Shown here: positions 1-64,000 of the stretch, in pieces
How the letters are laid out: each line of letters begins with the position of its first letter
How positions within the stretch are numbered: position 1 is the stretch's first letter
Source of the DNA: Rhodamnia argentea
Taxonomy: Eukaryota > Streptophyta > Magnoliopsida > Myrtales > Myrtaceae
Assembly (NCBI RefSeq): GCF_020921035.1
Contig: NC_063150.1
Location: 9,672,001-9,736,000 of the forward strand
DNA length: 64,000 nucleotides
Direction of reading: 5' to 3'
Made by a program: the position numbers and the translations under genes
Notes under the pieces: generated by a model
Seen by the model: the letters and a program-made list of their open reading frames with translations, nothing else
Databases searched by the model: none
What the model was told of the DNA's origin: nothing

Positions 1-420
1 GTCATCCAACTCGGTAATTTGATGATACAATTTAATGAAAACTAACGGATGGTAAATTTATCACAAGTATACCAATTTGGGGTAAATTTATCACAGGTGT
101 ATCAATTTAGAGCTTTTGGTGGTCACAAAAAATAGTTTTGGGTAAATTCATCACGAGTGTATCGGTTTGAAATTTTTCGTGGTATTAATCAATTTAACAG
201 AAACTAACGGAGGGTAAATTTGTTACAAATGTATCGGTTTGGGGTAAATTTATCACATGTACACGAGTTTAGGATTTTTGGTGGTCAAAAAAATAAATTT
301 GAGGTAAATTTATTACAAATGTATCAATTTGAGGTTTTACGTGATCAAAAAAATAGTTTGGGGTATATTTGTCACAAATATACTGAAAAAAATTTATTGA
401 CTAATTATTTCAAACAATAG
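1..420. repeat. Degenerate tandem repeat with a GGTAAATTTATCACA core
   Basis: At least seven imperfect copies of a unit reading roughly GGTAAATTTATCACAAGTGTATCAATTT occur from about 50 to 390, some separated by a shared 'ttttGGTGGTCaaaaAAATA' spacer. The unit spacing is irregular (about 30 to 100 bases), so this looks like a decayed dispersed repeat and not a young satellite. A 66-codon open frame at 220-420 is simply the repeat read through, with no recognisable protein. Confidence 0.7.
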
Positions 421-777
421 AATTAATTACTTTTAAATAATTATTTTCTGAATTATTCATTTTTCACAAAATAATTGGAGCCAAACTCCGGACATATCGT
501 CACTTACTTAATACAGCTATTTTCAGTATAACTTGATTGAGATTTCGCTATCAAGCCACATGACAAGATAAAATTTTCAGGGTGGTGGAAGCACCGTTGC
601 TAAGCTATCGTTATTCATAGAAGTTTCCAAAACAAATTAAAGAAAAATAAATAATCCACATGCACATCAAATCTCTGCTTATATATATATAGCTCTCCCA
701 GCTCCATCTCTTCCCGCTGTGCTCACGATTTTATACTCCATGACATTACCCTCACCTTGAACGTACTCGAACATAAG
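421..777. other. AT-rich intergenic stretch, nothing recognised
   Basis: No gene, RNA or element boundary was recognised here. There is a short TATATATATATA run near 679-691. It ends at the left target-site duplication of the hAT element. Confidence 0.6.
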
Positions 778-785
778 GGTGTCGC

Positions 786-2296
786 TAGGGGTGATCGGTT
801 CCCGGTCCGGTCCGGTTCCCCTCAAGAATCGGGAACCGGACCGGACCGTCGATTCGGTCCTGTTCTCGATCGATTCCAAAAAATCAATAACATGATAAAT
901 TTCTGCACATCTATTAGATTTCACGTCCATTCTCTACATATTTGCTTCTTTGAAAGATATTCGGTGGCCAAAAATCCTTCCAGCTATTGCGTGTCGAAAT
1001 CCCTCGACGAGGCCCAAGCGGATGAATCTTGGCCCAAAAGGGGTTGAAGCCCAAAAGAATTGCTGACGCGAAAATCTTTTATCAAATTTAATTCGTTCGT
1101 TTTCTAATAAGGAGTTCGGGTCGAGTTTTGGACAGAGTGTCAAATGCAAAAGATAATTATATTAACACCGGGGGTGCAATACGGACTTTTGACGATTCGA
1201 CAGCCCACACATTCGACAGTGAGATGAACTTCGACATACTAGGACTTAGGATGCGACTCCAGAATTTAATCAACGGGGCCGAACCAGATTGTATGACACA
1301 ATGTCGGAATCTAATCGATGACACTCGGACGGGGAATGTAGGACACACTACCGAAATTTAATCGACGGTATTGGACGAGATGAGCGAAGGGTACAACATC
1401 GGAATTGAATCGACGATGCTGAACCTAATGAGCAGACGCCAAAATTTAATCGACGATACCTAACTCTGGATATGAAACTCGCCGGAATTGAATCGACGAC
1501 GGGAATCTGAAAGCTACAGCTAAGCTAAAGGCTAAGAGTTTAATTGTAAAAATAAGTGTTTGTGTGTGTGTCTTGTAGCCACGGGGTATTTATAGACTAG
1601 CTCTGGTAATCGTCAAGCGGTTAATTCCTTTGGCTCCACGTTTTATCATTTTCCGATAAGTCGTATGGATAGTTTTTTGACGGTTTCTTGATTTTCGCAT
1701 CCTTTCTTTTCACCTCGTGGGGTTTACCACCAATCTTTCAAGAACCGCCCCGATTGTGGCTCCTTTCGTGTGCTTCTCCTTTTGTCCTCCAAGGAAGATG
1801 CCGCCAAAACTTTCTTTGGCACGTGGCATCTTCGAGGTTCTCCTGAATCTGTCTTCGATACACCTGCCCGCGAGCGATCAAAACTCCTGCTCGTGCCCCG
1901 TCACGTGGCTCTTGGAGTAACTTTGGGTGTTAACACCAACCAAACAAAGCAGTCCAATAACTCTTCAGTTGCGCAAGCAGACAATTGTCTTGTTAGTCAT
2001 CAACCAAGAAAAGCAACATGAGCATCTTATAAGCTATGGAAGCCAACAAACTATCGCAACGCTCATGCAGCAACAAAACAACTCTTTCTCGGTACAATGT
2101 CATATTTTTTTTTTTAGATTCGACCAATCCGATCTGGTCTTATGTCCTTGGAATCGGGAACCGGACCACCCGGCAACTGGTTCCAATATTAAGAATCGGG
2201 AACCAGACCGGACCCATCTAGAACTAAGAACCGGACCACCAATCCAGTCCGATCCAAGCGGTTCCCGATTCGGGCGGTCTGATTTGCTCATCCCTA
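786..2296. mobile_element. Non-autonomous hAT element, 1,511 bp, with perfect 8-bp target duplication
   Basis: The left end reads TAGGGGTGATCGGTTCCC and the right end, on the reverse strand, TAGGGATGAGCAAATC, which fit hAT terminal repeats. The 8-mer GGTGTCGC directly flanks both ends (778-785 and 2297-2304), the length expected for hAT insertion. Both ends carry several subterminal GGAACCGGACCGG copies in both orientations, possibly transposase-binding sites (inference). No transposase frame is visible; open frames of up to 162 codons inside show no similarity I recognise. The interior has an array of about 44-bp units and a TATTTATAG box near 1588. The exact flanking duplication suggests fairly recent insertion. 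Confidence 0.85.
1200..1500. repeat. About 44-bp degenerate tandem array inside the hAT element
   Basis: The core AATTTAATCGACG (or GGAATTGAATCGACG) recurs near 1262, 1307, 1354, 1401, 1441 and 1484, giving steps of about 40 to 47 bases. The units alternate between an AATTTAATC and a GGAATTGAATC form. The array lies wholly inside the hAT element, so it is cargo or a structural part of it. Confidence 0.6.
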
Positions 2297-2304
2297 GGTG
2301 TCGC

Positions 2305-4029
2305 TGGCCCAAGCCGTTCGCTCTAACCACACTCGACCGCCAACACATACCAGTGCAATTACGAGAATGGCGCAAGCCCTCGAAAGATTCCAAAGAAACC
2401 CCACAATTTTATTAGATCAGTCTTGATGTGAGGGAACTAGGGATGCGCATTGTAGAACCGAGCGAGAAATTGCTGAAATGAAAGTGATAAAGGGAAATAG
2501 AACAAAACGCAAGATAAGGCGGGAAATCTAATCCCATACTTAAATCATTAAGCCTAGCTATGATGAAGGAACATTGTAAGGATGGAACAAAATCGTAATC
2601 CTGCATACTTAAAAAGGGTCCAATCTTAAAAGATCTAACAAGCACCCTAAAAAAACAATGACAAAGAATAACAGGGGGAACGGATTGTAGGAATTATGCT
2701 TCTTATGGAATAGGAATGAACCATATATAGCTATGCTGCTCTTTCCCGCTGTCACAAGAAGAGCATTATGCCAAGCGCCATTGGTAGCCCGCCCCATTAA
2801 TCTATGTTTGACTATGCAGCTACAAGAGTAATTGCACTCAGGCAAGCAACAGCAAGCGAGTTGATACTCACCATCCAACACAAAAAAGAAATCATAAGCC
2901 TATTATATTGGTGCTAATTCAGTCTTAAACCTTTCAATTATACCAATTTAGCCTTAAACATTTTTGCATTTGTGCAAATTAAATCCATCCGATCAATTTT
3001 AGACGAAAATCGCCTATGTGGAGATCAGTATTCTTACATGGCACTGTCAACAGTGGAATTTTACAAAAAAATAAAAATCGTACTTTTTAATTAGTTTTCT
3101 CTTTCTAGCTACTCTTGCCAGCCCAAATTAAGGACAAAAAGAAAGAAAAAATCATTAAAAATCCAATTTAAAAAAAAAATTCACGTATGCGCTACGTAGG
3201 ACGGCTGACATTCATGTTAGCGAATTCTAACTAAAGTTAGTCGGATTGACTCAATTGGAAAAAATGTAAAAAAATTTATAACCAAATTTGATACTAATAT
3301 AATAAATTTAAGACTTTTTCTGATACTTTTTCCAGACATGCTCGTGGAGAATGCACGAATAATGGATTCCTTGGCATGCAAGAATTAGCCCCCATCGATT
3401 CTCTGCCCTCCGTTTTCACCTCAGCGGTCAATCGATGAGCACCTTCTTTTTTAACAACTAAACCTGCACACCTCCAATAATCGCTAGGGAATGAGATAAT
3501 TAATTTGGACATAGAGTTCTCTCGCTTGGTGGTCTTGCACACTGCTTGGTAGAAGAAATCATGTATTTCTCACAGCAATAGTTATGGAAAGTTGATGGCT
3601 AAATTGAAAAAAAAATTAAAATTTATGGACTAAATTGCACATTGCGCAATAGTTTAAGAACTTGATCGTACATTTTGCAATAATTTAAGAAGTGGTAAAA
3701 AAACTACATTTAATAATTAGGAATAGTTCGAGTTCTACATTAAACAATTTTTTTTTGGGTCAGACATATTGAACAAATTAAACAAATTAAAAAGCCCATC
3801 TATGACAGCACACATTAGGCCAAAATCCCAGAATCATGGGCATCGATCTCCCGTAAATTACTTAAAATCACAGCGAGCATTGTCGAATTGCGCCACTCTT
3901 ATTCATTAATAGCAGTGCCCTTCAGTATAATAACTGTTATGGACAAACCTTTTGCGCTTGTCTCATCCCACAAACTTGAAGCAGAGATAGATGCCTCTGT
4001 TAAAGATCTGTTCAAGGCATGGAACAGAT
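2305..4029. other. Intergenic, with one degraded short repeat near 2900-3310
   Basis: No coding sequence is recognised. From about 2900 to 3310 the DNA matches the theme of the short repeat at 41748-41943: phrases such as 'aaattaaatcc', 'gatcaattttagacgaaaatcgcc' and an end reading TTTAAGACTTTTTCTGATACTTTTTCCAGA. It is probably an old Mutator-like MITE with an unclear left end. The remainder lies downstream of the B3 gene and may hold its 3' untranslated region. Confidence 0.5.
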
Positions 4030-7000
4030 TCACCGTGCCTTCTCTTTGACCTTCTCTCCCCTTCTAGGTCGTCCCGGACGCCTTTCGTTTCGGGCCCCGA
4101 TCACTTTGGTCTTCTTGTCGCATAGCTGCGTCTTTCTAGGTCTCCCCCTGCCCCTTTTAACTTGAGCCTCCGCTGGAGCATCTGAAGGCCTCTGTTGTAC
4201 ACGCCCGGACCGTTGAGCTTCCTTCGTCTTCTCTTCAATCGGATACTTGATTGGGTCCTTGGTTTGGTTCTTGATTGGCTCCGTATCATTTCTCGTCGTA
4301 GCTAGCATGATCAGATTACGGATCAATCATAGCTAAAAAATCATCCAATCAGTCATAGTTTTACACTAATTTTAATGAAGCGAAAAAACCAGACCTATGG
4401 ATGATAAGTAAAACAGAGATAGGAAGATCAACTAGTGCACTACAGAGTCAATGCAAGGGATGAACTGTAAACATACTGTTAGGTTCAGAAACAATCTCGA
4501 AGTGTCTAAAAGATAATTTAGCTCGTAACACAAACAATATAATTATCATTGAACCAACATGGTGGACTAATAATTTCTCAGCTAATGTTTCCCATGAATG
4601 AAACAATGACGATAATGCTTTTCTATGACAATAATGACCATTGCTGAGGCAAAAACGTTGATCAATTACACAGAATGTGTTGACCAAAAAAAAAAAAAAC
4701 ACCGAATATGGTTGCCACTACCTACGTCATCGGGTTGATCAGCACTCTTGATAGAACAAAATACCTCAAATAGTATTTAGTTTGTATAGAGGCAAATCGT
4801 ATTTCTTTTTTCCGTTGTGATGATTACCAGAAAAAGTATGTGTCTGTCTCAACATACTTTAAGTAAAAAGTCGCCTATTGTTTATCTCATGATAACTTTA
4901 AAATCATTTAAGTCTAACCAATATGGAAAATTCTTATGGTAATTTACATATCGCGTTTACATGTTTTCAAAGGTTTCAGATATTTTGTACAACAAAGTCA
5001 AGTAGCATTAACCAGAAAAATAGACAAGTAAAGTTTTTCCGACTTACAAGATGAACAACCACAACTTGAGCATTGACTGCCTCTGTAGATGACGACCTTG
5101 AACAAAGCTTTACCAGAAGTCAGCAATTCAAAGACGCAGGCATCGCCCTTCTGCAGTTTGTTGTCCAGCACAAATGTTTTCCAACCACCTTGGGCCCTAA
5201 CTTTTGGTTTGGCGTTGTACATCCCAAGATGGTATCGGGCGATCCAAACCCTTCCGCTAGAGCCGTGTAGCTTCATAAAACCGTTTCCGCTAGTCTTAGA
5301 GATGTGTGTCATGAAAAATGCAGCTGGTATATTCTGCAAATGAATTGGAGGGGAAAAGCAAATGTCATTCAAGGATAAGAAAATCTAATTCTCATTCAGA
5401 GGCTTGGTCCTCTAATTAGTACTATCGTTTTATTCGATGTTTTAAGTCGAATAAATCCTCCAAGTCATTCATTTTATTTTTTCGCCGGTAGCATTGTATG
5501 TTCTATCTAATTGTAAGAGAAAGAGCTATGCCATACAAATCAAGTGGAACAACTAGAATGTACCACAAAAGGCTAAAGCATAAGATTGAAGACACAAGAA
5601 TCATGGTGTAGTAAGATATAAAAGTGTCGGCTAAAGAACACTAAAAGTGTCAAAACTTGTGTACGACGCTCACTTTAGTGCCAAAACTTTCAAAACGACC
5701 ACTTAAGTGCCAACTTTTTTAAAAAACGATCACTTAAGTGCCAACTTCTTTTAAAAACGATCACTTCGGTGCCAACTCTAATTTTAACAGACGTGGCTTG
5801 CCGGAAATCCGACACGTGCTATTTTTTATCAATATTTGAGCTGATGTGACTCGGTGGAGTTGACACTGAAGTGATCGTTTTTTAAAAAAAATTGGCACTT
5901 AAATGATCGTTTTTAAAAAAAATTAGCACTTAAGTGATCGTTTTGAAAGTTTTGGCATTGAAGTGATCGTTTTTCAAAAAATTTAGCACTTAAGTGATCG
6001 TTTTGAAAGTTTTGACACTAAAGTGAGCGTCATACATAAGTTTTGGCACTTGTAGTGTACTTAAGCCTAAAAGTGTCATCCCCAGAGTCTCTATTATATC
6101 AACAGTTAATGACCAATTCAAGATGCATCAATGATGTATCCTGCCATGTCTATTTGAAAGCTACAGCAAATGCTGCAAGTGGTAAGGAGGAAATCATGAG
6201 GTACCCTTCACGTATCTGCTCCAATCAGCTGCCAGAGTAGAGTGGATCCTATCCTATGTTTACCGCTTGCCTTCCTTACCTAGCTGGTCTGGAGGAATGC
6301 GCTACATGGAGCACTAAACCCGTGCAGTTATAGAAGGGCATGTGTATATGTCACCACTCTAAGCTAATTAAAGCATAATCAAGTGCACCAAACAAATTAT
6401 GGTCCTCAAGAAATTGCAATGATTAAACTGAGCACCCGATTCATTCCTTACCAATGCGTACGGACACTGAACATAGGATGGTTGCATAAGAACTATGAAA
6501 AATGGATTTGTGGTTTCAAAAGAAGCAGCCCTCGAAAGCACTTCGACCTCTTCTTCAACTCTGAACCGTCGGTTACTCAAACACGGCACCGATTTCGGGC
6601 AATTATTACCGTCAGAGATGTGTCCATCACCATGTTCATCTGCAACAAAGATATGTCATCTTGTTTTAAATTAACTAACAAATATATCCATGGGAAATAC
6701 CTATTTACTAGATCCACAGGGTTTAGTAGGCTTCCAGTTTTTTTTTTTGGATCATTTTAACCTTTTTTAACTTGAGGTCCTTCATTGTACGAACTATTAG
6801 TCCATTCTGGACACCCATTGTAACTGCTTGTTTCCATGGATGGCTCATACAAAGAGTCGTCATCATCAGCCAGTGAATTTTTCTTCTTCTTCTTCTTCGG
6901 GGATCGAACTTTTGTTGATGATGGTGATTCTCTCCTTTTACATCTGCATGACTGAGAATCATCATCTGATATTTCAATTACCATGTCCTCGGTTTCCTCC

Positions 7001-8547
7001 ACGTCTTGTGACAACAAACGCTCATCACCAAGCTTGAATTTTCCACAATTTGCTTTACAAACCATAGGGTATGTGATTTCTGAAGCACTCGTATCACATA
7101 CAACCACATGAAACACACAGTTTCCTTCATATCTGAAGACTAGGAAGTAACCGTCTTCGATTGAGTAGTGCTTGACGAAGTCTGACCAACCATCTTGTAG
7201 CCAAAAGTCATCTTTTTGCCTCCGCAATTTCATTTTCCAAACATCACCACTAGGCATATTGAGGCACACGACGTTGGAGAAATTATTTCCGAATCTTCTG
7301 GCGAATCTTATTGGAATCTTCTGTTTGAAAAATAAGAGCATAATTTAGGGAGAAGCCTAGGAAGAAACTGCAAGTCAGGCATGCTGGATTTTATTGTTTG
7401 CTTGGAACAAATACTCATCGAAGATGTATCCATAACAGAGTAAAGAAGTGATTATGCATAAGCGGGAAGATCTTTTGACATATGAACGAAAATTGGTTAA
7501 TGAAAATAAAACATACCCATCACCAGTGATAAGATTCACTCGTCTCATGCAATCAGATGATGCATGCTCCACATATAGGATAACTCTCAGTGATAAAACC
7601 CAGTACTGAATGCTGCCTAAAACACACATTACTTGTTGAATGTTAAATATGATGACACCCTTTGCCATATAATCTAGCCTTTCTAAGCCAGTTACTTCAG
7701 TAGATCAATCACAATGCACCCACCATTACTCTCCAAAAAGTATCACCTAACTCCACCACAACACGGTGTTGCTGTCCAAATGTCTCATTCTGTAAAAGAA
7801 AATTCAGGCCAAAGCATACGGAAATGAAGTCCCAAGACAGACTTGTCGTTTATCCTAAAAGCAACCACCCACAAGAAAAAGGAAAGCAACCAAAAGACAG
7901 AAACAGAACAGGCTCATATACAGAAAGGGTAAAAAAAATGAGACAGCTCCCACCCAGGAACTAACAGCGAAACCCAAAAAGAGACGGAACGAGAACCAAC
8001 CAAGGCCATCTTCATCTGCAGTCATGGGGCTAGCGTTATGCTCACCCATCTGAAAACTTTGAGTGACATCACCAAAACAGCCAATTCTTTCCCATGGAAC
8101 TGGCAAAAGACTGCTTTTTTCTTCTTATTTGTGTCACAAAAGATTGATTATGCAACCAATAGGAGCCTGCTAATTCTTAAGAGTTGATTTGCTTTTTTCT
8201 TCTTATTTGTGTCACAAAAGATTGATTATGCAACCAATAGGAGCTGCTAATTCTTAGAGTTGATTTGCATCTGTATTAACTCTAATATGCATGGATCTGC
8301 ACCAATTTTGCCAGAGAGAAGTCTTCCCCGAGTCAAGAAATGGAAACAGCAGCAGCAAAAGGAAACTCCCAAGAAAAAGAAAATGCATAAGAATTGGGAC
8401 GAATCGAAGGCTCACAAGATTTTCACTCTGAATGTGTTGGGACCGAACAATCCTGAAGAAGTGGGGAGTCTTGGCCTCGAAAAGCTGACCATCTTCTCCA
8501 GCACAAGAAGGACCAGAGTTGCTCCGGCATGCATTTTCCTCTGCCAT
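4030..8547 (-). CDS. REM-type B3 protein with two B3 domains and two C-terminal AT-hooks
   Basis: A likely nuclear DNA-binding transcription factor. Five exons on the minus strand fit one 478-residue frame: 8547-8416, 7320-6762, 6639-6452, 5333-5048 and 4301-4030. All introns are GT-AG and phases agree. B3 domain 1 spans about residues 27-119 (TPHFFRIV, then KIPIRFARRFG, then DGYFLVFRYEG). A basic run of six lysines near residue 195 may be a nuclear signal. B3 domain 2 spans about 275-378 (NPFFIVLM, NIPAAFF, GWKTFVLDN, GDACVFELL). The last exon holds two AT-hooks, GRGRPRK near 439-445 and PGRPRR near 464-469. The start is the ATG at 8547; an in-frame ATG 18 codons upstream is possible. Both B3 domains are split by an intron at the same place, as is usual in REM genes. 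The final acceptor at 4302 has a weak pyrimidine tract, so the AT-hook exon is the least certain part. Confidence 0.85.
5629..6067. mobile_element. Foldback Mutator-like MITE with 10-bp target duplication, in a B3-gene intron
   Basis: The element is almost wholly an inverted repeat. Its left arm, starting GGCTAAAGAACACTA, pairs with its right arm, whose reverse strand starts GGCTTAAGTACACTA; pairing then runs through several copies of AAGTGATCGTTTT and AAGTGCCAA. The 10-mer TAAAAGTGTC flanks both sides (5619-5628 and 6068-6077). Long terminal inverted repeats with a 9-10 bp duplication point to the Mutator superfamily. It lies in the intron between the two exons that make up the second B3 domain. 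It encodes no protein. Confidence 0.85.
8113..8266. repeat. Tandem duplication of about 77 bp in B3-gene intron 1
   Basis: Two adjacent copies (8113-8190 and 8191-8266), each starting GCTTTTTTCTTCTTATTTG and ending in GAGTTGATTT, differ by only a few small indels. The near identity suggests a recent replication slip. Confidence 0.85.
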
Positions 8548-8734
8548 GGCAGATATGAAGGAGAGTGAGCTGTTCTCACGACAAATATTCCTCCAAGCCA
8601 CTCTCTCTCTCTCTCTCTCGATCGAAGCGAAAAGAGGAAACGATCTGTTTGCCGACAGAGACCATTTACTTGGGGCTGTCTGATTTTATTGCTTTTATTT
8701 CATCATACTAAAGAAAAGAAGGTAATTATAAGAC
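8548..8734 (-). promoter_or_regulatory. Probable 5' leader of the B3 gene with a GA microsatellite
   Basis: Just upstream of the B3 start codon lies a CT run at 8601-8619, which is GA on the coding strand. Such runs are common in plant 5' untranslated regions. No clear TATA box could be assigned, so the core promoter is not placed. Confidence 0.4.
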
Positions 8735-8798
8735 ATGTGACCCGACCGGTTCTTCTGGGTCCCAAATAAATAAGTTCTCCCACACTCGTGTAATCTTA

Positions 8799-9339
8799 GG
8801 GTCTATATGGTAATACTCTAAAAAAAATATTTCTATTCCCAAAATATTTCCAAAACACTTTGAAAACAAAAACACGTATGGTAAAAAATTATTTCAAAAG
8901 TGTTTCGAGAACATTTTTTAAAAAAAAAAACACTTTTAGAGCAAAAATGAGAAACAAAAAAACCTTGTGTCCGAATTTTGGAACACTTTTTAGAAACAAC
9001 TCAAGGGCGAGCTTGTACAAACCACCACCGTCCACCATCGTCGACGAGGAGTTGAAGCCGCCGCCACAGCCCGTCGCAGGTCGCCGACCGCCCGCCGGTC
9101 ACCGATCGCCACCGAACGCCATCCGTCGTCGCCGCCACCCGCCTCCACCGCCGCCGACCTCCGCCCCCACCGGCCATTGGCCGCAGCTTGCAGATCCTTC
9201 TTTTTGGTGAAAAAAGTGTTTTTTTGTACCGACCAAACGCGTTTCTGTTCTCGAAAATCGTAGCCGAGAACGGAAATACAAAAAAAATGTTTTTGTTCCA
9301 AATATGTTCTCAGAAAACGAAACGTTACCATACACGGTC
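8799..9339. mobile_element. PIF/Harbinger-like MITE, 541 bp, TTA target duplication, GC-rich core
   Basis: The ends GGGTCTATATGGTAA and, on the reverse strand, GACCGTGTATGGTAA are inverted repeats. TTA flanks both sides (8796-8798 and 9340-9342), as expected for PIF/Harbinger elements. Related LTR copies show the uninterrupted site: 'cacactcgtataaccttgaag' at about 12020-12040 corresponds to 'cacactcgtgtaatctta' plus 'aagtgg' here. The core from 9030 to 9190 is CCG/GCC-rich and reads open on both strands, which gives misleading 113-116 codon frames. Confidence 0.85.
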
Positions 9340-9762
9340 TTAAAGTGGCACTTATTGGTGTTAATATAATGAATAAGCGATGCAGAGGGTAAGCAAGTAA
9401 GTAGATCCTTGGGAGTGGTGTCGGTACGATTTGTGCTAGAAGTTACGGGTTAGATAGAGTATATCTTAGGAGCTGTGAAGGCGGGATTGGCCTTCCGTGT
9501 ATAAACTAATTGGGAGCCGATGTCGCTCTTCCGATGAGATCATGGCACGCCGAAACCAATTGTGGTATCTAAAGTAATCTACATTCGCTCGATATAAAGG
9601 ATGTTCGAGCTAAGTTGGACGTGGAATAATCCGATACAGAAAAGTTATTCGCCTCAATGTTTTATGGAACAACGAAAGAAACAATGCCAGCCTGGCGTAA
9701 ACGACTCGTCAGGCGCCGTACAAGCTATTCCACGGCCAAGGAAAGTGTCAGCTCATGATAAG

Positions 9763-9775
9763 TGGTATTAGAGCA
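9763..9775 (+). other. Retrotransposon primer-binding site (initiator methionine tRNA type)
   Basis: TGGTATTAGAGCA differs by one base from the common plant LTR-retrotransposon site TGGTATCAGAGC. It lies just after LTR copy A and 132 bases before a GAG-like open frame, which is the expected order. Confidence 0.7.
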
Positions 9776-9906
9776 AAGTAGAAACGAGTCGTTCGTGAGA
9801 TCGAGGAGCATTAAGCTAGTTGAGGGAAATTCCACACGAGAAAGCCTCGCAAGAGAAGACCCGTGGGTGATCAAAACCCAAAAGGAGAGAAGCATCATCA
9901 GACGCA

Positions 9907-10460
9907 ATGTCCTCCATCCATGAAAAATTCGCCAAGGTGAGAGCCACCATAATCGAGTTCCTTGACGGTCTCGACGAAGTGAAGGAGTGGATCAACATCA
10001 TCGAAAAGACGCTTCACCAAGACTTCACCGTCACCGTTAACGCAGCCGTGACCCCACTACATATCAAGGACGAAGCCCTTGAAGCATTTGTAGAAGCTAT
10101 GAAGCTGGACGTCCAAGAGAAAGAAAATTCCCATCAAGCGGAGATAAACGTGCCAAAGGTGGATATACAAGAGCTAAAAATCGAGCTAGTTCTCTGTAAG
10201 ACTAGAAAGGTGCAATGACCGTTCAAGCGGTGCCCAAGCTAGAGCTGCCAAAGTCCAAGGAGTTCAAGGCGAATAATCCGCCATGGAGGTGAACAACTTC
10301 CTCTGGAGCATGGAGCGATACTTCGACGCCATTGGCATTCCGGACAAGATCGCCGAGGTACAAAACAATTCGATATTTCTATCTGAGAATGCTATACTTT
10401 GGTAGCGATTCATGTGTGATGAAGCCAAGAGAAGTGTCCTCCTCCTCATTTGATCATCCA
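9907..10460 (+). pseudogene. GAG fragment of a Ty3/Gypsy-like retrotransposon, broken
   Basis: An open frame starts at the ATG at 9907 and stops at 10218. A second, displaced frame from about 10230 reads VNNFLWSMERYFDAIGIPD, the conserved 'NFLWxMERYF' block of plant retrotransposon GAG proteins, then continues to ENAILW before a stop. In an intact element these would be one protein that packages element RNA. No protease, reverse transcriptase or integrase follows, so the element is internally deleted. Confidence 0.7.
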
Positions 10461-10469
10461 ACAAATCCA

Positions 10470-10660
10470 AGAAAGGATCCAACAAAGAAAAACTAAAGCA
10501 TTCTCACATAGCTTCTCACTCTAGAATTCTCTCTCTCTACGATCCGGTAAAACTTTCGAGCGATCTTCGGAATAGGCATTCCAATGATCTAAGGAAACCT
10601 AAGTCGATGCACAGATCAACCCTCAAGTATAGGTCCGTAACAGTTGGTATCATAGCAAGG
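10470..10660 (+). mobile_element. Second LTR end with its own primer-binding site
   Basis: The 13-mer TGGTATCATAGCA at 10645-10657 is another near match to the methionine-tRNA primer site. It is preceded by an LTR-like tail containing a CT run and ACGATCCGGTAAAACTTTCG. It belongs to a different element from copy A, inserted in or fused to the GAG remnant. Confidence 0.5.
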
Positions 10661-11228
10661 ATCCCTCCAGTAGGTGAGTCGAAAAAAACTTGTGGTCTAC
10701 CCGGTCCTACAAGTACGAAGAGTGAATCACCGTGGCAAAAATGGCTTGGACAAAGTGCGGCTCTTGATTTGCTTCTGGGATGCTAATGGAGACATGGTAA
10801 AGAAATCGATTCATCACTGAAATGGGATAAAATTCCTTGATCAATTTTCCGAATCTCAAAATGGGTCATCTACCATGTTTTAAATAAAGAAAAACCTCAA
10901 TTGGTGCTAATACAAAGAAGTGCTTACTAGGGAAAAGAAGGTGCCGCCAAATACGTCGATTAGCCAAAAGTGCTACACTTGGGAAAAAGTGCAAGTGACC
11001 AAAAGAGGGTGCTGCCGGATATGCGCAATTGGTTAAAAGTGCCACACCTAAAAATGTGCAGGTGATCAAAGAAACCCAAATAGCCTTTAAACCAAAAAGA
11101 AGCTACCAATGAATAAAAAAAATGTTATGTTGGGAGAGCGCACACTTGCCCTCTATGCAAGACCCAAATACATGGCGTTGATGGTAGGAAAAGGCACAAG
11201 GAAGCGATAGAACAGTTGCAAACATTTT
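10661..11228. repeat. Retrotransposon-derived debris with small internal repeats
   Basis: No intact gene. Short related phrases such as 'aaaagtgctacacttgggaaaaagtg' and 'aaaagtgccacacctaaaaatgtg' repeat between 10900 and 11070. Near 11126-11228 lies a partial copy of the start of the LTR units that follow (GCGCACACTTGCC, then AAGACCCAAATAC, then AGGAAAAGGC). Confidence 0.5.
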
Positions 11229-12448
11229 GTTAGGTGTGCGCGCACTTACCATCTATGTAAGACCCAAATACGTGGCTTTAATGGTAGGAAAAGGCGTAAG
11301 GAAGCAACAGAATTGCCCGCAATGGGGGCTTTGTAAATTGAGTAGCAGAGAATGACACGAACAGGTTGTTCCATATTCCAAATGGGCAAGTTCTCCCACA
11401 CTCAACCTTGAAGTGGCACTTGCTGGTGTCAATATAGTGAATGAGCAATGCAGAGGGGAAGAAGCAATTGAGTCGTCAAAGTGGTGTCAAGGCGATTTGT
11501 GCTAGAAGTTCTAGATTAGATAAAATATACCCTTAGAAGCTGCGAAGGTGGGGTTGGCCTCCTGTATACAAACCGGTTAGAAGCTAATGCTACTTTTACG
11601 ATGAGACTATGGCAAGTCGAAACTAGTTGTGATGCCTAAAATAATCTACCCTAGCTCTATATAAAAGAGCCCGAGCTAGGGTGGGAGTGGTATGGTCAGA
11701 TACAAGAAAGTTATTCATCTAAGTGTTCTATAGAACAACGAGAGAAACAAGGCTGATCTGGTATGAATGACTCGCCGGGCCCCGCACGGGCTATTCCGCA
11801 ACTAAGGAAAGTGCCGGCCCGTGATAAGGAAGCGACAAAACAGCCGCAAACATTTTGCTGGGCGAGTGCACCCCCGCCATCTATTTAAGACTCGGTATTG
11901 ATGGCGGGAAAAGGCTCAAGGAACCAACGGAACTACCCGCAACAGGGGCATTGTGAAATTGAGTGAAAAAGAATTACATGGACCGGTTGTTCCGTGTCCT
12001 AAATGGGCAAGTTCTCCCACACTCGTATAACCTTGAAGTAGTGCTTGTTGGTGTTAACATAGTGAGTGAGCGATGCGGAGAGGAAAAAACAATTGAGTCC
12101 GTGGGAGTGGTGTTAGGAAGGTTTGTACTAGGAGTTCTAGGATAGATAGATTATATCCTTAGGAGCTCCGAATGCGGAGTTGGCCTCCCGTGTATAAACT
12201 AGTTGGGAGCTGCGCCTCTCCTAATGAGGCCATAACGGGCCGAAACCGGTTGTAGTGCCTAATATAATTTGCTCGTCTCGCTCTATGTATCAGAAGTTCG
12301 AGCTAAGTTGAGCCTGGTATAACTTGATAAGGGAAAGACATTCGTCTAATTGTTCTAGGGGACACATCAAAAAGGAAGGGCTGGCCTAGCTTAGCTTGCC
12401 GGGCATCTCACGGGCTAAATTCCTCTGCCAAATCTGTCGGCCTGTGAC
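11229..12448 (+). mobile_element. Two LTR copies in tandem without an internal region
   Basis: Copies at about 11229-11850 and 11855-12448 align end to end. Shared landmarks are the GCGCAC..CCATCTAT start, AAATGGGCAAGTTCTCCCAC, a TATATAAAAG-like box in the first copy, and the 'gaaagtgccggcccgtgata' close of the first. They are diverged. Head-to-tail LTRs with nothing between them suggest unequal recombination between elements of the family also represented at 8735-9775. Confidence 0.65.
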
Positions 12449-13256
12449 ACATGTCTGTCCCTATTTACCGTTTGCACAAAAAGGAAAATATCACTTCCTT
12501 TTTCCCTTAAAAGGAAGAGCATCCATCAATTTTCATGGAAAGAATTGACTGAAATGATCCTTAAATTTTTGTCTAATACATTAATGTGAGTCATCAATTT
12601 TTAATTTATTTAATATGATCCCCGAACTTTAACCCAATGCACAATATGATCTCTAAAATAATAATTTGTTCAACTTAGTCCATAAACTTTTGGTACATAT
12701 TCAATGTTCAATTCAATTCATGGACTATATAAAAATGTTCAATGGTTACTTAATGGAATGACTACATTGAACATTTTCAAACAGTTTAAGAACTACATTA
12801 AACCTATTTCAAAAGTCTAGGTACTTAGTTGAACAGATTAAAAGTTCAAAGACCATATTATGCATTAGACTCAATTTCAGAACCACAAGAGACAAATTAA
12901 AAGGTCGTGAATCACATTACATATTGAGCCAAAGTTCACCAACCATTCGTGTTATTATCCCATGCCCATGTAGCCCTTTCTGCTTGAAGCTACTTCTACT
13001 TATTCTGCTCAATATTCTAGTCCAGAGCATCAGGCAGTGCGAGCATTTTTCCCCCACCAGATTTCACCACCCGGTCCACCTCACGATACGATCTAGCGAC
13101 CGGTTCCAAATGGAGCGACCGGCCACATCCTCCCGTGGGGTTCTACGATCATTGTGCTACTCTTCTCCCCGAGTCCCGTCTCTGTAGCAGATTGAAGCTG
13201 CCAGGATATACCGCAACACTCCAAAAGAATTATTTATCCAAATCGTTGTGGTATGC
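12449..13256. repeat. AT-rich dispersed repeat with weak terminal inversion, then unassigned DNA
   Basis: From about 12540 to 12950 the DNA consists of phrases such as 'agtccataaacttttggtacatattcaatg', and its two ends are weakly inverted (left TAATGTGAGTCATCAATTTTTAATTT against the reverse of the right, TAATGTGATTCACGACCTTTTAATTT). It looks like an old foldback MITE. The following 300 bases show nothing recognisable. Confidence 0.5.
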
Positions 13257-15800
13257 TAACATGCAGCAATCGGACACTCTGGCACATTTAAAAAGTTCTC
13301 AATCCTTTGCCCGAAATTCAAAACGGACCTATTATTGAACTTTCACGGAGCCAAATGGTCTCTACTTGTTAAACCACAATGAAACCATCCTCCCCTTTCA
13401 GCAGATGCGAGAAATGATTTTACTGGGAGGCCTTTTACTGGAAGAAAGTTATTTATGGCATTGTTACATGTTATCTTTGATACCTGAAAATCACGCATTT
13501 CATTGTAAACAGAAGCCTGGGAATGATCTAAGGTCAAGAAATTAAGAAACCATGGATATTTGACTATTGAGCTGATAAACTCAGTTCATCTTTTCTAGTA
13601 GTCCTGATGATCTTGTGCTCCTCTTACATGCAAAATAACCACAAATTGAGTTGAAACACCTGAAAAAGAAAACTTACAGGTCACAAGCTGGAATGCTAAT
13701 ACAGGAACCAAAATGCTTCGGAACAATGTTTTGGTCTAAATCTCGAATCCTCAAGAAATGCTAACCGAGAATTACTATATACCACATTCTTCTCGGCCTA
13801 TGTGCTGTTCAAAATGTTGCCGGACCTCCATGCACTTTACCTGATTAAACCAGTGATTACTACCGGGTTTGCCCTTGAACCTACATTGGCATTTGCGTGT
13901 CATTCCCTTATGCAGTGGATTTCCTTCTCTTCAACTTCATCCTTTTCCATGACAATATCGTGAAGATTCTTGACATCTGAAACTTTTCCCTCTTCCCTCG
14001 GCCCCTCCAGATTTCCCTTGCTAATTCTGCACCTGAGCCTCAATCTTCCAGCAATGCTGTCGGTGAAGGATTGGGGGGTGTTTCCTCTTAGCTACGGGTT
14101 TCGGGCTCTTCCCTTCTTTGGTGCAATCCCACATTGAGATCTTTGACACCATGTTCTATTCCTTGTTCGCATTTGGGCTTAGACAGTCCACAACTTTCCT
14201 TATGTTCAGCAGAACATAAATCATCAACACGTTGAACATGTGCTTCCTTGCCAGAAAAGGGCAAAGACCTTTTCACAGATGCGTGACCAGCGGAATTTTC
14301 TTGTACCACTCTAGGATCAGACTCGGACTTTGACAATGCAATGGCGTCATCATCAGTATGCACGGGAGATACATTCGCCACTGTTGCCATGTCTGAGAAG
14401 GGCAGCAACCTCTGTGCAGAAGCATGAACAAGAGAGTCTGAAGTTTCTTACTCCGCTTGCAATCGGTGGGTCTCAATTAGGTAATGTGCTGCGGACTTAA
14501 ACCCCAGTTTGGATACCTGAAAGAAAGGCAAAGGATTTAGTCTAGCTTGGCATTATATGATCAGTCACTTGGTCAGGTGAGACAGAGATACAGACAGACA
14601 GACAGACACAAAAAAGATGACCTTCTTATAAAGAGGACCGGTGGGAGGCCACCCTTTTGCTTGCCGGCACAAACTACAATTGCATATTCCGCGACAAACT
14701 GGACATAGCCAGTTTGAATTTTGCCGGGCTTCCAGCACATGTTCCCCATATCTGCAAGATACATGAACCAGAAGTTTCTTTGTTTTTTTTTTTTTTTTTT
14801 TTTTTTTGGGTCAAAGAACCAGAAGTTTATCGTATGCACAATACATGAACCAAACTGGACATAGCCAAAGCCTCGAGACATGCATACAATTGCCAGCAAG
14901 TTGCAAGTTTGGCAGCTTAATCTTGAGCGACCAGCCAAATTTAACATCCAAACGGACTCTACAAAACTGTCTCCAACACATAAACCAGTTACTAATGTAT
15001 TCAGATTATGTGAAGGACCCTCTTACTAATTATAGTTCAATATTGTATATTTCACACACAGCTTCCAGCTAGGCGTCTGTTTAAAAATAGTCGGTGAAAA
15101 AAAAAGAAGACTTGTGATCCTAGGCATGTCAAAGAAGACAGACATCAAAAGACTGTAAATGAGCTGTGTATGCAAGTGTTAACTTTATGCATGCAGAATT
15201 AACAATTCAGAGCATTAGCGTGTTTTCTCTCCCCGATTGTTAAAATAAGGGGTTAGAGCATGGTAAATGGCGTCAAAAAGCCTTACAGAAAAAGAACTCA
15301 ATAGTAAGAAACTGATTGGTGTGTCCAAGAAGCTCACCTAATGTACATAACAATCTCCACAAAACTGTCCCTGCACCAGGTTACATTGGCTGCATTGAGA
15401 ACGATAGCAAAGAATTTTCTGCCTGTTGAAATGAAAGCAACTTTATCTTGGGATTGAAATACATCAAATGTGCAATTTAATTACTAAATAAAAGATCGTT
15501 TGCGATGAAAAGCCTACTATAGTATGTACCTCATGCTAGTTGGCACATTAATTTGTATCTAGCTGATTCTAGCAGAATTTGAGAGATTTTTCCATCAATA
15601 CAGTACCTATTCCAAAGACACTGCTCTTCACAGAAAAGCAAAGTAAAAAAGATCTCATTTTATCGAATCATAATAAGTGAAATTGATATTGTTTGCAAGT
15701 TACCATGGCCCAAGAGAGACAAAATCTATCAATAACATAGATATTCAGAATCAACAAAAAGTGATTGAATTCGACTCAAGAGCTCAGCCCTCTTAGAAGA
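13257..15800. repeat. Segmental duplication, copy of 26491-28716
   Basis: This block aligns in the same orientation with 26491-28716 over most of its length. Shared landmarks include 'acactctggca' at the left, 'gagccaaatggtctcta', the CDCA7 3' exons, and 'tgattgaattcga.tcaagagctcagccctctt' at the right edge near 15762-15798. Sequence beyond the right edge differs. The copy carries extra insertions, including a T run at 14779-14808. Confidence 0.85.
13900..15422 (-). pseudogene. CDCA7-like pseudogene: copy of exons 3-5 only
   Basis: This is a damaged duplicate of the last three exons of the intact CDCA7-like gene at 27127-30623. Exon 3 equivalent (15422 to about 15340) retains the CSQC and CGDC pairs but then frameshifts to a stop (GDCYVH then stop). 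Exon 4 equivalent (14751 to about 14622) is nearly intact, with [18 protein letters not shown]. Exon 5 equivalent has a stop shortly after IETHRLQAE, and later a frameshift that leaves the end as EEPETRS then stop. Exons 1 and 2 are absent. It cannot make the zinc-finger protein. Confidence 0.85.
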
Positions 15801-15869
15801 GATCTGTTTTGCCAACAGAGAGAAGGCACAGCTACTAGCGATGAGTATAAAGGTAAAGCACAATACAAC

Positions 15870-17127
15870 GGTTGCCTACTAAAGTAAAAACTAAAAATAG
15901 AATGCCCGCACTTTTCTTGAAAGCAACTGAGGACCAAATACTTCCAGAAACCCCGGACCATAAAACACCCATAACCAACCGGAGAATAAACGCATGTGAC
16001 CCTAAAAGCATTAAAAGTTAGATAAGTCAATCTAATCTATTGAGACTTCCTATATTGACCGGATGCAATTTTACAGTCACAAGACATACCTCAATTGTAC
16101 AGACAACATTAGCGTATCCTTTAGCTCTCGTCACATCGAATGGAGTTTGCCGATCATCATTTATCACCTGAGCATTCACTGAAGGATCAAAAGGTGCATA
16201 TAGATTACATAAGCTATACAGCAGAAAGCTAGGTAAAAACATCAATTAGCATAATGTAAACTACTAATATAAGAATTATTGACACAAACCTCCGTGAGAA
16301 AGAAGTAACTTCAGAGTATTCTCGAGGCCTTACTTAGCTGCATGATGCAAAGGAGTGCCACCATTGCGACCTTCATTAAATTTACATGTTAAGAGTCAAG
16401 ACATGGATATATAGATAAATTGTCACAACAGCTGCAACGAATCAGTAAACACATACAGAGAATGACGAGTGAATATGATAAATATCATGGTTCAAATGAT
16501 AGTTTGACACGTTAAATAAAACACACTAGCCCAATTCTGAGCCAAAAGGAGATCTGTCACTGGAAGCAACTGAGATGTTACCCGCACATGATTCTACACG
16601 AGTTCCTACAATAAACTCAGGCCTCAAACACATCTTGGACCACTTCATATGAATGCATACCATGCACAGCGACCAAAAAACAGCATATACCACTCAGAAA
16701 ATGCAAAACCGTAACAAATAAGGGTACCGGGGTGGTATGCATTGACGTTGGCGCCCAATTCAATCAAAGTCATGGCAAAATTATACAGCTCCGCGTTCAT
16801 ACAGGCGACGATCAAAGGCGTCTTCCCTTATCTGTCGATCCACTGCACCGACGAAAACCACCCAAAAATGACCCATCACAACAAATTCAGAAGAATCCGC
16901 TCGTCTAACATTACAAGGAAAAATAAAAAAAATAAAAAACAGAGACAATCTAAAACTATACATAAACAATCGAGATTCGAAATGAATTCCTAAACTAAGA
17001 GAGAAGATGCTCAAAACAAGAAATTTACCTCGAGGCCAACACTTTCTACGCAGAGGGCTTTGATTCCTTAGATGTTGACATAGCAGACATGCCTATACAC
17101 CAATTCATCCTTGGATTGCTATTGAAC
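15870..17127 (-). pseudogene. XBAT35-like ankyrin pseudogene, N-terminal half
   Basis: Minus-strand fragments match plant XBAT34/35-type E3 ubiquitin ligases in order. QSKDELVY then GIKALC lies near 17127-17030, preceded and followed by stops. WIDR-stop-GKTPLIVACMNAELYN and LIELGANVNAY lie at about 16836-16735. GRNGGTPLHHAAK lies near 16375-16340 and is followed by a stop. NDDRQTPFDVTRAKGYANVV lies near 16165-16100. HMRLFSGWL and YGPGFLEVF lie near 15990-15940. These are the ankyrin repeats and the following conserved block. Several in-frame stops kill the gene. The C-terminal half is missing here but lies at 23154-24838. Confidence 0.85.
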
Positions 17128-17889
17128 CACTTCTTCTCACACCCACGCCAAAAGAAACACCGACAAAAATTTCCCTTCTTCAGATTTTGATTCAGCAACA
17201 TAAAGTATGAACAAACATTGGGCTTTTTTTTTGTGAAGCCGAAGGGACGAGAAAGACACATTCAATTTTATGCTTTCCTTCAAACAGGTCCCGAAAAAAG
17301 AAAATAAGCAATTAATTATCCAATGAATTAAATGAACTTCTTCTATTTGCCTGATATTCTGCTTTGGCAGGGGAGGGAAAGAAAATCTAAGAACAAAGAA
17401 AATACACCAACAAAAGACACCTTATCCTATTAACATCAAGTGGGCGCAGCATATATAGAAGATCTGTAGATATAATCACTCAATAGGATAGGAGATTCAT
17501 GCATGGAGCGACATCAATTTACGGACTATAAATAGAAGAATTATGAGAGCTCATGCAATGACACAGCAAAAGAAAAACGTTTAGAAACACATTTTAAACA
17601 ATGATAATATACAGAAACAAAAAATAAACAAGTTGCTCAAAAAAACTAATATAGGTGAAGTTGAAAACTATTAATGACAAGCTGGTAACATATCGATAAA
17701 AGATAATTGGTACAGCATATTAGGGTATATCACCAATTCCAAGGTGTACGAATACCAAGTCCAAAACACGTTCACTTAAAGGTATATTACAGCACCTTGA
17801 ATTAAATTGTGACGACAATCTCATTAACATACTTAGCAATAGAAAGGAAACAAGTCTCCAAGAAATTGTAGTATCTCCTTTTACTAATC

Positions 17890-18887
17890 TCCCTCCTCGT
17901 TCAATATTCCCAAAGCTTACTCATTAAAATCATGAGTGGTCTCTTACTCGTAACAAACCCTCCTACATAAATTCCCCATTCAAGAACCCATCATGGATGA
18001 CTCATTCCCTATTCACATAATATCCGGGAAGGATCTTAACATCCCAGCGGGTACATTGTACTTGCCATTGAAAAACATATCCACGGAAATAAAAGTATAT
18101 GGTGCGGTTCTGATCCACCAATTGTGGATATGGTTGCAAATTCCGTTGACACTATTATGTAACTACGGAGCCCTTATAGTATCACCCGAAATATCAAAAT
18201 CACAACTTGGGACTCTCCTCATGAACGCTCTCCTTAATCACTCAGTATCTACTAACGCACGCATAGGTAAGGGGCCGTCAAGATGGTCAACAAACGCATG
18301 ATTGTCATCATAATGTTGGACTAATGAGTTGATACCTCAAACCACAACATTATGCACATCGTCCACTTGAACTCCTATTCTTTTGGCTATGAGTCTCACC
18401 TCATAATCATGATCCACGCGAATTAGACTCACTATGTTTCGGAAGTTATAAGCGGGTGCAAATCGTTGCAAAGTAAGGCCTCAAAGCTAGCCGGATGACT
18501 TAAGATTAATATTCTACATTTTGACCGTAAAAATTTGCAATGATCTACCTAGGGCTCTAAATAATCCATAATTCATATTCATAATCGCAACTCTTGAATA
18601 GCGGGTTGTTGCAAACTCGACAATAAGCGTCGCAAACTCAATAACGCAAGCTTCATCAATATTCTCTGCAATAACGGCACCATCGATGAGGAGATAACTT
18701 AGATGCAATAATCCATGCTGCAATCTTTGTAAACTAAATCTCTGCCTAGCTCATCAAGTATACGGAGCCGAATGCACTCGTCATATTCTAGCATTGCTCC
18801 ACTAGCGGCCGATCGTGCCATTGACCGTCTAATGTGGCCCCCAGCCGAGATAATCAAAATGGGAACAGTCTCTTGGGGTTCATCCAT
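17890..18887 (-). pseudogene. Malate dehydrogenase pseudogene, left arm
   Basis: Reading the minus strand from the ATG at 18887 gives a decayed, intron-free version of plant NAD-malate dehydrogenase. The dinucleotide-binding strand reads VPILIISAGGHI, in place of the usual VLVTGAAGQI type. Later blocks read LQRFAPAYNFRNIVSLIRVDHD, then GVQVDDVHNVVV, then KYNVPAGML, in the right order and spacing for a protein of about 332 residues. There are many stops, one replacing the tryptophan after HNVVV. Lack of introns suggests a processed retrocopy (inference). It forms part of the large inverted repeat. Confidence 0.8.
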
Positions 18888-19732
18888 CTATATAGACGAG
18901 TCATTCTACTTTCCTATTTGCTGCGATATTCGTCCTTTTTCTCATATTTACTCTTTCATTGCTAGTTGCGACACATGAATATACGAAAAGATCTAGGACT
19001 TTTAGTTGTTCTCTCTAACTCTATCTCTCCAACTAGTCCGCTTAGATAGACCCATTTGTTCGTGTTTTGATCAACTCGGCTACAGGTCGCATTGGACAGT
19101 TAGTACCACATTCAGCTACTGCTGGAAACATACTAGGATTTAACTAGCCCATTCGTCTCCATTTACATCATGATATACGACACAAAAATAGTTTAGGCGA
19201 GCTACGGTGTATATTGCTACAAGGAGGATATTCTATCTTATATGGTGTACTTATTGTAGAGAATATAATATTCATAATCTTGACTCTTGAATAGTAGGAT
19301 GGTGTTGCGAAATCAGCACACAAAAAAAAAAAAAAAACCCATCGCAAGCTTGATCCATATTCTCCGGAATAGATAAATCTAAGAGAAAATAGCCTCCCTA
19401 TAGCAATGTGCGCTCTAGCTCGTCCAAACTACTTATGTTCTATATATCATGTAAATGGAAACGAATGGACTAGTCAAACCCTAACATGATTCAAGCAGCG
19501 GCCGAATGTACTACCGATTATCCAATACAACCTCCGGTCGAGGTGATCAAAATACGAACAAATAGACCCATCTATGCGGACCGGTTGGAGAGAGACAGAG
19601 TTATAGAGAATAACTAAGAGCCCTAAATCTTTTCACACATTCGCATGTCGCGACCAGCAGCGAAAGAGCAAATCCAAGAAAGAGGATGAAACGGCGCTGT
19701 AAATGGGAAAGTAGAATAACCCGTCTACATAG

Positions 19733-20720
19733 ATGGATGAACCCCAAGACTGTTCGCATTTTGATTACCTCGGCCATGAGTTGCATTAGAAGATTGGTGG
19801 CACGATCGATCGCTAGTGGAGCCATATTAGGATATTCAACTGTCTACTTGATAAGTTAGGCAGAAATCTAGTTTACAAAGCTTATAACATAGATTATTAC
19901 CCGTAGATTATCCCTTTCTTGATAGTGCCGTTATTGCAAAGAATACTGATAAAGCATGCATTGGTAGTGAGTTTGCGATAGTTATTGCCAAATTTGCCAT
20001 AACCCACTATTCAAGAGTCGCGACTATGAATACAAATTATGGATTATTTAGAGCGCCGAATAGATCATTACAAATTTTTGCACAACTAGAATGTAGAATA
20101 TTAATTGTAAGTTACCCGGCTAACTTTGGAGTCCTCATTTTGCAGCGATTTACACCGGTCATAGCTGCTAGAAACAAAATAAATCTAATTCGCGCGAATC
20201 ATGATTGTGCAATGAGACTCATAATCGAAAGAATAGCGGTTCAAATGGATACTGTGCATAATATTGTAGTTTGGGATATCAACTCATCAATCCAGCATTG
20301 TGATGGTAATCGTGCCTTTGTTAACCATCCTAACGGTTTCGTACCTGTGCATACGCTCGTAGATGCTAAGTGATTAAGGGAAATCTTCATGAGGAAAGTC
20401 CAAAGCTGTGGGTTTGACATTTCGGGTGATACAAGGGCTCCGTATGTACATAATAGTGTCAAAGGAATTCGCAATCACATCTACGATTGGTGAATGGGAA
20501 CTACACCTCATACCGTTGTTTCCATCGGTATTTTTTCCAACGACCGGTACAATGTACCCGCCGGGGTGTTGGGATCCTTTCTGGCATATTATGTAAATAG
20601 GGAATGGGTCATCCATAATGGATTCCTGAATGGAAAATTATACATGAGGGTTTGTTACGAGCAAGAGACCGCTCTCATGTTTTCATGAGGAAACTTTAGG
20701 AGTATTGAACGAGGAGGAAA
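19733..20720 (+). pseudogene. Malate dehydrogenase pseudogene, right arm
   Basis: This is the mirror copy of the left-arm remnant. From 19757 it reads TVRILITSAMSCIRRLVARS, and from 20026 a 115-codon open stretch reads ILIVSYPANF, LQRFTPVIAARNKINLIRANHD and VHNIVVWDINSS. These align with the malate dehydrogenase blocks VLVVANPANT, LKEFAPSIPEKNI and VKNVIIWGNHSS. NVPAGVLGSF follows near 20550. This arm keeps the tryptophan that is a stop in the left arm, but frames are interrupted and the GAAGQI glycines are lost, so no enzyme can be made. Confidence 0.8.
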
Positions 20721-21305
20721 ATTAATAAAATGAGAAACTACAATTTGTTGGACACTTTATCTCCTTTTTATTGTCAAATATGTTAATGAGATTGTAGTTA
20801 CAATTCAATTTAAGATATTGTAATATACTTTTAAGTAAGCGTCTTTTGGACTTGGTATTCGTATAAGTTGGAATTGACAATATACCCTAGTTTGTGGTAC
20901 TAATCCTTTATTACCGATATGTTAACAACTTGCAATTAACAGTTTTCAACTTCACCTATGTTAATTTTTTGAATTACCTATTTGTTTCTGGTTTTTGAAT
21001 ATTATCATGATTTAAAATGTATTTATTAAAATTGTTCTCCTGCTATGTCATTACATGAGCTCTCATAATTCTTCTGTTTAGAATCCATGAATTGATGCTG
21101 CTCCAGGCACGAATCTCTTACCCTATTAAGTGATTATGCACGTAGATCTTCTATGTATGCAACACCCACTTGATATTAATAGCATAAGATGGCTCTTCGT
21201 GTATATTTTATTTGTTCTTAGATTTTCTTTCCCTACCATTCCAAAGCGGAATATAAAGTAAATGTAAGGAGTTCAACCAATTCATTGGATAATGAACTGC
21301 TACGA

Positions 21306-21765
21306 GCCACAACAACAAAGAAAGACAGCAATGGTGGGATGCTACTAGTGCGCGCAAGCGACGGGAGACGATGGGGACCAAAAAATCAATGGCAGTGAGT
21401 AGCACCTTGCCCAGAGCTTTGCGGACTAAATTGGAATTCAGATTTTCTTACATTTTGGGCTTGACCTCGTTATTTACACGAGATGCTACCAATTTACTCT
21501 TTAGGTAAAAGCACTATCCCTTGAAAATCACAGGAGAGTTTAAAGACTAAGATTCAAGATACATGGCAAACAGACAAATATGTTAAGCAAATCGTAAACT
21601 AGAAAGAATCCTACGATTTTTCTATTTTGATGATGAATTGTGGAGCCGTTTCTATTTCATGAGTGCACGTCTTCATCGTTCAAGAGAAAGATTCAATAAT
21701 TTTCTTAAGAGTTCATGGACGAGAAGAGTGCTATACATCAAGTTCGGATTACTCGGATGCTCAAA
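21306..21765. other. Intergenic, nothing recognised
   Basis: No protein or element signature is recognised between the outer edge of the inverted repeat and the next transposon. Confidence 0.5.
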
Positions 21766-21768
21766 TTA

Positions 21769-22278
21769 AGCCCTGTTTGGTTGAGCATTCCAAATGAGCA
21801 TTGGGGCTCCAAAGTCCCTCGGCCAAATGCAAATGTTGTTTGGTTCATTTTTTGGCTCACTTTGGGGAGATACAGAAGGTACTTTGGGCTAAAGGACTTT
21901 TGAGAAATGCAATTAATTTTTTTATTATTTTAATTGTCACCTTCACGTGCCACCGTCGCCCACCGCCATCGCCCATTGGCCGCCGGCCACCGCCGCCGGT
22001 AGCCGCCGGCCGTCGCCGCCGCCGATCACCGTCGCCGCCACCGTCGTCGCCGCCGCCGATCACCGGCCGTCGCCGCCGCCACCTTTTTTTCAAAAAAAAT
22101 ATATATATTTTACAAAGTTCATTTCTCACCAAACAACATTTACGTCAAAGTTGCTTTCTAAATGTATTTTTGAAATACATTTTACCAAACACTACTTGCA
22201 TTTTGAAAAAGACCTTTAGCCCAAAGGTATTTGCATTTTCTCAAAGTCTCTTGGCCAAATGCTGAACCAAACAAGGCC
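21769..22278. mobile_element. PIF/Harbinger-like MITE, 510 bp, TTA target duplication, GCC-rich core
   Basis: The left end AGCCCTGTTTGGTTGAGCATT and the reverse of the right end GGCCTTGTTTGGTTCAGCATT match at most positions. TTA flanks both sides (21766-21768 and 22279-22281). A core of CCG/GCC triplets fills 21955-22080. Inner inverted matches (GGGGCTCCAAAGTCCCT-like on the left, TTTGAGAAAATGC on the right) support a foldback build. Frames of 90-154 codons across it are products of the triplet core. Confidence 0.85.
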
Positions 22279-22281
22279 TTA

Positions 22282-23153
22282 GCCTCCCGGCTCCTTGTTA
22301 GAAGCTCTATCTTCGTCGAGCATCATCACAAACAGTTCCTAATGAACCCTAAAAATAATGGGAAAAGATCTAACAATTTACTTTCTTTATGCCTTTTGCA
22401 CCGTCAGATCCAATGAACTAATAATGAGAATATGTATGACTCGTCCGATGCCTCCCACTCATGGCTCCCCAATTAGACCACCCAATAAGATGCCTTGATT
22501 AATGATAAATCTAGAGTTTAGCCACTTTGATTTACTACATCCCTTACTTAACAAAAGCACTCATCAAGCAATATTTGGTTTTTCAAAACAGGACAGGGCC
22601 GATACTAGTCCAAACCAAATCGAATCGACCGGATTAACCAATTGAATGCGTTTCGGTTAGGCCCATGCGATCGACTGTTGGCCCCGTTGGGAAAAGGGAA
22701 GGAGGCCGATTTCGCCATTCATTCACCTTCATGAAATGCATTTCATTCTAGCGTTTGAGAGTTGAGCACCAACTATACCCAATTTAAGATGTGCTGATGC
22801 CATTGACAAGACATGGTACCATTCTTTGCTTTACAGTTCCACACAACATAAAGCAATCAAATTGTGCTCTCAATTTATTCCATATAATGGAGATAAAGAT
22901 GCTGCAGAATATAGATCACAAAACCTATGAGCTGATTTACAGATCAGATAAATGCATAGATGCAGTGAACTCGTTATCACCTGTCTGTACTGCAATCATG
23001 CTCCTTGATGTTTCTCGAACAACCTCTCTTTCAATCTGCACAAACACTTACACCTGTGAACTTTCAAGAAAACTTGCATACATACATGTACCAACTTAAT
23101 ACCTCAATGTAATAAAGATCACTGTGCCTGTTCCATATAGGCAAGCTTCATAG
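22282..23153. other. Intergenic, nothing recognised
   Basis: No coding sequence is recognised. The last few hundred bases may once have been the 3' end of the XBAT gene whose C-terminal half begins at 23154 on the other strand. Confidence 0.5.
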
Positions 23154-24838
23154 TCAAAAAGGGCACAGCCTTATGACTTGGTCAATCTTGATACGATGAA
23201 CCGAGCACCCGGATTTCTTGGCTTTGATCATCTCCAAGCAAGACATAGAGCCGGCCATGTGCCCACACGGCACGCAAGCTCCCTGAATGGGATCATCCAA
23301 ACAATCGACACCGCATGTCTCTTCACTTCCATCTTCTTTGTTCCGGCTAGAGCCAACAGGTGGTAAGTCGGTGATCACTGGAGCGGACATATCAATCAGA
23401 CTAAGGTCAGTGGATGGATATTGAATTGGGCCATTCTCTACAACCTCAATATTTGCCGGAGGGGCTGATGGAGCAGAGATGGAGTTCTCACTGACACCTT
23501 CAACATTTTGAGGTGGCACGGCTATAGGACCTGTTTCATTGCTTGGACCGCAGCTATCCTTGGATGGAGCCGGCGCAGCTGCCACACTCGAACCACCGTG
23601 ACTCGTAACTTCCGCAGAATCACTCCAACTTGTGGATGCGCTCGTCCCGACACCTTGCTGAGCAGGAAAATGTGGTGGCACCTCCTGCATAGCCGACTGG
23701 ATGGAGGCGTTGATCGCCAATTGCTAATTCCAAATTTTCTGCGTGATCGCCAATTGTTAATTCCAGATCTTCTGCGGCAGGCGGTGCAGTTGACTGAACC
23801 GGCCGCTGTGCAGTTCGCAAAAATGGTGGCTGCGTGGGCTCAAATATTGGTATTTTCAACATAAAATGCATCTTGAAAAAAGAAAATCTTCAAAAAACAT
23901 ACAGCTTTCATCTTGTCTAATTTGAATTCACATATTCTAGTTCTCTCGCGATTAAATACTGGCATTCCATGACATGAAACTATTGGTACCTCAACAGAAA
24001 AATTCCTGAAAGTTGATTGACCAAGCCTTTTTCCCACTGAGATATCGAATGCACAAATGCTATTCATAATTACCCCACAACTTTGTGACTTGCTCATGTT
24101 GAAACTTGACGACATAAGTAACACTAAAAAGACTAACGCACAGACTAGGATAAGAAGTATCATGACTAGCGCAATAACACCACCGAAAAGTGCAAAATCC
24201 ATGGACAATTAATATTTCTAGTCAAGAACAGGATCGGTATGAACAACCACATGGCATTCACTTTTCTGTACTACTCACAACTTTATCCCAAAATGAAACT
24301 AATCTGCACAATACCTGTGGAATCCCTTTGCATGCATCACAAAACCACTGAAGTTGCTGTCTGTCTCTTTCATTGGCAGGTATGATATTGAAACGGGTCT
24401 CTCCAAACAAAAACAAAGTTCACCCCAAGTAAACCTAACAAATTGAGTGCAAGTGGAGTATTAGAATTTCTAATGTCCAACTATTCATTAAGCAAAGATG
24501 ATCCTCAAACAGTTCCCTATTGAATGGGGACAAGTACTTGGAAATGGAGACCGGGCGTACGCAGGCCATCATAATTACACGATATTATAACAAATTCTAA
24601 CAGGACTAACTTCTCAGTTCTACAAAATTTGAAGCTTTCATTTAATTGTAGAAAAGGAGCAATACTATACTTACGCCTACAATATAAATCTGAAATAAAT
24701 CTGAAAATAAGACCAAGCACAAATCATTACTTGAAGCATTGTCGACAATTGTCACTGAAGGATCAGAATGGTGGAATTTAGGTTCCCCTAAGTTGGCCTT
24801 CCACAATGCAGCAGTTGCTCAAGGGTGAGCATCCTGCG
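23154..24838 (-). pseudogene. XBAT35-like pseudogene, C-terminal half with degenerate RING
   Basis: Minus-strand pieces continue the XBAT family where the 15.9-17.1 kb half stops. SQDAHP-stop-ATAALWKANLGEPK and DPSVTIVDN lie near 24838-24740. NIIPANERDRQQLQWFCDAC and KGIPQ lie near 24390-24314. PPAAEDLEL lies near 23780, where a duplicated AENLELAI segment breaks the frame. The last frame (23720-23154) ends in the RING region GACVPCGHMAG, SCLEMIKAKK and KIDQVIRL. RING ligands are damaged: the first pair is C-x3-C, GHMAGC has become GHMAGS, and the final CPVC pair reads CSVH. Not a working ubiquitin ligase. Confidence 0.85.
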
Positions 24839-25249
24839 AATTACAAATAGTGCCGAATCAGTAAGCACAAGCAGTGATAGTAAGCATGAAGATGAAGAAG
24901 CTATAGACTTGATGGCCATCATTCTAGCTCAAGCAGAGAAGACTTAAACCACATGTTTACGAGGGGAAAAGAGACAACAAAAACCCAGAGAGAATCAAAA
25001 TCAAATTTTACTAATATTAGTCCGAAACCCAAAAAGAAACGACAGCAAAAAGAATGGGTGTGAAAAAAGGCCAAAGAGGCTCCTCCGGCTCTTTCGATAT
25101 CGTCCTCACCTGCATTGTAACATTTGGTGTTTTTTTATCAACACTGGCCTAGTCCTATGCCTTTTAAGTCAACTCAATCTCACTGGCTAATTAGATCAAT
25201 CAGGTCGGTTCAGTGCGAACCATGAATTCCATTTGAAGCACGTGCGTAC

Positions 25250-25680
25250 CTTGCCGAGGACGTTCCAGGTGACATTCTCCGTGCACGGCGGAGTCGTGAG
25301 AGACCCGACGTACCGGTAGTACTTGCGGGTGTTCCTCTTTATCTGCTTGGGGTTGAAGATCCCCAGTGGAATGTGAGACTCCTCGTCGGCGCCGCAAGCA
25401 TCCTTGGCCAGCTCATCCAATTGGTCCTTTATCTGCATTTCATCGAACATGATCAGTGAACGGAATAAAACCGAGTTCCACACTCCTCGATCAAGGAAGG
25501 ACTCGACGCTCGAACCGGTAGGAAGTTAAGTGCTCGTGTACGTACAATCATCGGAGCACAAACGTTCACATCTATACCTTGGAGATGAGGGGATCGGGGT
25601 CACCGAATTGATAGAGGATCGCCACCACGGCAAAGGCGCCGTCGCTCGATTTGTGGACTAGATGAAGTTCAGCTGGGAAC
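25250..25680 (-). pseudogene. Alpha-carbonic anhydrase fragment (two internal exons)
   Basis: Two exons splice cleanly in frame: 25680-25578, reading FPAELHLVHKSSDGAFAVVAILYQFG, hence the conserved ELHLVH block with one zinc-binding histidine, and 25432-25250, reading DQLDELAKDACG, IPLGIFNP and YYRYVGSLTTPPCTENV. The SLTTPPC motif is characteristic of alpha-carbonic anhydrases. Both frames are open and splice sites are good. Yet I find neither the N-terminal part with the other zinc histidines nor the C-terminal exon nearby, so it looks like a fragment captured by duplication. A real gene with very distant exons is unlikely but not excluded. Confidence 0.8.
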
Positions 25681-26490
25681 CTGCACTCAATCGTGAAGCG
25701 AATCAACTTTTCACTTCTCTTGCTTCAATAGATCAATGCTCACAAACCCGTCCATTTCTTTGGATCGAAAGCTCTTCTGCTGAGCCCGAGAAGCATGTCA
25801 AAACCCTAATGGCGAAGCCCCTATCATCTTTTACCCATTTCGATAGCAGATCATGGGCTGAATTTGACTGTCTGCTAGAGAGAGAGAGAGAGAGAGAAGC
25901 TCACTGGATTCCATCAATCCGGTGCTCGGAGGGAGAGCGAACGAGCCAAGGGAGAGAGGAGTGACAGAGAGGAAGTGGGGTGAGATATTTGAAGGAAGTA
26001 AAGAGACATAGGGGTGGGGGGATATTTTCTCGCAAAGAGGAGAGAGAGATGAAAAGTGTGTGATGTTTTCGGTGATGTTCTGAAAAAGTAAAGAGGGAGA
26101 AGAGGGGCAGACAGAGAAGAGAGAGAGAGAGGTGAGGCGCGTGTCAGAGATTTTTTAAAAAGTAAAGAGAAGGGAGGGAGGGGAGGAAACGTGAGAGAGG
26201 AGGGAAAGCGGGCAGACCGCAGATTACAGGTATTTTATTTATTTATTTATTTATTTTCTAGGTCGTTGAGATCAAATTACGAGAATATTCCTGGTATTAG
26301 CTTTGTTTTTATTATAAGAATTATTTTTGTAAATTTTTCATTTTATAAAAAAATTATAAAAATAATAATATATCATACATATATAAAGATATATTTAATA
26401 TACAACGTGTCGAAAATTTCTATTTTTTTAGAAATGCCTATCATGTTTTACTCCAACACTCACAGAATCATTTATAGGATTCGTCGTACT
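25681..26490. other. Intergenic with GA and TTTA microsatellites
   Basis: A GA run lies at 25877-25898, more purine-rich DNA at 26040-26220, and (TTTA)n at about 26230-26255. A 139-codon open frame at 26191-26610 overlaps this low-complexity DNA and the edge of the segmental duplication; it shows no recognisable domain. Confidence 0.5.
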
Positions 26491-28716
26491 ATGCTAACAT
26501 GCCGAAATCAGACACTCTGGCATGTTAAAAAAGTTCTAAATCCTCCACCGGAGTTCAAAACCATGTTTCATGGAGCCAAATGGTCTCTAGTCCTTTTTAA
26601 ACCACAATGAAACCATGTTCCCCTTTCAGAAGATGCAAAAAATGATTTGAGAGGCCCTTTACTGAAAGAAAGTATTTTCATGGCATTGTTACATGTCATC
26701 TTTGATACCTGAACATCACGCATTTCATTGTTAACACACGCCTGGGAATGATCTAAGGTCAAGAAATCAAGAAACCACGGATACTGTTATATTGAGCTGA
26801 TATACTCGGTTCATCTTTTCTAATAGTCCTGATGCTCTTGTGCTCCTAACATGCAAAATAACCACGAATTGTGAGGTGCATCACCATCAAAATAAAACTT
26901 ACAGGCCAGAAGCTGGAATGCTAATACAGGAACCAAAATGCTTCAGAACAATGTTTCGGCCTAAATCTTGAATCCTCAGCAAATGCTAACCGAGAATTAC
27001 TATATACCACATTCTTCTCGGCCAACGTGCTATTCAAAATATTGCCGGACCTCCACGCAGCTTACCTGATCAAACCAGAGATTGCTACTGGGTTTGCCCT
27101 TGAACCCTTACATTGGTATTTGCGTGTCAATCGCTTACGCAGTGGATTTCCTTCTCTTCACCTTCATCCTTTTCCATCACGATATCGTGAAGGTTCTTGA
27201 CATCTGAAATTTTTCCCTCGTCTCTCGGCTCGTCCAGATTTCCCTTGCTAACTCTGCGCCTAAGCCTCAATCTTCCAGCAATGCTGTCGGGTGAAGGATC
27301 GGGGTTCCTCTTAGCTTTTGGTTTCGGGCATTTCACTACTTCAGTGCAATCCATATTGAGATCTTTGGCACCATTTTCCTTAAGTTCAGCAGAACATAAA
27401 TCATCAACACTTAGAACATGTGCTTCCTTGCCAGAAAAGGGCAAAGACCTTTTCACAGAAATGTGACCAGCGGAGTTTTCTTGTACCACTCTAGGATCAG
27501 ACTCAGACTTTGACAATGCAATGGCATCATCATCGATATGCACGGGAGATACATTCGCCACTGTTTCTATATCTGAGAAGGGCAGCGACCTCTTTGCAGA
27601 TGCATGAACAAGAGAGTCTGAAGTTTCTTCCTCCTTCACTTGCAATCGGCGGGTCTCAATTAGGTAATGTGCTACGGACTTAAACCCCAGTTTGGATACC
27701 TGAAAGAGGCAAAGGATTTAGTCTAACTTGGCATTATATGATCAATCACTTGGTCAGGTGAGAAAGAGAGACAGACAGATAGAAAAAAGATGACCTTCTT
27801 ATAAAGAGGACCAGTAGGAGCCCACCCTTTTGCTTGCCGGCACAAACTACAATTGCATATTCCGCGACAAACTGGACATAGCCAGTTCGGATTTTGCTGG
27901 GCTTCCAGCACATGTTCCCCATACCTGCAAGATACATGAACCAGGAGTTTGACGTATGCAGCTAGGATATGCCAAAGCCTCCAGACACACATACACTCGC
28001 CAGCAAGTTGCAAGTTTGGCGATCTTGAGCAACCAGCCGAATTTAACATCCAAATGGACTATAAATGAGCTGCGTATGCAAGTGTTAACTTTATGCATGC
28101 AGAATTAACAATTCAGAGCATAAACATGCTTTCTCTCCCTGATTGTCAAAATCAGGGTTAGAGCATGGTAAATGGCATCAAAAGCCTTAGAGAAAAAGAA
28201 CTCAACAGTAAGAAACTGATTGGTGTGTCCAAGAAGCTCACCTCATGTACAAACAATCTCCACAAAACTGTCCCTGCACCATGTTACATTGGCTGCATTG
28301 AGTACGATAGCCAAGAGTTTTCTGCCTGTTGAAATGAAAGCCACTTTATCTTGGGAATAAAATATATCAAATGAATTATATGTGCAATTTAATTACCACA
28401 CAAAAGATCGATATGGTGAAAAGCCTACTATAATGGATACCTCATACTAATTGGCACAGTACTAGCTGATTCTAGCAGAATTTAAGAGATTTTTCCGTCA
28501 ATACATTCCTTAATCGAAAGAAACTTCTCTTCATGGCAAAGCAATGTAAAAAAGATGTCATGTTTACCGAATCATAATAAGTGAAACTAATATTGTTTGC
28601 AAGTTCCCGTTGCCATAAACCAGGGGAGACAAAATCTACCAAAAGCATAGATATTCAGAATCAACAAAAAGTGATTGAATTCGAATCAAGAGCTCAGCCC
28701 TCTTGGAAGAGATTGT
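26491..28716. repeat. Segmental duplication, source copy of 13257-15800
   Basis: This block holds exons 3-5 of the intact CDCA7-like gene plus downstream DNA and aligns in the same orientation with 13257-15800. Homology stops near 28716, inside intron 2 of the gene. Because this copy belongs to a complete open gene, it is taken as the parent. Confidence 0.85.
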
Positions 28717-30623
28717 CAGGTTTTTGGGCCAGGATTGAACTTTCAAATTGCTGATTCTCAACCCGCGTAAAAGAAGAACTTAAGAGTTAGCAATGTGGAT
28801 AAATCTCCAACTTGAGTATCATAGCACAAGCTCTTTGCGTCCATGTGACACTTGGGTTTAGGGCTTCACATTAAATGCAACCCTTGGGGTTAGGGCTTCA
28901 TAGTAAATGCTTGAAGAAGACCAGAATACTAATTAAAAGAGTATGAATCCAGTTTTAATATACTCCACAACTTGTAAAACTCGATTTGCAAAAACTAGAT
29001 GAAAGAAAACAAACCAGTATCCAACATCAGTTGCACATAGTTGAAACCAAAATTTTAATTCTTATACCAGGATAACACTGTCCACTTCAAGCCTTGGGCA
29101 TAAAAGGAACTGAAGCAAAATCATCACCGCAATGCAGAACTTCAAACGGTAGTAATTCCACAAAACTAATAGTTGCAGGTTTAAGGTCATTCAAAGGAAA
29201 CCTCAATGTCAGACTACATGCGTTGAATTTTTGTTTAACATAGAAATATGATCTCAATATGGTGTGGATCGTGCTTAGATGATACCTACACAGAAACTAC
29301 CAACTCACCTACATTGATGGCAAGTCTTGCCTCTGATTGGATCATAAATCCGCTTACCGTCTTTCCCGCACCCATCCACGAAAAGTTCCCAATTTTTCTC
29401 AGTGTTGCCCAACAGCTTCTCATGCTCCTCTGTGTAAATCTCCGGCTTCGAGCCCTCTTCCAGAACTATTCCCTCGTATTCCGAAGACCTATCCTTGTTG
29501 GCCAACCGAACTTCCACATAGCTTATCGGCGTGACGCTCTGCAACCTAGCTCCTCAATATTATGGACACAACAGTATGCGAACAAAAATTAGAAAACCAA
29601 CAATGTATGACAGTCCGCAACCTAGCTCCACCACATTACAGACACATGTACACATACAAAAAAATTAGAAAATCAACAATGTGCGAACTTATACCATAAT
29701 TGAAAAACTTTGACTTGATGCAATAGAATGAATAAAAATCCGTCACTAGAAGGACTCTAAATAAAAAGGAAAAAACGAGAATTATATCTGCAAGGCTGCA
29801 GTCAAAGTCATCATCTTGTCAAACCAGGTCAGGAGCAAAATACTCGCAAGTTCTCGTTTGTCATTTTTTTCATCTACAATCAGAAAAGCAGGAAAGACAC
29901 TGGTAAGTGAAGCGTTTTCATTGAACCAGCTTCACAAGATACATTTGCATACATCTGAGCCAATGTCTTGTTCTTAACTTCTAAGCAAAACATTCTCCAT
30001 TCGATGACTCTATTTTCTCAGTAACCAAACAAAACATCTAACATAAACTAGACACCCATTTGACCCAAAAAAAAAAAAAATAGACACCCACACATGAAAG
30101 CCAAAAAGAACGAAGAAACAGTCCCCTTTTTTGGGAAAAAAGAACATCTCCAAACCAGAGCAAAAACCAAAATTTGTAGACTGTAAAGGAGACATTTTTA
30201 CCAAACAAAACGCACAAGTATCTGATTAAACCGCACAATCTCCATCACATCACTGCATTTTCCTCGGCAACCAAACAAAACCATTGGCCACAACCCAAAC
30301 TCAAAATACATCCTCCCCAGAATCGGCATTAACGCGACGACCCACCTGGAAGACCGTCGAACGGGACCGGGCGGCAGGACCGGAGCGCACTTCTCAGACG
30401 ACTTGCGATTTGGGGTCCGCTTGGGAGGCAAGGACGACCGGAGCTTCTGAGAGAGGTCGACGATGCCCAGCTTCTGCATCCTCTCGAGGTTAGCTTTGAT
30501 CCGCTCCTCTCTGGACTGCTCGTAGAGGGAGATCTTCTTGGACTCGGCTTGGTCATCGCTGGCGTGCGAGCTCGGGGTCGAAACGGGTTCTTGGGTCGTC
30601 GCTCTCTTGCTCATCGTCGGCAT
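27127..30623 (-). CDS. CDCA7-like zinc-finger protein (zf-4CXXC_R1 domain)
   Basis: A nuclear protein of the cell-division-cycle-associated 7 family. Animal CDCA7 recruits the HELLS (DDM1-type) remodeller to keep DNA methylated, and plant relatives are thought to do likewise. Five exons give 433 residues: 30623-30346, 29545-29309, 28325-28242, 27924-27795 and 27699-27127; phases agree and introns are GT-AG. The zinc domain covers about residues 157-260: GKTCHQC, then CSQC, CGDC, CPVC and CNCSLC, followed by [11 protein letters not shown] and the GFKSVAHYL tail. The N-terminus is basic and polar; the acidic C-terminal 190 residues contain short repeats of KRSLPFS. The ATG at 30623 is used; a second lies three codons on. 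The exon 4 donor (AAG/GTCATC) is weak. A 3' partial duplicate lies at 13900-15422. Confidence 0.9.
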
Positions 30624-33377
30624 TTTTTCTTTCTGCCTCCTGTGTTTTCCGCAGAGGGCTGCTTGCGAAGGCCAACGGTCGAGTTTTGAAAACGGGAGAG
30701 AGAGAGACAGGAGAGGGTCTCGAGCTTGTTTTGGCTTAGTGCTCTAATGGTGGAAATGTACGGACGTCTGTTAAATTCTTTCTTTATTTTACCTTTATCT
30801 CCATTTTTTGGTTGCTTTTTGAATTTCACATGCGTACCGCACTTGGGGATTTTCCTAGGCAATTTTTATTTTCAGTGGCAAAATTGTAAAAAAAAAAATT
30901 TGAATTCTCAAGTTAGGTGCTATTGCACTGGAGACCTCCACTTTTGACAAATCCATAGTTTATATCCTCAATTTTCGGTATCAAGTACACCCTCCATTAG
31001 TGCTCTTTTTTTCCTCTTTTGGCCATACCCTTTTGTCTAGTTAATTTTTCGGGATAGTCGGGGCGAATCCACGGCGACCCCAATGGAGATGGTGTTGGTG
31101 GTCGGCAAAGCCATGGCTAGTTTCCAACGACAAGATGGGGCCACATTGCGACAAGTCATGAAGAACGATGGCAAGTAAGAGAAGTTTGCACTATGTGGCG
31201 ATTACATTACTCTCAAGATTTGACATATTAATTGGTGAAAAATAAATAATCTTGAATACCTTTCTAACCTTTTTCACCTTCTTGCTCTATAATTCTTGGG
31301 CCAAACTCTCTTGTTATGATAATGGTGACTTTGAATACTACAAATTCTATCTTCTAATGATTAATGTTACGCAATTTATATAACTTTACTTATTAACTCA
31401 AGGGAAAGAAGCTCATAATACTTCCACTTTATTGACATATGTCCTTCTCTTTATAGATATATATATTTTTGGGTTTTGCCAAAGTTGATAATCGCTTATG
31501 AAGATATGTGATTTTGTAAGGTTAAAAATACAACACACTTAAACTCTTCAAGCTTTGGACCCAAAAAGAACAACAAAAAAAAAAGTCTTCAAGCCCACTT
31601 CCTACATGGGCCAGAGCTCTTCCATGGCCCTATTGGCCTTGAGATTCCAATCAGGCCCATAAGTAGTTAGCCCCCCAAAATCATCTTGGGCAAGGCCCAT
31701 AAAGAGATTCGTTTGTCAGGACTCGTCAAATCTTAGAAAGGTTCACAATCAAACGGCGTCTCCGGATGGCCCAAAAGCATTGTCCAGGCCCGCCTTAACG
31801 ACGGGCGTGCCCGTCGAGATGCTTGGCTGGTGACTTGTATAATCCTGGATCTCAATCTCATCGGTATAATATCCCGATCAATCTTAACTCATGATACCGA
31901 TATCAACTCAGTCCTAAAATTTTCAATCTTGTCAATACAATCCTGAATCGTTAAGTGAAATTCCAATGTAATCCTCCCAACCAATTGCCGTCGAATCTGG
32001 CTAACGCGGTGTCCGGTCATAGCTGGCTATAGGACGTGGCACGCCGACGTGGACATATTGTGGATTGCTACGCCGGCAATTTTCGACGACAATTGGCCGG
32101 AATGACTACATTGAAATTTAGGCAGCGGTTTTAGATTATACTGGCGAAACTCGAATATTTAGGACTGGATTAGCATACATATCACGGGTTTATGACTATA
32201 TGGATAATTTTTCCTAATTCATCTGTTCTCAAGTCGTTGTAACGTGGAGTCCAAATCGAGCCACATATTTAACGACATCCTAGCCCTTAATTTGTACATA
32301 AAAAAAAACAAGTGAAGATAAATGAAAAACCGTATGCACACTACAATGGTTATGTTGGCTTCTTATAGATCTTTAAGGAAATAAAAATTGGGCGACGGGA
32401 ACCCAAGCTAGTCCCAAAAATGGGGAGAAGTTGGTATATGCACCCGCTTTAATTGTCTCGGCGTGTAAGACATGTGGATCTCATGTGGGGTTCACACGAT
32501 TCAATGGAAGCCCCCGGTTCCGGCCGAGGCTTGTGAATTTTAGTCCTCTCTTGCTTTTGTTAAACATAACTAGGTAGACAACCGGAGGACCTAAGTTTAG
32601 CTTTGAGTCATGTTCCAGCCTCGTGACCAAACACACACCTAAACTAACACTCCCACAACTGTCCGTCTGTCTCTCTCTCTCTATTTGTGCCACAACCACA
32701 CTCGACGAAAGTCTCCACCAAGTACTAGTTAAGGTAATATTCTTTGTTTTCTGTGGGGTGGCTTGTAATAAAATGTACTTACAATAAAAAAAACATGCCA
32801 TCTGTTAAGGTAATTATTTTTTTTTTTTCCGACCAAAAAAAAAAATCTATTTTTTTATTTTATTTTATCTGTCATGTCTTTAACTCTCATCTTTATGATC
32901 TTTACTATGCCTCTTTATAGAGCATAGGATCCGAACCCCGCACCTACGATACTAGCATTCCGACCCCCCAATTCTTTTACTAGGGCCGCATGCCGATTGG
33001 CACTGACCACAATCTTGAAATTTATGAATTACTTACTTTCATTTAGTTGACTCCAAAGTGGGTGGGACCTTTCTTGAGACAAAAGCAACAAAATCTCTTC
33101 AAAACTTTCGTAACCGTCGGGGGACATGTTCTAAGTGTCGATGAACCACCACCACCAATGAAAACTTTCCCATAATCCCAACCCTTCCTGTCCTCTGCAG
33201 AACAATGTCAAACCAGATTCGCAACTCCGTTAAAGGCCACGCTCACAAGTTTTCACCAATCCAATGTGTCGACGTCAAGGTTGCTTATAACTAGCGTTTG
33301 AGCTTCAGACCAGCATGGGCGTCCTAGTACTTCCTGTCTGAAAAACCCGAAAGAAAGATCAGAGAAAGAAGCTAGCG
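30624..33377. other. Intergenic: shared upstream region, repeats, no gene recognised
   Basis: The first 150 bases should contain the CDCA7-like gene's 5' leader. A repeat of the 'tgtaatcctcccaaccaattgccg' type, with phrases typical of short Mutator-like MITEs in this window, spans about 31850-32215. CT runs lie near 32670. No open frame has a recognisable domain. The last few hundred bases before 33378 must carry the GDSL gene promoter, but no clear TATA box was assigned. Confidence 0.5.
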
Positions 33378-34993
33378 ATGGCCTGGATCAGACCTCATTC
33401 CCTGATCCTGGCTCTTTTGCTGGCGAACGTCATTTGCTTCCAGGGAAAAGCCGACGACGACGGCGAGGATTCTCTCAGGCTCGGAGCTTCGTTCATCTTT
33501 GGCGACTCGTTAGTCGATGCCGGAAACAACAATTATCTGCCGACTCTGTCTCGTGCGAATATACGTCCGAACGGGATCGATTTCACGGCTTCGGGAGGGT
33601 TGCCGACCGGGAGGTACACTAATGGGAAGACAATTGGAGACATCGTGGGTACGTGTTCTTGATCACAGACCTCAATCCTAGAGTTAAAAAACCTTTTTCC
33701 GGGTCATTGAAAGGCCTGGAAATATATGATGTCAAGACATGATCTCATGGAGTTTGATGTTCTTAGATATACGTTTTCTTCGTTTCGGCTTTTTCCAGGA
33801 GAACTACTGGGACAAGCACATTATGCGGTACCCTTTTTGGCTCCGAACACGACTGGGAAAGCAATACTGACCGGAGTGAATTACGCATCCGGCGGAGGAG
33901 GCATTCTGAATGCAACCGGAAGAATTTTCGTCCGAACTCTAGCTCTCTCTCCTTATTATCACGAGAGATTAGGCATTTTCTGCGTTAATCAATTGGATGT
34001 GAATAAGGATTTCTTGTGCAGGTCAATAGGCTGAGCATGGACATCCAAGTGGACTACTTCAACATCACAAGACAACAGATTGATAAGCTGCTAGGCCCAT
34101 CAAAGGCCAAGGAGTTCATAACGAGGAAATCCATCTTCTCCGTCACGATCGGAGCAAACGATTTCCTCAACAATTACATGCTTCCGGTTCTCTCCATCGG
34201 TGCCCGGATCTCCGAGACCCCCGACGCCTTCATAGATGACATGATCAACCACTTGCAAGACCAGCTTACGGTGCGTAAATCTCTTCACATGTTCGACCTC
34301 GAGAGAGGACTTGGAACTAGGTTTGACAGCATCTGATTGGCCATGTCAATTGCAGAGGCTTTATAAGCTGGACGCTAGGAAGTTTGTGCTCGCGAACGTC
34401 GGCCCGATCGGGTGCATTCCGTACCAGAAGACGATAAATCGGCTGAACCCCGATGAATGCGTCGACTTGCCAAACAAACTCGCGAAGCAGTACAACGGAA
34501 GGTTGACGGATTTGCTGGCCGAGCTCACCAACAAACTCCCAGGATCCACTTTTGTCCATGCCAATGTCTACGACATGGTCATGGAAGTCATCACCAACTA
34601 TGACAAATACGGTACTGTCTGATACAGATAGAGAAAATATACAGTTATTCAATGATACTTTACATCTACTATCATGTTTTTACTAGTAACATAGGTTGAT
34701 TCATAGACATAAACCTAGTATTTAGATTTTGTTATTGAGAGGGAATGTGCCCTTTCTTTTGAATCACAGGATTTACGACAGCGAACAAGGCATGTTGCGG
34801 AAACGGAGGCCAATTTGCCGGCATAATACCGTGCGGTCCGACCTCTAGCATGTGCTCAGATCGGTCGAAGCACGTGTTTTGGGACCCGTACCACCCTAGC
34901 GAGGCCGCGAACATCTTACTTGCCAAGCAGGTGGTCGACGGCGACGGCCGTTACGTCGATCCCATGAATCTCGGAAAACTCCGAGATGTTTGA
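33378..34993 (+). CDS. GDSL esterase/lipase, secreted
   Basis: A likely secreted ester hydrolase of the SGNH/GDSL family, acting in the cell wall or apoplast; substrate unknown. Five exons (33378-33648, 33799-33929, 34022-34270, 34356-34611, 34770-34993) give 376 residues, the usual length. A hydrophobic signal peptide covers about residues 8-22. Block I is FGDSLVDAGNNNY with Ser44. Block II is NYASGGGGI, near residue 120. Block III is IGANDFLNNY with Asn180. Block V is WDPYHPSEA with Asp341 and His344. All catalytic residues are present. The donor of intron 2 (TTC/GTCCGA) is a poor consensus, but this join is the one that yields the family's GRIFVNRLSMD stretch. Reading through that intron would truncate the protein after about 40 residues. 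Confidence 0.9.
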
Positions 34994-36720
34994 TCCTAAT
35001 TGTCGGCAATTCGATCTGCCGCCGACCGTCGCTCGTGCATTTACACGGACGGCATTGCTTCTTTGTCGCCCCGTTTGGAAGTTTCAACATAGATAAAGGA
35101 CATCTAGTTTTGTTTCTATCTTTACATCTGTGGTTCGATGCTCATGTTGTGTATTTTCCAATTAGCTACGTAGACATGTTGCCTCGTGCGAATCTTGAAT
35201 TGGTCGAAACAAATTTCATCAAATCCCAAGCGCAAATTACACTAAATTGCTCACTCCATCTATTGTAGACTCTAAAAATTGTAGTTGTGGGTGGTTGATC
35301 TAGCACGACGACCTTTGCAATTTGCGAGACTTGCCCAAAAGCTTCTCATCGTTGCTGTGCATAGTCTTACCAAATCTTTGGATAAATTAAATGAAAGGTC
35401 CATGACTTGACCGCCTGCTCTAGTAAAAAAAAAATTCATTTTGCAGCATGGTAAAGATTAGCTAGGAAAAAAATAAAAAAGGCGAAGTCTTTCTTGAGAG
35501 GACATCGCTCTAGTGACCGATCTCTCAAGGAGAAATTGTCGCACAAGTTCATAATAATATGACCTTCGATTTAGGATTATCAAAAGGATACGGATTCATG
35601 CGACCTTCACAAAGTGCAACGATCGATGTTTATTTCAGTACATGCATAGGCTCCGTCGATAATTTGTTTTTCCTCGTCACATTGGACTACGAACACAAGT
35701 CTGGCGAGCATAACCAACTTGAATGGCATCGCCCGTGGAGGTATTGCCACCTCCGAGTTGGTTTTGTTTAGGGGAAAATCTCGGCCCGGACTCAGTATCC
35801 AGTAATAGATGGAATCGATCATAATCTCCCGTGACGATGCCACCGCATCCGGTTAGAGCTCACGTGAGATCCACAACAGATCTATCTATCTCTCTCTCTA
35901 TCTCTTAGCCTCAAAATTCTCCATGGTGCGAGCTGAAAGGAACCTTGGGGGCAGGCTAGAGAGGCCATAGCAACAACGCAAAAGGGGACTCATAATGGCG
36001 TGTACCTTCGTTGTCCTGTCCCGGAAGAAATGGCCAAAAAGAAAGAGGATAAAATCATCAAATCCGAAACGGGAGGGACTTCGCATGGGGAAGAAGGAAG
36101 GAAGGAAGGGAGAGGGAATTTGGGCAGCAGCAGGGGACAGAGGGGGAGGACGGCAATATTTTGTCGGGTTCTGAGTGAACAGGAGACACAGCCAGACTCA
36201 GCCTCGGCCTCGGCCTCGGTCCTCGCTGTCCTGCGTTTGTAAGTAGACTTGACCGGAAGGTAGGAAGGGAGGGAGAGAGAAAGAAGAGGTCGTAGCGATA
36301 GGGGCAGGGGAATAGCGACAGCGTTCTGGGGAGAGGGGAGACGAGAGACATTAGGGAAAGCGACTTGTGATGGGAAGGGACTGACGACCGCGCGTGCCCG
36401 GACGGACCACCTCCAGTCCCGCCCCACCAGAGAATCTGCCGACAAGCGCCTCCCTCCCTCCCTCCCTTCGCTGTCACAACACCACCAGAATCATTCTCAG
36501 TCTCTCCTCTGCCCTCTCCCGCGCGCGGTGCGGCGGGTCCCACCGCCCCAAGAAGCCCTAGCCATAACCCCAGAGAGCGAGCGAGCCAGCGCGAGAGAGA
36601 GAGAGACTGACTGTAAGTCCATGAGTGTTGATTTTGCATCGTGCGCTGTCGGTGTGGGCGAGGCTCTGGTCCTTGCCGATGATCACGCTCTGTTGCAACC
36701 AAGAAAATAGGGTAATACTT
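34994..36720. other. No gene recognised; orphan GA/CT-rich, GC-rich block at about 36000-36720
   Basis: The first part should hold the 3' end of the GDSL transcript. From 36000 to 36720 the DNA is unusually GC- and purine-rich, with a GA run at 36593-36609 and 'ggcctcggcctcggcctcgg' near 36205. It looks like a plant promoter and 5' leader. Long overlapping open frames on both strands (up to 214 codons) have biased, low-complexity translations and no domain I know. Confidence 0.45.
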
Positions 36721-39700
36721 ATTTATGGATTTGAGCTTCGCTACTGAATTTAGGGTTGAGCCATTGCCCGTGGATAGGCTACAGATCTCAAATTTGGAAT
36801 TTCTTCTTCTTCTTTTTTGTTAAATCTCAAATTGGGAATTGAGCGATTCCTAATTTTCTCATATTTTTATATCCGAAACCTACTCTGTAAAGCCTTATTT
36901 TTTTTTTTATCATATCTGTTTTGTTCGAGATCTATTCGAGAATTGGCCAATTCGTTGTTCTTTTTTTTTTTTTTTTTTGAAAGGACAACTCCAGTAGAAC
37001 ATCCCATTATTTACTACCATAGCAAATAGCAATTAAAGCAAATAGTAAAGCAATGACAAGGGCGAGAAGTACGGTGCAATAATAACATAAGATGCAAGGT
37101 AAAACTAAAATGAGATGATCAAGGTTTCTTGATCGGTCCCGTTATCTGATGTGGTCCAGTTCCCTAGTTCGATCCGATTATGCACCCAGAACAAGGAAGC
37201 GGACAAATTCCAGGTCTTCCCTGGACTGAAGCTCATCCCTGGTAAATTTTGAGAACCACTTGTAAGATGCTTTCAGTCAGCATAAGGATGGCAAATTTCA
37301 TCTTACTTAGGATCGGTCCGTCCGGTTCCAAAGTCTACTCAGAGCCGATGCTCACCCCTAGTTGAATTGACCCCTTGCCTGTAACATCGAATCGGCCCTT
37401 TACCTGTATCATCGAAGGGAATTCTTTTATGATGGCAAATTTCCTCTTACTCTACAAACTGTCGTCTCCATTTTCAAATGTTTGTGGTACATCACAAGAA
37501 ACTCGGACGAAGATTAATTCTCCAACTGGTCAGAGATTATTTATGCTCTAAAGAACCCTAATTGTGAGTGCCCTCGACTCCCTCATGGAGTACATGTGCA
37601 TTTTAACTAGTTCGTAGATAGGGTGTACAATAGTAAGTACGCAGCTTTGAACTTCACTACTAACTCTTCGTTGACCAAAAAAATTAAAGAGCAAGGAAAC
37701 GGTTTTACCTTTGTCCACCGGTACCATGCATCGAACCACCGATATCAACCATCGATGTTGATCGCGACCGGCTAATTAGAGGCCATTTGATCATGCCCAT
37801 GGTTGTCGCTATTTGGGTCTTTAGGGCGGACTCGACTCGGGTCTAGGTCATTGTCGGTTGGCCCAAGACATCGTAAATCAGTTGGTCATAAATCATCGTT
37901 AATCGGAGTCGGATTGCCAGTTGTAGACGTAATCATTGGCTTGACCTAAATCAAGCCCTCGAGTCCGGCCTAATTTGTTGCTCGGGCTTGCCCATTAAAG
38001 ACCAATACACAGACTTTTCGAGAAGGGCCGGCCTAGTTCAAACAAGATGTTTTACATGAATAAATAAATATGTTCAAATTCTTTTGTAGCCTATGTGAAG
38101 ACGGATTCCCCAATTTTTCATCATTTTCATAGATCGTGACAACGTACGTGTCAATCATAATTACAACACCAATCATCGAAACAAACACTTGTAAAACTTA
38201 GAATTTTGAGTTCAGATTCATTGCATCCACTCTATCACAACAATTGATCTTGTTTTCCAAATTTCACATGTGAAACCCTAGAGATGAGCCGTTGATTTTC
38301 ACACGGTTCATGGAATTCGGGTCCACAAAGAAGAATTCCCACCTAAATTTTCACCCGGCTGAGATGAGTAGGAAACTGTTCACGTCGATCACCGCCGTTG
38401 GTTTCTCCCAGGTTCAAGACACAGGGGATCATCGGACGGCGGTCGATGGAGAGAGGGAGGGGAGTTGGTAGCGAGGAATGCGGTGAGGGAGGTACGGCGG
38501 AAGGAGGTGGAATCTGGCGGTCGATGGACAAGACGCGTCCGGAATCAGAGGGGACGACCCCCCCCAATTATTTCTCCCCGCACTGCCCCGACATCCATGA
38601 TTCTCCTGTCCCACTGTCCTTCCTCATCTCAATCTCATTCTCTCTCCTTTGACCAGGCATGAGCAGAAAAGAAAACCTCATTCTCTCTCTTCCCCGCCTT
38701 TGACCATTCAAACCTGATCCCGCATGCACGTACGACCCAGTTCTCTCCCGCCAGTTCTTGGTTACTACAAACCCTAAAAATCCTGGGCGAAATCCCACCA
38801 TGAAAAATCGTCAACTGGGTCTGAGTTCCATATTGCTTTCGATGTTACCATAGAAACTATGGACACTTTGCCAGATCTTCAAGTGTGTCTCGCATTAATC
38901 TCGTGATTAGATTAGGATGTGCATCTATACTGTGATTTTCTCTTCAATATACTGAGTTTTTAGTTACTTATTATGGTCGATTAAAGTTTCAATTTTCACT
39001 CATTCAAGTTCAACGGTCGAGTTTTGTTGTCGAAACGGCAACATGCCTTGGTTATAGGGCCAGTTGACTGTGATTTTCGACCGGAAGAATTTCAGACGGT
39101 GGAGTTGGGACTTGATTAAACAAAACAAAATGTATAATCATGTGTACTAAATGTAAAATAAATGACTCGACCAACAAATCATATGTTTGTAGACGATGTA
39201 TATATGTTGAAGATGATTTATTGGTTATAGTGGTCTATTAGGTAGTCTTGTTCAGCTTCTTTCCAGCAGTTTCAGCTGTGAACGATGGTGTTACAACTTT
39301 TAAAGATGTTTGCCACATATCTCAACTGCTGCAGCAACCCCAAAGTTACAATAACTAGTGATAGCTTTCGAGAAGTTGTCTCGCCCAATTTTGAGGTCTT
39401 AGAGCTTTAGAACATATATGATCAAACATATAATTTACAACATTTTACAACGCAACTACAGCTAGAGGTTAGCCCACAACACGACTACAATATAGTCACA
39501 ACCATATCGAACGAGCTTTAAATATGAAGAAAAATTACATGAGAGACCTTCGGTTCCAACATAATTGCTATCGCGTAAATGTTCCTCGAAAGAAAGACAA
39601 ATTTGAACGTAAATCCATTACTATATATGATCAATGTTACGAGCTTCTCAAGTAATACAATAACTATAATCGCAACCAGTTATTTCATTCAATTTGTGCA

Positions 39701-39959
39701 GTTGTCAATCGGTCTATAGAAAATTTAGATGTAGATAATCAAGAATCAATAAGTTGTTTCACTCAATTTGTGCAATCGTCAATCAATCTACAACAATATA
39801 CAACGCACGAGAGGTAGAAGCTTCAGGCAATTATTACGAAGTGTCTCGAGGTATTTGTTCATTATTTAGATTAAGGAATTTTATCATTCTCAAACCATCA
39901 TTTTCTTCGGGTTTTGCACGATCTGTATCGAAAGCAAAGATCTGTCTTTGTTAGTTGTG
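36721..39959. other. No gene recognised; one hAT-type end at 37340-37360
   Basis: T runs lie at 36898-36908 and 36960-36979. From about 37110 to 37360 the sequence carries GGTCCCG/GGTTCC-type subterminal motifs and ends GATGCTCACCCCTA, matching the TAGGGGTGAGC-type hAT end at 786. A matching left end and target duplication were not found, so this is a truncated relic. A GA/GC-rich patch at 38400-38800 is open on both strands but shows no domain. Confidence 0.45.
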
Positions 39960-40735
39960 TTTAACGAGTGTCCTATGTAGCCCGTTTTGGCTCATTTTCA
40001 TACAATACAAATCTAACGATTTATACACGACTTGACCCATGCTCAACCCGACCTATATTATTAAAACACTTTCATATTTCATCCTATCTAGTAAATTTTT
40101 TTCTTATACTTTTTTGAAAAAAAAAATTCCTAAAACATTGTGGGAATATTTTATCTTTTAGAAAAAATTGAATTTATTTTTTTTATTTTTATTTTTCTTT
40201 TTTTCTTCTAAGAATGGCGAGGGCTTCATGGTAATACCGAGGCTGGGACACCAATGCCCATGCTCGGTAATATCGAGGCTGAGACCCGAGTCCTCAAAGC
40301 CCGTGCCTAGATTCATCGAGGTTTAAATTTTTTTCCTTTTTATTTTATTTTTTTTTCTCTTCCTTCTTCCTCCACTTGTCGTCGGGCCTTGGCGATGGAC
40401 GGTAGCTCAGCAACTAGCCATAGATGCGGCCAATCTCGGCAAGCTCGAGCTCACCAATGGCCGGCGCCGACCAATGGCGGTGAAGGTAGGATGAAAAAGA
40501 AAAAGGAAGAAAAGAAAGAAAAAAATAAATGTAAATAATATAATATTCGAACATTCAATTTTTTATAATGTTTATGACTCATCATTTAGGATTTATTTAA
40601 AATTCATTTAGGACCCATTAAGTTTCTATGTAACCCATTTATGATCCACTTAAGTTTATATTTAAAATTTAATGCGACCCAATTATGACCCACCACTAGT
40701 CAATATGGATTAAAATTAGTACTCGCTAATAAGAC
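39960..40735. mobile_element. hAT-like relic related to the element at 60813-61756
   Basis: It shares the layout of 60813-61756: 'acttgacccatgctcaacccgacc', 'aaaacacttttatattt'-like DNA, a T-rich run, a GC-rich module at 40370-40490 with CTCGAGCTCACC, then a purine-rich 'gatgaaaaagaaaaaggaag', and a tail of 'aacccatttatgatccact' repeats. Clean ends and a target duplication were not found, so it is an old, truncated copy. Confidence 0.6.
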
Positions 40736-41052
40736 ATTAAAAAAAAAAACATACATTTTCACTTCAGCCTCTGAATTAAGGAAAGGGTGATCCATATACG
40801 AAAATAAAACTCGAAGAAAGGGCACGTAGCACGACCAATTAAGCATACAAAGATTAGCCACCAATAACTAACAATATCCCAAATGAGTTGGAACTTATTA
40901 ATTAGTCACGCTTTTTTACATATAACAATCCGCAACATTAGTATGCCCTAGAACGAAATAGTGCCTCTAATCATTCCGAAGTACTAATCAAATGCCTTAA
41001 AACTGGCCGCTGCAACGCTCATAAAGGTTTGGAAGCTTGTCCATCCAACAAA

Positions 41053-41335
41053 TTATGGCGCGTTTGTTCAGCGAAAAATGCACGACCTGAAAAATATATT
41101 TTTTTGAAAATAATCCCTTATGTTTATTGAAATCGTTAGTCAACGAAAATCTTTTCATTATGGATAACAATTTATGTCCAAGTAATTTTTTTTTATGGAT
41201 GATAAAAGTATGGTTTATTCATTTATTGTTGTAAGAATCGTCGACTAATTATTTTAAGGAATATAAACGATCGTTTTTAATAATTTTTTTTTTCAAATCA
41301 TTAGATTTTTTTGCGAAATAAACGGATTCGAAGTG
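41053..41335. mobile_element. Possible AT-rich MITE
   Basis: The left side reads GGCGCGTTTGTTCAGCGAAAAAT, and the reverse of the right side reads CGAATCCGTTTATTTCGCAAAAAAA, which is loosely inverted. Internal DNA is AT-rich with hairpin potential. No convincing flanking duplication was found. Confidence 0.35.
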
Positions 41336-41747
41336 TGTTACTTTGGTTGGTTGGTTGGTAGCATTTGAAACAAGTTACCAAACTTGGCAATGAAGCAACT
41401 ATGGCATCATTAAAAAAAACATGGAAGTTGCACCAGAAGCTTCCATTCAACTCTGTTATTGTTTTTTTTTTCTTCTTTTTTGTTATCAGGATGACTAACT
41501 CTTTATCTTCTTTAGGGGGGTTAAGTGCAAGCTCACGTAGGTTAGTGGGTCACCTTTAAAGGAACAAGTCATGTTTTTTTTGGCATTTTAGTACACTTCA
41601 TGTGCACGAGAAAAAGCTTGATTTTGCACATTCCACGAGGGCATTAACACCTTTTCAAAGGATAATAGTCCGGATAAGTGGTTTTACTTCCCAAAGGGTT
41701 TATGCAAGTGAGGGTTTTGGTTGTATTTACGAGGCTTTATCGTAAGG

Positions 41748-41943
41748 GAAAAAGTGTCAAAAAAGTAATAAATTTATTGCATTTGTGTCAATTCATTCCT
41801 AAACTTTTTAGATTGGTGTCAATGTAGTCATAAAACATTTGCATTGGTACCAATGTTTAAGATTAAATTTGTCAAATTAAAAAGTTTGGGATTGAATTGA
41901 TAGCGATGTGATAAATTTGAGGCTTTTTTGGATACTTTTGCCA
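41748..41943. mobile_element. Short Mutator-like MITE, about 196 bp
   Basis: The left end GGGAAAAAGTGTCAAAAAAG and the reverse of the right end GGCAAAAGTATCCAAAAAAG are inverted repeats, and the pairing continues inward through AAATTTATTGCAT against AAATTTATCACAT. A matching target duplication was not recognised. It resembles the repeat at 2900-3310. Confidence 0.6.
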
Positions 41944-42791
41944 GAGCAAAATTGACACTTCAGTACGTGGAAGCATGCCAAAATCGATACATTTGACACA
42001 AAGTCTATCTTTGAAAGGAACATTTATGCTACTTCTCGAAGGAGGTATCATGCATTGGTTTTATCGGCATAGGCTGCTTCAAGCCCAAGTTACGATGATG
42101 ACATTAATTATTCTCAAATGAACGTATGAATTATTACCATGATTAGACACTTAAAATTGAAAACCACCACCGACTGCCAATATTCCCTCCGCAAGCATAC
42201 TCATATCTTTTTAGCGAGAAAATATTTGGTCTTTTTTTGAAAATCAATCGAGTAAGCATTCCATTGGCCGAAACGACACGCGCATGGCGTGTAGTTTTCC
42301 TCTGGACTGGGGACTGGGCCGAGACGCCCGGTCGCGAACGCGATGCGGGCCGAGGCCCTAGGAACCGCAAACTGACGGACGGGCAAAACCAGAAGCACGG
42401 GAACCGTTTTCATCGGAATTGGCCGGAGCGAGCACGTTCGTTTTGGACAGCGGGTGATCATAAATGCGAGGCCAAATCCCTACGGATGGTAGCGAAGGTT
42501 TCGAACCGCGGGGTTTGGGCGGGGGGCCGGGAGTAGCTTGTTGTGATTTTGTCTCATGTGAAGATGCAGCCGCACAATCCGCTGCAACACCTACTGAAAC
42601 AGCCGACTCAGTCAAAAATTATTCCCCCCACCCCCAAAAGTTAAAAGGAAATTGAAAAAAGAAAAGAAAAACTAAAAAAGGGAAAAACAGAAACATAAAT
42701 TTCTATCCTTTGAGCCGTCTGAAACCAACAACATGATGTCGTGCATAACAGACGCCTGTGCTAAAGCTGTCCACTCCCTCTGCACCATATC
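41944..42791. other. Upstream region of the Dof gene, nothing else recognised
   Basis: A GC-rich patch at 42240-42540 is open in several frames without a recognisable domain. No element boundary is seen. Confidence 0.4.
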
Positions 42792-42890
42792 ATCTCTCTC
42801 TCTCTCTCTCTCTCTAGGCGGCCAACCATAAAACCCCCACCTCCACCACCACCCTCCACCACCCCCACCACCACCACCACCACCACCAGA
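42792..42890 (+). promoter_or_regulatory. CT microsatellite and CCA-rich leader before the Dof gene
   Basis: A CT run at 42792-42815 is followed by a (CCA)n-like stretch at 42839-42889, 76 bases before the Dof start codon. Pyrimidine runs of this kind are common in plant 5' leaders. Function is inferred only from position. Confidence 0.45.
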
Positions 42891-42965
42891 TATCAAGAAC
42901 TCGCCCGCCAACTTGACCAGGCATTTTCCAAGAACCCCCCAGAGACCAAGAGACGCCTTCCCGGT

Positions 42966-43709
42966 ATGCCGTCGGAGTGCGCCGACCGCAAGCCTGCGAA
43001 GGCCGCCCACAGCCACCACGCCGCCGGGGCTCTCCCCCCGCAGGAGCAGGAGCACCTCCCCTGCCCGCGCTGCGACTCCACCAACACCAAGTTCTGCTAC
43101 TACAACAACTACAACTTCTCCCAGCCCCGCCACTTCTGCAAGTCCTGCCGCCGCTACTGGACCCACGGCGGCACCCTCAGGGACATCCCCGTCGGCGGCG
43201 GCAGCCGCAAGAACGCCAAGCGCTCCCGCACCGCCTCCTCTTCCCCCGCCGCCGCCGTCGTGCTCCCAGGCGTCGCCCCTCCCGATCACCACTTCCCCGC
43301 CTCCTCCCTCCTCCTGCCTTTCGCCGCAGGCCACGGCGGGTCTGGCGATGGCGACGGGAAGTCGAGCTTGAACGTGTGCGGGAGCTTCACCTCTCTGTTG
43401 AACGCTCACGGGCCTCCTGGGCTCCTGGCTCTGGGGGGGTTCGGGCTCGGGCTCGGGCCGGGCGGGCTCGATGACATGGCATTCGGGGTCGGGAGAGGGG
43501 TCTGGCCCTTTCAGGGGGTGGGAGACGGTGTCGGCGCTGGCGTAGGGAGCAATGGCGGGGCGGCGGGGATCGGGAACGCGTGGCAGTTCGAGACCAGCGA
43601 GGAGGGGGGGCTCGTGGGCAGCGCCGGCGGTGGCGGAGGCGGAGGCGGCGATTCGTGCTTCTCTTGGCCAGGCCTTGCCATCTCCACCGCTTGGAGCGGT
43701 CTCAAATGA
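42966..43709 (+). CDS. Dof zinc-finger transcription factor
   Basis: A plant-specific nuclear regulator; Dof proteins bind AAAG cores in promoters. The single open frame gives 247 residues. The Dof finger covers about residues 30-82 with zinc ligands Cys33, Cys36, Cys58 and Cys61 (C-x2-C-x21-C-x2-C) and the conserved stretches [15 protein letters not shown] and [21 protein letters not shown] basic KNAKRSR run follows. The remainder is alanine- and proline-rich, then glycine-rich, with an eight-glycine run, and ends [17 protein letters not shown], a tail like those of some short Dof proteins. The codons are strongly GC-ending. The start ATG at 42966 is the first in frame. Which Dof subgroup is uncertain. 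Confidence 0.93.
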
Positions 43710-46700
43710 GCATCTGTTACATTCCCACCTCTTCCTTTTCCTCTTCCTCTTCCTCTTCCTCTTCCATATAGTCTTTGCTTTTGCCCTTATGAACAACAGA
43801 GCTTTTTTAGGGTTTAATTAGTTTGGTAGGTGTGAAAAGAAGAGAATGCAAGAGCTTTTGGATATGTCCACCTCCATGTAATTTGAGGAGTTCATGCATG
43901 CTGTACCGTTTTGTCTGATGCTTGTATGGCGCGGAAGATTTGGTCTTTAACGTTACCCTCTTACATAATTCAGTCAAGCTTTCATTTTTCTTATCTCAAA
44001 TTCTACTAGATGAAGTATAAATCCTTACGGGAAGTTTGGAAGTTCCATTGGTAAGTTTGGCCAAACCGTGACAATAAAAAAGAAGTCGTGCAGAGAAAAG
44101 AACGACAACCTTCACGAAATTCAACTATTAATCCTGTTTTTCCAATTTGTACAAAGAAAAAAATTGCAATGCGTGAGGTCCTTTTTGGCCCAATTTCCGA
44201 TAAAAAAAAAAAAAAAACTTGGGTCCTAATTTCGACCAAAACATTCTTTTGGTCTTACAAGGCAACTCCAATTTTCTGGCAGCATCCAAATCTGAACCTC
44301 GTCAAGTTCTTTCATCTAAGGATGCCTCGTTACTTAACGACTTGCAAGCTGTCGTCGTTGCCAAAACCACCTTCGGAATCTGAACCAAGCAAGAGGGAGA
44401 AACGTGAGCATTGAAGATTGGATTTTGGTGACAAAAATGGAAATGGCCTGAGCAAATGACTTATCATGGGCAACCGAAGCACGGACGATCAATTCGCTAG
44501 ATCCAAGCGTGTCTAGAAAATTGAGAAAAGCAAAACCTCGAGTAGCTCTCGGATTGTGCGCGATCGTTCCACGTTGACACATAGTCGTGAGTCGCTGAAC
44601 ATGTTTGGAATGACACGTTGCATCTTTCACGGCGTCATTGACAAGAAACTTGCTAGGTTTTGGATTTAGATACGCACCGAAAGTGGGTGGGTTTTTTTGA
44701 GACATAATTGCCACTTGAGGTAAAGTGGGTGTTTTTTTTTTTTTTTTCCATGAGACAAAAAAGAAATTGGGGGCCAGAATCCAAACAGGAAGTAAAGCCG
44801 GTGTTTTTTTAAGTGAATAAGGGTGGATCCGCATGGATAAGGTTGCGCTAACCAGTCGAATTGGATTCTTTTCATGTTCTGTTTGGGTATAGTGAGATGT
44901 GAGCTTCAAGCATAAAATTACAAGAACATGTTGGAGGACATCCTTTGTGTTTTGCTAAAAATGGAACGTACGACTTTAGAGATTGAAAATAGAAAGTGAC
45001 ACTCAGTTCCAAAATTTTTTCCACACCTCGTAGATTGCCATACTTGAGAAAGAGGATCAACTGCCAGACGGGCCTGACAGCTAGGAGAGCCCACCGAGGC
45101 CCAATCCATTAAAAGAGGGGGCCCGCTGTCGCCCGACCGAGTTCCTAATATAGTTCGATCGTGAAAGTGTTGTGACTCGTATGTTTGATAATTGATAATG
45201 CGTGTTTCAAAAGTTACAACACCTTTAAAGTTTGGCGTGATACTTCTCCAAAATGGAGTAAATAATCTCGCGAATTACTTGAGACATCCCTCCATTTATT
45301 TCCATTGTAATTATGACGCCCTATGTATTATCATGGGGGCCAATAAAAGACTTTGATCGATACTAATGTTTTTCTTTATGGATCGGCATCCTCACGAGTC
45401 GAGATTTAATAAAAAAAAAATTTAATATAATTTTGGAATTCGGAAAGAGCGGCACTTTATGTTCTACGTAAGCTAATGAACCACTATCTACAGCGATAAT
45501 TAATCTCTGCAGTTAGGATGCCCGAATCTATTATTAGGGAATGTCGTTAAAAATAGAAACGGGGCGCCTCTACATGTTCCTCTGCCTACCAGCTCAAGAA
45601 GCAGTGTGTTGCAGACAAAAGGAAAGTCGGCGAATAACTATCGGGATGAGACTTTGCCTGGATCCAAATTCACATGGATCGGATCACTCATAGCCATTGA
45701 TCATGTGAGTCTCACGTGGGTATCACATGGATTAACGATTGTAATTACACATTGACTGGTGGACCCCCGATCCATTCATACATGTTTATGATCATCACGA
45801 GTCTTGGGATATCGTTAACTTGCAACTACGGAGGATCCAAAAGTTCTCCTCGTGTGAATTGTAGCGCGAATGAAAACACCGAGAAAGAAAAAGTCCGTGG
45901 GTTCGATCGAACCCAGACGTTCTCGGGTCTCTTCAAGGCTCCGAAGCACAAGTCATTCTGGGGAGTTGTGGAGTCGGATCTCCTGGCCTTAGCCGATACT
46001 CCATCCTTTGCCACAACTTGGGTTCAGACCAACTTGTGTTCCCAGCTGCCACAACAGGAGTTAAGCTTACTCCTTCAAAAAAATTTAGATCACCGGCACC
46101 GCATCAGGCTAGGGAGCTTTACGCTGTCTTTTTTCGAAAACCACCTAAACTTCCACCTAAAACGGCGAAATGATTTTTGATTATATCAATTGAATTGAAG
46201 TAACGAGCCGCCCAACGGTGGGAAGCTCATTATTTCTACTAGTCCCCGTGTTTTCTTCAAGATGAGATCGCATTCGTTTAGTACATATAACAAGTGCTTT
46301 CTCAGAGTCAACATGCGGTGTCTTGAAATGAAGATGCACATGCGCCTAAGTTTTATCAATATGTGTTCGATGTTTTAATTTCATCCATTGACCGATAATA
46401 GTACCCGTTATGAAATTGATCGTCATCTTAAAAAATCTTGTTCACCATGCATAAAATCATAGTCTAAACAATCAAAAAGGTTCATGACCATCTAACATTT
46501 GTGAATTTGTATCATTTAAAATGAACAACTTCCCCTTAAAATAGATTCTCATGATCTTCACTCATCCTTCCGATTTCCAATTCTAAATCCTTGTCGACGG
46601 GCTCATTGTTGCCATTTTATTTTATTTTTATTTTTAAGGTGTGCTTATTTCACGATCGATCAATAATTAAAAATACTTTTGTGATATCGATATTTTACAT

Positions 46701-47002
46701 CACTATTGAATTTTTTTTTTATTACTAACGACAACCTAGACCTAAGTATGCTTGTTGATAATGGAAATACTTTTTATTAATTGATTTTGCCAAGCGATAT
46801 AAACAATGAAAATTGGGAATTTTTTTTTCCTAATTTATATTAAAGTTGTGCCCTTGTTCAAATTTCTAAAGCACTCATGTGGAATAATTTATGAAGACGA
46901 GTGGTCAAAATTGAGATTACCTGAAAGTTAGGGGCCGAAACGAGAAAGAGAACAAAGCTAGGCGGGTGATTCTTTTCCATATTCGTGTTCCATCTTCCCT
47001 CT
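43710..47002. other. Intergenic, no gene recognised
   Basis: CTTCCT repeats near 43735-43765 probably lie in the Dof 3' untranslated region. The rest has short A/T runs and scattered open frames, the longest of 191 codons at 44334-44909 (minus) and 154 codons at 45716-46180 (plus). Neither has a domain I recognise. Confidence 0.5.
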
Positions 47003-47032
47003 CGCTCTCTCTCGCTCTCTCTCTAAACCCTA
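47003..47032 (+). promoter_or_regulatory. CT-rich leader with telo-box ahead of NUP58
   Basis: A CTCTCG/CT run at 47000-47024 is followed by AAACCCTA at 47025-47032, the plant telo-box, often found near the start of growth-linked housekeeping genes. It lies 135 bases before the NUP58 start codon. Likely within or next to the 5' untranslated region. Confidence 0.55.
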
Positions 47033-47166
47033 GGGAGAGAGGGGGTTAGCCCGTCCGTTCAATCCCCAGTTCCAACCTCCGTCTCCGCCCGTCGAACATG
47101 TGCTCCGGTGTGGAATCTTGAGGTCGAGAACCGGAGAAATCTTGAAGAGGCGGAAGGAGTGATAGA

Positions 47167-50100
47167 ATGTCGTTCTCTTTCTTTTCGACTCCACAGCCAC
47201 AACAGCAATCTCTGTCGCCGTTTCAGCCCCAGCAGCAGCAGCTGCAGAGCACCCCCATTTGGTCGCAACAACAACAGCAACAGCCTCAGCAACAGATTCA
47301 GCAGCAGCAGCAGCAGCAGCAGCAGCTTTATCTTTTCACGACCGATAAGACCTCGGCGAGTTACGGCACCAAATGGGCGGATCTCCACCCGGATTCTCAG
47401 AAGATCCTGCTTCAGATTGAGTACGTCCTTGGGTCCTTTTTCTGGTTGAATGATGTTGGGTTCCTCTTGTTTTCATTGTTAGGCTGATACTCGAATTAGT
47501 GGGAAAAATAAGTGGAGGAATCAGCGTAGGGTTTTTGGCTGTTCTTGAAGATGATTGCCGAAGCCTTCTTTTCTTTTTCGTTTTTCTTACGACTTTACAA
47601 GTAAGTGAATAGCTGGAGTGGACAAGTAGAGGCTTTTTTGGTCCTCTTTCTCTTTAAGTATTCTTGGCTCTTGATCGAATGTAAGCTGATTTCATAAAAT
47701 GGGAAGTCCTGTCTTGTCCTGGTTTTTCTGTGGAAGGTAACAGGTGGCTCCGGAGGAGCAGTATACAAATTGTTTGGAAATTTGTGTCTCTTTTGTCTCT
47801 GGCAATTCATTCGCAGCTCAGTACTGGATTGAGAATTTAAAGTAGTTTCAGCACACAGAATTGAGTTTCAGTATCGGTTACTGTAGTGTAGCTTTCTTTC
47901 AGGGGGTGGGGATGTTGTATTATGTGGTCGCTAGTAGTTCTTGTGAGTTGCCTTGTCCTTTTTTTGTTTCGGTATCGATTACCTTAGTGTAGCTTTCTTT
48001 CTGGCAATTAATTCGCAGTTCAGTACTGGATTGAGAATTTAAAGTAGTTTCAGCACGGAGCACCGAGTTTCGGCATCGATTACCTTAGTGTAGCTTTCTT
48101 TCAGGGGGTGGGGATGTTGCATGTGGTTGCTAATAGTTCTTGTGAGTTGCCTTATCCTTGTTTTGTGTGCAGGGAGAAGATTCTAGAATACAGGGTTGAG
48201 AGCCAGAAGCTCGATCAATGTAGCCGCCTTTATGATTCTTCTGTTTCCAGTGATGGTTTCGAGCATGATGCGAGTCATATTGTACAGGTTGTTCCTTTAA
48301 TAGCTTTTCAATCCTTGTTTAATCTGCTTCGCTTCTACTACTAATTTGCATCATCTTTAGATTATGGAATATATAGGGCTTAGAATGCACAGGAATTATG
48401 GTTTTGAACTTCAGGCTCTTCATCGAGGAGCCTGGAAGGCTACTGTTCTTTTGAATATGTTGAGAGAAGTCTTCAAGTTTTACTTTCAATAGAATGGGAT
48501 GAAGCGTTAGATATTCATGGTTAAAGTGGTGTTTTGTTACCATTATTTGGTCGACTCATCCTCTCAGTTGCTTATTGCTGAACTGTTGAGGGGAAAACGA
48601 TCAGTTAGGTATACGGTCAAAAAATCCATGTTGACTTCCTGTTTGCTAAGTTGATGGGGAAACAAAGTGGAATTTAAATGGAAAGAAAATTGTTCTTCCC
48701 ACTTAAGAAATAAGAAACAAGGAAATACTCTCATGATGTTTTTGCTTTAGTACCTTAGTTTTTACTAACGCACCATGGTTTAGTTTACTGATGCTGCATT
48801 TAACCTATCGATATCCATGACATAATATCTACTTTGTTTTCCTGAAAACATGATAACATTAAAAGATCTTTCAACTGCGTGTATCTAGGAGCTTGGTGGA
48901 ATCAACACCTCTATGGAACGTCAAAAAGCTTTGCTGCAGGAGTTGATGGCTGCCGTCAAAGACATGCTACGCAACACCGAGGTAGCGGTTCGTTCTTTCA
49001 TGATGATGCGACCAAGGTTCATTCATTCAAATGTTGGAAGCAGTACAAATGCCACACCACAATCCCAAACTCCGGGAGCAACGGTTACTCCGAGTTCAAG
49101 CGGTCAACCAGCATCAACCTCTGCAGTTCCCGTGTATGATTTTTATAGTGGACTTCCGAAGAAACCATCTGCCTTTTTACAGCAAACAGTGGCCAGATTT
49201 GAGAAGTATCTTGGTGCATGCCGCCAGTGGGTCGAAGAGTTGGAGCAGCTCCTGCTTTTGGGTTCGGACAGGAATGGTACCAGTCTTAGTTCCTCATTGG
49301 TGGAATCTCTTCCCAAAGTCATATCAAATGTGCACGATTTTTTTGTTCATGTTGCAGCCAAGGTAAATGGCGTCATTTTTACTGATCTTTGCTTGAGTCT
49401 TCACATTGTTTTAATTTTTGAGCATGTTTGGTCAGAAAAGGAAATTTTGAGAGTAATAGTGTTTGCACTCAATTGCAATGAATTCTTTTTGTATTTTGCT
49501 TCATGCTCTTTGATTTTTTTTTGAAACTCTGAGGACGTTTCTTTAACAAGATTGTAGTTTACCTCATGCTATCTCGAAGACTATGCTCAAGGGACAGTTT
49601 AAGTAATAGCAGTTCTTACTTTTTCTCTCTTCAATGCATTTATCTAGATGTGCTTCCCATTTCTTTGTAAGGTGGAGAGCATTCATCAATACATTGGATC
49701 AATGAAAACTGCATATCTTGCCGACCAACGCCGTCGAGGTGATGGGAATGATCCATTTCTTGAGGCGGACAGACGCCAGACTGCCAGACAAGAAGCTGCT
49801 GCCAAGAGGGTACATCCAACCTTGCATTTGCCTCCAGTTTCTCAACCTTCAACACAAGTTGCTGGTCTTTTTGCCAGCTCTGCAACTCCAGGGGTGTCGA
49901 CTGCTCCCCAGACGTCTGGGGCAATTGTATCTGCACCATCTGGAAGTGGTTTATCCCTTTTTAGTACACCGTCTTCTGCTCCTTCTATGTCATCATCTTC
50001 TTTATTTGCAACGCCTAGCACGTCAGCTCCAGTTTCTTCTCTTTTTGGAACTGCCGGCGCTTCTCCTCAGACACCACACTTTGGTTCTTCATCAGCTTCT

Positions 50101-51724
50101 TTATTTGGGTCTGCGTCCACTCCCTCTTTTTTCGGAAGTAGTGCTCCATCTTTGGGTTCTGCCCCTGTTGGTGGTGCACTTTTCTCTACACCATTCGCAT
50201 CAGGTAGCTTTTCAGACCTTCTATTGGGCCATGGTTGGTGGTCAGTGAAGAAAATGCTTTGTGCTAGAAATTTCGTTTTGTATTTTGAAATGTTTGCTCC
50301 TGGTAATACTAACTCAGAACAGAGGGAATAAGGATGCAAGATTATACACCTTCTTGATTTACATGGAATTTTTTCTCATTGGGGTGATGTTAAAACTGAA
50401 CTTTTGGAATTCTGGGTATGTTTAAGCCAATGATGGATAATTAATGACTTTTTTTTTTCCTCTAGTGCTGTGATTATGTTGTCATTGTCTATAAATAATA
50501 CACAGTTGGATATTTATTTGCACGTAACAATTTAGTCATTTTGTCTTGAGTTTGATAACTTGAGAAAAAGTGATGTCTGTCTCTTTGATATAGGTTTATA
50601 TTTACTTGTTCTTGTCGCTAAGTCCACCACCAGTGTAAAAATACCTTTATACATTCACATTGGATAAGTGACATTTGTGGTTGGAGTTAATTTTGAACCG
50701 AATTCTTTCATATGTCAACCATCTAATGGTGAACGTGTACATGAATTTTTACAGGCATTGAACATCCAAAAAGCTACAAGAAGCAGATATTTTGTCCAAA
50801 TGTTTTATAGTCATAGTGGTGTAGTCTTATTATAAACAAGAGACTGTATTGTGTCCGTCAATATTTCAGGTCGTAGATAGATTACCTACAGATGCTTCTG
50901 AAACATTAGAACGACTAAAGTTGTTTTCTCTTGTTCCTGTCAAGTAGATTACTGACCCGTTTTGTCTAGCTTTATTTGAGCTTATAAGTTTCTTCGCTTC
51001 GTCAGTCTCAGGCAATTGAATCTTGTTGCTGATGTTCTTTCCCATATCTTTTTTGTTTTAGTATGATTAGTATGAACCTTTGAGTTATGCATGATTGCGA
51101 CATGATAACCATTTTTTGATGGGTCCCTGTGATTTTTACCAATTTTGGTGTAGAAAGACATTATTTCTTCTACACACTGAGTGGATCTTTTATGGTTTTG
51201 TTTCATATTTTATGGGTTCTGACTGCTTATAATAGGACCTAATGCCCCTCCACGTATATTTTGAGCATGTAGGAGGCAGTTGCTAGATTGGTCTTGTCTC
51301 AATGGCAAATTTTTTTTTGGTTTTTTTGTGGGGGGGCGGTTGATTGAAGGGGTTACGTCTTGATTGATGACTGCTACTTGCATTTATATTATTCTATAAC
51401 GTACATTAGAAATGCTTTCTTGAATTCATGTTACTGTTGTGCTAATAATGGATTCTTTTCCTGTCAGGTGCTGCAACTGGATCTGGGGCAAGCTTTGGCA
51501 ATTTACCTGTGAGTATCAGTTATCCCATCTTTTTAATTGTTGCCTCGAAATGAGTTAAATTTCTCCCATGCCAACTCAAATAGCTCAACAATTTTCTAAA
51601 TGGCAATCTATGTAGAACAGCCTCATTTCTAGAACAAATGACAGAGTGTAAAGTAGTTCCTCTTAAATTTCATTTGTGCCTGCAGAAATCAGCTAGGCCA
51701 AAGGCTCGGACAGCTCGTCGTTAG
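47167..51724 (+). CDS. NUP58: Nuclear pore complex protein NUP58
   Basis: A central-channel nucleoporin of the NUP62 subcomplex, which forms part of the permeability barrier. Six exons (47167-47420, 48173-48287, 48889-49362, 49672-50203, 51468-51508, 51686-51724) give 484 residues with agreeing phases and GT-AG introns. The N-terminus is glutamine-rich, with a run of nine at the end, before LYLFTTDKTSASYGTKWADL. A helical middle section includes KILEYRVESQKLDQC and ELGGINTSMERQKALLQEL, and continues to VARFEKYLGACRQWVEELE and VESIHQYIGSMKTAYL; this is the coiled-coil region that pairs with partners. The C-terminal part is rich in FG and LFG repeats (SLFGTAGAS, SLFGSAST, FFGSS) and ends in a basic KSARPKARTARR tail. 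Intron 1 has a tandem duplication. Confidence 0.92.
47801..48168. repeat. Tandem duplication of about 200 bp in NUP58 intron 1
   Basis: Two units start GGCAATTCATTCGCAGCTCAG (47801) and GGCAATTAATTCGCAGTTCAG (48003) and share GTACTGGATTGAGAATTTAA, CAGGGGGTGGGGATGTTG and TTCTTGTGAGTTGCCTT. The second unit runs to just before the branch and acceptor of exon 2; the first lacks an equivalent TGTGCAG, so it does not supply a duplicate acceptor. Confidence 0.8.
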
Positions 51725-53142
51725 TGAGTGGGATTCACATGACTAACTCTGGTTTCTATCTGACACCTCCTAATTGTTTCCCGGCCGCCTTGAGCATAGA
51801 AAAGCAAAAAGCTCGGAGAGGTTGCTGAATGTGCTTCAAAGAGTTGCGATCTGATTCCTTTTTTGTCTTTCTTCTGTGGGAGGTACTGGAGCTCACCTCT
51901 CTTCTTCTGGGAGGTCGAAGTCAAGAACATGTTACAAAAATTGTGAGGGATATAGCGGATCTCTTTTGTAGCTTTGAAATTCACATTTAGGTTTAGTGTC
52001 CGAATACACTTCCAGTAACATTGTATGTATATCTTGTAGGATGGCCTTTGCAACTGAATTTCCTTGAAGAAGTTTGGAGTTCACGCTGCATTGATCTCCT
52101 TTTGCTTAAATCGTCTTCTTCCTTTCTCTTTGCTTGTGCCCTGGATAGACTTGCTTGGTCACCTTCAAAGCCGAAACTGCATTTTTCGTGGTGTCGTGCG
52201 ATAAGTTGGTTCTTCTTGTGGGGTGAATTTGTTGTTTCTGAATAGGCAACTCAAGGAGGCGGAATGGTGTTAAGAAGATATCCGTTTTTGCTTTCCCCCG
52301 ATGTTGAAACTTATTTCCATCGGTATTCGATAAACTTTTTCGACGGTTATACTTATCGATGGTTATACTTTTCCCATCTAAAATGATGAGGTAAGTCTGA
52401 TGATTAGGTTGATGGTGAAATGTAGTAATGTCCACGCATCTTCATGTACCGGTGAGTTGCTTCTCCATGGATTAGTTTGGCATCAAACTTCACCTGTCTT
52501 GCATAACATATAAATGATCTTTCAGTAAAAAAAAACCAGTACAATCTTTAAACATCTGAACTTGTTCTCTACATTGCTCTCGAATGGCTTGTGCTTTAGT
52601 CTACGTGAGGGACCTTACATCAACTTTCAAGAAGTTCGGAGGCTTCTATTCTCAAAGTTGCTCTAGTTCGTAAAGAGCAGGAAACCACCAGAAAACAGGA
52701 GGGATAAGGTTGTCACATCTGCTTCGCACGCCACTCCGCGGGTTATGAAAACCTTGTCATGCCCACAGTTTTGTTTGATAGACTCGACTACTAGTTGAAA
52801 CCCAAATAAGTTAAAGTATCCGATTAGGACTTATGCCGTCGCAAGAGGTTGGTCACGATTTCACTGAATTTTGATCACAATTTGAGAAGATATCCCGCGG
52901 AATTTTCCGGCTTTAGTCAATGACAGCATTAGCACAATGAGTTCCTACGTAATTTTGTCGACTTCGGATGGATTGGCGAAGGAGCAATCTTATTGACTCT
53001 TCTGCGAGGAAAAGAAAATGACACTGAAAAGAGTCCAATTTGAATGCGGGGCCCACAAGGCGACAGCCATTACTATTGAAACTCCAACCTTAGCAAAACA
53101 CAAATCCTGAAGCAACCGGAGGGAGGCTGACAAAAACCTGAT
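51725..53142. other. NUP58 3' end and methylesterase promoter region
   Basis: The first 300-500 bases probably include the NUP58 3' untranslated region. No other gene or element is recognised. Small open frames on both strands lack domains. Confidence 0.5.
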
Positions 53143-54691
53143 ATGGCGGGCAAAGAAACCGAGGGAGAGAAGCACTTTGTGCTGGTCCACGGGGCTTGCC
53201 ATGGAGCTTGGTGCTGGTACAGAGCGTCCGCCCTCCTCAAGTCCTCAGGCCACAAGGTCACTGCCTTGGACATGGCCGCTTCAGGGGTCCATCCAAAGCA
53301 GGCTCGAGAGCTGAACTCGTTCGTGGAATATGCTGAGCCGCTGTTCGAATTCTTCGAGGGTCTTCCGCGAGGAGAGAAGGTGATCCTGGTGGGGCACAGC
53401 ATGGGTGGGATTGTGATCTCAATGGCCATGGAGAGGTTTCCTGAGAAAATTGCAGTTGCTGTGTTTATAGCTGCAATCATGTATGGTCCTGAGCTGAGCT
53501 TTGCCTCTGCTCTTGAGGAGGTAGGTACTTCTTTCTAACTCTTGACGAGTAAATTAAGGGAAAAGAAAAAAAAAAAAAACGTGTTTCGATCGTAGTTTCA
53601 GTTCTGATCCCGAAGGACTCCTGGAAATTGACAAGTAGACTGGGAAAAGAAAAAAAAAAACATGTTTCGATCGTAGTTTCAGTTCTGATCCCGAAGGACT
53701 CCTGGAAATTGACAAGTAGACTTCCCATTTAGCCTCTGTTAATCGCTCTGTCGACCATATCGGTTTAAATTCCGTGCGAGACAGAATGAGTTTGGAATAT
53801 CAGTCGACATACATGGTCCAGATTTTCCAATTAAGAGCCTGTGATCGGTTTCGGAAACAAAATCTGTCATGGAGAGGAAAAGCAGAGTAGTCCCGATTCC
53901 CGAAAGGTTCTCTTTTCCAAACATACGAGAAAATCCATTGCAAATCCATCATCAATAGAGCAACCCCTGTTTCGATCATAAGCAGCAATTAATGTTTTCC
54001 ATGATCTTCAAGAAGAAGAAGAAGATCAATTTTTTTGTTGTTGGTATAAGATAATTCAGCAGCTCATTGCAGTGATCTGTATACTGCTTGCGAATTCTCA
54101 GTATGCTCGCAGGTTGGATTCGTACATGGACTCAGAGTATGCTTATGATGATGGCCCTGAAAAGCCTCCAACCACTTTGCTGTTTGGATACAATTTCATG
54201 GCCTCTAAGCTGTATCAACTCTCTCCACCCGAGGTAAATGCATTCCACGATTTTATCGATGAAGATTCCTGCAATCTCGTCTGTCCGACATCGAACGAAA
54301 CTCCCCAATTGATTAACGAGCTCAGAATCAAGTTCTTTTATCAGCAGAATCAGTTCAATCTGGCCAAGTCAAGATGCGTTTATTCAACTTCATTTTCATG
54401 TAGGATTTGACATTAGCCTCCTACTTGGCGAGACCTATCCGTATGTTTCTGGACGAACCCAGATTGAAGGCGGACGAAATGGTCATGACGGCAAAGTACT
54501 GTTCAGTTCGTCGAGTTTACATCGTGTGCGATGAGGACCTCGTGATCAAAGAAGACCTGCAGAGATGGATGATCGAGCGCAACCCGATGGACGAAGTGTG
54601 CATGATCTCTAACTCAGATCACATGGTCATGTTCTCTAAGCCGCTGGAGTTTTGCTCTACCCTGAAACGGATTGCAGAAAATTATTCCTGA
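53143..54691 (+). CDS. Methylesterase (SABP2/PNAE-type alpha/beta hydrolase), copy 1
   Basis: A probable cytosolic esterase that cleaves small methyl esters such as methyl salicylate, methyl jasmonate or methyl-IAA; the exact substrate cannot be told. Exons 53143-53520, 54102-54233 and 54404-54691 give 265 residues, the usual length. Motifs are [15 protein letters not shown] with the oxyanion loop, LVGHSMGG with nucleophile Ser86, VCDEDL with Asp215, and [10 protein letters not shown] with His243. This triad has the spacing of tobacco SABP2 (81/210/238) shifted by five. Exon 2 is read from the TTCTCAG acceptor ([18 protein letters not shown]), since the nearer AG at 54111-54112 does not keep phase. 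A sister gene lies 3.8 kb downstream in the same orientation. Confidence 0.92.
53558..53722. repeat. Near-perfect 80-bp tandem duplication in methylesterase 1 intron 1
   Basis: Two units (53558-53641 and 53642-53722) start GGGAAAAGAAAA and continue ATGTTTCGATCGTAGTTTCA, ending GACAAGTAGACT. They differ mainly in the A-run length and one base. This suggests a recent slip or repair event. Confidence 0.9.
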
Positions 54692-55164
54692 GGATTGCAA
54701 GTGTATTTTCTGCCAAAAGGACTATAACTCAGTTAGAGGCATGTGCTTCTATGGATGTCTAAGCCATTTCGACATGTTAATGTCAAAAGATTAGTATTCA
54801 CTTTAGAAAGACAATGTAATCTTCGCTTAATCGATGGAATCGACGTTGCATTCTGTCTTCTATCAGCAGGTTGAAAAGCATGTTCTTGATTTCCCAGTGA
54901 ACACCAACAAATCGTACGTGTTGGGGGTCTCTGTCGACATGAGATAGATCCAAGAACGAGTCTCGTGACAGAAGATCATCCGTCCCCACTGTCTCCTCTT
55001 CAAGTTGCAATACGAAAACGTAAGCCACAACCTCTTAAAGATCCATATCCATGGCGGACCCTCAATTTACGTATGGCTCCATGAGACGCAGACTCACCCT
55101 TGTCACGACAAGCGGCCGTTGCAACCCTCTTTGGTTGCCATTTAATCGCCTTTACTCTCACCCG

Positions 55165-56490
55165 GCCCAGAAAGGGATGAAAGATTACAGTGGAGGTATG
55201 GAAACATTGTCTTTATCGCCCCTCCCCGGCCCCGCGGTGGATGAAATTAGGTTGAAGAACATCATGAAAAGCCGAACTCGAGATGTGACTACTTTGCCGT
55301 ATCAATTTAAATTGGTGGGACGTGCACAAACCATACCTTGATCTGAGAGATCATTAGGAGAGCCCAAGTCTGAGCCCTAAGCAATATTTTCAATTGAAGC
55401 TGCCTTCATGCTGTTGAGCAATTATACCATTGGTGAAACATTTTAGGAGTCGGGTGAGTAGATTGGACCGGATCGGTCCGTCTTACATGGCACCTGTCCC
55501 AGAAAGGGATGGAAGATTACAGTAGAGGTATGGAAACTTTGTCTTTATCGCCCCTCCCCGGGCCCGGCCCCAGCCCCGTGGATGAAATTAGGTTGAAGAG
55601 CATCATGACTTTCCAAAACTCGAGATGTGACTACTTTGCTGTATCAATTTAAATTGGTGGGACGTGCAGAAATGTCATATCTTCATCTGAGAGATCATTA
55701 AGGCTGCGCATGGTAACACTTCTCCATGAGAAATCAACTTCTGATCAGAAGTTAATTTCTCTATTTCTCCTCAAAAGTAGAAGTTGATTTTTTTACTCCT
55801 GCTCCGGATTGACTTCTGATCGGAAAAATTCGTTTGATAACAGTTGAAAATTTCTACTTTTGAAATATTATTAACAACATTTTCGGCGGCGATGGTCGAT
55901 GGTGGCGGTGGTTGGCGGCGGCTGGTGGGGGTTGGTGGCGGTCGGCGGAGGCCGGAGGCGGCGTTCGGCGGATGCTGTGGTCGGCGCCCAGCGGTTACGG
56001 CAACGGCGGTTGGTGGAGGCCGTCGGTGGCGGCGGTTGATGGCGGCGGTCGGCGGCGGCCGGCCGTGGCTGCGACGGTTGTGGTCGGCGGGCGGCGGTCA
56101 TAGCAACGGTGGTCGACGGAAGCGGGTGTGGTGCAAGAAGTCATTCTGGAGCAGAGAAGTTAAAATTTTTTACTTTTCAAAATTAGGCAAAAATTCTATC
56201 AGAAGTGAAATATCTTGTCATAAGTGAAAAATCCTATCAGAAGTCAATTTTTTTATCAAACGGATTTCTACTTCGATCATATTTTTATCAAACACATTTA
56301 TCCGCCAAATGGGCTTACGGCGGAGAAATTGAATTTTTGAAGTGTTACCATGCGCGCCCTAAGAGAGCCTAAGTCCGAGCTTTAAGCAATATTTTCAATT
56401 GAAGTTGCCTTCATTCTATTGAGCAATTATACCACTAGTGAAACATTTTAGGAATCCGGTAAGCAAACTGGACCGAATCGGCCGAGTGGG
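55165..56490. repeat. Direct duplication of about 330 bp, second copy split by a MITE
   Basis: Unit 1 (about 55165-55480) and unit 2 (about 55495-55701 plus 56360-56490) share CAGAAAGGGATG, 'gtctttatcgcccctcccc', CGAGATGTGACTACTTTG, 'gagagatcatta', GCAATATTTTCAATTGAAG and 'gtgaaacattttagga'. Unit 2 is interrupted by the element at 55702-56359. Unit 1 thus gives the uninterrupted site. Confidence 0.85.
55702..56359. mobile_element. PIF/Harbinger-like MITE, 658 bp, TAA target duplication, GGC-rich core
   Basis: The ends GGCTGCGCATGGTAACACTTC and, on the reverse strand, GGGCGCGCATGGTAACACTTC are inverted repeats. TAA flanks both sides (55699-55701 and 56360-56362). Inner parts pair through repeated AACTTCTGATCAGAAG-type blocks on the left and TATCAGAAGTCAA-type blocks on the right. 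A GGC/GGT-triplet core occupies 55880-56110 and is open in several frames, giving spurious proteins of up to 127 residues. Confidence 0.88.
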
Positions 56491-57246
56491 TCCGATCCTT
56501 GAGGAGGGCCGATAACAGGGCGATCCGGTCCCCAGTCCCAATAAATGGGACCAATAACTGGGAGATTCGGTCGTCAATTCCATGGTGGATGAGATCGGAT
56601 TGGACCACCCAGAATACACACACGCAATTAGACTAAAAATTAGAAATTTTTGAAGAAGTAGTTAACCTAATTTTCCCATCTTCTACTCGATACTCATTTC
56701 TCTTCTCTCGCTTGACGCTTGCATCCCGCCCCCGCAACACACCCTCTAATCGTGTTTGTCGATATGCAGCCTCCGATCTTGTTTTGTCTTGACTCAATTG
56801 TGTTTTGTCTTGACTATATTATGCAAACTCATTATTTTGTTCGCACTTGAATTTAGTGAAATACAAGTGTAATCCTACTTTGAGCTTGATTCTTTGCAAC
56901 TCAAGGAGAATGGTGCGGGAGCGTAATCCTGTTTCGGTTATTTTAAGTGGTTTTTTTTCCTAATTTAATATTTTCTCATTATTTTAGGATTATAAGTATT
57001 CATGTGATGGTTGCAAGATGATCATGTGTATGTTTATTAGGTTGTATGGTTGAGATTAGAAGTTATTAGTTTAGATCAAATGGTTAGACTTTTGTAAGTA
57101 GCTGGTGTTAGTGGTCCCACTGGGACCGGACCGTCGGTTCTGGGACGATCCGGTGCCCGGTCTCGAAAATTTGGGGACTGAGACTACTGGTTTTGTCCCC
57201 AGTTCCATACCGGAAACGGACCGGTCCTAACAATGCATACCCCTTT
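56450..57246. mobile_element. Probable hAT-like relic with GGACCGG subterminal motifs
   Basis: The left part has GGACCGAATCGGCC and GATCCGGTCCCCAGTCCC-like motifs, and the right part GGGACCGGACCGTCGG, CGATCCGGTGCCCGG and a GCATACCCCTT end. This is the composition and end style of the hAT element at 786. A matching target duplication was not found. Confidence 0.5.
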
Positions 57247-58450
57247 TTAGGACTCTTACGAAGTAGACCTGTTTACACCAAAAAATAGCCATATGTCGGC
57301 AGAGAAACATACTTCGAGAGAGCCGAAAGACCATGGGCACAAGAATATCGGGAGTAAAGGGACATGGTTGCTGATCATTAGGCCAGATTTAATCAGTAGA
57401 TATCTTTTTCGATTAAGAGAATATCGTGGTTTTGAATTATCGATAAACATTGGAAAAAGAATAGTTGTAGTTTCAAACGAGCGCGAAGGATAAGGCATCA
57501 ACTTTGAACGAGCAACTGTTTTGAAGATAATGTTTGACAACATGGGAAAATGGAGCAGAACTTTAGAGACGTGGAAACAGGCTTGGGGACGTGAGTCGTG
57601 GAAACAGACGTGGAGACTTGGAGACATGGAAACAGACTTGCAATCGCAGGAAAACTGCTCCAAGCGGTTATGATGGAAGGCTTATAAATACAAGTGTTCA
57701 TCAACTGAAGAGGCCCCCCCGCCCCCAACATAAGAAAAAACCAAACCCGTCTTTCAATAATCTTTATTTTTACTGCATTTTAGATTTCCTTAGATATAGC
57801 TGTAATTCTCAGATTCAAGTCGTTGAGTCATACTCCAATGCGAATCTTTATCCTTGGTGCTTTGTCGTCAAGTCAAACTCCGGCGTAGTACTGTCACGTT
57901 TTCAAGCTTCGTCGTCGAGTCAAATTCTGTCGAAGTTTGTTTCCGTTGTACTTTCTAAACATTTCCTTTGAGTCAAACTCCGGTTCGGTTTATATTTGTA
58001 TAATTCTATATTGATTTCTATACTCATTTGGATATTTCCTATCCGGAATCACCACAGAATCCAATCTCCTTCAATTAAAAGCCGAAGATTTACTTTTGGT
58101 GAAAGTTATTTCGTTATGGATTAAATTCCAGCGAAACAAGACCTTACACGACTGCATTCATATCATTCAAACTGTTGCTTCTACTTCTAAGTGGAAGGCC
58201 TAGTTTCAGCTGATAAAATTTCAACGGACTATTCCCATTAATGGAGATTCTATCGGACGTATCGACATCCTTTTGTCTTGATCCCTTCTGGTCGGTATCC
58301 TTGGGCTTGAGCAAGAATTACTATACCGTCCTCTCCTGAGGCCAACCTTCGGACTAAAGACAAGATGCATAGAGCACAACTTTCATCGCTTACCAAAACC
58401 TAGCAACATATAATCTCCCCAACTGAAAAGCAAAATCCAATCTTGCCAAC
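57247..58450. other. Unassigned; LTR-like or promoter-like DNA upstream of methylesterase 2
   Basis: Near 57682 a TTATAAATAC box is followed by a C run and purine-rich DNA, and several copies of GTCAAACTCCGG-type phrases lie at 57870-57990. This may be an LTR or similar promoter relic, but no partner LTR, primer site or protein was found. The last part should hold the methylesterase 2 promoter. Confidence 0.35.
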
Positions 58451-61400
58451 ATGGAGGGCAAACAGACTGGGAGAGTGAAACACTTTGTGCTAGTCCATGG
58501 GGCTTGCCATGGAGCTTGGTGCTGGTACAGAGTGGCCACCGTCCTCGAGTCCTCGGGCCACAAGGTCACTGCCTTGGACATGGCCGCTTCAGGGGTCCAT
58601 CCGAAGCAAGCTAAAGAGTTGAATTCGATACTGGAATATGTCGAGCCTCTCTTTGAATTCTTGGAGGGTCTTCCTCGTGAGGAGAAGGTGATTTTGGTAG
58701 GGCATAGCATGGGCGGGCTTGTCCTGTCAATGGCCATGGAGAGATTTCCTGAGAAAGTAGCTGTTGCTGTTTTTGCTGCTGCCTTCATGCCTGGTCCTGA
58801 GCTCAGTTTCCGATCCATCGGTGAAGAGGTACACCCGAACCGATAAATGGTCCAACTTTTTTTGGGTGCACGAAACAATTTCTCAAAGAGACCTCCTCCT
58901 CCTCCTCATCATCATCATCATCATCATCAAAGTGAGTCTTCATCGGTACATCCATGCATCCATGCATGATGATGACCGATGAATCCCAGCTAATATTTTG
59001 ACCAAAAAGAGAGAGAGAAATTGCCGCTAATAAAGTTAACGATGGCGATCCTGAATACAACTTGTAAGGTTTTCTTCCAAATTAGCCTTTTGGATTTTAA
59101 CGCTGCATATGATCTGTTGCAAGCACAAGCTCTATGTTCCCATTGAGACATGCTTTCAGCAGATGCTGTCCAAAACTCATCACTCTGATGGAGAGGTCTC
59201 TATCATTGTGTGACGATCAATGCTTAGATTAAACAATTTGAATAGGCTGAATGCGGCATCATCAATGTGATGTGATAAATTTACGTTGATTGCTTGAATA
59301 TCATTCATCCATTTAAATATCCATAAATCCGTCGTTACCCATTTATCGATTTGTGAAGAAGCCCTTGCAATGTGTGTTCTCTAGTGACAAACATAAAGTA
59401 CAAAAGAAAGGGTTTTAGAGACGGCAACATTTTAAAAGACAAATAGAATGAGCACAATCATTAAATTTGCAGTTGTCTAGCAATCTAAACATGGTTTAGC
59501 CAACAGCAAAGTACACCGAAATGGAGGAGAGGCCGGCCACTTAGTGAAGATTTGGATATTGCATCTTATTTCATCAAAAACATCCTTTGCCGAAGTTTTT
59601 ACCAAAATCAGATGCCTAAGACCAGCCTTTATTTCTACCTTTCGCCAGGGGAAAATTTGCAAGGATAATTACCAAAAAAGTCCTACATTTATTGTACGGA
59701 TTTAGTTATAAATCTTTCAAATTGACTAGTTAAGTTTTAAACGTTTTGACGATTTAACAATATAGTCATTTTGATCAATTTTAGTTAAAAATTGCTTACA
59801 TGGACGTCAATTGTCCTACATGGCATCATCATCGTCGATGTGGATAACTATAACAATATTTTAAAAAAAGAATTCCAATTTTATCTATGGTCGGCGAGGG
59901 CTTGCAAGGCCACAACGAAAAAAGAAGAAAAAAGAAAAAAAAAATTCAGATTCTTTTAAGAAAATTACAAAAATTGTCCATATCAGCACCGATCGTACCA
60001 TATGGATGTCCATGTAGGATAGTTAACATCCACTTTAGCGGTTTTTCTCAAAATTGGCTGGAAAAAATATATATGCAAATTGTGAAAATGTTTAGAACTT
60101 AATTTATTTTTGGTCAAAGTTTAGAACTTAATTGGACATATAGAAAGGTTCAGGATTGAATTGACACCAGCACAATATGTTTAGAAAATTTTGGGCAATT
60201 ATCCCAAAATTTGCACATAGTGTGAAAAAAAGAAGAAGGAATATGTACGTTTGGTGTTCTGATATTTGCTGAATGTCCAGTTGATCTTGAGAGTTATACA
60301 AATTTTCAAATTGAATCCCAGAATAGAGATCCTCTAAAATTTAGAATATTTTCGTAATTTATCTCCTCAGAAGATGACAACAAGATTATTGAATAGTCTT
60401 CCATGGCTTCTTTTTCCATTTTCCTTGTTAGTAAAGATAAAGACCTACGCAGTGTCGACAGTGTTGAAAATTGGTTTTGCACGAGATTATTGGACAACTC
60501 TTTTGATTCGTATCATCCTGCAAATCCATATAGCATGCTCGCAGGTTGGAATATCGCATGGACTCGGCATATGCTTTCGATGATGGCCGTGAACAGCCTC
60601 CCACTTCCTTGCTATTTGGTTATGATTTACTCTCTTCCAAGATGTATCAACTCTCCCCACCTGAGGTTACTGCCATTCTTCTTCTTCTTCTTCTTCTTCT
60701 TCTGTTTTTGTTTTTCCCGGGTTTCCAACCACTGAATTGCATGAGCACTTGGCAAATGATAGTTGCATAGATTATGGTTTGTTAGAGGTCGTGTCAAGGA
60801 ATCGGGCATGAATAGAGATGGCAAATTGAGTCAATCATGCAATTTTAAGTCGAATTACTTCTATAAAATAGGTTGGAATGGGTCTAAAGCCACTCTAATC
60901 TCATGCACGTGTTAATGGTTTAGGATAAAACCCACTTTGGATCCACTTTTAACGATATAACAAGGATGGGATGATCAAATGGGTGGTAGACCTATCGAAC
61001 GGGTGGGTCGGGTCGAGATAGGTTTGGCTCGGGTCATAAATGGTCCGACTCAAATTGACCCATTAACCCCGTTTATGATCCATTTATACTTTGTGCAAAT
61101 TTCTTGACTCATACCTAACCCGACCCGCATTACTAAAATACTTTTATATTTAATCAAATATAGGATTATTTATTTCTTATAACCTTTTGAAATAATTATG
61201 TTACTAATTGTGGACAATTTTCATAATTTAACCAAAAATTGAATTTTTTGATATTTTTTAAAAAATATAATTTGTTTATTTTTATTTCTTTTAAAATTTC
61301 TGATTATTTATTACCTGAATTTTTATTTTTTTTATTTTTCTTTTCTTTTATTTTTATTTTCTCTTCCTTCTATCTCCTTCCTCCGCCTTTGTCGGGCCTC

Positions 61401-62532
61401 GGCGATCGGCCACCAACGTGGCCGACCAAGGCGAGCTCAAGCTCGCCGTAGGCTGAACCAGGCAAGCTCCATTCTCGGCAAGATCTATGTGAGCACGAGC
61501 TTGCTTGAGGTTGGTGGCTCGAGGCTCGCCAACGGAGGTAGGATGAAAAAGAAAAAAGGAAGAAAAAAAAAGAAAAAAAATCAAAAACTTTAAAATATTC
61601 AATAACTTTATTTGTGACTTACTTAATATAGTTATCTTAGCTAACCCACTTATGAATCATTTAAAATCCATTTAGGATATTAAGTTTCTAAATAACCCAT
61701 TTATGACCCACTGAAGCTTCTTTTTAAATTGAAGGCAACCCATTTTGCCACCTCTAATTGGTGGTGTGCCCATGCATCAATTTTGCCTAGCTTAAGGTTG
61801 TGGTTCGTTTTGAGGAATTCATCTGGATAATTGCCTAATATGATAGGAAGACAATAGAACGCTTTGTAGTTATATTTCCTTTGTACTTACAAATAAAGTG
61901 CAATGTGCTCACCATTGGTGATAAAATAGAGTAGGCACTAATCACCACGTAGATGGTTTTTGTGAATTCAGTAGCTTCAATCAGGCCAGAGAACAAGGCC
62001 ACAAACCCTAATTTTTTTAGGCATATGTTTGTCTTAGTTCAATTAGTATCTGATTGGACCGTTCGAATCGCCAAATATGACTGTCCGGACCACAAAAATA
62101 TTACCTGAAATGATGAAATTATATTGCAGTTCTCGAGAGAATTGCCATTGATCGCGGTAAAAGCAATGTAAGATATCATTCACATCAATTTTAAAGTTTA
62201 CGTTTTGATTTTGACATGATGAGTAATTGCAAACGTCGTAGGATTTGACTTTGGCGTCCTACTTAGTGAGGCCACTTCGCATGTACCCTGACCAAGCCAA
62301 GATGGAGGAGATGGTAGCAGTCACGAAGGGCAAATACGGCACCGTCCGCCGTGTTTACATCGTGTGCGACCAAGACCTCATCTTAACTGAAGACCTGCAG
62401 AGATGGATGGTGGAGATGAACCCGCCAGATGAAGTGAAGGTGATCTCTGCATCAGATCACATGGTCATGTTCTCTAAGCCACTGGAGCTTTGTGACGCTC
62501 TTGGAGAGATTGCCGAGTGTCATTACTCTTGA
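58451..62532 (+). CDS. Methylesterase (SABP2/PNAE-type alpha/beta hydrolase), copy 2
   Basis: A tandem paralogue of the gene at 53143-54691, with the same three-exon build but transposon-filled introns. Exons 58451-58828, 60534-60665 and 62242-62532 give 266 residues. Exons 1 and 2 match copy 1 in length exactly; exon 3 is one codon longer. The triad is intact: Ser86 in VGHSMGG, Asp215 in VCDQDL, His243 in [10 protein letters not shown]. The lid region differs between the copies (HARRLEYRMDSAYAFDDG here against [18 protein letters not shown]), so substrate choice may differ. Intron 1 (1.7 kb) holds a Mutator-like MITE. Intron 2 (1.6 kb) begins with a CTT run at 60676-60704 and holds a hAT-like element. 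The exon 2 donor is GTTACT, a weak form. All frames are open, so the gene appears functional. Confidence 0.9.
59661..60205. mobile_element. Mutator-like MITE, 545 bp, perfect 9-bp target duplication, in methylesterase 2 intron 1
   Basis: The 9-mer AAAATTTGC flanks both sides (59652-59660 and 60206-60214), the length typical of Mutator elements. The left end AAGGATAATTACCAAAAAAG and the reverse of the right end GGGATAATTGCCCAAAATTT are imperfect inverted repeats. It has no coding capacity. Confidence 0.82.
60813..61756. mobile_element. hAT-like non-autonomous element, about 944 bp, in methylesterase 2 intron 2
   Basis: The left end TAGAGATGGCAAATTGAG and the reverse of the right end TAGAGGTGGCAAAATGGG are inverted repeats of hAT style. 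Flanking 8-mers (GGCATGAA and ATTGGTGG) do not match, so the duplication has decayed or the ends are off. Subterminal motifs are GGGTCGGGTCGAG on the left and 'aacccatttatgaccca' on the right. A GC-rich module lies at 61380-61540 (GGCGAGCTCAAGCTCGCC), followed by a purine tract. A related relic lies at 39960-40735. Confidence 0.7.
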
Positions 62533-63088
62533 GATTTGTGGCCATGAAAGTTCTCTCATCACCATGAAAATAAGAGGGATTGGTTTCAGACATTTAGAGA
62601 GTTATGCATATCAATTAAAAATTTCTATCAATATGATGAGTATAAGCAATACATTACTGGGAAAAGCCCGCAATTAATGTCTATTTCAGTGTTTGTTTTC
62701 GAAAGTCAGACAAAACAAATTGTTTGTTTCGATGTTCGATCAAAAAATAAAAATAATGACAAGTATCACTAGCATTTTAAAATGAGAAATGCTTTCCTGA
62801 CGATCTTGTATGGTACAATCTCAATCGTAAATTCACACACCATCATCGCGTGTTTTGCATAAAGCACTCGTTGATTGGGAGATCGTGTGGTTAAAAATAA
62901 CCGACGTACTTATCGGATTGTCAAGCCAGCAGCTCCTTTTTAAAATTTATATGATTGAACCACTTCACCAGTTCTTTACAAATTATTATGAACAAATTTT
63001 ATTATTTTCCAAACACCAAAGCGGTTTATCCGAAAAACAAAAACGTTTGTTTATCTTGCTTTACCATGATAGTAAAATAATTTCATCA
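62533..63088. other. Methylesterase 2 downstream region, nothing recognised
   Basis: The first part likely contains the 3' untranslated region. No further gene or repeat could be assigned. Confidence 0.5.
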
Positions 63089-63091
63089 TAA

Positions 63092-64000
63092 GGCTTCATT
63101 TGTTTCCTGAAATATGGCACTTTTAAAAGGAAAAAAAAAATCTAGAAAGTCTTTTTCCAGAAAAATGACGTCATTTTCCGGTGTTTGGCTGAAACCTGAA
63201 ATCTACTTGAAAATATTTTTCGTCGTTTGGTATGAAAAATCCGATTTGATTTTCCATAGGGAAAATTACTAAAAATTTATTCTTTTTCTTTTTCTTTTTC
63301 CTTCTTCCTCGGCTGACGACCAGCCACCGGCGAGGAACGAGCTCGGCCATGGCCGGCGAGGCTCAAGACTTGCTAGAGACTTGGGCGATGTCGAGCTTGC
63401 CCATGGTCGGCGAGTTTCGAGCGTGGTTGACCTCGCCTCGCTGACTTCGCCAGATCTGGCAACTCTAAGCACGTCAGGCTCGATGGCGTCCTCTCCTGCA
63501 ATAGCCTCAAAATCGAGCTCGAACCTTCACCGATGCTCGCCTGACCGCTATAGCTAGCACCATCATTGATCTCCTCATGGACGAGGATGAGCGAGAAGAG
63601 CTTGAAGGCACACTTGGGAGTGGGCTCCATGATCTTGCTGTAGGTGAATTAGATGGTGAGGATCAAGGACTGGAGGACGAAATCAGCGTCAAAAAGGGAG
63701 AGGCCGAGGAGGGGAGAGAGCAGATCGGTCGGGGCGGGGTTGGGTCTAGCGGCGGAGGGGATGGTCTGAAGCTTGTCAAGGGTAGATTTGCAGGCGAAGA
63801 TTCACACCGAAGGCGAGAAGGTAAGAGAGAGCCCTAACAAAAAAGATTGGAAAATGAGTTTCATTTTTTAGAAATGGAAATCATTTTATCCAGATTTAGA
63901 AAGATATTTTTCATTAACCGGAAAATATTTTATTTGACCACATATTTTCTGCTCCCAAACATTAGAAATTGGGAAAAATATTCTCCGTCAAGCAAATGGA
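63092..64000. mobile_element. PIF/Harbinger-like MITE with GC-rich core, cut by the window edge
   Basis: The left end reads GGCTTCATTTGTTTCCTGAA after a TAA (63089-63091), and the last bases of the window, read in reverse, give TCCATTTGCTTGACGGAGAA, a loose match to the left end from its fourth base. The right terminus and its duplication therefore lie just beyond the window. The core at 63300-63830 is GC-rich with CGAGCTCGGCC-type motifs and yields an 86-codon open frame (63577-63837) that looks compositional. CTTTTT runs flank the core. Confidence 0.65.

Follow-up and report, generated by a model that had tools for sequence, protein, structure and literature searches.

How did a 4-kb palindrome of decayed malate dehydrogenase (MDH) copies arise in a plant genome, and does it act, or did it once act, as a source of small RNAs? 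The locus lies in a 64,000-nucleotide stretch of Rhodamnia argentea DNA (the window; C1:9672001-9736000 of the 346.7 Mb in 74 contigs that were searched). A preliminary description of the window had noted a retrocopy duplicated in inverted orientation.

The inverted repeat spans positions 17307-21301, with arm 1 at 17307-19266 (plus strand) and arm 2, its reverse complement, at 19357-21301 (minus strand). Both arms are about 1.95 kb long, in agreement with the roughly 4-kb repeat and nearly 2-kb arms described before. The blastn self match of the palindrome covered 4,046 columns (E = 0), far above chance. Aligned end to end, the arms were identical in 1,537 of 1,929 columns (79.7%, 23 gaps) and differed by 292 transitions and 100 transversions (K2P, 0.246), which bears out the clear divergence noted earlier. 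Mismatches were spread evenly along both arms; gene conversion between the arms was rejected, because this even divergence leaves no conversion patches. The palindrome had no Rfam match reaching the gathering score.

Where two MDH remnants had been noted, tblastn with a plant cytosolic MDH (cMDH) found four: the two outer copies already recognized and two further inner remnants of the 5' part. The outer copies are both intronless, O1 at 17959-18887 (minus strand, residues about 2-314; tblastn) and O2 at 19752-20625 (plus strand, residues about 9-306; tblastn and PDB search). Their MDH identity was established by tblastn (E = 3e-24 and 2e-37) and, for O2, by a PDB sequence search (best match 5nue, "Malate dehydrogenase 1, cytoplasmic"; E = 1e-33), 5nue being presumably the Arabidopsis protein; unlike these searches, Pfam returned nothing at E 0.01 for the read-through O2 frame. 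Inner copy I1 (19049-19270, plus strand, residues about 6-79; tblastn E = 1e-4) lies head to head with O1, to which it is 69% identical over 222 columns. Inner copy I2 (19269-19560, minus strand, residues 9 to about 105) lies head to head with O2 and was delimited by its alignments with O1 (70% identity over 307 columns) and O2 (68% over 313), tblastn alone recovering residues 9-47 (E = 0.075). The outer copies thus head outwards from mid-arm and the inner ones towards the centre. Almost no true spacer is present, as the preliminary description had it, but the apparent spacer is itself MDH: it is the unpaired end of I2 (residues about 80-105), which makes the hairpin loop. Inner and outer copies are 67-70% identical, and the MDH parts of the arms 77-80%. 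Between the starts of O1 and I1 lies a stretch of about 130 bp (18902-19031, bounded by the limits of the O1-I1 and O2-I2 alignments; arm 2 counterpart at about 19587-19717), which showed no palindromic pairing of its own in the alignment. Homology between the arms continues about 610 bp beyond the MDH end, in line with the homology beyond the gene noted earlier. This 3' flank of O2 (20690-21301, plus strand; repeated in arm 1 at about 17307-17925) had no Pfam domain in its six frames, and a part of it (20865-21178) was 75% identical to C1:19913282-19913560.

Stops occur in both outer copies, as had been reported, with 8 in the strong tblastn match of O1 (residues 53-314) and 3 in that of O2 (residues 53-306). 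Arm differences numbered 39, 37, and 39 of about 186 each at codon positions 1, 2, and 3 (residues 53 to about 243), and inner-outer differences were likewise even over codon positions; because of this evenness, coding constraint was not seen in either comparison. Over the last approximately 63 codons, the arm differences were uneven (18, 14, and 5 by codon position), which is opposite to coding constraint only in reading-frame terms and if the frame holds there. O2 had 2 stops in 243 codons, against means of 6.5 or 9.7 in neutral simulations at equal identity (two or fewer stops in 4% or 0.3% of 300 runs). Its replacement pattern was near neutral (BLOSUM sum, 369 versus about 340). An early coding phase of O2 is possible.

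At least seven exons, separated by at least six introns, make up the cMDH gene of this genome (C1:20178291-20180434); five junctions came from a GT-AG search and the third from a gap separating two matches. Within their strong matches, O1 and O2 bridge the intron sites near residues 71, 133, 222, and 267; the first and last sites (about 18 and 305) fall in weak matches or at a match edge (weak O1 match, residues 2-46 at E = 0.38, or 7-46 at E = 0.004 in another search). A comparison with the species' own MDH gene had been proposed as a check; against the joined exons, the outer copies showed no intron-sized gap, the largest being 23 nt. The intron-free state and retrocopy origin claimed at the outset hold up, with four intron sites firmly bridged and two weakly, and these alignments support descent from a spliced cMDH retrocopy. 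Passages in two reports describe single-exon MDH genes in plants (PMC10706315, PMC12361222), so a lack of introns is not in itself proof of a retrocopy; the case for one is that the nearest type is cytosolic and that the own cytosolic gene has introns. No poly(A) tract or target-site duplication was seen by eye, at a divergence too great to expect either. On C9, MDH remnants in direct tandem order, the nearest relatives found (67-73% identical), are likewise intronless over residues 201-316. From the outer copies to the own cMDH gene, K2P was 0.47-0.60, or roughly 1.9 to 2.4 times that between the arms; because each arm accounts for about half of the arm-arm distance, most of the decay would have preceded the inversion, given constant rates.

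We can propose a history from these features. Copying of a spliced cMDH transcript into the genome came first, as the loss of introns shows. The copy then diverged, and a head-to-head duplication of its 5' part followed, an order (5' duplication first, inversion of the unit second) taken from inner-outer identity being lower than arm-arm identity. The whole unit was then inverted and duplicated at an off-centre point within the inner copy, as the asymmetric centre shows. Both arms have since decayed mostly via transitions, CHH sites included, possibly because siRNAs from the hairpin guided methylation to the locus itself, a cause suggested by the mutation spectrum described below. The inverted duplication proposed earlier stands, as a two-step, nested arrangement of inner and outer copies. 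Snap-back cDNA synthesis or twin priming is not favoured for the inner copies, because the 130 bp separating the two starts show no palindromic alignment.

Several other features were recorded in the window. A direct segmental duplication (13214-15803 and 26454-28713, about 13 kb apart; 85-86% identity by blastn, 90% in gap-free columns) has the palindrome between its two copies; no empty site was found within it, the detected homology ending before the palindrome. A likely MITE, short and bounded by inverted ends, lies just to the right of the palindrome (21770-22282). An ankyrin-repeat fragment (16700-16860, minus strand) and a RING-finger open frame (23154-23723, minus strand) both fall just under the Pfam cut-off, and we take them to resemble an XBAT-type ankyrin-RING ubiquitin ligase. 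Dof and B3 domains are also present. Of the 4-kb bins, 10 of the 11 lying before about 44 kb had negative GC skew and all 5 beyond it positive skew, a switch near 44000 that roughly tracks the orientation of recognizable genes.

A cMDH protein search of the genome returned at least 94 matches in at least 38 clusters (5-kb linking), 66 of the 94 on C1; among them are exons from genes that look intact as well as weak matches to MDH of other types, and the counts are lower bounds because the search scores best candidates only. Inverted repeats (arms of at least 150 bp, spacer up to 1 kb) were counted in 264 kb, made up of the window and 20 ten-kb stretches picked from the cMDH matches plus one DNA match; L034 and L037 held no MDH match, and L027 was picked since its match coordinates already looked inverted. 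Many decayed cMDH-like copies are present in the genome, and six further loci carry them in inverted-repeat form: L026 (arms of about 1.04 kb, 79% identity), L027 (0.68 kb, 78%), L040 (two palindromes, 2.17 kb, 85%, and 0.37 kb, 73%), L029 (0.17 kb, 83%), and L042 and L043 (0.25 kb each, 85% and 81%), the last two loci being 92% identical to each other. A repeat at L040 5102-7529 joins parts of both L040 palindromes and was not counted apart, and window repeats 5629-6067 and 5645-5991 were counted as one. Non-MDH inverted repeats (arms 163-304 bp) numbered two in the window and one each in L032 and L044. All 5 inverted repeats with arms of at least 350 bp were MDH-derived in this MDH-chosen sample, in which MDH matches cover 25 of the 264 kb; this over-representation is an enrichment within a biased sample, because the stretches were picked for MDH matches. 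At E 1e-6, the DNA fell into four groups (L026, L040, and L041; L027 and L031; L042 and L043; L032, L033, and the window palindrome), joined to one another by short stretches of similarity, for example about 104 bp shared by L031 and L032. Because only such short links join the groups, sequence similarity indicates that MDH inversions most likely arose more than once. MDH-derived inverted repeats recur in this genome at seven loci, two of them near-duplicates, and the palindrome is among them.

Other arrangements of MDH copies were observed along C1. The large palindrome of L040 (C1:20093001-20103000) is younger and longer than the one in the window; it occupies 2434-6767 of that stretch (C1:20095434-20099767; arms of about 2.2 kb with 88% identity over gap-free columns) and is followed by the second at 7173-7914. 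L029 (C1:12480001-12490000) contains at 2670-9530 an array of short MDH fragments, mostly of residues about 63-165, nearly all in the same orientation and several hundred bases apart. Six cMDH-like genes or remnants lie at C1:22312672-22482022, all on the minus strand and about 26-48 kb apart, resembling a tandem array.

Loss of CHH sites is a prediction of RNA-directed methylation. We computed the K80 transition/transversion ratio (ts/tv) and the CHH/CG ratio, which sets the share of C/T differences at CHH sites against that at CG sites. The long MDH palindromes, five in number, gave ts/tv of 3.50 (17307-21301), 4.13, 2.90, 3.43, and 3.82 and CHH/CG of 0.78, 1.08, 0.81, 0.77, and 0.62; four direct MDH pseudogene pairs gave ts/tv of 2.45, 2.74, 2.46, and 2.60 and CHH/CG of 0.21, 0.39, 0.44, and 0.45, in pairs that differ in age and with CG saturation pushing CHH/CG up with divergence. 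The pooled contrast in CHH/CG (z = 5.3) is approximate, with totals back-calculated from rounded fractions, the gene pairs and O2 versus L033 and L032 left out, and non-independent pairs (L032 and L033 are near-duplicates, and one side of the L027 versus L031 pair is a palindrome arm). For O2 against the C9 copies L033 and L032, ts/tv was 1.44 and 1.59 and CHH/CG about 0.5. MDH gene pairs had ts/tv of 1.32, 1.14, and 1.23 (three diverged pairs) and 2.38 (a 97%-similar pair), and CHH/CG of 0.61, 0.56, 0.50, and 0.04, the diverged pairs (0.50-0.61) coming close to the lowest palindrome value (0.62). Among the short MDH inverted repeats (ts/tv 2.94, 1.62 for L043, and 1.91 for L029), L042 and L043 were without the pattern (CHH/CG 0.36 and 0.33), and L029 combined a high CHH/CG on 11 sites with a ts/tv of only 1.9. 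Of the non-MDH inverted repeats, all with few sites, L044 had a similar spectrum (ts/tv 3.2) and three others ts/tv of 1.6-1.7. A repeat-like direct pair in the window (9339/11407) reached a ts/tv of 5.8 and a CHH/CG of 0.69; because it shares the spectrum, inversion is not needed to produce it. As far as substitution counts can indicate, the transition-rich, CHH-losing decay fits siRNA-directed methylation.

On balance, we read the locus as a dead nested inverted repeat, formed from a retrocopy by two-step duplication, marked by decay of the kind expected from hairpin siRNAs, and belonging to a recurring set; any role it has or had is most likely self-silencing. A sizeable but smaller probability goes to a passive relic, in which inverted copies arose by chance in duplication-rich, unstable regions and decayed like any silenced repeat, without hairpin RNA. 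Direct tandem MDH arrays do exist (C9:4.63 Mb and C1:12.48 Mb), the repeat-like direct pair has the same spectrum, and two copies of a segmental duplication lie 13 kb from each other within the window itself; chance inversion sits less well with the MDH identity of every long inverted repeat in the 264 kb, MDH-chosen though the sample was, and with a CHH/CG loss exceeding that of the four direct pseudogene pairs. Long inverted arms flanking gene sequence could also be the terminal repeats of a transposable element with a captured MDH. We regard this as extremely unlikely: searching the genome with arm 2 (very common words skipped) returned nothing beyond the arms themselves and two partial matches, no target-site duplication was seen by eye at 17306/21302, and the six frames of the 3' flank are without a domain, so the repeated same ends and target-site duplication that identify a terminal-inverted-repeat transposon were not found.

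Self-silencing would involve folding of the transcript, and the predicted minimum-energy structure is a single hairpin, as in endogenous hairpin-siRNA loci, with 1,725 arm-arm pairs and 19 uninterrupted helices of at least 21 bp in minus-strand RNA versus 1,629 and 7 in plus-strand RNA. Transitions that keep G-U pairing favour minus-strand over plus-strand RNA by 180 to 112 (p = 8e-5), with 15 of 19 100-column blocks leaning the same way and two the opposite way; polarized by protein, residues 53-306 show G>A 22, T>C 14, C>T 18, and A>G 4 on the plus strand. This asymmetry is real, and its candidate causes are transcription, replication, and selection for pairing. It recurs at L026 (50:105, p below 0.001) and L027 (55:32, p = 0.018); the L040 palindromes gave 81:106 (p = 0.079) and 20:31 (p = 0.16). 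Together with the cluster of cMDH-like genes as possible targets, it might point to an active or recent hairpin-RNA locus, transcribed leftward and directed in trans against cMDH or cMDH-like genes, which we nevertheless judge very unlikely. At 17307-21301 the GC skew is of the same sign in the left and right flanks, which makes regional strand bias a possible explanation of the asymmetry; this sign is also found in both flanks of the larger palindrome of L040 and in one flank at L026, and at L027 the skew is close to zero or reversed. Three short MDH repeats lack significant asymmetry (11:8, 12:6, and 7:7), and two of four small non-MDH palindromes in the window are lopsided too (16:5 and 0:8, versus 8:6 and 2:5); given the shared skew and these lopsided palindromes, we did not accept the asymmetry as proof of transcription. 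Few 21-mers approach any MDH gene. The intact-looking cMDH gene L025 had 0, 0, 2, and 9 at 0, 1, 2, and 3 mismatches (11 in all, versus 7 for its neighbour L026), and ten MDH regions had no exact 21-mer match to the palindrome and 3 with one mismatch (1 to L026, 2 to C9 pseudogenes). With so few matches, action of the palindrome on an MDH gene today appears unlikely, and self-silencing, now or in the past, seems better supported than a current small-RNA role on the MDH gene. By analogy with Dox and Nmy/Tmy, an expanding cMDH-like family might repeatedly spawn hairpin-RNA loci against itself, 17307-21301 being an old fossil of that process; we think this unlikely, but if true, the asymmetric transitions of several MDH palindromes would be a trace of one-way transcription or of selection for pairing.

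Single inverted pseudogenes are already known; what is new here is the genome context of several MDH inverted repeats. In open-access literature searched for malate dehydrogenase with inverted-repeat or small-RNA terms, the enzyme name was absent among the matches listed. Several inverted repeats of differing ages from one housekeeping family, beside direct copies, make a natural experiment on inversion, addressing the effect of inversion alone on silencing and mutation rate. Because the strand skew of a palindrome is zero at its origin, its transitions also gauge strand-specific mutation directly. If siRNAs exist at these loci, the question becomes why MDH copies repeatedly form hairpins.

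Long inverted repeats underlie small-RNA QTL in rice, according to the relevant part of one report (PMC7649420). The soybean I locus, as excerpted from its description (PMC3804491), likewise consists of inverted copies of a metabolic-enzyme gene (CHS) and is a working siRNA source against CHS7/8, whereas the MDH copies are too diverged from the MDH gene. Partial inverted gene copies also occur at Populus ARR17, where, in the sections describing them, only the two inverted ones of three small segments are small-RNA covered, with a link to DNA methylation (PMC9636151); the ARR17 duplicates differ from the MDH palindrome in being sex-linked and trans-acting. Maize and teosinte hairpin loci, including Tpd1, are of similar size (a figure legend names a 4,480-bp precursor), and the excerpted account demonstrates 22-nt siRNAs and a target (PMC11390486). 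The Drosophila Dox family and Nmy/Tmy have genetic proof and concern animal germline conflict in the part of the report that treats them, and there too one gene family has more than one hairpin locus (PMC10292708); the MDH palindrome is known from its DNA sequence. Inverted paralogous pseudogene pairs in rice, in the passages devoted to them (PMC2708354), make hairpin siRNAs; one pair has arms 83% identical, with small RNAs mainly from one strand. Like the palindrome, these are two inverted pseudogene copies able to fold as a hairpin, but the rice duplexes, with mapped small RNAs, measure 154-185 nt, one with a 1,283-nt loop, whereas the MDH hairpin is about 1.95 kb long, almost loopless, and nested.
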